A stretch of 39,117 nt of DNA, from contig JAJZMD010000202.1 of the NCBI GenBank assembly GCA_021803085.1, positions 1-39,117 on the forward strand, given 5' to 3'. Positions 1 to 39,117 of this stretch are shown here, one piece after another (position 1 is the stretch's first letter; each line of letters begins with the position of its first letter). The DNA comes from Actinomycetes bacterium. Its GTDB lineage: Bacteria; Actinomycetota; Acidimicrobiia; Acidimicrobiales; RAAP-2. A model generated the notes under the pieces. The model did not search any database, had not been told where the DNA came from, and worked only from the letters and a program-made list of their open reading frames with translations. A program made the translations under genes and the position numbers.

Positions 1-1
1 G

Positions 2-820
2 GCCACGACCAGGTTCTTCGTGCCGAGGCGGCCCGACGCCACCTTCGCCAGCGTGTGCGTCGGCGAGTCGGTCCTCGCCAGGGGCACCAGCGTGTCGGGG
101 GAGCTCTCCGCCAGCGCAGTCTTCGTGTACCCGCAGGGTCCGGTGGTGCACGCCTCCGGCGTCGTCACCGCGGTCAACGGGACAGCGAAGGCGACCTCTT
201 GCGGGGTCGCGGGCACGTCGGGGTTCTTCGTCGTCACCAACCCGAAGTCGACTGCGCCGAGCACGGTCGACGTGACGGCCACGACCAGGTTCTTCGAACC
301 GCCGATGAAGCCCGGGGTGGCGCTCGGGCCGAAGGGGCCGAGACGTTCCAACGCCACCTTCGCCAGCGTCTGCGCCGGCGAGTCGGTCCTCGCCAGGGGC
401 ACCCTGGTGTCAGGGGCTCTCTCGGCCGTCGCCGTCTTCGTCTTCCCCCGGCATCCGGTGGTGCACGTCGCCGGCGTCGTCACCGCGGTCAACGGGGTGA
501 CGACGAAGACAACCTGCGGGGTCGCGGGTCCGGGGTTCTTCGTCGTCGCCAACCCGAAGTCGACTGCGCCGAGCACGGTCGACGTGACGGCGACGACCAG
601 GTTCTTCGAGCCGCCGATGAAGCCCGGGGTGGCGCTCGGGCCGAAGGAGCCGAACCGTTCCAACGCCACCTTCGCCAGCGTGTGCGTCGGCGACTCGGTC
701 CTGGCCAGGGGGACCATCGTGTCAGGGGTGTTCACCGCCACCGCCGTCTTCGTCTTCCCCCGAGGGAAGGCCGACCCGCCGGGTCACACGGGCATCCTTG
801 CGTCGGGCTCCGGGCACTGA
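2..820 (+). CDS. Tandem DUF5666-like repeat protein (3' end only)
   Basis: The reading frame is open from the first bases and stops at TGA 818-820, so this is the C-terminal part of a longer protein. It consists of almost identical units of about 104 residues. Each has the DUF5666-like order 'GVVTAVNG', a short variable stretch, 'VDVTATTRF', then 'ASVCVGESVLARGT' and 'AVFVFP', i.e. a small beta-rich unit. Each unit keeps two cysteines ('ASVC' and 'CGVAG'), which may pair outside the cell. The last unit is cut short after 'AVFVFP' and ends in a Gly/Ser tail. The N-terminus lies outside the window, so export is inferred only. The DUF5666 assignment is from the motif order and is moderately sure; the reading frame is secure because the repeats are conserved in it. 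Confidence 0.7.
   Translation, partial: ATTRFFVPRRPDATFASVCVGESVLARGTSVSGELSASAVFVYPQGPVVHASGVVTAVNGTAKATSCGVAGTSGFFVVTNPKSTAPSTVDVTATTRFFEPPMKPGVALGPKGPRRSNATFASVCAGESVLARGTLVSGALSAVAVFVFPRHPVVHVAGVVTAVNGVTTKTTCGVAGPGFFVVANPKSTAPSTVDVTATTRFFEPPMKPGVALGPKEPNRSNATFASVCVGDSVLARGTIVSGVFTATAVFVFPRGKADPPGHTGILASGSGH
41..775 (+). repeat. In-frame tandem repeat, period 312-315 bp
   Basis: Equivalent points of the repeat ('ACC TTC GCC AGC') fall at 41, 356 and 668, giving periods of 315 and 312 bp. Units one and two are nearly identical over most of their length; unit three ends early. High identity between neighbouring units suggests recent duplication or gene conversion, and makes copy number likely to vary between strains. 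Confidence 0.85.
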
Positions 821-835
821 CCGCTGACGAAGAGC

Positions 836-857
836 GCGCCGCGACCGTTCGCGGCGC
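836..857. terminator. Hairpin between convergent genes
   Basis: GCGCCGCGA (836-844) and TCGCGGCGC (849-857) form a perfect 9-bp stem around the loop CCGT. It lies between the stop of the repeat protein (820) and the stop of the minus-strand amidohydrolase (874), where a two-way terminator is expected. There is no clear T-run. Confidence 0.6.
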
Positions 858-873
858 ATGACCCCGTCGTCGA

Positions 874-2559
874 TCACGCCGCTCCGGCGGAGGACGCCCC
901 GTGGACCATCACCCCGTCCGCGAAGGTCATGTCCACCCGGATCGTGCCGATCTCGTCCGCGGGCGAGGCGAAGAGGTCGCGGTCGAGGACGGCGAGGTCC
1001 GCACGCTTTCCGGCGGTGATCGAGCCGGTCTCGCCCTCGAGGTGGTTCACGTAGGCAGATCCCAGGGTGAACGCCGCGACCGCCGTCTCGAGGTCGACGC
1101 GCTCTGCGGGCAGGAAGGGTTCGCCGGGAGCGCCGCCGCCGTAGAGGTGGCCGGGCGGCTCGGTCCTGTTCAGCGCGACGTGGATCTGCGCCATCACGTC
1201 GGGCGTCGACACCGGCCAGTCGCTGCCGAAGCACAGCTGCGCCCCTGAGCGGACCAGGCTGCCGAAGGGGTACTGCCACGACGACCGCTCGGGCCCGAGG
1301 AAGGGGAGCGTGAGCTCGACCATCTGCGGCTCGTTGCAGGCCCACAGCGGCTGGCCGTTCGCGACGAGCCCGTTCCTCGCGAAGCGGGCGAGGTCGTCTG
1401 GGTGCACCACCTGGATGTGCGCCGCGCAGTGCCGGTTGTCGTTGGGCCCGTTCTCCCTCCTCGCGACCTCTACGGCGTCGAGCACCTCGCGCACGGCGCG
1501 GTCGCCGATGGCGTGGAAGTGCGCCTGGAACCCGTGGGCGTCCACAAGGGTCACGTAGCGCGTCAGCTCCTCTGCGTCGAAGAAGCTCTTGCCACTGGTG
1601 TGGCCCGGGTGGCCTTCTGCGTCGAGGTACGGCTCGAGCATGGCGGCGGTGAAGTTCTCGCAGACGCCGTCCTGCATGAACTTGACCGTGCTCGTCGTGA
1701 ACCGTGCGCAGCCGTCGGCCCGCTCCCGCAGGGAGAGCAGCGAGTCGAGCTGCCCCTCGCCGGCCCCGCGCTCCCACCACAGTGCCCCGACGACCTTGGC
1801 GGTCAGCTGCCCGCTCCCGTCGAGGGCGAGGTACGCGTCGAAGCAGTCGACGCGGGGCGGGCCCGCGCCGACGATCGCCTCCTGCCAGGCGGTGATGCCG
1901 AGGCCGTGCAGGTAGCGCTGCGCCTCGAGGATTCCCGCCGCGACTTCCGCGGCCGTGTCGGGGGGGCAGACGCGCCGCACGAGCTCCATCGCGCCCTCTT
2001 GCAGCGCGCCGAGCGGCTCACCGGCTCCGTCGCGCTCGATGCGCCCGTCTGCGGGGTCGGGCGTGCGCGCGTCGATGCCCGCGAGCTCGAGCGCTCTCGA
2101 GCTCACCCACGCCGAGTGGTGGTCCCGGCTCGGGAGGAAGACCGGTCGGTCCGGCACGACCCGGTCGAGGTCCTCCTTCGTCGGGATGCCCGAAGGGAAG
2201 ACGTCCATCGCCCAGCCGCCCCCCAGGATCCACGGCGCGTCGGGGTGGCCGGCCGCGTACGCCGAGATGCATGCGAGGTAGCCCTCGCGGTCGTGCAGAT
2301 GGGACAGGTCGCACCGGGAGCGCTCGAGGCCGGCCCCCGATGGATGGGCGTGCGCGTCCTGGAAGCCGGGGAGGACCGTGCGGCCACGGAGGTCGACCGT
2401 CTCGGTGCGCGGGCCGTGCAGGTCGCGCATGTCGTCGTCGCTGCCGACGGCCGCGATCAGGCCCCGTCGGATCGCGACGGCGGACGCTCGGGGCAGCGCC
2501 GGGTCCACGGTGTGCACGGCGCCGTTCACCAGCAGGAGATCTGCGTCTGCGGCGCTCAT
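874..2559 (-). CDS. Amidohydrolase family 3 (YtcJ-like) metal-dependent hydrolase
   Basis: A 561-residue protein of the amidohydrolase superfamily, YtcJ/Amidohydro_3 branch, likely cytoplasmic. The N-terminal beta-sandwich 'LLLVNGAVHTVDP' is followed by 'VLPGFQDAHAHPSG' with the metal-binding HxH pair (about H70 and H72). Near the C-terminus 'FGSDWPVSTP' carries the usual catalytic aspartate and 'GSITAGKRADLAVLD' closes the family pattern. The start at 2559 ('MSAADADLLL') puts the family's N-terminal strand right after the methionine; the frame remains open upstream but that part looks non-coding. It is divergent from the DUF512 gene with about 130 bp between starts. The substrate cannot be told from sequence; N-substituted amides or formamides are typical for the family. 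Confidence 0.85.
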   Translation of the reverse strand: MSAADADLLLVNGAVHTVDPALPRASAVAIRRGLIAAVGSDDDMRDLHGPRTETVDLRGRTVLPGFQDAHAHPSGAGLERSRCDLSHLHDREGYLACISAYAAGHPDAPWILGGGWAMDVFPSGIPTKEDLDRVVPDRPVFLPSRDHHSAWVSSRALELAGIDARTPDPADGRIERDGAGEPLGALQEGAMELVRRVCPPDTAAEVAAGILEAQRYLHGLGITAWQEAIVGAGPPRVDCFDAYLALDGSGQLTAKVVGALWWERGAGEGQLDSLLSLRERADGCARFTTSTVKFMQDGVCENFTAAMLEPYLDAEGHPGHTSGKSFFDAEELTRYVTLVDAHGFQAHFHAIGDRAVREVLDAVEVARRENGPNDNRHCAAHIQVVHPDDLARFARNGLVANGQPLWACNEPQMVELTLPFLGPERSSWQYPFGSLVRSGAQLCFGSDWPVSTPDVMAQIHVALNRTEPPGHLYGGGAPGEPFLPAERVDLETAVAAFTLGSAYVNHLEGETGSITAGKRADLAVLDRDLFASPADEIGTIRVDMTFADGVMVHGASSAGAA

Positions 2560-2675
2560 CTCGAGACGCCCGGCGTGCGATCGGAGGACATCTCTTCGAC
2601 AACGTACTCCGCTCGCGCTCCGGCGTATCCACGCCAGCCACCCGGTCACCGCGCCGGGCGCGCCCCGGGGGCCGG

Positions 2676-2689
2676 TACCCTTGAGGACC
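2676..2689 (+). promoter_or_regulatory. Predicted -10 element directly before the DUF512 gene
   Basis: TACCCT (2676-2681, matching TANNNT) ends 8 nt before the ATG at 2690. That is the distance expected for a transcript starting at or very near the start codon. GAGG (2683-2686) could also serve as a weak ribosome site. No good -35 box is visible. Confidence 0.45.
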
Positions 2690-4120
2690 ATGTCGGCGCC
2701 CAAGGTGACGGCAGTCGCCGAGTCGTCGCCGGCCGAGCGCGCCGGCCTCGACGTCGGCGACGAGCTCCTCTCGCTCAACGGAAGGCGTCCGCGCGACGTC
2801 ATCGAGTACCACGCTCTCGTCGACGACGAGGTGCTGGACCTGCGCGTCCGGCGGCCGGGGCCAGGCGGACGGCCAGACCGCGAGCTCGAGCTCCGGGTCG
2901 CCAAGGCCGCCGGCGAGCCGCTCGGGATCGCGGTCGAGTCGGCGGTGTTCGACCGGGTCCGGACGTGCGACAACCACTGCGCCTTCTGCTTCATCCACCA
3001 GCTCCCCAAGGGCATGCGCCGGAGCCTCTACCTGAAGGACGACGACTACCGCTTGTCCTTTCTCTACGGGAACTTCACGACGCTGACCCGCTTCACCGAG
3101 CTCGACGCCGAGCGGGTGCTGGAGGAGCGGCTGGGCCCGCTCTTCGTGTCCGTCCACGCCACCGACCCGGAGGTCCGGGCGCAGATGCTGCGGAACCCGA
3201 AGGGCGCGACGAGCCTGCGGTGGCTGCGCGTCCTCCTCGACGGCGGGATCGAGGTGCACGGGCAGGTGGTCGTGTGCCCCGGGGTGAACGACGGGGCGGT
3301 CCTCCAGGACACCCTGGTCACCGTGCTCGACCGCTACCCGAAGCTCGCGACGCTGGGCGTCGTGCCTCTGGGGCTCTCGCGCTACTCGCACGAGCCCGAG
3401 ATGCGCGAGCACACCGTCGCCGAGGCCCGCGCTGTGTGCGACACGGTGGCCGAGTGGCAGGACACCTACCTCGGCGTGCTGGGCCGGCGCCTCGCCTACG
3501 CCGCCGACGAGTACTACCTGCTGGCCGGGCTCGACTTCCCTCCGGCCGAGTCCTACGACGGCTTCCCCCAGCACGAGAACGGGATCGGGATGGCCCGGGC
3601 CTTCGAGCGCGCGTTCCGCGGCGGCGACGGCGGTGACGCCGGAGAAGACGGCGACGCCGGAGAAGACGCCGACGGCAGCGGCGGAGCCCCGGGCGGGGTG
3701 CGCGCCGGGTTCTTCGCATGGGTGGAGGGCGCACCGGCTGCCGGGTACCGGGCGCCCCGCCACGCGGCCCAGCCCGGCCCTGCCCGCGACCTGGATCGGC
3801 GTCCCACGGCGGTGCTCACGGGTGCCTACGGCGCCCGGGTGCTCGCCCCGCTCGTGGCGGGCCTGGCCGGCGTCCGGGTCCTCCCGGTCGTGAACGACTT
3901 CTTCGGCGGCAACATCGCCGTCGCCGGGCTGCTCACCGGTCACGACCTCATCCAGGTGCTCGAGACCGCGCCGGAGGGTCACCGGTACCTGCTCGCGGAC
4001 GCGTGCCTCTCGGAGGGCCGGTTCCTCGACGGGAAGACCCTCGCGGACCTGCCGCGCGCCGTCGAGGTGGTGCCGTCCGACGGACGGTCGCTCCGCGAGG
4101 CGCTGGCCGGACGGCTGTGA
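2690..4120 (+). CDS. DUF512 family protein with PDZ-like and radical-SAM-like domains
   Basis: A 476-residue cytoplasmic protein. The N-terminus is a PDZ-like domain ('VAESSPAERAGLDVGDEL'). It is followed by the radical-SAM-like cysteine motif 'CDNHCAFCF' and the family signature 'LKDDDYRLSFLYGNF'. The C-terminal DUF512 region includes 'VVNDFFGGNIAVAGLLTG' and 'LADACLSEGRFLDG'. An Asp/Gly/Glu-rich insert of about 25 residues near 3620-3690 comes from a short imperfect repeat and is probably a disordered loop. The gene ends in GTGA, sharing bases with the GTG start of der. The DUF512-der pair is a recurring neighbourhood in Gram-positive bacteria, so a role linked to ribosome assembly is often suspected, but the reaction is unknown. 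Confidence 0.9.
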   Translation: MSAPKVTAVAESSPAERAGLDVGDELLSLNGRRPRDVIEYHALVDDEVLDLRVRRPGPGGRPDRELELRVAKAAGEPLGIAVESAVFDRVRTCDNHCAFCFIHQLPKGMRRSLYLKDDDYRLSFLYGNFTTLTRFTELDAERVLEERLGPLFVSVHATDPEVRAQMLRNPKGATSLRWLRVLLDGGIEVHGQVVVCPGVNDGAVLQDTLVTVLDRYPKLATLGVVPLGLSRYSHEPEMREHTVAEARAVCDTVAEWQDTYLGVLGRRLAYAADEYYLLAGLDFPPAESYDGFPQHENGIGMARAFERAFRGGDGGDAGEDGDAGEDADGSGGAPGGVRAGFFAWVEGAPAAGYRAPRHAAQPGPARDLDRRPTAVLTGAYGARVLAPLVAGLAGVRVLPVVNDFFGGNIAVAGLLTGHDLIQVLETAPEGHRYLLADACLSEGRFLDGKTLADLPRAVEVVPSDGRSLREALAGRL

Positions 4121-5517
4121 GCGCGTCGCGGCGCTCGCCCCCATCGCCATCGCGGCGCGGTCCGGTCGTGGTCGTCGCAGGACGCCCGAACGTCGGGAAG
4201 TCCTCGCTGGTGAACCGCATCGTGGGGCGGCGCGTGGCGGTGGTCGAGCGGGAGCCCGGGGTGACCAGGGATCGCAAGGAGCTGGACGCCGAGTGGGCGG
4301 GAATGCCCTTCGTGCTGGTCGACACGGGCGGATGGCTCGCAGCAGGCGGAGCGCTCGACGCGAAGGTGAGCGCGCAGGCGGAGCGGGCGTTCGCCGACGC
4401 CGATCTCGTGCTGCTCGTGGTCGACGTGACGGTGGGGGCGACCGAGGAGGACGCCGCGACGGTGCGAGCCGTGCGAAGGGCGGGCACGCCGATGCTGCTC
4501 GTCGCCAACAAGGTCGACGACGCCTCCAGGGAGCCGGCGGCCTGGGAGCTCCTCCGGCTCGGCGCGGGTGACCCGTGGCCGGTGAGCGCGCTCCACGGGC
4601 GCGGGACCGGCGACCTGCTCGACGAGGTGGTTCACCGGGTGGCGCACCTGGTGGCGGCCCCCGAGGGCGGTGTGCCGGGGTCGAGAGGGGAAGAAGAGGC
4701 CGCCAGCGCGACCGATGTCGAGGTCTGGCAGGAGCCGGCGAGAGAGGACGGCACGCCGCGCGTCGCACTGGTCGGGAGGCCGAACGCCGGCAAGTCGACG
4801 CTGTTCAACCGGCTGATCGGGGAGGAGCGGTCCATCGTCCACGACCTGCCCGGCACGACCCGTGACTCGATCGACACGGTGATCACGACCGACGAGGGCC
4901 CCTTGTGCTTCGTGGACACCGCAGGCATGCGGCGGCCCGCCCGCACCGACCGGGGGGTGGAGGCCTATTCGACGCTGCGCGCGCTCGAATCGCTCGACCG
5001 GTCCGACCTCGCGCTTCTGGTGATCGACGCGACCGTCGGCGCGACGCACCAGGACCAGCGGCTGGCGGAGCGGATCGGCGCGGCGGGTTGCCCTGCGGTG
5101 ATCGTGCTGAACAAATGGGACCTCGTCGCCGCCGGCGACCGCGAGGACGTGCTGGCGAGCGTGGGGGAGCGGCTCGCCTTCCTGGGCATGGCGCCGGTGC
5201 TCCGGGTGAGCGCGGCGAGCGGGCGCGGGGTGCACAAGATCCTCCCCGCGCTCCACGCCGCGGTCGAGGCATACCACCGGCGCGTGCCGACGGGCGCGCT
5301 GAACCGGGCGTTGCGCGACATCCAGCAGGCGCACCCCGCGCCCGGAGCGCACATCCGCTATGGCGTGCAAGGTGCGGTGGACCCTCCCACGTTCACGCTG
5401 TTCGCGACCGGGCGTCTGCCGCAGACCTACCTCCGCTACGTCGAGCGGAGCCTCCGGGACCACTTCGAGCTGGGTCCCACGCCGATCAAGCTGCGCGTCC
5501 GGATCGGCGGGAAGTGA
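4117..5517 (+). CDS. der: Ribosome-associated GTPase Der (EngA)
   Basis: A 466-residue double-GTPase needed for 50S ribosomal subunit assembly. The first G domain has P-loop 'GRPNVGKSS', 'DTGGW' and 'NKVD'. The second has 'GRPNAGKSTLFN', 'DTAGMRR' and 'NKWD'. The C-terminal KH-like domain ends 'RYVERSLRDHFELGPTPI', as in the family. All nucleotide-binding motifs look intact and the length is normal. The start is GTG at 4117, four bases inside the upstream DUF512 gene (GTGA), which implies translational coupling. An acidic linker (about 'SRGEEEAASATDVE') joins the two G domains. Confidence 0.96.
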   Translation: MSASRRSPPSPSRRGPVVVVAGRPNVGKSSLVNRIVGRRVAVVEREPGVTRDRKELDAEWAGMPFVLVDTGGWLAAGGALDAKVSAQAERAFADADLVLLVVDVTVGATEEDAATVRAVRRAGTPMLLVANKVDDASREPAAWELLRLGAGDPWPVSALHGRGTGDLLDEVVHRVAHLVAAPEGGVPGSRGEEEAASATDVEVWQEPAREDGTPRVALVGRPNAGKSTLFNRLIGEERSIVHDLPGTTRDSIDTVITTDEGPLCFVDTAGMRRPARTDRGVEAYSTLRALESLDRSDLALLVIDATVGATHQDQRLAERIGAAGCPAVIVLNKWDLVAAGDREDVLASVGERLAFLGMAPVLRVSAASGRGVHKILPALHAAVEAYHRRVPTGALNRALRDIQQAHPAPGAHIRYGVQGAVDPPTFTLFATGRLPQTYLRYVERSLRDHFELGPTPIKLRVRIGGK

Positions 5518-5679
5518 CCGGCTGCGCCCACTGGCCCGCCACCCTCGCGCCCGCTGGTCGGCGCCGGCACCGGCTGGGCGGGCCCGGCCGGCCTGGCCGG
5601 TCCCACGAGCGATCCGGAGTGACACCGCCGGTGGCCGACTGGCATGCTGGCGACGCGCGGGCTGTCAACGGAGGCCGCC

Positions 5680-5883
5680 GTGCCCTGGTGTGAGGAGTGC
5701 GAACAGGTCGTCGAGGACGAGAACCTGACCGAGGACGGGGAGTGCCCCACGTGCGGGGCCGAGCTCCTCGAAGAGGTGAAGAAGCCCGTCCCCTGGTACT
5801 TCAAGTTCATGCTGGCGGCCTCGGTCGTCTACCTCGGCTACCGCGCCTACCAGGGCATCACCTGGGTCGCCCACCACATCTGA
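5680..5883 (+). CDS. Small zinc-ribbon membrane protein
   Basis: A 67-residue protein. Two CxxC knuckles ('CEEC' at residues 4-7 and 'CPTC' at 22-25) form a probable zinc ribbon. They are followed by one hydrophobic helix ('FKFMLAASVVYLGY', about residues 42-60). The chosen start is GTG 5680 because GGAGG (5670-5674) lies 5 bases upstream; an earlier in-frame ATG at 5644 would add 12 residues without a ribosome site. It follows der by 162 bp; the gap contains a GGCCGG/CCGGCC-rich inverted stretch near 5580-5605. The function is unknown. I recall similar small proteins near der in actinobacteria, from memory only. Confidence 0.8.
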   Translation: MPWCEECEQVVEDENLTEDGECPTCGAELLEEVKKPVPWYFKFMLAASVVYLGYRAYQGITWVAHHI

Positions 5884-6085
5884 GCCCCTCCGGGCGCTGG
5901 GATCACGGCTCGCTGCAGCCCGGGTGCGAGGTTAGGATCGCGCACGACGGGATAGGGATGGAGCAGCGTCCGCGACTCGGGTTGGGCCGCGGCGTCCGCC
6001 GCCTTCGACCTCGTCATGTGCAGTCATCGGGGCTCGAGGGGAGCCGGTCGTGACCGCGGCCGGCGGGAGAGAAGGGAAAGACGAG

Positions 6086-7534
6086 ATGACGCTGCGTGCT
6101 GGAGTACGAAGAATACGAGGTGGTGCGCCGCAGTCCGGCGAGATCGCCAGGGTGCAACGACCCCGCTCGTACAAGAGGCGGGTGCTGTGGGCAGGGGTGG
6201 CGGCGCTGCTCCCCCTCGTCTGGCTCGGGACGCCCGCGGGAGCGGACCACGGTCCGCACGGCCAGCACGGCCAGCAGGGGCAGCAGGGGCAGGGCTCCGA
6301 CCAGTCGGGGGCGACCCTGTACGTGTCCACGACGGGCTCGTCCGCCAACTCGGACCAGGGCTGCACAGCCGCCGGGTACGACCACATCCAGACAGCCGTC
6401 GACGCCGCGCAGGCCGGCGACACGGTGCACGTCTGCGCCGGCACCTACCACGAGCAGGTGACGATCACGACCGACGGGCTGACGCTCACCGGGACAGGGA
6501 CGACCTCGCTCATCGAGCCGACAAGCGCGCCGAACCTGGTCCACACGGCAGACACACCGTCGAGCTCACCGGGCATGGCGCCCGTCATCGACGTCGGCCC
6601 CGGCGTGGTAGGGGTGACGGTCCGGAACCTCGAGGTCGACGGCGCCGGCTGGGCGTCGGTCCTGACCGGTTGCGGGGTCGACCCGGTGGGCGTCCTGTTC
6701 CACGGGGCCTCGGGGACGGTCCGGACAGTCACGGTCTCCACAATGAAGCTCTCCGCCACCCTCGACGGGTGCCAGGCGGGACAGGGCATCTACGTCGACG
6801 AGACAGGGACGGCCGCCTCACCGACCGGCACCGCTCGGGTGACGATCGAGCACGACACAGTGGACGGCTTCCAGAAGGACGGCATCACCTGCGACGACCA
6901 CGGCACCAGCTGCTCCATCATGCAGAACACGGTGACCGGTGTCGGGCCGACGAGCGGCGCCGCCGAGAACGGCATCCAGGTGCTCGCCGCGCGGGCGCAC
7001 ATTGCCGGCAACACCGTGGCCACAGTGGACTGGACCGGCATCGCCACACCGAAGTACCCGCGCGCGACATTCGCGTCGGGCATCCTCCTCTACGGCGCCG
7101 AGGGCGAGGTCCAGGTCCAGAAGAACACGCTGCGCAACGCCCAGCTGGCCGTGGCGGTCGTCGACAGCGACGCCACGGTCCAGAAGAACACCGTCACCGA
7201 GACGAGCTCGGGCATTCCCGGCAGCGTGGGCGTCTACGCGGTCGCGTGCACACGGTACTGCCACACACTGGGCTTCTCGCCGGGCACGATCCGGGTCGTC
7301 ATCGTCCGCAACTCGATCGCGCTCGCCACAGCTGCGGGGACGACGGGGATCTGGGTGGGCGACCCGACCGCGACGAAGACAGGGTCGGTTGACGTGACCG
7401 CCGTGGGCAACACGATCACCGGCGCGACAGAGGACGTGGTCCTCGGACCCACCGCCTCGGGGACGGTCCAGACGTCGTCTGACGGCGCGGACGGTCACGG
7501 CTCGGCGTCGAAGGGTGGACACCACGGCCACTGA
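6086..7534 (+). CDS. Secreted right-handed beta-helix repeat protein
   Basis: A 482-residue exported protein. A basic N-region ('RPRSYKRR') precedes a hydrophobic core ('VLWAGVAALLPLVWLG') and a cleavage-like 'TPAGA-DHG'. The mature part opens with the typical 'IQTAVDAAQAGDTVHVCAGTY' and continues with beta-helix rungs ('NTVTGVG', 'NTLRNAQLAVAVV', 'KNTVTETSSG', 'NTITGATEDVVLG'), as in pectate-lyase-like and NosD-like folds. No catalytic residues could be assigned, so it may bind or cleave polysaccharide or be structural. An alternative GTG start at 6050 has AGGGGAG upstream, but both lie in short inverted repeats (6031-6045 and CGGTCGTGACCG), so the ATG after a purine-rich leader is preferred. 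Thr is often coded by ACA, unusual at this GC content. Confidence 0.82.
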   Translation: MTLRAGVRRIRGGAPQSGEIARVQRPRSYKRRVLWAGVAALLPLVWLGTPAGADHGPHGQHGQQGQQGQGSDQSGATLYVSTTGSSANSDQGCTAAGYDHIQTAVDAAQAGDTVHVCAGTYHEQVTITTDGLTLTGTGTTSLIEPTSAPNLVHTADTPSSSPGMAPVIDVGPGVVGVTVRNLEVDGAGWASVLTGCGVDPVGVLFHGASGTVRTVTVSTMKLSATLDGCQAGQGIYVDETGTAASPTGTARVTIEHDTVDGFQKDGITCDDHGTSCSIMQNTVTGVGPTSGAAENGIQVLAARAHIAGNTVATVDWTGIATPKYPRATFASGILLYGAEGEVQVQKNTLRNAQLAVAVVDSDATVQKNTVTETSSGIPGSVGVYAVACTRYCHTLGFSPGTIRVVIVRNSIALATAAGTTGIWVGDPTATKTGSVDVTAVGNTITGATEDVVLGPTASGTVQTSSDGADGHGSASKGGHHGH

Positions 7535-7547
7535 GTAGGGCTTCGTC

Positions 7548-7587
7548 CACGCACGAGCGGCGGGCCCCGGCCCGCTGCTCGTGCGTG
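7548..7587 (+). terminator. Strong rho-independent-like hairpin after the beta-helix gene
   Basis: Bases 7548-7566 pair with 7569-7587 over about 18-19 bp with a single G-T wobble and a minimal loop of C residues. It starts 13 bp after the stop codon. No T-run follows, as is common in GC-rich actinobacteria. It separates the beta-helix gene from the sigma-factor unit. Confidence 0.75.
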
Positions 7588-7611
7588 CGGCGTGCGGGCG
7601 AGAATGGGGCG

Positions 7612-7797
7612 ATGGTTGCCGTGGCGGCGGCTGTCCCGGGTCGGGGCCCGAGGCTGCTGCGGTGGCCCGGGAAGGCGCGTCAGCCCTCGAGGACGCCGCC
7701 GAGGCAACCGGAAGGGTCGCTCGTGCGTCTGTGGTGGACGTGGGTGAGGGAGCGCTGCTCGCCGTCCGGGTCCGACGGGGACCGCGAACGGCCGTGA
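7612..7797 (+). CDS. Possible small ORF ahead of the sigma factor (uncertain)
   Basis: An open frame of 61 residues starts at ATG 7612, 6 bp after a -10-like GAGAAT (7600-7605). It ends in TGA 7795-7797, which overlaps the sigma factor's GTG (GTGA). The placement fits a leaderless, translationally coupled leader ORF. The product is basic and Trp/Arg-rich with no recognisable family, so chance remains a real possibility. Confidence 0.3.
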   Translation: MVAVAAAVPGRGPRLLRWPGKARQPSRTPPRQPEGSLVRLWWTWVRERCSPSGSDGDRERP

Positions 7798-8327
7798 CCG
7801 CCGGACGCGACGCGGCCGTCGTCGCTCTCTTCGACGCGCACTACGCGGGGCTGTGCCGGCTGGCCGCCCTGCTCCTCGACGATCCCGGGCAGGCGGAGGA
7901 GGCCGTCCAGGAGGCGTTCCTGGCGACGTTCGTCGGGTGGCGGCGCCTCCGCCACCCCGAGCGCGCCCACGCGTACCTCCGCGCCGCGGTGGTCAACCAG
8001 TGCCGTTCGCGTGGCCGTCGCCGCACGACGGAGCAGCGCAAGAACCGCGTGGTCTGGGCCGAGTCTGCAACGGACACCGGAGTGGCCGACGTCGAGCGGA
8101 CCGGAGACGTCTTGGCCGTACGGGGAGCCGTCCGGCGCCTCCCCGCCCGCCAGCGCGAGGCCGTCGTGCTCCGCTACTACGCCGATCTCTCCGAGTCCGA
8201 CGTCGCCAAGGCGCTCGGCTGCTCCGTCGGCACGGTGAAGTCCCAGCTCTCGAAGGCGCGCGCGACGCTCTCGAGGCTGCTCGAGGTCGCCTGTGCCGCG
8301 CCGGGCGCGGAGGTGCGCGGTGAGTGA
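7794..8327 (+). CDS. ECF RNA polymerase sigma factor, SigE/sigma-70 group
   Basis: A 177-residue sigma factor. Region 2 reads 'LFDAHYAGLCRLAALLLDD' and 'AEEAVQEAFLATFVGW'. Region 4 reads 'LPARQREAVVLRYYADLSE' followed by the helix-turn-helix 'VAKALGCSVGTVKSQLSKA'. The length matches the actinobacterial SigE-type ECF group. The start is set at GTG 7794; the frame is open farther upstream but that part lacks sigma-factor character. Its stop lies inside the next gene (8-bp overlap), and the pair plus the SIMPL gene looks like one transcription unit. The adjacent membrane protein is the likely anti-sigma factor, so an envelope signal may control it. Confidence 0.88.
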   Translation: MTAGRDAAVVALFDAHYAGLCRLAALLLDDPGQAEEAVQEAFLATFVGWRRLRHPERAHAYLRAAVVNQCRSRGRRRTTEQRKNRVVWAESATDTGVADVERTGDVLAVRGAVRRLPARQREAVVLRYYADLSESDVAKALGCSVGTVKSQLSKARATLSRLLEVACAAPGAEVRGE

Positions 8328-9111
8328 GCCGGCCGGCCTCGACGAGCGGCTCCGTGCCGCGCTCGGCGCGGGCCGTGGCCGCGAGGCGGGCGGTCTTCGC
8401 TCCGGCTCGGAGCTCGACGCGGCGAGAGCCCGGCTGCTCTCGGGCATCCGCCGCCGCCGGGTGCGCCGGATGCAGGTCATGGGGGTCGCCGCCGTCGTGT
8501 TCCTCGGGCTCGCCGTAGGTCTCTCCCAGGTGCTCGGGAGCGCGGCCCGGGTCGGGCCGGCGCTGACGTCCCCCGTGCCCTCGAGCGGCGCGGCTCCGGC
8601 GCACGGGCCGTCTGCGCACCGGAAGGCGACCACCGCGCCGGTCCCGTCGCTCAGGCCCAGTCTCCTCGTGGTGTGCCACTCGAGGGGGAGGACGCTCGAC
8701 GGCTGCGGCTCGGTCGCGGTCGTCCGCGCCGCGCCGTCTCGCGCTGCGGCCGCCGCTGGCGAGAGCGGGTCGGAGGGCCCGGTCGCGGCCCTCCCGGCGC
8801 GCCTGGGTGCACCGCTCGAGGTGCGTCCAGGCGCGCGGGTCGTGATCGACCTCCCGCCGGTGGCGGGAGCGCGGCGGTGGAGCACGCCATCGGTCGTCGG
8901 TGCGCCCGGCCGCCACGGGTCGGCGCGGCCGGTCATCGTGCGGGCGCTGCGGTCACAAGGCGCGGTGCAACGGTTCGTCGTGTTCACGGAGGCGCCGGCC
9001 GCCGTCGTGCTCCAGTCGGACGACGCGCTCGCAGGGAAGGGGGCGCCGGCGGCGCCCGTCGCCGGGCCCACCGACGTGTGGACCCTCGAGCTGAAGGTGG
9101 AGGGAACGTGA
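8320..9111 (+). CDS. Predicted membrane anti-sigma factor-like protein
   Basis: A 263-residue protein. A cytoplasmic N-terminal domain of about 45 residues ends in 'RRRRVRRMQ'. One transmembrane helix follows ('VMGVAAVVFLGLAVGLSQVL'). The extracytoplasmic part of about 190 residues is Ala/Pro/Val-rich with beta-strand-like stretches. The start GTG 8320 has GGAGG (8309-8313) 6 bases upstream and overlaps the sigma-factor stop. There is no HxxxCxxC zinc motif, so it is not a ZAS-type anti-sigma factor. The role is inferred from topology and from the overlap with the sigma gene, not from a recognised domain. Confidence 0.65.
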   Translation: MSEPAGLDERLRAALGAGRGREAGGLRSGSELDAARARLLSGIRRRRVRRMQVMGVAAVVFLGLAVGLSQVLGSAARVGPALTSPVPSSGAAPAHGPSAHRKATTAPVPSLRPSLLVVCHSRGRTLDGCGSVAVVRAAPSRAAAAAGESGSEGPVAALPARLGAPLEVRPGARVVIDLPPVAGARRWSTPSVVGAPGRHGSARPVIVRALRSQGAVQRFVVFTEAPAAVVLQSDDALAGKGAPAAPVAGPTDVWTLELKVEGT

Positions 9112-9905
9112 GCGGGATGCGCAGGGAAGGGTGGACGCGCGTCGCGCTGGTCGCGACGGCGCTGGCCGTGGCGATCGGCGGCGCAGCGGCGGGAGCCGCG
9201 CTCGGCTCGGGCAGCCCGGCGCCGCCGCGAAGCGGTGCCGCGCACGGCGCGGTCGCCGCCCGGCCGGACTGTGGCGCCGGGGCGCCCAAGATCACCGAGA
9301 CGGGCATCGGAACGGTGTCGATCACGCCCAACCTGCTCACCCTGAGCCTGGACGTCCACACGCACGCGCCCCAGGCGACCAGCGCGTTGTCCGAGAACAA
9401 CAGGGCGACCGCAGCGGTGCTGCATGCATTGTCCTCCGGCGGCGTCGCCCGGCGCGACCTGCAGACCACCGACCTCACGATCCAGCCGACTTACGCAAGG
9501 ACAGGGACAACCGTGACCGGCTACGGCGTCGACGACACGGTGGTGGCCAAGATCGAGAAGCTTTCCAGCGCCGGCAGGCTGATCGACGCCGCGGTCGCCG
9601 CCGGCGGCAACGCCACGAGGATCGACTCCCTCTCGTTCTCGACCACACGGCCGCTCCGCGCGCAGGCGCGTGCACGGGGCTTGGCGGTCCGTGAGGCGGT
9701 CGCCCACGCGAAAGCGATCGCCGCGTCTGCGGGCGAGAAGATCGGCGGGATCTGCTCGATCGACGACCAGACGTCGACATCGACAACAACGCCCCTTCCC
9801 TTCCACGGATTCGGGACTGCGGCGGCGCCGAGCGCGCCCGTGCCGGTCGAAGCGGGAACCGAGACGGTGACCGCCCGGCTGGCGGTCGTCCTCGCGCTCG
9901 GGTAG
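9108..9905 (+). CDS. Exported SIMPL-domain (DUF541) protein
   Basis: A 265-residue protein with an N-terminal signal or anchor helix ('VALVATALAVAIGGAAAGAAL'). It is followed by a SIMPL/DUF541 domain, recognised by 'ITETGIGTVSITPNLLTLSL', 'ALSSGGVARRDLQTTDLTI', 'VDDTVVAKIEKLSSAGRLID' and 'ARGLAVREAVAHAKAIAASAG'. SIMPL proteins are periplasmic or surface proteins linked to oxidative stress and envelope functions in other bacteria. The start GTG 9108 overlaps the anti-sigma-like gene's stop (GTGA), which ties it to the sigma unit. It is a good candidate for an output or sensor partner of the system. Confidence 0.85.
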   Translation: MSGMRREGWTRVALVATALAVAIGGAAAGAALGSGSPAPPRSGAAHGAVAARPDCGAGAPKITETGIGTVSITPNLLTLSLDVHTHAPQATSALSENNRATAAVLHALSSGGVARRDLQTTDLTIQPTYARTGTTVTGYGVDDTVVAKIEKLSSAGRLIDAAVAAGGNATRIDSLSFSTTRPLRAQARARGLAVREAVAHAKAIAASAGEKIGGICSIDDQTSTSTTTPLPFHGFGTAAAPSAPVPVEAGTETVTARLAVVLALG

Positions 9906-10244
9906 CCCCGAAGCCACGGCGGCGAGGCTGCCTCCCACAGCGGTCGGGGAGAAGCACTGCTCCCTGTTTGCGCGACGCCGGTCGCCGGGGTAGAAAGGAC
10001 GCGGGGAAAGCGGTCGCTCGGCGGCCGACGGGAACACAGGGGAGATGAGAGTGGCGCGCGCTAGGGATGGGACCGCGCATGCCAGGGGTCCGCGCGGCTC
10101 TGCGTTGTTACGTCAGGACCCCGGCGAGGCGCGCAGCGGACACGCGCACGCTGCACCGGCCAGGAGGTCGGGTTCGTGCAGAGGGGGCTCGGAGACCCTC
10201 GGGGACGATCCGAGAGGCGGACCGATGAGGGCTCGGAGCGACCG
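9906..10244 (+). other. Intergenic region with a possible coupled small ORF
   Basis: About 340 bp between the SIMPL gene and the large regulator. A frame from GTG 10051 to TGA 10248 (65 codons) has AGGGGAG 6 bases upstream of the GTG, and its stop overlaps the regulator's ATG as ATGA. The predicted peptide is Arg/Gly/Ala-rich and unlike any family I know. It may be a real coupled leader ORF or only the upstream region of the regulator. TAGAAA near 9992 is a weak -10 candidate. Confidence 0.35.
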
Positions 10245-13200
10245 ATGAGCCGCGGTCACCGGCTCACCTACGAACGCCGGGAGCTCCCGCCGACCGCGCA
10301 CCAACCCGGCACGCACACCGGGTTGGTGGCACGCGGCAGGGAGCTCGCCCACGTCGAGCAGCTGCTGTGGCGCACCCGCAGGGGGAAGGGCGGCACCGTG
10401 GCGCTGCGCGGCGAGTGCGGCGTCGGCAAGAGCTCGCTGATCGAGGCGGCCGTCGAGCGCGCGACCGAGTTCCGCACGGTCCAGGTGCGCGGGCGGGCTG
10501 AGGGGGCGTCCGCCCTGCAGCGGGCGGACTGGCCGGACCCGCTGGGCGAGCTCGCTCGCGCGTCGGACGATCAGGGGGCCGTCCGGCCGTCGATGCCGCA
10601 GTTCGCGTCGGTCGCGACCCTGCCGATCTCTGCGGTCGTGCCGACCCCTGCGCTCGTGGACTCGGCCGTCATGGCGCTGCAGCGCCTGGTGGCGGGGGGT
10701 GGACCGTGTCTCGTGACGGTCGACGACTGCCACCTGCTTCCTCCCGGCCTGGTGGCGGCCATGGCGATCGCAGTCGAGGTGCGGCTGGCGGACAAGCCCA
10801 TCAGCCTCGTCCTGGCATGGAGGGACACGCCGCACCTCCAGTCGTTCGAGCTCGACCGGCCGGACGTCCCGGTCCACCGTCTCGGGGGCCTCACGGTCTC
10901 GCAGGCGCGCGAGCTGCTCAGCACGCGTGCCGAGCAGATGCCCGACGAGGCCGTGCTGAGCAGGCTCGTCGGCCGAACGGGCGGCAACCCGCTCGCGCTG
11001 ATCGACGTGGTCGGGCAGCTGACCCCGGCCCAGCTTGCCGGCTGGCACCCGCTGCCCGATCCGCTGCCGGTCGGCGGGAACCTGACGGAGGCGTTCGACG
11101 TCGTCCGTTACCTGCCAGCCCCCACGCGCCGTGCGCTGGTGGTCGTCGCGGCCGGCGGCGCGTCGCGCGAGCACGTGGTGGCTGCGATGAAGCGCCTGAC
11201 AGTGGAAGCCGCGGACCTCGCTCCTGCGCTGGAGGCCCAGGTGTGCTACGAGCGCGGCCCCAGGGTGGACTTCCGTCATCCGCTGGTGCGCAGCGTCGCC
11301 TTCTACCGCACGCCGGCAGAGGTGCGTCGGGCAGCGCGCAAGGCACTGAGCGACGTCTTGGCAGAGGCGCACGTGATCGAGGCGAGCGCATTCCACGCGT
11401 CGGCGGACCTGGTCGCGCCGGACGAGCTCGCTTCCCGCCGCCTGGCCGACGCGGCGCGGGTGGCGCTCGAGCGGGGCGATCCGGGCGCTGCGGCCCGCCA
11501 CGAGGAGATGGCGGCCATGTGCACGGCCGACCCCGACGGCATCGGCCAGCACCTGGCGGACGCGTGCGGTCACTGGATCGCAGCGGGGGAGCGCCGCCGC
11601 GCCGAGCAGTGCGTGGAGCCGGCGCTCGAGCTCGAGCTCAGCCCGCCGGTGGCGGCCGAGCTCGCCTACCAGCGCGCCAGGCTCGGCGCCGGCCGGGACC
11701 AGGGGACAGCCGGCCAGCGGATGGTGGAGGCGGCGGGAGCCTGCCTGCGGACGCGTCCCCACCGCGCGCTCGCCATGCTCGTCGACGCGGCCGCGTGGTG
11801 GATCCTCACAAACCGTCCCGATGCCGCCGAGGCGGCGGCCGAGCGGGCCGTCGCCGTCGCGAGTGCGGTGAGCAGCCATTCCGAGGTCCTCGCCCGCACG
11901 GTCCGGGCCGCGGCGAGCCTGGCCCGGGGCGAGGTCATCGACGGCGTGGCCGAACGGAGCCGCGTCTCGCTCCTCATCGGTGCGACCGAGCGGTTCCCGT
12001 CCACTCCGGAGGTGGCGCTCGTCATCGGCGTGAGCCTGGCCCGGCAGGGACTTCGTCACCAGGCGCACCGCTGGGCGCAGTGGGTCGGCCGGTGCGCCGA
12101 GCGCAGCGGCGACGTCGGCCTGTCGGCGGTGTGCCCGCTCGTCGAAGGCTCGGTGCTCCTGGCCCAGGGCTCCATCGCCGAGGCGACCGGCACAGTGGTG
12201 CGCGGTGCGTCGGCAGCGGCGCGCGCTGGCAGCATCGCCGCAGCCGCGTGGGGCTCGCAGCTCGCCGTCTTGGTCCACGCGGTGGCCGGCGACTACGAGC
12301 TGGGCTTCTCCGAGGCGTCAAAGCTCTTCGCCATGACCGACCGCTCCGGCGGCCTGGCAAGAGTGAGGGCGTTGCCGGGGCTCGCGCTGTTGGAGCTGCA
12401 ACGCGGCCGTGCCGGCCCGGCGGCGGCATGGGCGAGGGCGGTCGAGCACGACCTGCTCGCGTCCGCAGGGGGTCCGAACGGCGGGCCGGGGACCGACGTG
12501 GCGACGAAGGATGTCCACGCGATGGGCGCGCTCGCGGCCGAGCTCGCGGCCGGGGTCGGCGCCCTCCTTTTCCTCGCACGCGACCAGGGCCAGCTGCGTC
12601 AGTGGGCGAAGGTCTGCGCCGACGCCGCGCACGCGCAGAGCTCGATCGCCGGCGCGCCGGCCGGCTCGACATGGCTGGCCGGGCTGATGGAGCCGGACGG
12701 GCTGCGTGCCGCCGAGCTGCTCGCGGCGGCGGCCCGGACGTACCGTGAGCTCCCGCTCCACCGGGCCCTCGTCGACCTCTGCCGCGCCGTCCGGCTGGGC
12801 GAGGCCGGGCTTGCGTCCGAAGCGGCCGTCCTCCTCGGGGATCTGGACCGGCAGCTGGCCGACGCGGGTGCGACCGGGCTGGTCGCGCTGGCGGCGCGGG
12901 AGCGGCGCCTCCTGCCGCCCGATCCTGGCGAGAGGCTGGCGGCCGGCGGCGAACCGGGTGCTCCGGCGTCGCAGCGGCATCTTGCAGACGTGGTGCCGCT
13001 GGGGGAGTGGGAGGTCTCGGTGCTCGGCGGGTTCGCGGTCCGCCACCGCGGCAAGGACGTGGCGCTGCCGCCGAGCCTCGCCAGTCAGGCCGTGAAGATC
13101 GTGGCGCTCCAGCCGCGCGTGACGGTCGACGAGCTGATCGAGCATCTCTGGAAGTCGGCCGAGCCCGGGGTGGGGCAGCGACGGCTTCGCAACGTGCTGT

Positions 13201-13715
13201 GGAGGATCCGGTCGGCGTGCGGCGGGCTCTTGGTGCGCGAGGGAAATTCCCTCCGGCTCGCTACCGGGGCGGTGACCGACCTGAGCCGGTTTCGCGAGCT
13301 GGCCGACGAAGCCCTCGCGGGTCCCGAGGCCGGGACCCCTGCGGCGGCGGAGCTGGCGAGGTCGGCGCTCGAGCTCTATCGCGGCGAGCTGCTCCCCGGA
13401 GACCGCTACGAAGACTGGGCGGCGTCGGTTCGGGAGTCCGCCGCCCGCGTGCACCGTCGCCTGCTCGACCTGCTGGTCGAGGACGCGCTGTCCGGCGGCC
13501 GGCAGGCCGAGGCGCTCGCGATCCTCGAGCGCCTGGCCGAGGTCGACCCGTTCGACGAGCGCCACCATCTCCGCACCGCCGAGATCCACCTTCGCGCGGG
13601 CAACCGCGGGCGGGCGCTGGACGCACTGGAACGAGCCGAGCGGATGCTCGCAGAGCTCAACGTGGCCCCGTCGCCGGCCGCGCGCGAGCTCCGGAACTGC
13701 CTCGACCGTTCCTGA
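10245..13715 (+). CDS. Large AAA ATPase transcriptional regulator with C-terminal OmpR-type and BTAD domains
   Basis: A 1156-residue cytoplasmic regulator. The N-terminal ATPase has Walker A 'GECGVGKSS' (about residues 56-64) and Walker B 'PCLVTVDDCHLL' (about 155-166), as in LuxR-LAL/STAND proteins. A long helical middle (about 300-900) looks TPR-like. From about residue 922 ('WEVSVLGGFAVRHRG') there is an OmpR/SARP-type winged helix ('VTVDELIEHLWKSAEPG', 'RRLRNVLWRIRSACGG'). A bacterial transcriptional activation domain then runs to the end ('ALELYRGELLPGDRYEDW', 'ERLAEVDPFDERHHLRTAEI'). Classical SARPs carry these domains at the N-terminus, so the order is inverted. The start ATG 10245 has GGAG 6 bases upstream and overlaps a possible small ORF. 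Target genes are unknown. Confidence 0.85.
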   Translation: MSRGHRLTYERRELPPTAHQPGTHTGLVARGRELAHVEQLLWRTRRGKGGTVALRGECGVGKSSLIEAAVERATEFRTVQVRGRAEGASALQRADWPDPLGELARASDDQGAVRPSMPQFASVATLPISAVVPTPALVDSAVMALQRLVAGGGPCLVTVDDCHLLPPGLVAAMAIAVEVRLADKPISLVLAWRDTPHLQSFELDRPDVPVHRLGGLTVSQARELLSTRAEQMPDEAVLSRLVGRTGGNPLALIDVVGQLTPAQLAGWHPLPDPLPVGGNLTEAFDVVRYLPAPTRRALVVVAAGGASREHVVAAMKRLTVEAADLAPALEAQVCYERGPRVDFRHPLVRSVAFYRTPAEVRRAARKALSDVLAEAHVIEASAFHASADLVAPDELASRRLADAARVALERGDPGAAARHEEMAAMCTADPDGIGQHLADACGHWIAAGERRRAEQCVEPALELELSPPVAAELAYQRARLGAGRDQGTAGQRMVEAAGACLRTRPHRALAMLVDAAAWWILTNRPDAAEAAAERAVAVASAVSSHSEVLARTVRAAASLARGEVIDGVAERSRVSLLIGATERFPSTPEVALVIGVSLARQGLRHQAHRWAQWVGRCAERSGDVGLSAVCPLVEGSVLLAQGSIAEATGTVVRGASAAARAGSIAAAAWGSQLAVLVHAVAGDYELGFSEASKLFAMTDRSGGLARVRALPGLALLELQRGRAGPAAAWARAVEHDLLASAGGPNGGPGTDVATKDVHAMGALAAELAAGVGALLFLARDQGQLRQWAKVCADAAHAQSSIAGAPAGSTWLAGLMEPDGLRAAELLAAAARTYRELPLHRALVDLCRAVRLGEAGLASEAAVLLGDLDRQLADAGATGLVALAARERRLLPPDPGERLAAGGEPGAPASQRHLADVVPLGEWEVSVLGGFAVRHRGKDVALPPSLASQAVKIVALQPRVTVDELIEHLWKSAEPGVGQRRLRNVLWRIRSACGGLLVREGNSLRLATGAVTDLSRFRELADEALAGPEAGTPAAAELARSALELYRGELLPGDRYEDWAASVRESAARVHRRLLDLLVEDALSGGRQAEALAILERLAEVDPFDERHHLRTAEIHLRAGNRGRALDALERAERMLAELNVAPSPAARELRNCLDRS

Positions 13716-13880
13716 TTCGTGAGACACGTCGCTGGCACGTCCCTCGCTTGCCGGGGACGAAGGAAGGTCGTGCCGCCCGCCAGACCGCGGGACCACCACG
13801 TGTCGTCCCAGAGACTCGATGGACGCTCGGGAGACGGCGCACGGCACGGGACGTCGTCGCCGGACGGCCGAGGGACGCTG

Positions 13881-15695
13881 GTGGGACTGGGGCGCCGTAG
13901 GTTCCCGATCGTGGCGACCGGCACGCCTGTCGACGAAAGCCTGCGACTCGCACGCGATCTGTGTCTCGGGGTCGGGGCGTTCTACGTGACGGAGGCGGGC
14001 TCGGTGTTCGCGAGCATGTCCGACGTGATGCGGCCCGACGACGCCGACGAGCGGGTGGCGGCGCTCGCGCGGAGCTGTCTGGTGCACCCGTCCGCCCGTG
14101 GTGCCGGCCTCTTCTGGAGCGCCGAGCCGACGGACGAGGGCAGCGCGCTGCAGCCGGAGTGGTCACTTGCGTGCGTGGTGGCACCGGTTTGGGAGGCCGA
14201 CCGGTGGCTCGGGCTGCTGGGTGTCGTCGACGTCTGGCTGCCGGAGCTCGACGACGAGCAGGAGGCCGGTCTGCTGGCACTCGCCGGGGAGATCGCGCGG
14301 GCAGAGCACGAGGCCGCCTCGGCGGCGCCGGGACGCCGGGACGTTCCCGGCGAGTGGTGGGCGGCAGGCACGCTCGCCGAGCGCCACCCTCCCGGCACGT
14401 CGACCGAGCCGTTCCTCGGGGAGATCCTGGACCATCTGCCCGACGGGCTGCTGGTGGCTCGGAGCGACGGAACGATCGTGCTCGTGAACCAGACGTTCTC
14501 GCAGATGACCGGCCTGGCGCTCGACACCGTGCTGGGCGAGGACGTGACCCACGTCCTCGCGGCACCGGGGGAGCTCGGCGACGGCGCCGCAGGGAGCTGG
14601 TCCGAAGGCACCCGCGAGGCGTTCCTCCAGAGCATCCTCGGCGAGCCCGAGCCCGGCAGGACGGTGCTCGTCGGCCGGGAAGGTGAGGCCGGCGGCCTCC
14701 TGCTCGACGCCGCCGGGCGGCGGATCGAGAGCAGGTTCGCGGGGGACTGCTTCGTCACCCTGCTGCGGGCGCGGGGCGCCGCAGGCGCCGGACCGGAGGA
14801 GCGCCGCATCGAGCAGTCCGGGATCCAGGCTTTGCTCGACCACATCGAGGACGGCATCGTCTGCTGCGACTCCCAGGGGGTCGTCGTCATCGCCAACCGC
14901 GCTGCCCGCCGCCTCCAGGGGCTGTCGGAAGAGGAGCTGCAGGTGGGCGCGTCCGTGCCCTCGGTCGTGCGGCTGAAGACGCTCGAGGGCCATCAGCTCA
15001 GCGTGGACGAGCACCCGCTCGTGCGGTCCATGCTGGACGACCTCCCCGTGGCCGAGGAGCTCCTGCTTCGAGCCGATGATGTGGACCGGTACGTCTCGGT
15101 CTCCTCTCAGCCCCTGCGCGTCGATGGGGGCGACGGCGCGATCGCGGTCCTTCGCGACGTGACCAGGGAGCGGGAGCGCCAGGCGCACCTGACCCGCTAC
15201 GCGCTGTACGACCCGCTCACCGGTGTGGCGAACCGGTACCTCCTGAACGACGCGTTGGGCCGGATGCTGGAGGGTCTCCACCGGAAGGGCGGATCCGTCT
15301 CCCTCATCTACCTCGACCTCGACCGGTTCAAGGAGATCAACGACGAGCACGGTCACGACATCGGCGACGAGCTGCTCCGAGCCGTCGCCCTGCGACTCGG
15401 ACGGGCGGTCCGCGGCGAGGACATCGTCGCTCGCCTCGGCGGGGACGAATTCGTGGTCGCGCACGTGACGGCGGAGCGCCTGTCGGACGGAGACTCGGTG
15501 GTCGCCAGGGTGCGCAAGGTCCTCACCGCCCCCTACCGCTTCGGCGAACTCGTGCTCGACGTCGGTGCGTCGATCGGCTGGGTGAGCACCTCTTCGGGCG
15601 ACGACTCGCCCGAGTCGCTCATCGCCCGAGCCGACCGGGCGATGTACGAGCAGAAGCACGAGCGCCGGGCCTCCATGCAAGGAGCGTCGGGGTGA
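13881..15695 (+). CDS. Diguanylate cyclase with GAF-like and PAS domains
   Basis: A 604-residue cytoplasmic signalling protein. A GAF-like region occupies about 10-145. It is followed by two PAS domains ('LDHLPDGLLVARSDGTIVLV' and 'LDHIEDGIVCCDSQGVVVI') and a full GGDEF domain. The catalytic motif 'RLGGDEF' is at about residues 518-524, with the metal-binding 'IYLDLDRFKEIND' before it. The feedback inhibitory site RxxD is present as RGED at about 511-514, exactly five residues before GGDEF. It should make c-di-GMP from two GTP. The start GTG 13881 has GAGGGA 5 bases upstream. A second candidate, GTG 13911, lies 7 bp after TAGGTT and could be leaderless. No membrane segments are seen, so the signal is probably intracellular. 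Confidence 0.88.
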   Translation: MGLGRRRFPIVATGTPVDESLRLARDLCLGVGAFYVTEAGSVFASMSDVMRPDDADERVAALARSCLVHPSARGAGLFWSAEPTDEGSALQPEWSLACVVAPVWEADRWLGLLGVVDVWLPELDDEQEAGLLALAGEIARAEHEAASAAPGRRDVPGEWWAAGTLAERHPPGTSTEPFLGEILDHLPDGLLVARSDGTIVLVNQTFSQMTGLALDTVLGEDVTHVLAAPGELGDGAAGSWSEGTREAFLQSILGEPEPGRTVLVGREGEAGGLLLDAAGRRIESRFAGDCFVTLLRARGAAGAGPEERRIEQSGIQALLDHIEDGIVCCDSQGVVVIANRAARRLQGLSEEELQVGASVPSVVRLKTLEGHQLSVDEHPLVRSMLDDLPVAEELLLRADDVDRYVSVSSQPLRVDGGDGAIAVLRDVTRERERQAHLTRYALYDPLTGVANRYLLNDALGRMLEGLHRKGGSVSLIYLDLDRFKEINDEHGHDIGDELLRAVALRLGRAVRGEDIVARLGGDEFVVAHVTAERLSDGDSVVARVRKVLTAPYRFGELVLDVGASIGWVSTSSGDDSPESLIARADRAMYEQKHERRASMQGASG

Positions 15696-16033
15696 CGCCT
15701 CCCACCGCTTCCCTCAGCCATCCCGACGGCGTTCTCCCCGCCGACGGCGTTCTCCCCGCCGACGGCGTTCTCCCCCGGCACGGGGCCTCCCTCGGAGCAG
15801 GCCCCCGACCGGCTGCGGGATCGCCGGCTGTGGGACCCGATCTGCCGGAGCCATTGCCGGATGCCGCGTCTCCCCATCCCATCCCTGCGGTGTCCGGCTT
15901 GGCTCCGGCAGCACTTCTCTCGCTGCCCTTTGCATCGCTCGGGGTTCGACGCGGGGCCGACGGCAGCGGGACGGGCTCGCCGCACGGGCGCCGTGGATAG
16001 ATGGGCGGCGTGGGAACGGGGAGCGGCCCGAGG
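15696..16033. repeat. Intergenic stretch with an 18-bp tandem repeat (three copies)
   Basis: Three head-to-tail copies of an 18-bp unit (CGACGGCGTTCTCCCCGC) occupy 15724-15777; the third differs only at its end. The rest of the 338 bp shows no convincing gene. One frame starting at GTG 15692, overlapping the cyclase stop, is open to 16000 but gives a low-complexity Pro/Ala peptide with no family. The repeat length is divisible by three, so it would keep that frame. Role unknown. Confidence 0.7.
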
Positions 16034-17053
16034 ATGGTGGACAACCTGAGCGGAGGAACGACCAACCTCCTTCGGATGGCGAGGAGCGGCTGCCAGAGCG
16101 CCGTCGCGTTCGTCGCCCTAGCCTCCGGCGACCACGTCGCCACCGCCAGCTATCCGGCCGAGCTCGGCGACGGCCCACCATCGGCCGAGCAGCTGGAGAG
16201 CCTGGCCCGCCAGCTCTGGCTGGAGCCGGGAATCGCCCAGGGCAAGGCTCTGGTGCGCACGGTGCAGCTGGGCGGACACCAGCAGGGACGACCGCCGGCC
16301 CGGCTCGCCGTGGCCGTCGTGCCCCTTGGCGCCGGCAGCGGGGGCCGTCCCTCGGGCATCCTCGGCGTCGCGGACCCAGAGGTGAAGTCCTTCGGCGTGC
16401 CCGAGCTCGAGCTGCTCTCGCGCATCGCCCAGCGCCTGAGCTCGTACGTGAAGGCCCGCCAAGCCGTCCGGACGCAGCTCGCCGCGAGCGCGACGACGCG
16501 TGCTGAGCCTTCCCCGCCGACCCCGTGGACGGCGTCGGCCGTGCCAGGCCCTGGCGCCGGCGCCCACCGCGCCCCGGAGCCACCCCTCGACGTGCCGACC
16601 GGGGCGGTCGACCCCCTCGGCGCCGTGCTCGGCGAGGGAGCGGTGCAGGGCCTCGTCCCTCTGGGCGCGCTGCTCGGGCGCGCCGGGAGGCTCATCGGGG
16701 CCGGGTGCAGCGCGCTCGGCTCCCTGGCGGTGATCGTGGTGACGGTCGACGGCGTGACGCAGCAGGCCCCCGGGGTGCTGGCAGACCTGGTTCGCTCGCT
16801 CCGCACCGACCTCCGCTTCGACGACCCCGTGGCCTCCATCGGCGGGCTCTCCCTCGTCGCCGTCGTCCCGTGCGCCCCTGGTGCCGCGAGCCCGGACCAG
16901 GTCGAGGCACGCCTCGTGGACCGGGCCAGAGAGGCGGTGGCCCCCTTCCCGGGCGCGGCGGTTCGCGCCGCCCACGTCGTGGCGCCGCTCAGGGCCGAGT
17001 GCGACGCGGACGAGCTTCTCCGGGCCGCGGTCCTGAAGCTCCGTGCGGGGTGA
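16034..17053 (+). CDS. GAF protein with a degenerate GGDEF-like domain
   Basis: A 339-residue cytoplasmic protein. The N-terminal 150 residues look like a GAF domain ('AVAFVALASGDHVATASYP', 'GILGVADPEVKSFGVPELEL'). A Pro/Ala-rich linker follows. From about 200 on there is a GGDEF-like fold: 'LAVIVVTVDGV' replaces the usual LLLLDLDGF, and 'LRTDLRFDDPVASIGGLSL' matches the region around the active site. The catalytic motif is GGLSL (about 270-274), so cyclase activity is not expected. RFDD (261-264) keeps an RxxD exactly five residues upstream, the c-di-GMP inhibitory-site spacing. It may therefore act as a c-di-GMP receptor. The start ATG 16034 is preferred over 16001 because purine-rich GGGGAG and GAGG lie just upstream. 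Confidence 0.7.
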   Translation: MVDNLSGGTTNLLRMARSGCQSAVAFVALASGDHVATASYPAELGDGPPSAEQLESLARQLWLEPGIAQGKALVRTVQLGGHQQGRPPARLAVAVVPLGAGSGGRPSGILGVADPEVKSFGVPELELLSRIAQRLSSYVKARQAVRTQLAASATTRAEPSPPTPWTASAVPGPGAGAHRAPEPPLDVPTGAVDPLGAVLGEGAVQGLVPLGALLGRAGRLIGAGCSALGSLAVIVVTVDGVTQQAPGVLADLVRSLRTDLRFDDPVASIGGLSLVAVVPCAPGAASPDQVEARLVDRAREAVAPFPGAAVRAAHVVAPLRAECDADELLRAAVLKLRAG

Positions 17054-17208
17054 GGGCGCGCGACGCGCTGCGAGCGCCGACGCGGGCTTCGCCGGAGCTC
17101 CGCGCCGCCGTTGTTGAGCAAACGTTGACGCCCCATAGCGGCCCGTGTGGCAACGCCGTCCGACACTTGCGGTGGAACGATGGTTGGGCCATCACGGTGG
17201 AGGTGGTG

Positions 17209-17301
17209 ATGTGCGATCCGGCAGGGGAGCATCCCGATCTGGTCGCAAGGTGGGCGGGAACGACGTGGCAGATCCCGAGGAAGGGGCGGTCGCGTGAGTG
17301 A
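17209..17301 (+). CDS. Possible 30-residue ORF overlapping the next gene (uncertain)
   Basis: ATG 17209 has a strong GGAGG (17199-17203) at 5-base spacing. The 30-codon frame ends at TGA 17299-17301, 8 bp inside the next gene. The peptide has protein-like composition ('MCDPAGEHPDLVARWAG', 'WQIP'). The frame is also open upstream with a similar look ('WNDGWAITVEVV'), so a longer version from a TTG start near 17125 or 17167 is possible. No family recognised. Confidence 0.4.
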   Translation: MCDPAGEHPDLVARWAGTTWQIPRKGRSRE

Positions 17302-17644
17302 CGACCTCGCCGACTACCTCGATTCGATCGACGCCCACCTCGTGGGCTACCTGGACGAAGACCGGAACATCTCGGTGGGAGCGGTCCGCCATGTCCAGTG
17401 CTACGTGGTGGTGCTCCTCCAGGGCCTGCTCGTGCCCGAGCACGTGCACGAGGACTGGCCGGACTTCTTCCCGCTCGTGACCGCCTTCGTGCTCGCGTAC
17501 GGCTCGCCTCGTCTGGGCCATCTCGCCAGGAGGGCGGCGATCTTCGAGGGCGACGGGGACGAGCCGCTGACCGACTACGACCGCGTGTTCCTCGCCAGGC
17601 TGCTGGCGGAGCTCCAGGGCCTGCTCTCGAGAAGAGAGCGATAG
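17294..17644 (+). CDS. Small helical protein of unknown function
   Basis: A 116-residue acidic, probably all-helical protein ('MSDDLADYLDSIDAHLVGYL' ... 'FLARLLAELQGLLSRRE'). The GTG start at 17294 is preceded by AGGAAGG at suitable spacing and overlaps the end of the possible small ORF. Hydrophobic stretches such as 'VQCYVVVLLQGLLVP' look like core helices rather than membrane segments. I do not recognise the family. It sits between the degenerate GGDEF gene and the hybrid kinase, so a part in that signalling neighbourhood is possible but unproven. Confidence 0.75.
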   Translation: MSDDLADYLDSIDAHLVGYLDEDRNISVGAVRHVQCYVVVLLQGLLVPEHVHEDWPDFFPLVTAFVLAYGSPRLGHLARRAAIFEGDGDEPLTDYDRVFLARLLAELQGLLSRRER

Positions 17645-17685
17645 AGAGCGATAGGAAGAGCCGAAGAGGGGCAGGAGCGCTGCGG

Positions 17686-17700
17686 TAGCCTTGTCCCCTT
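17686..17700 (+). promoter_or_regulatory. Predicted -10 for a leaderless hybrid-kinase transcript
   Basis: TAGCCT (17686-17691) lies 9 bp before the GTG at 17701, and no Shine-Dalgarno sequence is present between them. This is the pattern of leaderless actinobacterial transcripts. A -35 box is not evident. Confidence 0.5.
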
Positions 17701-20700
17701 GTGAGCGCCCGGAGGGTGCGGAACGAGGCCGAGGTGGTCGACCCCTTCGCGGCGACCGGGTCGACCGCCGGCACACGGCGCGGGCGGCTGTGGACGGCCG
17801 GGCTCCTCGGCGCCTGGGCGCTCCTCACCGCCGGTCTGTGCGATCTCATCGCGGTGCAGCTCCCCGACAAGCCCCTCCCCGTCGCCGCCGGGGCCGTCGT
17901 CCTCGCCGGGCTCGGCGCACTCCTCGGCCTGGCGGTGAACACGGAGCGTCGGGCAGCCGACCGGCGGCTCCGCTCCGAGCTCGGCAGGGCGTCGAAGATG
18001 CTCCGATCGGTCGAGGCGATCACCGACCCTGGGCTTGCGTTCCTGGGCATCGACGAGCTTCTCGGGGCGATGCTCGAGCGCACCAAGGAAGCGATCGGGG
18101 GCGACGTCGTCTCGGTGTTCCTGGCCGACGCGAACGGCACTCGGCTGCACGTGCGGGCATCGGCCGGCGTGACGGCGTTGTCCCCTGTCGGCAGCGAGGT
18201 GCTCGCCGGCGACGGGGTGCTCGGGACGACGGCGCAGGGGGCGCGTCCGGCCGTGGTCCCCGACGTCCGACGAAGCGACGTGGGCCGCCTGCCTGAGTGC
18301 CAGAGCTCGATCGCGTCGCTCATGGTGGTCCCGCTCATCGTCCAGGGCACCACGCTCGGGATCGTGGAGGTCGCGTCCGTCTCGCGACGGACATTCGGCG
18401 TCGCCGACCTCCGGCTCCTGCAGGTCGCCTCGGACCGACTGGCCGCGGCCTTCGAACGGGCCCGCCTGGACGACCTCGCCATGCGCGGCCGGTACGGCGT
18501 CGAGCACGCGAGCATGCACCTGCGGGTGCTCGCCCGCGGCGGCACCGTGCTCGGAAAGGCGCTCGAGAGCTACGACACCGCGCTCGACGAGCTCGCCGAG
18601 GTGGTCGTCCCGGAGCTCGCCGACTGGTTCGGCGTCCACGTCCTCCAAGACTCCGGGGAGCTGCGCTGCGTCGCCTCCCGAACGTGCGGCGAGGCCTTCG
18701 CCTCCCCCGCGCTCACGGCGGGGCGTCCGAGCCCGTGGATGGAGGAGGTCGTCCGCGAAGCCGTGGACGACCGTCGCCCTCAGTTCGCGATCCCGACGTC
18801 GCGGCTCGGCGCCTCGGACCTGGGCGCTGCGGTCCACGTGCTCGAGACCCTGCCGGAGCGGTCGGGCGTGAGCTCGATGCTCGTCGTGCCGGTCCACGTT
18901 CGCGGCAGCGTCGTGGCGGCCCTCTCGTTCGCCACGGGGCCGAAGAGCCGCGGCTTCCGGCCGTCGGACCTCGAGACCGCAAGGGAGCTCGCCGAGCGAG
19001 TCGGGGTCACGATCGACCGGGTGCGCTCGTGGTGGGAGAGCCAGCGGGCGGGGGAGACGGCGTCCCAGTACGCCGAGCGGCTCCGCCGGCTCATGGACGC
19101 GTCCCTGGTCGTGAACGCGCAGTTCAGCGAGGAGGAGGTGATCCAGCTCCTCGTCGAGCACACGCATCGTGTGCTCGAGGCTGACGTCGTGGTCGTGAGC
19201 GCGCAACCGAGCGGCGGCCCGCTCGCAGAGCGGGTGTGGCCACCCGACCGGGCCTTCGACCGGCCACCCGACCGGGCCGTCGACCGGGCTCCCGACCCGG
19301 ACGGCGCCGGCACCGGCGAGGACCTGCGCCGCGTGGTGCTCGCCGCCGTGACCGCCGTTGCGGCCTCAGGGGAGGTCGTCCGGAGTCCCGAGGGCGGGCG
19401 CGGGGCGACAGCTCCGGCGGCAGCCAGGGGATGGGTCGCGGCCCCGATCACCGACGCGGGTGGTGAGGTCCGCCGCGTCGTCGTGGCCGTAAGGGAGCCC
19501 GGCACCTGGTTCAGCATCGAAGACGAGTCGGTGGTGACCCTCCTGGCACAGATGACCTCCGTGGCGCTGCGGAACGCGCGCCTGTACGCCGAGGTCCTCG
19601 GCAACGAGCAGCGCCTCCAGACCCTCGTCGACTCGTCCCCGCTCGCCATCGCCGAGCTGCAGTCCACCGGCGAGGCAGCGTGGTGGAACCGGGCTGCAGC
19701 CGATCTCTTCGGTTGGCCCGACCGCTCGGGACCTCGGAGGATGCCGGTGCGTGAGGGGTCCGAGCTCGTGCTGGCCGGCCTGCTCGACTCCGCCTTCGGG
19801 GGGAAGCCGATCATCGGCGTCGCCGTGCCAGTCACCGGAGCCGGCGGGGAGCTCCGGGAGCTGTCGGTCTCCGCATCGCCGCTCGGTGCGCTCGGCACGG
19901 TCAGCGGCGTCCTCGTCGTCGCAGAGGACGTGACCGAGCGCCAGCGGATGCTCGAGCAGTTCCACCAGGCCGAACGGTTGAACGCGATGTCCCGGATGGC
20001 AGGAGCGGTCGCGCACGACTTCAACAACCTGCTCACGGTGATCCTCGGTTGCAGCGACGTGCTGCTGCGGCGGCTGGGCGAGGACCAGGAACTTGCTCCC
20101 GACGTCGCGGCGATCCATCGAGCCGGGACGCGGGCGGCCGCTCTCACCAACCAGCTCGTGCGGATCGGGGGCAACCAGCAGCCCGTCCAGCCCGAGCTGG
20201 TGGTGGTCGACGAGGTCGTCGTCTCGATGCAGCCGATGCTGTCGAGCGCGCTCGGGTCCGGCGTGCGGCTCGAGATCGTGCCCGGGGCCGGCGCCACGGC
20301 AGTGCTCGTCGATCGGAGCGAGCTCGAGCGCTCCGTCCTCAACCTGGCCATCAACGCACGGGACGCGATGCCGGCCGGTGGCACCTTCACCATCGAGTCC
20401 GCATGCGCGGAGGACCCCTCCGACGGAGAGGAGCTTCTCGAGCTCTCGTTCACCGACACGGGCATCGGCATGGACGAAGAGACGCTCGCTCACTGCTTCG
20501 AGCCGTTCTTCACGAGGAAGGGGCGGGCCCGCGGGACGGGTCTCGGGCTCGCGGTGGTGCATGCGACGGTCTCCGAGGCGGGTGGCGAGGTGCGGGTGGA
20601 GAGCTCGCCTGGCATGGGGGCCCGTTTCACGTTGGTCTTCCCCGTCGGAACCGCCCGTACCGGGTCGGTTCCTCGTGACGAGACGTGCGAGGCCGCGCCG

Positions 20701-21174
20701 TTCTCAGAGCTGGAGAGCGGCGGGGAGACGGTGCTCGTCGTCGACGACGAGCTCGAGGTGCTCCGCCTGGAGGTACGGGAGCTGAAGGCCGCCGGCTACC
20801 AGGTGCTCGACGCGACCAACGCCAGTGAGGCGCTGCACCTGGTCGACGCGCGCGGCGGCCCTGTCCATCTCCTCGTCACCGACGTGGTGATGCCGGGCAT
20901 GAACGGCATCGAGCTGGCCACGGCTGTCCGGTGGCGCTACCCCGAGGCGGGCGTGCTCTTCGTCTCCGGCCACCTCGACGACGCTGCAGCGACGAGCCCG
21001 CTCGGCGAGCGGGGCTCGTTGCTCACGAAGCCCTTCGGTCCCGACGAGCTCACCCGCCGGGTGCGCGACGAGCTGCGTCGGGCCCGCGCGTCGGGGCGGG
21101 AGCGCGGCGTTGCGAGAGACGTCCAGTCGGGCGCTGTCGCCCCCGCGACGGCCCTTCAGGGCTCGAAGCGGTAG
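17701..21174 (+). CDS. Hybrid sensor histidine kinase with three GAF domains, PAS and receiver
   Basis: A 1157-residue protein. Two transmembrane helices near the N-terminus ('LLGAWALLTAGLCDLIAV' and 'AAGAVVLAGLGALLGLAV') have only a few residues between them. Three GAF domains follow at about 105-265, 285-450 and 455-640, the third interrupted by an Asp/Arg/Pro repeat ('DRAFDRPPDRAVDRAPD'). Then comes a PAS domain (about 650-760). The kinase core has the phospho-acceptor in 'VAHDFNNLLT' (H772) and HATPase motifs 'NLAINARDAMPAGG', 'DTGIGMDEETL' and 'GTGLGLAVVH'. The C-terminal receiver carries D1061 in 'VTDVVMPGMNG' and the lysine of 'LTKPFG'. The AHDFNN motif is typical of hybrid kinases that pass phosphate through an internal receiver. 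Its 3' end overlaps the convergent response regulator by 19 bp. Confidence 0.92.
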   Translation: MSARRVRNEAEVVDPFAATGSTAGTRRGRLWTAGLLGAWALLTAGLCDLIAVQLPDKPLPVAAGAVVLAGLGALLGLAVNTERRAADRRLRSELGRASKMLRSVEAITDPGLAFLGIDELLGAMLERTKEAIGGDVVSVFLADANGTRLHVRASAGVTALSPVGSEVLAGDGVLGTTAQGARPAVVPDVRRSDVGRLPECQSSIASLMVVPLIVQGTTLGIVEVASVSRRTFGVADLRLLQVASDRLAAAFERARLDDLAMRGRYGVEHASMHLRVLARGGTVLGKALESYDTALDELAEVVVPELADWFGVHVLQDSGELRCVASRTCGEAFASPALTAGRPSPWMEEVVREAVDDRRPQFAIPTSRLGASDLGAAVHVLETLPERSGVSSMLVVPVHVRGSVVAALSFATGPKSRGFRPSDLETARELAERVGVTIDRVRSWWESQRAGETASQYAERLRRLMDASLVVNAQFSEEEVIQLLVEHTHRVLEADVVVVSAQPSGGPLAERVWPPDRAFDRPPDRAVDRAPDPDGAGTGEDLRRVVLAAVTAVAASGEVVRSPEGGRGATAPAAARGWVAAPITDAGGEVRRVVVAVREPGTWFSIEDESVVTLLAQMTSVALRNARLYAEVLGNEQRLQTLVDSSPLAIAELQSTGEAAWWNRAAADLFGWPDRSGPRRMPVREGSELVLAGLLDSAFGGKPIIGVAVPVTGAGGELRELSVSASPLGALGTVSGVLVVAEDVTERQRMLEQFHQAERLNAMSRMAGAVAHDFNNLLTVILGCSDVLLRRLGEDQELAPDVAAIHRAGTRAAALTNQLVRIGGNQQPVQPELVVVDEVVVSMQPMLSSALGSGVRLEIVPGAGATAVLVDRSELERSVLNLAINARDAMPAGGTFTIESACAEDPSDGEELLELSFTDTGIGMDEETLAHCFEPFFTRKGRARGTGLGLAVVHATVSEAGGEVRVESSPGMGARFTLVFPVGTARTGSVPRDETCEAAPFSELESGGETVLVVDDELEVLRLEVRELKAAGYQVLDATNASEALHLVDARGGPVHLLVTDVVMPGMNGIELATAVRWRYPEAGVLFVSGHLDDAAATSPLGERGSLLTKPFGPDELTRRVRDELRRARASGRERGVARDVQSGAVAPATALQGSKR

Positions 21175-21887
21175 CCGACGCCTCGCACGGTGCTGATCCA
21201 GCGGTCGCGTGCGGCTGTGGCGCGCAGCTTCTGGCGGATCCGCCGGATGTGCTCGGTCACGGTGCCGTCGTCCTGCCACGCCGAGGAGGACCCCCAGACA
21301 TGGTCGAGCAGCTGCTCGCGGCTGAAGACCTGACGTGGCGATGCAGCGAGGAACGCGAGCAGGTCGAACTCCTTCATCGTCGTGTCGACGAGCTCGCCGC
21401 GGAGGCGGACCTCGCGCGCGACGCTGTCGATCATGAGGTCCCCGAAGTCCATCACCGTCGGGCCAGCGGGGGTGTGGGAGTAGCGCCGCAGCACCGACGC
21501 GACCCGCGCCGACAGCTCGGGCCCGGAGAACGGCTTGACGACGTAGTCGTCGGCGCCGAGGCGCAGCCCGAGCACGCGGTCGGACTCGCTCATCTTCGCC
21601 GAGAGGATGATCACCGGGACGTCGCTCGTGCGCCGGATGTCGGCCAGGAGCTCGAAGCCGTCCTCGCCCGAGAGCATCAGGTCCAAGAGGATCAGCTCGG
21701 GCGCGCCCACCTCGAGCGAGGCTTTCGCCTGGTCCCCGCCTTCGGCCTCCGTGGCGGTGTAGCCCTCTTCCTCGAGCATTCGGACGAGGACCCTCCGCAC
21801 GTCCGGGTCGTCGTCCACCACGAGCAGGCGGCCCAGCGTCCCTTGCCGCCGTCGCCGCTGCTCCATCGTTGCTACGGTCATCCCCAT
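21156..21887 (-). CDS. OmpR-family response regulator
   Basis: A 243-residue two-domain regulator. The receiver has the acidic pair 'VVDDD', phospho-acceptor D69 in 'LILLDLMLSGEDG', and the 'DDYVVKPF' lysine. The winged-helix output domain has 'EFDLLAFLAASPRQVFSREQ' and 'VTEHIRRIRQKLRA', ending 'WISTVRGVGYRFEP' as usual. Several methionines (21887, 21881, 21866) could start it; 21887 is the longest. A -10-like TACACT (on the minus strand at 21934-21929) would give a leader of about 35 bases. It faces the hybrid kinase tail to tail with overlapping ends, so each transcript is antisense to the other's 3' end. Pairing with that kinase is possible, but kinase and regulator on opposite strands is unusual. 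Confidence 0.93.
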   Translation of the reverse strand: MGMTVATMEQRRRRQGTLGRLLVVDDDPDVRRVLVRMLEEEGYTATEAEGGDQAKASLEVGAPELILLDLMLSGEDGFELLADIRRTSDVPVIILSAKMSESDRVLGLRLGADDYVVKPFSGPELSARVASVLRRYSHTPAGPTVMDFGDLMIDSVAREVRLRGELVDTTMKEFDLLAFLAASPRQVFSREQLLDHVWGSSSAWQDDGTVTEHIRRIRQKLRATAARDRWISTVRGVGYRFEP

Positions 21888-21931
21888 ACCGCCTTGCCCC
21901 GGGCTCTTGCGAGCGGTCCCGTTCGGACAGT

Positions 21932-21971
21932 GTAGCTGAAAAGTTGATGGTCCGTTGAGACGCCGTAGCGC
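21932..21971 (-). promoter_or_regulatory. Four 7-bp direct repeats at 11-bp spacing before the response regulator
   Basis: On the plus strand GTAGCTG (21932), GTTGATG (21943), GTTGAGA (21954) and GTAGCGC (21965) are spaced exactly 11 bp apart. They begin next to the predicted -10 of the regulator gene. OmpR-family proteins bind tandem repeats with one helical turn spacing, so this could be an autoregulatory site. The shared core is short (GTWG), so chance cannot be excluded. Confidence 0.4.
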
Positions 21972-22010
21972 GAACGGTGGTCTTCAGGCCGGGAGGTGGG
22001 TTCCCCGGCC

Positions 22011-22054
22011 CCGCCGGTCTTCGGCGGCCCCGCCGGCCCCGCCGGCCTTCGGCC
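22011..22054 (-). terminator. GC-rich hairpins downstream of the protease gene
   Basis: CCGCCG (22011-22016) pairs with CGGCGG (22022-22027) around a 5-base loop. GGCC (22044-22047) pairs with GGCC (22051-22054), and copies of CCCCGCCGGC lie between. This follows the minus-strand protease stop (22076). No T-run, so terminator function is only likely. Confidence 0.4.
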
Positions 22055-22075
22055 TCGCTGGCCGCGCGCCGTCGG

Positions 22076-23137
22076 TCAGCCGGCGGCGAGATCGCCGAGC
22101 ACCACCGTCACGGTGCGCTCCTGGCCGTTCGGCAGCGACAGCCTCACCGGCACCTTCGCACCGGGCCGGAGCGTGGCGAGGACCGCGGTGAGCTCTGTGA
22201 AGTCTCGCGTGGGCCCGCCTGCGACCGACTCGATGACGCTGCCCACGGTGATGCCTGCCTTGGCGGCCGCCCCGCCGGGGGTCACCGACGAGACGTAGAC
22301 CCCGATCGGCGTGCCGTCCTGGGACGTGACCCCTTGGCCGATCACGCCGAGGGAGGCCCGGCCGGTGCTCGTGACCTTGCCTCTCGCGATGAGCTGGGGC
22401 GCGATCAGCTTCACCGTGTTGCTCGGGATGGCGAAGCCGATGCCGGCCGCCTCGGCGCCGGACTGGCTGATCGCGGCGGCGAGGGTCGGGATACCGATGA
22501 CCTGTCCGGACAGGTCCACGAGCGCGCCGCCGCTGTTGCCCGGGTTGATGGCGGCGCTCGTCTGGATCGTGTCGGGGAGGAGGACCCCGTTCCCCTCGCT
22601 CACCGCCCGGCCGGTCGACGAGACGATGCCGTCGGTCACCGAGCCGGCGAGGCCGAGAGGGCTGCCGATGGCCAGGGCGAGGTCGCCCACCTGGAGCTTG
22701 CTCGAGTCGGCGAAGCTCGCGGGGCGCGCTCGCGAGGGGGACGCCAGGCGGATCACCGCCAGGTCGTCCGGGGTGAAGACCCCGACGAGGGTGGCGGCGA
22801 CGCGCCGCCCGTCGGACAGCTGGACGGTGAAGGACCTGCTCGTCCCCACCACGTGGGCGTTCGTCACGACGTCGCCCTTGGCGTCGTAGACGACGCCGGA
22901 GCCGAGGCCTTCGTCGGTGGCGATCTCGACGACCGAGGGCGCCGCCGCGCGCAGGGCGTTCACGAGGGCGCTCTGCAGGGCGAGCGCGCCGGCAGGCGGC
23001 TTGACGCTCGCCGCCGGGCCCGCAGTCGCGGCGCGGGTGGCGGTGCCGGGCACGACGAGCGCGCCGATCCCGGTGCCGAGGCCAACGGCGACCGCGGCCG
23101 CGACCAGCCGGCGGACGGCATGCGCGCCGGGCCTCAC
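22076..23137 (-). CDS. HtrA/DegP-like S1C serine protease with PDZ domain
   Basis: A 353-residue exported protease. An N-terminal signal or anchor helix ('LVAAAVAVGLGTGIGALVV') is followed by a trypsin-like domain with the complete triad: H95 in 'TNAHVVG', D125 in 'TPDDLAVI' and S202 in 'NPGNSGGALVD'. A C-terminal PDZ domain follows ('GVYVSSVTPGGAAAKAGI', 'VIESVAG'). Such proteins degrade or refold damaged extracytoplasmic proteins. The start is placed at GTG 23137, which overlaps the upstream gene's TGA (GTGA) and has GAGAAG 5 bases before it; GTG 23143 is also possible. It is translationally coupled to the GerMN/ferritin-like gene, suggesting a shared envelope role. Confidence 0.92.
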   Translation of the reverse strand: MRPGAHAVRRLVAAAVAVGLGTGIGALVVPGTATRAATAGPAASVKPPAGALALQSALVNALRAAAPSVVEIATDEGLGSGVVYDAKGDVVTNAHVVGTSRSFTVQLSDGRRVAATLVGVFTPDDLAVIRLASPSRARPASFADSSKLQVGDLALAIGSPLGLAGSVTDGIVSSTGRAVSEGNGVLLPDTIQTSAAINPGNSGGALVDLSGQVIGIPTLAAAISQSGAEAAGIGFAIPSNTVKLIAPQLIARGKVTSTGRASLGVIGQGVTSQDGTPIGVYVSSVTPGGAAAKAGITVGSVIESVAGGPTRDFTELTAVLATLRPGAKVPVRLSLPNGQERTVTVVLGDLAAG

Positions 23138-24255
23138 GAGCACTTCTCGAATGCGCTCAGGTGCTGCACGGCGGCTTGGCGGAGGTTGCCGAACGCCTGG
23201 GTGACGTCGCGCCAGGAGGTGACCGAAGGCATGAGCTTCGTGTAGAGCGAGACCGTCGTCTGCTCGAGGCCGGCGGCGAGCTGGCAGGCGGCTCGCAGCG
23301 TCGCTGGCGACGCCTTGCCCGGGTACGGTCCCGCTCCGAGCGTCACGTGGTGGTTGGCCGCGAGCGTCGTCACGACCCCGACGTGCTGGTCCTCAGCGGT
23401 CACGATGTTGCGGAACGGCCCGACGCTGCCCAGGGCGGAGATCACGTTGCCGTAGGTGGCGGTGAGTGTCCGCTCCTGGGCGTAGGACTGGTTGAGCGCG
23501 CTCGCCAGCACCGGGGTCGTCGAATTGCCTGAAGATGTCGCGGGCGGCGCGAGCTGGAGCCAGTTGTAGAAGGCGCTCACGTTCCCGTTGAAGGAGTAGA
23601 CGGCCCACGTCACGCTGGCGAACTGGGTCGCCGTTCGGTCGAGGGCTGCGAGCAGCGCCTGGGAGCCGCACGAGCTCGACGCGTTGGGGATCAGCGTCGA
23701 GAAGTTGGCGAAGTCGATCCGGGCGGTGCCGCTGGGGTCGACGTGCGCGTAGTTGAGCATGCCGGCGGTGGCCGAGGAGAAGAAGCTCGTATACCCCGCG
23801 GCCCGCTCGACGGCGGTCGGCCCGGCGAGCAGCGCGGTCATCGCGCCGGCGAGGACCTGGGGCGGCTGGACCAGCCGCGGGACCGGGTAGACGGCTGTGC
23901 AGGCCGCGACGCCGCTACGGGAGAAGTACACCGACACCCTGAGGGACGGCGGCGGGGTCACCCGCACCGGCGTCGTCGCCGCGACCAGCCAGTAGCCGTG
24001 CCCGCTCGGGGTCGCGGCCATGCCGACGAGGGGGGAGGCGCCACGCACGCCGCCCGTGGACCCGTAGTAGCTGGCGTCGCCGAACGAGTAGACGCTTGCC
24101 GGCCCGACCGGCCCTCCTGCCCGCGTGGCGGCCGGCGGTCCGGCCGGCCCCCTCGGCCCCTTTGCCGTTCCCGCACCTGCCGGCGCCGCCGCCAGCGCCG
24201 AAGCGAACAGCGCGGCGCCCGCCACGAGGACTGCCACAACGCGCCGAAGTCTCAT
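23134..24255 (-). CDS. Secreted GerMN protein fused to a DUF2202-like ferritin domain
   Basis: A 373-residue exported protein with an unusual domain order. A signal peptide (about 1-28, ending 'AAAPAGA') is followed by a short collagen-like stretch ('KGPRGPAGPP'). Next is one copy of the repeat 'FGDASYYGSTGG' ... 'VGMAATPSGHGYWLVA' that I associate with Acidimicrobiia. A GerMN domain occupies about 105-232 ('RVSVYFSRSGVAACTAVYPV', 'LLAGPTAVERAAGYTSFF'). The C-terminal 120 residues look like a ferritin-like DUF2202 four-helix bundle, with candidate metal ligands E261, E288/H291 (an ExxH), E331 and H365. The start ATG 24255 has GGAGG at good spacing. It is the first gene of a two-gene unit with the HtrA-like protease. 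The GerMN call is good; the ferritin call rests on pattern and helix content. Confidence 0.75.
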   Translation of the reverse strand: MRLRRVVAVLVAGAALFASALAAAPAGAGTAKGPRGPAGPPAATRAGGPVGPASVYSFGDASYYGSTGGVRGASPLVGMAATPSGHGYWLVAATTPVRVTPPPSLRVSVYFSRSGVAACTAVYPVPRLVQPPQVLAGAMTALLAGPTAVERAAGYTSFFSSATAGMLNYAHVDPSGTARIDFANFSTLIPNASSSCGSQALLAALDRTATQFASVTWAVYSFNGNVSAFYNWLQLAPPATSSGNSTTPVLASALNQSYAQERTLTATYGNVISALGSVGPFRNIVTAEDQHVGVVTTLAANHHVTLGAGPYPGKASPATLRAACQLAAGLEQTTVSLYTKLMPSVTSWRDVTQAFGNLRQAAVQHLSAFEKCS

Positions 24256-24532
24256 CGAGCCGCCTCCGTCTTCTGGTGTCCCGTCCCCGTCCCGTGCGTC
24301 CGGATCCCGCGCTCCATGCCTCCCGGCCCCGACTTGTGTCCGGCCCGCGCCCTCCATCCCATCCGGGCGCGCCCGGCCACCACAGGGCTCTTGGTCCCGA
24401 AGTCCGCGCGCCGGTCCGACGGCAGCCAAAGCCGGGTCGGGACCCTTGGCCCTGGTCGCGCGGCGGCGCGCGGCGGATCCTGTTCCCGGGACTTCGAGAC
24501 GGCGCAACCTGAGGCCGCGACAAGGGAGCACC

Positions 24533-25567
24533 ATGTCGGTGACCGCCATCGCCGCGGCCCTCTCGGCGGCGTGCAGCTTCGCGACGGCTGCGATCCTGCA
24601 GCAGGAGGCGGCCCAGACCGTCGACCCGAGTGAGGCGCTGCACCTGCGCCTCCTGCTCGTCCTGCTGCGACGCCGCCGATGGGTCGCCGGCGTCTCCATG
24701 CTCGTCCTTGGGTTCTGCCTGCAGGCGGTCGCGCTCGCCAACGGGCCGGTCGCCCTCGTCCAGCCCATCGTCGCCACCGAGCTGGCCTTCGCGATTCCGA
24801 TCGCAATCTGGCGCCGGCGCAAGCGGCCGGGCCGTCGCGAGTGGGTGGGTATCGCCTTCGTGCTGTGCGGGGTCTCCACCTTCCTGGTGGTCGCCTCGCC
24901 GGTGGCCGGCATCTCCCAGCCCGACCTCTCGGAGTGGCTGGAGACCCTGGTTCCTGCGGGGCTCGCCATCGTCGGCGCCACCTCGGTGGCGAGCTCGGGC
25001 AACGGCCCGCGGCGCGCCTCGCTGCTCGGGGGCGCGGCGGGTGTGTCCTTCGCCCTGCTCGCCGTGCTGACCAAGGCCGTCACCAGACAAATCGGCGCCG
25101 GGGTCGGGGCGACCTTCGCGAACTGGCCCATCTACCTCCTCGTCGTGCTGGGCATCTCGGCCCTCGTCATCTCGCAGAGCGCGTACCAGGCGGGGCCGCT
25201 CGCCCTGTCGATGCCGGCGATCGCCATCGTCGAGCCCGTCGTGGCCGTCGTGATCGGCGACACGCTCTTCGAGGAGCAAGCCCGCCTGGGCGGCCCGGCG
25301 CTCGCGCTCGAGGCGTGCGCGGCATTGGTCGCACTCGTCGGGCTCGCGTTGCTGGCGACGTCGCCCACCGTCCTGAGCGTCTACGAGCAGCCCGCCCACC
25401 CAGACGGTGCAGCCCGCCCTGGGACGCTCGGTGCGGCACCAGGGCGTCCCAGCACGACGGCTCCGTCGTCGGCGCCGCCACGACGGCGCGGCTCCTTGCG
25501 ACGTGGCTCCTTGCGACGTGGCTCGCTACGGCGGCGCGGGAGGCCGGGAAGCGCTCGTCCTCGCTGA
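24533..25567 (+). CDS. DMT/EamA-type membrane transporter
   Basis: A 344-residue inner-membrane protein with about nine hydrophobic helices ('VSMLVLGFCLQAVALANG', 'WVGIAFVLCGVSTFLVV', 'WPIYLLVVLGISALVIS', 'ALVALVGLALLATSP'). The pattern fits the drug/metabolite transporter superfamily, including NIPA-like members. 'GPVALVQPIVATELAFAIP' and 'PLALSMPAIAIVEPVVAVVI' are the paired inner-repeat helices. The start ATG 24533 has AGGGAG just upstream. The substrate is unknown. The last 70 residues form a Pro/Ala/Arg-rich tail ending in 'RRGSL' repeats, probably cytoplasmic and disordered; this tail may have grown by repeat expansion. The 277 bp between this start and the divergent GerMN gene must hold both promoters. 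Confidence 0.85.
   Translation: MSVTAIAAALSAACSFATAAILQQEAAQTVDPSEALHLRLLLVLLRRRRWVAGVSMLVLGFCLQAVALANGPVALVQPIVATELAFAIPIAIWRRRKRPGRREWVGIAFVLCGVSTFLVVASPVAGISQPDLSEWLETLVPAGLAIVGATSVASSGNGPRRASLLGGAAGVSFALLAVLTKAVTRQIGAGVGATFANWPIYLLVVLGISALVISQSAYQAGPLALSMPAIAIVEPVVAVVIGDTLFEEQARLGGPALALEACAALVALVGLALLATSPTVLSVYEQPAHPDGAARPGTLGAAPGRPSTTAPSSAPPRRRGSLRRGSLRRGSLRRRGRPGSARPR
25484..25528 (+). repeat. 15-bp tandem repeat coding for RRGSL
   Basis: CGACGTGGCTCCTTG at 25499-25513 is followed by a near copy at 25514-25528 and preceded by a partial copy. It encodes three Arg-Arg-Gly-Ser-Leu units in the transporter's C-terminal tail. In-frame length suggests slippage expansion. Confidence 0.75.
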
Positions 25568-25621
25568 GGCTCGCCGGTGCGCGGGGACGGCGCGGCAGGG
25601 CTGCAGCTTGCGCCCCGCAGC

Positions 25622-26221
25622 TCAGGGTGACGAGCGCGTCAGCTGGGTGCCGGTGCGGTAGAGGGAGTGCGGGCGCTGGAAGTGCACGGTGCGGTAGTAC
25701 TCGGTCAAGCGGGCGACGAGGCGTTCGGGCTCGGCGTCGAAGAGCACCTTGGCCCCCGTGTCCTTGGCCAGGCGCGCCACCAGCTCGTCGATCATGTCGG
25801 CGACGCCGCCGGTGCCGGTGAGCACGCCGATGAGGCGTCCCTCGTCGTAGGCGATGGCGAACTCGCCCAGCGTCCCCGAGTGGCCACCGATGACGACGAC
25901 GATGTCGGAGGAGCGGATGTTGACCACCTCGCGCCCCATCAAGCCCGATCCGGTGTACACGAGCACGGAGTACCCCTCGACCGGTGAGTCGTAGCGCTCC
26001 ACGTGCTCCTGCTCGGAGAGGGCCGGCGAGATCCCGATCACGAGCCCGCCCTGTGCCGCCGCGCCCCGCACCGCCTCCTGGGGCAGGCCCGGGCACGCGC
26101 CGGTGATGAGGGTGCAGCCCGCCTCGGCGACCGCCCGACCGACGGCGCGTGCACGGGCCGCGATCTCCGGGTCGATGAGCCCGCTGGCCGAGCCCATCAC
26201 GCCGACCACGAGCGGACGCAT
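25622..26221 (-). CDS. LOG/TIGR00725-type SLOG protein
   Basis: A 199-residue Rossmann-type protein of the SLOG superfamily (TIGR00725 branch, sometimes called molybdenum-cofactor carrier-like or lysine-decarboxylase-like). 'VGVMGSASG' gives the N-terminal nucleotide loop and 'GACPGLPQEAVRGAA' the second motif. 'VIGGHSGTLGEFAIAYD' is the family's GGxGTxxE signature. The start at 26221 matches where family members begin; a GTG at 26302 would add 27 residues without a clear ribosome site. It is convergent with the DMT transporter (54 bp between stops). The ligand is unknown; relatives bind nucleotides or act as cytokinin-activating phosphoribohydrolases. Confidence 0.85.
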   Translation of the reverse strand: MRPLVVGVMGSASGLIDPEIAARARAVGRAVAEAGCTLITGACPGLPQEAVRGAAAQGGLVIGISPALSEQEHVERYDSPVEGYSVLVYTGSGLMGREVVNIRSSDIVVVIGGHSGTLGEFAIAYDEGRLIGVLTGTGGVADMIDELVARLAKDTGAKVLFDAEPERLVARLTEYYRTVHFQRPHSLYRTGTQLTRSSP

Positions 26222-26549
26222 GTCTCGATTGATGACGGGCCCGGGCTTCGGCCAACAGGGTCGAACGGCCCGAGGAGAAGGTGGCGTGAGGACGTCCGTC
26301 ACGAGCTACGCGCGCTCGGGAACAACGGCGGCCTCCGGATGTTGAACCAATTGGGTTCCCCAGAGACCACCGAGGGCTCGAGAGAGACACCCTGGAGGGA
26401 GGCAAGGAGGCGTGACCGTCTGGTGACGTCCGGGCACATCCGGTGAGGGAGACCGGCGTCTCGGCGCCGGGCGGCGACAAGGCATGTGGCAGGCGGTCTG
26501 GGTGCGAGCCAGACGCTGCAGCGGCAAGGGGCTCGTAAGGCTCGTCGTC
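26222..26549. other. Intergenic region with an AT-rich inverted repeat
   Basis: No convincing gene. GAACC-AATTG-GGTTC (26344-26358) is a short inverted repeat standing out in a GC-rich background. It lies upstream of the LOG gene on its strand and could be an operator or part of a promoter. The rest looks non-coding and may include decayed upstream sequence of the following pseudogene. Confidence 0.4.
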
Positions 26550-27033
26550 GTGATCCGCAGCCTTGGATGGACCGGACCTACAGTTGAAGAAGGCGCTCGG
26601 TTCCTGCGTTGGAGCGGGACGGGCGCCTTCGTTCGCGATCGGGAGGTGCTCCCCGGACGCGCTGTGGGACGAGATCGCGCCGAGCGAGCGCGTCGGGGTC
26701 TACCGGCGTCTCGGCGACCTGTGACTGTTCCTCCTCGGGGTCTTCCCGGACCACCCTCCGCTTCCGGCGGGCGCAGCCGCCGACCGGCTGCTGCGCCATG
26801 GCGGCGTCCGCCCGGACCACGTCGAGGATCTGGACGCCACCGCGCTGTTCGAGCTCCTCGACGCCACCTGGTACCGGGCGGCAGCCCGACTGGCGGCTGG
26901 CGGGCTCCCGGTGACGGGGACGTTCTCGGTCGTCGGCGAGGTCGCCGACCACTTTCGAGACGCACGGCGGGTGCTCGACGCCGTGACTGACCGCTAGCTG
27001 TTCCCTCTCCGCTCGAGGTCGTTCCCCGGCTGA
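26550..27033 (+). pseudogene. Decayed gene with one frameshift and two in-frame stops
   Basis: Protein-like sequence runs through the region but in a broken frame. From GTG 26550 one frame reads 'SLGWTGPTVEEGARFLRWSG' and 'GAFVRDREVLP'. At the C-run 26651-26654 the sense continues one base later as 'PDALWDEIAPSERVGVYRRL'. TGA (26722-26724) then interrupts 'GDL*LFLLGVFPDHP'. 'EDLDATALFELLDATWYRAA' and 'VVGEVADHFRDARRVLDAV' follow. TAG (26995-26997) splits 'TDR*LFPLRSRSFPG', which ends at TGA 27031-27033. Amino-acid composition and 'LFLxGVFPDH' resemble a soluble actinobacterial hypothetical protein I recall only vaguely. Three lesions argue for a true pseudogene rather than a single sequencing error. 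Confidence 0.7.
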
Positions 27034-27177
27034 CGCCGCCATGCGCGCCTGGGCCGGGACCGCCAGGGCAGCGGACCGCCAGGGCAGCGGACCGCCAGGG
27101 CCCTACTGCGACGTTCAAGTCACGGGGCGAACCTGGGGTCGAAAGCTGCCACCGCGAGCTGCAGTGACGACCTCCGG

Positions 27178-28665
27178 TCACGACGCGGCAGCGGCCCCGT
27201 CCTCCCCCGAGACCTCTTCCAGGCTGCGCCCTGCCGGTTCAGGGATCAGGCGGGTCAACAGGAGACCGGCAGCGGATGCCGCGCCCGCGACGAAGAGCAT
27301 TCCTCGGAGTCCGAAGGCGTTCTGCAACACCGGGACGAGGAACACCCCGATGAATGCTCCGAGCTTTCCGATGCCGGCCGCAGTCCCGTGGCCCGTGGTG
27401 CGGACCTGGGTCGGGAAGACCTCCGAGGGCAGGACGAACGTGGTCGTGTTGGGGCCGAACTCGATGAAGAAGTAGCTGATGCCGAAGACGGCGACGAACG
27501 CCCCGAGCACCGACGTCAGCGGACCGACCGCGCCGAGGGCGATGAACGCGGCCGCCATCACCGCGAAGCCGATGAATTGCAGGCGCCGGTGGCCGATCCG
27601 GTCCATGCGGTGGATCGCCAGGAAGTAGCCGGGGACGGCGAAGACCACGAACAGGGCGAGGCTCAGCGCGAGCTTGTCGATGAGCGTGGCCGACGCGTCC
27701 ACTGCGTGGAGGATCGCCGGGAGCGAGAGGGTGTTGCCGTAGTACGCGTAGTCGAAGACGAACCACGAACCAGCGGTGCCGATCACGAGGCCGAGCATTC
27801 GCCGGTCCCTGAAGAAGTCCCGCAGCGTGAGTCGCGCGGTCGCGGCAGCTTCGTCTGCGGCGGCGCCCCGGCGCCACGCCGAGTGGGCCTGCCTGGCCGC
27901 CCCTCGGGATCCAACGATCCCTTGGGAGAACTGCTCGAGCTGCTTGGCCGCCTCCTCCACCCTGCCTGCCACCCGAGCTTGGAACCTCGGCGACTCGGGC
28001 ATCTTGCTCCGCACGTAGATCACCGACGCTGCAGGGACTGCCCCGAACGCGAGCAGCAGGCGCCAGGTGAGCTCGTGGCTCAGGCCGGAGCCCAAGAGGG
28101 CCATCGCGATCAGAGGGCCCACCACCAGACCCACCGCCTGCATCGAGAAGACCAGCCCGACGAGGCGGCCGCGGTCGCGGCGGTTCGAGTACTCGCTCAT
28201 GAGGACTGCCGAGACCGGGTAGTCGCCGCCGATGCCGAGCCCGAGGATGAGGCGGGAGCCGATGAGGAAGCCGACGTTCGGCGACGATGCGCCCGCGAGC
28301 GCTCCGGCGATCATCAGCACTGCGACGACCAGGTAGATGCGCCGGCGCCCGAAGCGGTCCGCAAGCCGCCCGAACACGAGGGCCCCCACGACAGCCCCCA
28401 GGATCGCCGATCCGCTGACCCAGCTCGTGAGCGCCGTGCTCAAATTCCACTGCGTCTGGACCAGGACCGCCACCGTGGAGATGACGAAGAGGTCGTACGC
28501 GTCCGTGAAGAAGCCCACGCCGGAAACAACAACCGCACGCCGGTGGAACCGGCTGATGGGTGCGTCGTCGAGCAGGCGCTCGATCGACCCGGCGGCGCGG
28601 GGCTGTTCGCCTACCGCATCCGGTCGCGTCGACCTCGCGGTCGATGGTTCATCGATGGTCGTCAT
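27178..28665 (-). CDS. MFS transporter, phosphate:H+ symporter (PHS) type
   Basis: A 495-residue, 12-helix major facilitator. 'VVVSGVGFFTDAYDLFVI' at the first helix, 'LADRFGRRRIYL' (motif A) and 'GLGIGGDYPVSAVLMSEYSN' follow the PHS pattern. So does 'FGPNTTTFVLPSEVFPTQVR', followed by 'TTGHGTAAGIGKLGAFIG'; this resembles the Pho84-like inorganic phosphate symporters. The central loop is long and charged. The start ATG 28665 gives a family-like N-terminus ('MTTIDEPSTARS'). Upstream repeats match a PHO box, independently pointing to phosphate. Other sugar- or organic-acid-type MFS substrates cannot be fully excluded. Confidence 0.88.
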   Translation of the reverse strand: MTTIDEPSTARSTRPDAVGEQPRAAGSIERLLDDAPISRFHRRAVVVSGVGFFTDAYDLFVISTVAVLVQTQWNLSTALTSWVSGSAILGAVVGALVFGRLADRFGRRRIYLVVAVLMIAGALAGASSPNVGFLIGSRLILGLGIGGDYPVSAVLMSEYSNRRDRGRLVGLVFSMQAVGLVVGPLIAMALLGSGLSHELTWRLLLAFGAVPAASVIYVRSKMPESPRFQARVAGRVEEAAKQLEQFSQGIVGSRGAARQAHSAWRRGAAADEAAATARLTLRDFFRDRRMLGLVIGTAGSWFVFDYAYYGNTLSLPAILHAVDASATLIDKLALSLALFVVFAVPGYFLAIHRMDRIGHRRLQFIGFAVMAAAFIALGAVGPLTSVLGAFVAVFGISYFFIEFGPNTTTFVLPSEVFPTQVRTTGHGTAAGIGKLGAFIGVFLVPVLQNAFGLRGMLFVAGAASAAGLLLTRLIPEPAGRSLEEVSGEDGAAAAS

Positions 28666-28705
28666 CGGGCCGGGTGCCACTCTTGCTCGCCCAGGTGACG
28701 GTGGC

Positions 28706-28755
28706 CTTATCGGAAGGTGACCTGGAGGTGAACGCCAGGCGAACACTCTGTGAAC
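28706..28755 (-). promoter_or_regulatory. Predicted PHO box and promoter of the phosphate transporter
   Basis: Read on the minus strand, GTTCACA (28755-28749), GTTCGCC (28744-28738), GTTCACC (28733-28727) and GGTCACC (28722-28716) follow each other at exactly 11-bp intervals. This is the direct-repeat-unit layout and GTTCACC core known for PhoP sites in Streptomyces. A -10-like GATAAG (28711-28706) lies just downstream, so the last repeats cover the -35 region. The ATG is about 40 bp farther. The outermost repeat is also one arm of a perfect 8-bp inverted repeat (TCTGTGAA 28747-28754 with TTCACAGA 28781-28788). Confidence 0.75.
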
Positions 28756-28822
28756 GGCGATCGAAGCGTCGAGGCGTCTCTTCACAGACTCGCAGGCTGG
28801 AAGCGGCCGACCGCGCACGCGG

Positions 28823-28828
28823 TAGCAT
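28823..28828 (+). promoter_or_regulatory. Predicted -10 of the tRNA-Pro gene
   Basis: TAGCAT fits TANNNT and lies 39 bp before the tRNA 5' end, leaving a leader of about 33 bases. No convincing -35 sequence. Confidence 0.35.
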
Positions 28829-28867
28829 GCATGGCCGCCGCTTCCGAACCCGGGTGCAACGTGGCAG

Positions 28868-28945
28868 CGGGCTGTGGCGCAGCTTGGTTAGCGCGCTTGA
28901 CTGGGGGTCAAGAGGTCGCCGGTTCAAATCCGGCCAGCCCGACCA
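28868..28945 (+). tRNA. tRNA-Pro (anticodon GGG)
   Basis: A complete cloverleaf can be folded. The acceptor stem CGGGCTG (28868-28874) pairs with CAGCCCG (28935-28941), followed by discriminator A and an encoded CCA (28943-28945). The anticodon stem CTTGA/TCAAG encloses the loop CTGGGGG, giving anticodon GGG. The T arm contains GGTTCAAATCC. Starting with CGGG is usual for bacterial tRNA-Pro. It reads proline CCC codons, which are frequent at this GC content. Confidence 0.96.
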
Positions 28946-29099
28946 AACAATCTTCAGGGAAGTTGCGACTTCTTGTCCCGAGAAGCCCCCGGGCGTGCAC
29001 AACATCACCCGCTGCCCGGTCGACGGAAAGTGGACCCGGGGGCGGCGCTCGGGTTGTACGCCGAGCATGTCGTGCGGGCCCGGCTCGAACGACTGGCGG

Positions 29100-32000
29100 C
29101 TAGCCGGGGTCGGGGGGGCTGGACGGCGGTTGCCCGGCCTGCTCGAGGCGCATACGCCTGCGGCGGAGCTCGACCGCGAAGAACGCCGCGCCAGCGAGGA
29201 CGACGACGCCACCCGCGGATGCCAGGGCGATGGGCAGCGCGGCCGAAGAGGCGGCCGCGGCCACGACGGGGGGCGGCGATCCATGCGGCGGGGACACGGG
29301 CACTGTGCTGTGCGGGGAGCCGGCGGGCCGTGTGCTGTGGGGGGAGCCGGGCGGCGGTGAGCCGACCGGCGGTGTGCTGTGCGGTGAGCCGACCGGCGGT
29401 GTGCTGTGCGGTGAGCCGACCGGAGGTGTGCCCGAGACGGCGGACGTCACTGCGGCTCTCGGGGTGTACAGCTCTGCACCGGGATCGAGGCTCACCGTCG
29501 GGTGCCCACCGCCCTGTGTGGCCGCCACGTCGCCACCGCCGGCCACCAGCACCTGGCCGTTCGAGAGCCCGGCGATCGCCGCGCCGCTCACGGCTGTCCG
29601 CATCGACCCGGCGGAGCGCCACGAGCCGGCGTCCGGCTCGTACAGCACCGCCGTGCGCGTCGAGCTTCCGTCGCTCTCGCCGCCGGTCACCAGCACCTGG
29701 CCGTCCGGGAGCGTCGAGATCATCGGCATGGTCACCGCTGCCGGCATGCCCGCCGTCGAGCTCCAGATCCCCGTGCTCGGGTTGTAGACGTCGCCGTCGG
29801 CCGCTCCCCCCACCACGAGCACGTCTCCGTTTTGGAGCGCCGTCCCTGCGGCCATCGCCCGCGGCTGGGTCATGAGGCCGGCAGGCGACCAGGTCCCCGA
29901 CGATGGGTCGTAGCGCTCGGCTGTGGCAAGCGGTCCTGTGGCGTCCTCGCCGCCTGCCACGAGAACCTGCCCATTTGGCAGCGAAGCCGCGGCGCCGAAG
30001 GCGTGCGGGGTGGTCATCGAGCCGGTCGTGGTGAACCTCCCAGTGGCGGAGTGGTACACCTCTGCCGTCCGCAGCGGCGAATGGGCCGCACCCACGCCAC
30101 CCCCCACGAGCACGTCTCCGCCTGGGAGCGGCACTGCGAACGCGAACGTCCGCGCTTCGTGCAAGGAGCCGGTCCGGGAGAACGTCCCCGTCTTCGGGTG
30201 GTAGATCTCGGCGGTGCGCAGCGGTCTCCGTGTGGAGCCGTAGCCGCCGACGACCAGCACGTCACCGTTGGCGAGCACGGTCGCAGAGGCGCCGGCCCTG
30301 GCCGTCGAGAGCGACCCCACGGACGACCACCTGCCGTCGGCCGGGTCGTAGACCTCGGCCGAGGAGAGGACCCGCATCCCCGTACCCACCCCGCCGGCCA
30401 CCAGGATGTCACCGTTGTCGAGGGTTGCGGACGCCGGGAACGAGCGCGCGCGCGCCATCGACGCCGTTGCCTTCCAGCTGCCGAGAGGTGGGCCGACCGT
30501 CGGCGCCGCCGCCACTGGCGTCACCGACGTGCCGCCGTTGGCTCCGGACGGGTTCGCGGCTGTCGTCGACGCCGAGGGTGGTTTCGAGGTCGTGGGCGGC
30601 TGGGAGGCTGCTGGCTGGGTCGGGACGAGGACCGCCTTGCCGATGTTCTGGCGAGGCCCGGAGGGTGGCGGCACGGGCGCTGTCGCGGGGGGCAGCGGCT
30701 TGACGAACGCTGCGAGCGTCGCCAGGGTCGGCGAAGGCTGCGCGTGTCCGGTCCCATGACCGCCGGCGCCCTGGCTGCGGTGGCGTACGAGGCTCGCGAG
30801 GCTGGCTGAGACGTGGCCGTTGTAGTCGAAGGTCACCGAGTAGCCGTCGGCCTCGAGCGTCACGCCGCTGCTTGTGATGGAGAACCCGGTCTTGCCGAGG
30901 GTCGCGGAGAACCCGACGGTCCTCCACGCGTAGTTGCACGGGTACGGGAACACTGTGTCCGTGTAGCAGGTCTGCGTGGCGACCCACGCGGAGATTGTGA
31001 GGGAAAGCGAGCCGGAGATGAACGCGCTGAGCTTCGAGGTGGACAGATCGATCTGCACTGTCGCGCTGAGCTCGCCGCCGATCTTCAGTGTCGGCCCGAT
31101 GTTGACCGATCCTGGCCCGAGCTGGGCGCTCCCTGTGAACTGGAACTCGAAGGTGGTCGGCGACGCCTTCAGCACGACCTTGATGGGCCCGATCGAGAGG
31201 CCGTGCAGTGTGATCTTCGAGATTGTGGCTGTGAATGTGATGCTCGGCGGAGAGAGCCCGACTGAGGCGAGGATCGACGTCTTGACGCCGAACAGTGTCG
31301 CTTGGAACCCGATGCTGAGTCCTGCGGGGTAGGTTGTCGGTCCGATCGTCGCGCCCGTCGGGGAGATGTAGAGCGAGGCGTAGTACACCTTGATGAGTGT
31401 CTTCTGGCCGAAGTACTCCAACGGCTCCAGAGCGGGCGTTGTCGAGCCCTTGGTCCCGATGCTGAGCTTCAACAGGAACGGGTCGAGATTGAACGCGAAG
31501 CTGATGGGCGCGCCTTCCTGGTAGCCGGTCGCGTTGGCGACCGACGACGGAAGCGAGGTGATCGTGCCCGAGAGCCCGACGTTCACGAAGGGGAACTCGT
31601 AGGTGATGCCGCCCGCCAGCGACGCGCACTGGACCGTGAGGCCCGAGGCGCCGAAGGCTGTGATCCAGGCTGTTGTTGTGCTGCCGCAGTGTCCCAGCGA
31701 CAGCGACACGCTGATCCCGGTGTCGGAGATCGACAGCTCTCCGGTGAGCGCGACATGGGACGTGCCGCCGACCGCTCCGGGTGAAGGCAGGTCCAGGGTG
31801 GCGGTCAGTCCCAGGCCGAACGTGAAGCTCGTCGGGCTGAGCGTCAGCTGGAGGAACCCTGTGTCGAGGATGAGCTTCGCGCCGTTCGATGTGAAGAGCT
31901 GCGCCCCGCTCCCGAGGTTCACCGAGATTGTCAGCTTGTAGGTGTCGCTCGAGAATGTGGCGGTGCCCGTCGCCTTCAGGGTGGAGCCGGCGGGAATTGT

Positions 32001-35000
32001 GATGCCGATCTTGGCCAGCCCCTTCGCAACTGTCGCCGGGACGGTGACGGCGAGCGCGAAGGTGAGCCCCTGCGCGAGGTCGATCTTCTGGAGCGTCGGG
32101 TCCCCGGTTGTGAACCCCGTCACCTTCTTCGACGCGTAGTACAGGTACGCGAAGCTGCCGTCGCTCCCGAGCCACTTGGAGAGGTTCGCCTCGGCTCCGA
32201 TGATGAACGTCCCGCCGGACTCGAACGCGAGGGTGGCCCGGACCACCAGGCTCCCGCCCGTCGGCATCGTGACCGTGAGTGTCGCTGTCGCCTGCACGTC
32301 GAAGGCGCCCGAAGCCCAGCTGAGCGTCACCGTGGGCGCACCGAGGACGACGTGACCTGTGAGGGCGCTGAAAGAGAGGGCGGCCAGCGTGGCCTTGATC
32401 GAGAAGGTCTTCGCCGTGAGGTCGAAGCAGCCTGTGGCTGTGACGGACTTGGTGTCTGTGCCGAGCGTCATCGCCAGCGAGCCACTCACCGCCAGCCAGA
32501 GGTCGCCGGTCTTCGAGACGCTGCACCCTGCCGGCGGAGCGGCGTTGCCGAGGCCCACCGAGTTGACGGCCAACGTCACCGGTCCTGGTGAGAGCGTGAG
32601 GAGCGGCGACCCGTTCGCACCAGAGGCGGCGAGCGAGAAGGTCACCGAACCGGCGGCGTCGGTGACCGTCCCCGAGAACGACGGCGAGAGGGTCACCCCC
32701 GGGAACGGCGTCCACGCCTTGGTCGCCGCGGCTTTCACCGTGAGCGACCATGTCTTGATCTTCTGGAGCGAACCTGTGACCGAGAGGGACCCGAGTGTGT
32801 CGAGGGACATCGTGGCGGCGACGGAGATGCCCTTGGTGCCGAGGGAGAATGTCACGTTCGACAGCGTGAAAGGCACGCCCGGGAAGGGGGTGATGGGCCC
32901 GGGCACCGAGCCCTTCACTGTGGCGGTGATCGCGCCTGTCGCGGCTCTGACGATCGAGCCGCTCAGTGTGACCACCTGACCGAAGATGGTGAGCTTGCTG
33001 ACCGTCGCCTTTCCTGTGAAGGTCCCGGCTTTGCTCCCGGTGCCGATCGTGAGTGTGAGGGTCACCGGCGCGGGCTGGGCGCCGGGGTCCGGGATGGATC
33101 CCTTGACCGCCAGTCTGAGGGCTGTTGTGCCGTAGGACAGGACGATCGATGTCAGCTTGCCTGTGTCCGGCAGGGACAGGAAGGGGAACCCTGTGCCGCC
33201 GGAAAGGGTGAGGGAGAAGGTGGGCTTCGACCCGGGCGCCCAGTTGGCCTGGAAGTAGATGGCTGCGCCCGAGCCCAGGCTCGAGTCCACCTCGTGGAGG
33301 ATCGCGGCCACCGCCCCTGTCGGGTGGTACACGGCGAACGCGTTGAATCCCTTCGCAAGCGTGACCCTTCCGCCCGAACCCACTGTCGGTGTGCCGGTTG
33401 CGAAGTTCGTGACCGCCCCGGTCGCGTAGGCGAACACTCCCGACAGCGGCACCCCGAGGCCCTTGAATGTCACCTTGCCCGCCACTGCGAGGACGCCTGT
33501 CTCGTCCTGGAAGGTGACCCCGACGGTGGTGCCGATGGCCGAGATCGTGGCGGTGGCGCTTCCCAAGACGCTCAGGCCCGACGCGTTGCCCGTGATCGAA
33601 AGCGAGTTCAGGGTGAGGGTGAGGCCGGTCACCGGGGAGGCCGAGAGCGGTCCGGCTGTGGCGTCGTAGGAGAAGTCGATCCCCCCCGTCCTCAGATCGA
33701 TGGCACCCTTGAACCCTGCGGTGATCCCCGATCCTGTCGCTGCGCTCCCGAAGGCGACCGAGCCTTGTGCGAACAGGGTCGGATCCGTCGGAGACTTCGA
33801 TGTCGAGCCACCCTCACAGGTGGGAACTTCCCCGAAGGCGAGCGCCACGCAGGAGATCTGGAGGACGACCCCGCCGCCCGGGCTCCACGACACGAGGCTC
33901 GTGCCCGCGGTGTGCCCGGTCGGGGGCTTGCCCGCCTGGATGTCGTAGGTGACGACCGCCGAGGAACCGGCGGTTGTGATGGTCACTGTCCCGGTCAATG
34001 TCAGGTTGAACTTCAGCCCTGTGATCGGGCTCCATGTCTTGACCGAGCCGGCTGTCACCTTGAGCGTCCACTTGCCGCGGTTGTAGTTGCCTGTGAGCGT
34101 GAGTGTGAACTGCTTCGTGCCGGCGCCGAGCACGGCCTTGCCCTTGATCGTGAGGCCCGTTGTCGTCGAGAGTGTCAAGGAGATGCCGCTCAGGGCGAGC
34201 CCTGGAACGGGCGAGTAGGAAGCGGTCGCCGGCAGCACTGTCAGCTTGACCGAGCCCTTGATCTTTCCTGTCGTCCCGGTGCCGACTTGGAAGGTGCCGT
34301 GGAGCGCCGACCCGAGGAACGGAAGGTTGAGCAGTGTCAGGGATCCGCTCGCTGTGAACGTTGTGCCGGTCTTCGTGACCGACACGGTGAGTGTGACGTA
34401 GGGGGACGCGGCAGGCGGAGTAGCCGGACCGAGGTGGACCGAGATCGTGGGCGGAGAAGCCGCGAAGCTGACGGTGAGCTGGTAGGTGGCTGAGGTCGCG
34501 ACCGCCGCGTACGGGATGGTCGACGCGGCCACCGTGATGCTCCCGCTCGGGGGTCCGAGTGTGCCGGTCACGGTCGTACCGCTCGCTGTGATCGTGGTCA
34601 GGGCGAAGCAGAGCTTCTCGGTGCTGGAGAGCCCGAGCGAACCCATCGACCAACCCGACGGCAGCGCGAGGGTGCCGCCCGTCAGGCAGACCTGCGGCTT
34701 CCCGGTGCCGCCTTCGGAACCCACGACGTACCCACTCATCGAGGTGCTCGCGAGAGTCTTCCCGAAGAGGTCGAGCGACGCGCCGCTGAACGAGACGGTC
34801 CCTGTGGTCGCGCATGTGCCGCTCACCGAGTCGAGCTTCAAGCTCACCGAGCCGTAGTGCCCTGCGCCGTCGACGGAGAGCGAGAGTGTCTTCTCGGACT
34901 TGGCCGCAGTCCACACGGCTGTGAAGGTCGGTGTCGAGGTGCACGCCGCTCCCGGGGTGAACGTCAACGTCGCTGGTGCAGCGAGCTTCTGGAAGTCGGC

Positions 35001-38000
35001 GCTCGACGGGGAGTATGTGGCGCTGAAGGTGACGGGTGTCTTCGGCCGCGGCAGCGAGCACGTCGCAACCGCGGAAGGCCCTGACGACGGCGAGAGGGTT
35101 CCTGTGCAGGTGTGCGACCCTTCGGTCACCGTCACGGTCCCCGTCGGAGCGACGGTCGCGCCGGTTGCGGTGTTCGTCACGGTCACGGTGACGAGGTCTG
35201 CTGTGGCGCTTGTCGGGCCGATCGAGATCGAGGCGGAGGTCGGCGCCGCGGTCACCTTGAGTGTGGCGCTGCCCGAGCTCTTGGCATATGTGCCTCCCGC
35301 GTACGCGTAGTCCGCGGTGATCGTGACCGGAGCTGTGCCGGCTGGGAGCACGGAGGGAGAGATCGTGCACGCGGCCTTTCCTGTCGCGTTGACAGGCTGC
35401 GCGCTGCAGGAGGGCACGGGCGTCCCGCCGGCGAGGAAGGCCACGGTCCCCACGGGGACCGTGGCGCCTGTGGCGGTCACGGTGACCGCCGCGGTGGCGG
35501 GCGTCGGGACGCCGTACACCGCCGAGCTGGCGAGCAGCACGGCGGTGGACGTCCCCTTCCCGCTCACCTTCACGTACCACGGAGCAGAGGTCGACGCCGC
35601 GGTCAGGGTCCCGGCCGCGGGGGAGTAGGACGCGACCACTGTGTCCTCGTTGTTCGGGATCGGGACGAACGTGCACGTGGCCTTGCCTGTGGAGCCGACC
35701 GCCTTGCCGCCGCTGCCTCCGCATGTGCCGATCGCCTGCCCGTTCTCCTTGAAGGTGACCGTGCCTGTGACCGGCTCGTGGCCGGCGGTCGTGGAGACGG
35801 CTGCGGAGATCGTGACCGGCACGCCGCCGGCCACTGTGTACGGGTTCGTCTGGGTCGCTGTCGGGCTGAGCGTGACGGACGTCGGGTCCGGTCCGGTCTT
35901 CGCGGTGACCGAGTTGGATGTGCTCGGGCTCCAATCGGCGCAGTCGCCGGTGCTGCCAGCCGGGCAGTAGGTGGCCGAGAAGCTGAGCGTCACTGTGCTC
36001 GTCGCCGGCATGGTCACCGAGCACTTCGCGACTCCTCCTGCGACCTTCACCGCCGTGCATCCGCTCACCCCTGTGCCCGCGAAGGCCACGGTGCCGTCGA
36101 CAGGGGTGCCCGGGTATGAGTTCCCGTCCGTCACCGCCGCCTCGAGTGTCACCTTCGCCCCTACGGGGATGGTGCCCGCCGACGTCGGTGTCACCGTGAG
36201 GGTCGTCGTCGCTGTCGCCTTCGCGACCGTGATGGTCAGTGTGGAGCTGACGGCGTTGGTCTGAGTATCGCCAGGGTATGTGGCCACCACCGTCTCGGAC
36301 TGGAGTGTTCCTGTGCGTCCCGGGACGAAGGTGCATGCGCCGCCGCTCGCGCTGAGCGGGTTGGTCTGTGTCTTCCCGATGCAGTCGATGGCCGTGCCTG
36401 TCGCTTTGAGCGTGACGCCTGGGGGGCTCGTGTCGCTGGCGGGGATTGTCTTCACGGTCACGTCCACCGTGATCGATTGCCCGAAGACGGGAGTCTGTGT
36501 CGAGCCCGGGGACAGTGAGACGCTCACCGTCGGCGTCACCTTGCGCAGTGTGTAGGACACCGGCGTGGAGGGCCCTGCAGGGGTGTTCTCGCCGGCACCG
36601 GCGTACTTGGCGGTGAAGGAGTACTTCTTGCCTGGGACCGCTCTTGTGAACCTGCAGGTCGCGGGGGCAGCACCCCCGGCAGCGGCCTTTGTCGAGATCT
36701 CGACCGGTGTCGGGTTGCAGGTGAGCAACGTCGCTGCTCCACCTGTGGCGTAGAACGTCACCTTCCCTGTGCCTGTGCTCCGGGTGCCGAGCGACGTCGT
36801 GGCGTAGCCGGGCGTTGCGCTCGTCCGTGTGTACCCGGCCGGGTAGACGGTCACGCTCAGTGTCAGGGAGGGCGGGAACTTGCTGGCTGTCACCGAGACT
36901 GTGCCGATGGTCGTCGTGTCCTTCGCCACGCTGGCGGTCGCCGGCCCCGTGCTCGCCGCGTAGGTGTTGTTGGCGACGAACTCTGCGGAGAAGCTGGGCT
37001 TGGACACTGTCCCCAGCCGGTACGAGCACGACGCGGTGCTCTGTCCCTGCGTCGTGCTGTGCACGAGGGCGGTTGTGGCTGTGCAACCCGTCGCCTGGAT
37101 GTGCGTGCCTGTGGCGTAGAACTGGACGACGCCTGTCGGGTCGGTCGTCCCTGTGGCAGTCACCGTGGCGTTCAAGGTGACCGTCTCGCCGAACTGGGGC
37201 GGTGTCGTCGGGGCCGTCACCGAGAGGGAGGTCGTCGTCGAGACGAGTGTCCATTCGAGCTCGACATACGCGTACCCCCCGCTGTTTGTCGCGCCGCTCC
37301 CTGTTGTGGTCACGGTGTTGCAGCTCGTGGTCCGGCTTGTGCACATGTAGCGCACTCTCGACACCCAGCCTGTGCCGTGGACGCCGCTCGAACCGCCGCC
37401 GCCGCCGCCGCCGCTGCCGTTGTCGCCACCGCCACCGCCACCGCCACCGCCGTACCAGCCCGCGCCTCCGCCGCCGCCCGCGCCGGCGCCGGTCCCGCCA
37501 GACGGATCGCCCCCGCCGAAGCCGCCGCCGCCGCCGCCGTGGCCCGACCCTCCGCTGCCGGCTCCGCCGGCTGTGCACTTCCCCGCGGCGCCGCCGCCGC
37601 CTGCGCCGCTCTGCGTGGCACCTCCCCCTCCGCCGCCGCCTGCGCAGATCGTCGAGTCCAGGACCGTCCCGGACGCGCCGCCGCTCCCCGTCTTGCCGGC
37701 GCTCCCGCCGTTGGACGGTGTCTGCGTGGCGCCCCACGAGCCCGCGCCCCCGCCGCCGCCGGCCATCGCCAGGGTTGCGCCTGTGGAGGTCGAGATCCCC
37801 GTCCAGCCACCGCCGCCGCCGCTACCCGCTCCGTCGTTGCCGTTGGCTCCCGAGCCGCCTCCGGGCGAGCCGCCGCTGCCCCCTGTCTTGCCGCTCGGCG
37901 TCGACCCGTTCGCGCCGCCGGTGATGTCCAGGGTCCGACTCGGCAATGTCGCCATGACGAGTGTCCCGGTGACCATCGCGCCGGCGCCGCCGGGCGCGCC

Positions 38001-38381
38001 GCCGACGTGGCCGCCGATCGCCCCGTTCAGCTGGAAGTGGACGGTCGGGATTCCTGCAGGGATCGTGACGGATCCCGTCTTTGTCTTGGTCGTGTCCGCT
38101 GCCGTTGTCCACTGGCACGTGACATGGACACCTGCCGCCGTGCATGCAGTTGGCAGCGGGGTCGACGTCGCGGTGGTCGAAGACTGAGTCTGGACGAGCG
38201 GCGACAGCATGGCGGCGCTGGCCGGCGGGGGAGCCTGGGTGTCGAGCCGGGCGGCCTGGCGCTCCGTCAGCACCGCGGGCACGACGAGCGCGCCGACCAC
38301 GGCTGCGCACATGCCAGTGACCCCCACTCCGGGCATCGCGCGCAAGAACCGACGTGCTGCCCGCCAACACCACGTCGCCAC
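29100..38381 (-). CDS. Giant membrane-tethered surface protein (Gly-rich, Ig-like, beta-rich, kelch)
   Basis: A 3093-residue protein in one uninterrupted frame. The signal sequence is about 15-45 ('GMCAAVVGALVVPAVL'). A Gly-rich domain spans about 105-335, resembling actinobacterial Gly-rich surface domains ('VHFQLNGAIGGHVGG'). About seven bacterial Ig-like domains of some 100-110 residues occupy about 382-1140, several with a cysteine pair. About 1145-2530 is a Ser/Thr/Gly-rich beta region with many alternating strands that I cannot assign. After a Pro/Thr linker come seven kelch repeats (about 2639-2975; 'NGDVLVVGG', 'TAEVYxPxTGxW'), enough for one propeller. A 'TPPVGSPHS' stalk, a membrane helix ('ALPIALASAGGVVVLAGAAF') and the tail 'ELRRRRMR' end it. 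The start GTG 38381 has GGAG 6 bases upstream. Probably a cell-surface adhesin or scaffold. Confidence 0.85.
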   Translation of the reverse strand: MATWCWRAARRFLRAMPGVGVTGMCAAVVGALVVPAVLTERQAARLDTQAPPPASAAMLSPLVQTQSSTTATSTPLPTACTAAGVHVTCQWTTAADTTKTKTGSVTIPAGIPTVHFQLNGAIGGHVGGAPGGAGAMVTGTLVMATLPSRTLDITGGANGSTPSGKTGGSGGSPGGGSGANGNDGAGSGGGGGWTGISTSTGATLAMAGGGGGAGSWGATQTPSNGGSAGKTGSGGASGTVLDSTICAGGGGGGGATQSGAGGGGAAGKCTAGGAGSGGSGHGGGGGGFGGGDPSGGTGAGAGGGGGAGWYGGGGGGGGGDNGSGGGGGGGSSGVHGTGWVSRVRYMCTSRTTSCNTVTTTGSGATNSGGYAYVELEWTLVSTTTSLSVTAPTTPPQFGETVTLNATVTATGTTDPTGVVQFYATGTHIQATGCTATTALVHSTTQGQSTASCSYRLGTVSKPSFSAEFVANNTYAASTGPATASVAKDTTTIGTVSVTASKFPPSLTLSVTVYPAGYTRTSATPGYATTSLGTRSTGTGKVTFYATGGAATLLTCNPTPVEISTKAAAGGAAPATCRFTRAVPGKKYSFTAKYAGAGENTPAGPSTPVSYTLRKVTPTVSVSLSPGSTQTPVFGQSITVDVTVKTIPASDTSPPGVTLKATGTAIDCIGKTQTNPLSASGGACTFVPGRTGTLQSETVVATYPGDTQTNAVSSTLTITVAKATATTTLTVTPTSAGTIPVGAKVTLEAAVTDGNSYPGTPVDGTVAFAGTGVSGCTAVKVAGGVAKCSVTMPATSTVTLSFSATYCPAGSTGDCADWSPSTSNSVTAKTGPDPTSVTLSPTATQTNPYTVAGGVPVTISAAVSTTAGHEPVTGTVTFKENGQAIGTCGGSGGKAVGSTGKATCTFVPIPNNEDTVVASYSPAAGTLTAASTSAPWYVKVSGKGTSTAVLLASSAVYGVPTPATAAVTVTATGATVPVGTVAFLAGGTPVPSCSAQPVNATGKAACTISPSVLPAGTAPVTITADYAYAGGTYAKSSGSATLKVTAAPTSASISIGPTSATADLVTVTVTNTATGATVAPTGTVTVTEGSHTCTGTLSPSSGPSAVATCSLPRPKTPVTFSATYSPSSADFQKLAAPATLTFTPGAACTSTPTFTAVWTAAKSEKTLSLSVDGAGHYGSVSLKLDSVSGTCATTGTVSFSGASLDLFGKTLASTSMSGYVVGSEGGTGKPQVCLTGGTLALPSGWSMGSLGLSSTEKLCFALTTITASGTTVTGTLGPPSGSITVAASTIPYAAVATSATYQLTVSFAASPPTISVHLGPATPPAASPYVTLTVSVTKTGTTFTASGSLTLLNLPFLGSALHGTFQVGTGTTGKIKGSVKLTVLPATASYSPVPGLALSGISLTLSTTTGLTIKGKAVLGAGTKQFTLTLTGNYNRGKWTLKVTAGSVKTWSPITGLKFNLTLTGTVTITTAGSSAVVTYDIQAGKPPTGHTAGTSLVSWSPGGGVVLQISCVALAFGEVPTCEGGSTSKSPTDPTLFAQGSVAFGSAATGSGITAGFKGAIDLRTGGIDFSYDATAGPLSASPVTGLTLTLNSLSITGNASGLSVLGSATATISAIGTTVGVTFQDETGVLAVAGKVTFKGLGVPLSGVFAYATGAVTNFATGTPTVGSGGRVTLAKGFNAFAVYHPTGAVAAILHEVDSSLGSGAAIYFQANWAPGSKPTFSLTLSGGTGFPFLSLPDTGKLTSIVLSYGTTALRLAVKGSIPDPGAQPAPVTLTLTIGTGSKAGTFTGKATVSKLTIFGQVVTLSGSIVRAATGAITATVKGSVPGPITPFPGVPFTLSNVTFSLGTKGISVAATMSLDTLGSLSVTGSLQKIKTWSLTVKAAATKAWTPFPGVTLSPSFSGTVTDAAGSVTFSLAASGANGSPLLTLSPGPVTLAVNSVGLGNAAPPAGCSVSKTGDLWLAVSGSLAMTLGTDTKSVTATGCFDLTAKTFSIKATLAALSFSALTGHVVLGAPTVTLSWASGAFDVQATATLTVTMPTGGSLVVRATLAFESGGTFIIGAEANLSKWLGSDGSFAYLYYASKKVTGFTTGDPTLQKIDLAQGLTFALAVTVPATVAKGLAKIGITIPAGSTLKATGTATFSSDTYKLTISVNLGSGAQLFTSNGAKLILDTGFLQLTLSPTSFTFGLGLTATLDLPSPGAVGGTSHVALTGELSISDTGISVSLSLGHCGSTTTAWITAFGASGLTVQCASLAGGITYEFPFVNVGLSGTITSLPSSVANATGYQEGAPISFAFNLDPFLLKLSIGTKGSTTPALEPLEYFGQKTLIKVYYASLYISPTGATIGPTTYPAGLSIGFQATLFGVKTSILASVGLSPPSITFTATISKITLHGLSIGPIKVVLKASPTTFEFQFTGSAQLGPGSVNIGPTLKIGGELSATVQIDLSTSKLSAFISGSLSLTISAWVATQTCYTDTVFPYPCNYAWRTVGFSATLGKTGFSITSSGVTLEADGYSVTFDYNGHVSASLASLVRHRSQGAGGHGTGHAQPSPTLATLAAFVKPLPPATAPVPPPSGPRQNIGKAVLVPTQPAASQPPTTSKPPSASTTAANPSGANGGTSVTPVAAAPTVGPPLGSWKATASMARARSFPASATLDNGDILVAGGVGTGMRVLSSAEVYDPADGRWSSVGSLSTARAGASATVLANGDVLVVGGYGSTRRPLRTAEIYHPKTGTFSRTGSLHEARTFAFAVPLPGGDVLVGGGVGAAHSPLRTAEVYHSATGRFTTTGSMTTPHAFGAAASLPNGQVLVAGGEDATGPLATAERYDPSSGTWSPAGLMTQPRAMAAGTALQNGDVLVVGGAADGDVYNPSTGIWSSTAGMPAAVTMPMISTLPDGQVLVTGGESDGSSTRTAVLYEPDAGSWRSAGSMRTAVSGAAIAGLSNGQVLVAGGGDVAATQGGGHPTVSLDPGAELYTPRAAVTSAVSGTPPVGSPHSTPPVGSPHSTPPVGSPPPGSPHSTRPAGSPHSTVPVSPPHGSPPPVVAAAASSAALPIALASAGGVVVLAGAAFFAVELRRRRMRLEQAGQPPSSPPDPG
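29356..29430 (-). repeat. 27-bp tandem repeat coding for the TPPVGSPHS stalk
   Basis: Two exact copies (29356-29382 and 29383-29409) plus a partial third encode nine-residue Pro/Ser/His units. Degenerate copies continue towards 29310. It lies between the kelch propeller and the membrane helix, so copy number would set the stalk length. Confidence 0.85.
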
Positions 38382-38690
38382 CGCTTGCTCCGTTCTGTCC
38401 CGTGGCCCGTCCTGCTCGGCGGCGGCTGTTCACCGCCACCCGCAGGCGGCCATCGCCCGCACCGTCCGCCTCCGCAATTTCCCGGAAGTGGTTGGCGGAC
38501 GGTACACGGCCGTAGCGGGTCGGTCAAGGACCTCGCGCGCTCATGGCACGCATGCACCGGGTGCACGTCCGCCCTCGCCCGTCCCGGCGCCACGCGGCCT
38601 CGCGCGCCTCGACGAGTCTCGAGGCCAACGTGACGTCGAGGTTCGAAGGACGCGCCGTCACCCCGGCGGCGAACGCCAGAATGGCAGTCC
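38382..38690. promoter_or_regulatory. Divergent intergenic region with a 13-bp palindrome
   Basis: 309 bp between the giant gene and the DHA2 transporter. TGCACCGGGTGCA (38553-38565) is a perfect palindrome around a central G, the size of a dimeric repressor site. TACCGT on the minus strand near 38502-38507 is a weak -10 candidate for the giant gene. No gene is evident here. Confidence 0.4.
38677..38690 (+). promoter_or_regulatory. Predicted -10 for a leaderless transporter transcript
   Basis: CAGAAT (38677-38682) is followed by 8 bp and then GTG 38691, without a ribosome site. Same arrangement as before the DUF512 and hybrid kinase genes. Confidence 0.4.
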
Positions 38691-39117
38691 GTGCCCAGCT
38701 CTCTCGACCGCATCCGCGCGCGCACCCACGCGATCGCGGTCGTCTACGCCGTGGCGATGTTCGCGAGCGTCATGGACGCCCAGATCGTCAACGTGGCGCT
38801 CACGTCCCTCTCTCGCGACTTCCACGTCACGGACTCGAGCGTGCAGTGGGTGGTCACCGCCTACATGATGAGCCTTGCCGTCTGCATCCCGGCCTCGGGG
38901 TGGCTCGGCGACCGGCTCGGGACCAAGCGGGTCTTCCTCGTCGCGGTCGCCGTGTTCACCGCGGCCTCCGGGCTTTGCGCAGCCTCGGTCAGCCTCCCCG
39001 AGCTCGTCGCGGTGCGCGTGCTGCAGGGTGTAGGCGCCGGGATGATGGTCCCCGTCGGGATGGCGATCGTCTACCGTGCCTACCCCCACGAACGCCGGAT
39101 CCAGGCGACGAGGCTCG
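38691..39117 (+). CDS. DHA2-type MFS drug exporter (5' part only)
   Basis: The first 142 codons of a major facilitator; it runs off the window. The first helix reads 'AIAVVYAVAMFASVMDAQIV', where the 'MDxxIVNVAL' pattern is typical of 14-helix DHA2 (EmrB/QacA-like) exporters. 'SVQWVVTAYMMSLAVCIP' and motif A 'GWLGDRLGTKRVFL' follow. 'RVLQGVGAGMMVPVGMAIVY' matches the fourth and fifth helices. The start GTG 38691 gives a normal N-terminus ('PSSLDRIRARTHA'). The substrate is unknown; these proteins expel hydrophobic or cationic compounds with proton exchange. It is divergent from the giant surface protein. Confidence 0.9.
   Translation, partial: MPSSLDRIRARTHAIAVVYAVAMFASVMDAQIVNVALTSLSRDFHVTDSSVQWVVTAYMMSLAVCIPASGWLGDRLGTKRVFLVAVAVFTAASGLCAASVSLPELVAVRVLQGVGAGMMVPVGMAIVYRAYPHERRIQATRL

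Follow-up and report, generated by a model that had tools for sequence, protein, structure and literature searches.

The window analysed here, a stretch of 39,117 nucleotides from an Actinomycetes bacterium, carries on its minus strand (38381..29100) a single open reading frame of 3,093 codons, which runs without an internal stop from a GTG at 38381 to a TAG at 29100. On the same strand, 6 nt upstream of the GTG, lies a GGAG (38388..38391) that resembles a ribosome-binding site by its sequence pattern. The GC contents at the first, second and third codon positions are 0.57, 0.64 and 0.86, which is the pattern of a coding frame. All features of this gene are given below in window coordinates and are located on the minus strand. 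The host genome (4.25 Mb) is distributed over 296 contigs, with the giant gene on contig C70. Elsewhere, the window contains a tandem 312-bp repeat (22-762; 2.4 copies, 86% matches) within a frame that is open at the window start, and a run of regulatory genes (10176-21174) encoding an AAA/BTAD regulator, a PAS-GGDEF diguanylate cyclase, a GAF-like protein and a GAF/PAS hybrid histidine kinase.

Genome searches were made with pieces of the 3,093-residue protein and yielded 19 named loci. When residues 1190-2530 served as the query against 100 related genomes, orthologues with identities of 91, 77, 53, 52 and 50% came up, in open frames about 3,000 residues long. The eleven orthologues (L019-L029) come from independently assembled metagenome-assembled genomes (MAGs), and in nine of them, including L019, which starts only within the head, at the edge of its contig, the head, Ig-like modules, beta region, kelch domain, stalk and helix follow one another in the same order; L024 and L027 are truncated by contig ends. 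The contigs are labelled as Actinomycetes MAGs, with two exceptions: L028 is labelled only "bacterium", and L027, on a 3,075-base contig labelled Dormiibacterota, is the sole orthologue labelled outside the actinobacteria and is likely mis-binned. In comparison with the two closest orthologues, dN/dS is below 1 in every segment (0.14-0.62), lowest in the two beta copies and the beta core (0.14-0.33) and highest in the linker and the stalk (0.53-0.62). The outer parts diverge faster, with dN values of 0.11-0.13 for the head and the Ig-like modules versus 0.03-0.05 for the beta copies and the core.

The high GC content of the window opens numerous long frames that are spurious, which speaks for the alternative that the 3,093-codon frame is a chance opening in GC-rich DNA or an assembly artefact. 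The dN/dS values, the Pfam domain matches inside the frame and the identical domain order in independently assembled genomes leave that possibility a negligible probability. With dN/dS below 1 and the same order in orthologues, the gene is therefore real, conserved and under selection, and misassembly is excluded because orthologues from other assemblies show the same arrangement. Homologues of known function with the same architecture, which would have refuted a new domain combination, were sought, and all eleven homologues found are uncharacterised MAG genes. The genes next to it in the window (an MFS transporter, a GerM-domain protein and others) were not found beside the orthologues; those flanking genes that were tested vary between the loci, with no conserved neighbour, and the candidate of an operon or of partner genes was rejected for this lack of synteny.

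The protein begins with a putative signal region (38262..38381), in which a basic n-region, common to the window protein and the orthologue L020, precedes a hydrophobic stretch at residues 19-37 (Kyte-Doolittle hydropathy 2.17 over 19 residues) that is also present in orthologues. At the other end, a predicted transmembrane helix (29169..29243; residues about 3047-3071, hydropathy 2.15 over 19 residues) occupies the same position in 11 proteins and is followed by a basic tail, predicted to be cytoplasmic (29103..29168), which starts at about RRRRMR; helix and Arg-rich tail are found in all C-terminally complete homologues. The N-terminal signal together with a C-terminal stop-transfer helix and an Arg-rich tail points to an N-out, C-in topology, which would place the propeller near the membrane and the head outermost. 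Sortase anchoring was rejected: the window protein has no LPXTG-like motif before the C-terminal helix, and isolated LGATG and LPVSG sequences in two orthologues only do not amount to a consistent motif.

The head (37227..38129; residues 85-385) is glycine-rich. Its AlphaFold2 model has an overall pLDDT of 58.6 and a pTM of 0.61, with pLDDT values of 65-89 over most of the first 80 residues, which form beta strands, and mostly below 50 in the glycine loops, so that it is confident only in the beta sandwich. The top structural matches in the VIA search were twelve entries of ALK/LTK ectodomains (Z 10.3-11.0; rmsd 3.2-4.0 A over 158-187 aligned residues), followed by the fibre of phage Pam3 and the tail tip of Bxb1 (Z 8.7-9.0) and then, after a gap, by unrelated entries with Z scores of 3.2 and below; Foldseek agreed on these matches. 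With a profile restricted to the N-terminal half of this domain, the first PDB sequence matched was C. elegans ALK (7lir, E 0.0011), and sequences of glycine linkers appeared only at E values of 0.09 and above; the similarity to ALK outside the glycine runs is thus weak, yet specific. No Pfam match was obtained for ten heads, and ALK_LTK_GRD (PF12810) did not exceed its cut-off in the protein, in the heads or in the host's own genome. From the model and the profile match together we conclude that the head has the TNF-like plus glycine-rich (TG) fold.

The resemblance of the Pam3 tip to C. elegans ALK has already been published, and the TG domain of Pam3 is described there as recognising the host receptor, its variable loop ends being carried on a conserved glycine stem (PMC9608196). 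With the TG domain of ALK/LTK (PF12810; PDB 7lir, 7mzy, 7nx1) the giant protein would share the fold of the head and a single-pass type-I topology, but it has neither an EGF-like nor a kinase domain, its remainder is unrelated, and its head falls below detection by the Pfam model. In cyanophage Pam3 gp24 and mycobacteriophage Bxb1 the fold is likewise found at the distal end; however, in the phages it belongs to short subunits of the fibre or the tail tip (a trimer in the case of Pam3 gp24), whereas here the TG domain would cap a single membrane-anchored chain of 3,093 residues. We infer from these relatives that the head may bind a ligand. TG heads are also commonly joined to other bodies in relatives: 34 of the 100 related genomes gave matches, many of them to proteins 240-500 residues long. 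The host itself encodes a second TG-head protein (L080:3134-6280, contig C2; 1,049 residues) with FN3-like domains and a CWB2-like C-terminus, and two further examples are a 375-residue protein in which a signal and a TG head precede a C-terminus of pentapeptide repeats (L075, genome G087, contig C60) and a protein combining a TG head with an Ig-like body (L076); the bodies of all three were read by eye.

The head is followed by exactly seven Ig-like modules (34950..37238; residues 382-1144). A profile derived from the seven segments themselves scored them at E values of 1e-24 to 2e-33; among the orthologues it detected 6-7 modules in those that are more complete, and reversed sequences gave no hit. 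Pfam Big_3_5 (PF16640) reached 51.1 bits against a cut-off of 35.5.

Residues 1145-2525 have no match to a Pfam or NCBIfam family, and the profiles of this beta region matched no PDB sequence. An N-terminal segment (34365..34949; residues 1145-1339), conserved in orthologues and likewise without a family match, precedes two copies of a repeat, copy 1 (33051..34364; residues about 1340-1777) and copy 2 (31740..33032; residues about 1784-2214). The first sign of the duplication was an offset that stayed at about 450, and in a profile-profile comparison the copies matched each other with a probability of 99.35 and an E value of 6e-21 over 408 columns at 27% identity; repeats within each half of the unit were not significant by the same method. 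Judged from these profiles, the beta region contains a tandem duplication of a unit of about 440 residues, followed by a conserved terminal core (30807..31739; residues about 2215-2525). No other segment of the protein is conserved as well as residues 2301-2525, which retain 54-62% identity in distant orthologues, versus 37-54% for the kelch domain and 17-47% for the Ig-like modules. The signature of the core is YAsL.iaP.GaTIG..tYPaG.

Copy 2 and the core recur, at 37-40% identity, in a second family (L031-L037), whose complete members have Ig-like domains, including Big_3_5, and pentapeptide domains in the order Ig, beta core, Ig/MBG and pentapeptide repeats. These proteins differ from the giant protein in that they have no TG head, kelch domain or C-terminal transmembrane helix and terminate in the pentapeptide repeats. 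More faintly, copies of the core are also seen in further families, both of the class and of the phylum, within proteins that are 1,400-4,350 residues long. One weak match with a poor alignment (L018, FN3-like plus beta) was excluded from the models. Two related giants of 4,153 and 4,352 residues, encoded about 42 kb apart on one contig (L053, L054), contain poly-Thr linkers and the beta core, and a frame of 1,591 residues (L057:2-4774) has about a dozen tandem beta repeats of about 56 residues each, without a Pfam match, ahead of its core. The beta family, that is the duplication plus the mobile core, has no counterpart in the libraries searched and looks new.

A poorly conserved Pro/Ser-rich linker (30462..30806; residues 2526-2640), with 16-46% identity outside the closest relative, connects the core to a kelch domain of seven repeats (29502..30461; residues 2641-2960). 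Pfam Kelch_1 matches with an E value of 8.9e-33 and 111.9 bits against a cut-off of 20.1, and seven GxVLVxGG motifs start at residues 2657, 2706, 2755, 2804, 2852, 2894 and 2942. Thus, as in other kelch-repeat beta-propellers (PF01344, PF13964), seven repeats are found above the Pfam cut-offs; the difference is that this predicted propeller would be extracellular and membrane-proximal and that it has no catalytic Cys. It is followed by a Pro/His stalk (29262..29501; residues 2961-3040), which in orthologues is rich in Pro/Thr or Gly instead.

It should be noted that much of this architecture had been recognised in a sequence-only reading, which described a single chain with a Gly-rich head, about seven Ig-like domains, a very long unassigned beta region, a seven-bladed kelch propeller, a variable Pro/His stalk and a C-terminal membrane helix with a basic tail, placed the propeller near the membrane and the head far outside, and knew of no described family with this order. 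These claims have stood, the number of Ig-like modules is now exact, the Gly-rich head has been assigned to a fold, the stalk, helix and tail extend to the orthologues that reach the C-terminus, and the order of domains was found neither in the libraries searched nor in the open-access literature. Absent from that reading were the N-terminal hydrophobic signal, the known fold of the head with its ALK/LTK and phage relatives, the tandem beta duplication, the mobile core in other giant proteins and the family that combines the core with pentapeptide repeats.

Taken together, we consider it reasonably probable, from sequence, models and analogy, that the product of this gene is a giant surface adhesin, anchored in the membrane as a type-I protein, whose Ig stalk carries a receptor-binding tip. 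The chain would be exported via its N-terminal signal and halted in the cytoplasmic membrane by the C-terminal helix and the Arg-rich tail; the variable Pro/His stalk would span the cell wall, a rigid base and middle would be made up of the propeller and the large beta region, and the seven Ig-like domains would form the outer stalk, at the far tip of which the TG domain would bind its ligand, which may be a glycan, a protein, a mineral or another cell, via glycine-rich loops, like the tips of phage fibres and the ectodomain of ALK. Points in favour are the signal and the transmembrane helix with its basic tail, which recur in orthologues, the TG fold predicted for the head, the seven Ig-like modules, the faster divergence of the outer parts, and the TG heads borne by further exported proteins of this genome and of its relatives, among them one with a CWB2-like end (by eye). 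Points against are that the best-conserved part is the beta core and not the tip, that the glycine loops of the head are poorly predicted, and that operon partners and synteny with the window neighbours are lacking. Large modular surface adhesins are a known kind of protein, and phages and animals are already known to have TG tips. Bacterial giant Ig-repeat adhesins, as a class, share with the present protein the long chain, the tandem Ig-like modules, the surface anchor and a distal domain of a ligand-binding type; what sets it apart from them is its membrane-proximal kelch propeller, its duplicated undescribed beta region and its transmembrane anchor, which takes the place of LPXTG. The combination of domains, without a counterpart in the libraries searched, looks new.

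The conservation of the core raises the question whether the beta region could be the functional part. It would then be a long amphipathic belt of antiparallel beta strands at the cell surface with lipid or some other hydrophobic molecule as its ligand, in principle like ApoB, and the head, the Ig-like modules and the propeller would do no more than position it. The model of residues 1332-2530 (pLDDT 73.9, pTM 0.40) has 82 strands and is 63% strand, and the two faces of these predicted strands differ by 2.74 hydropathy units, compared with 1.47 +- 0.13 after shuffling within strands, although alternating hydrophobicity is expected in any folded beta protein. The best Foldseek match, and the sole PDB match with an E value below 0.001, was the beta belt of ApoB100 (E 5.7e-5), with LptD next; however, the pTM of the model is low, and the rmsd of 39 A and TM-scores of 0.07-0.14 reduce the ApoB match to a long meander. 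Viral structures gave no match to the beta region at E below 0.001, and the VIA list consisted of barrels. The matches thus being long meanders and barrels, mostly with very large rmsd, a fold identity was rejected, and the model shows a predicted long antiparallel meander and no more; that these lists contain no counterpart is no proof of a new fold. The recurrence of the core in giant proteins without a head or propeller fits such a belt, but Pfam reveals no sequence link to lipid-transfer families, and we regard this reading as unlikely. A wider proposal makes the beta region the founder of a new superfamily of actinobacterial surface belts or grooves, giant and amphipathic, which would bind or carry lipids or other hydrophobic molecules; here it would be tethered between an ALK-like ligand-binding tip and a propeller close to the membrane. 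This proposal appears quite unlikely to us.

Two other functions can be considered. A contact or signalling receptor like animal ALK, in which binding at the tip is passed on through the helix to a partner in the cytoplasm, would fit the combination of a TG head with a single-pass helix as in ALK/LTK; however, the tail of about 20 residues is poorly conserved and has no domain, and no conserved neighbour offers itself as a partner, so that such signalling is improbable. The kelch domain could also be a copper-radical enzyme of the galactose oxidase or glyoxal oxidase type that acts on polysaccharides at the cell surface, with the rest of the protein serving in substrate binding, and in Pfam it does show a weak match to Glyoxal_oxid_N (E 6e-5) that falls short of the cut-off. 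Copper-radical oxidases require a Cys-Tyr cofactor, and none of 10 homologues has a Cys in the propeller, which argues against a galactose-oxidase-type site; this assignment was rejected as very improbable.

For a giant adhesin, the presence of a TG domain at the tip would mean that the tip fold of an animal receptor kinase and of the host-recognition fibres of phages has been joined to a membrane-anchored surface protein of bacteria. This raises the question whether a single ligand-binding module has been exchanged or inherited among phages, bacteria and animals. That the beta region is conserved hints more strongly than any other observation at a role beyond holding a tip, and since the core is better conserved than the tip, the function of the core may be the main one. 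As no other part of these proteins is as constrained as the core, and as it occurs in giant proteins across several actinobacterial families, a structure or a binding result obtained for one core would inform all of them.
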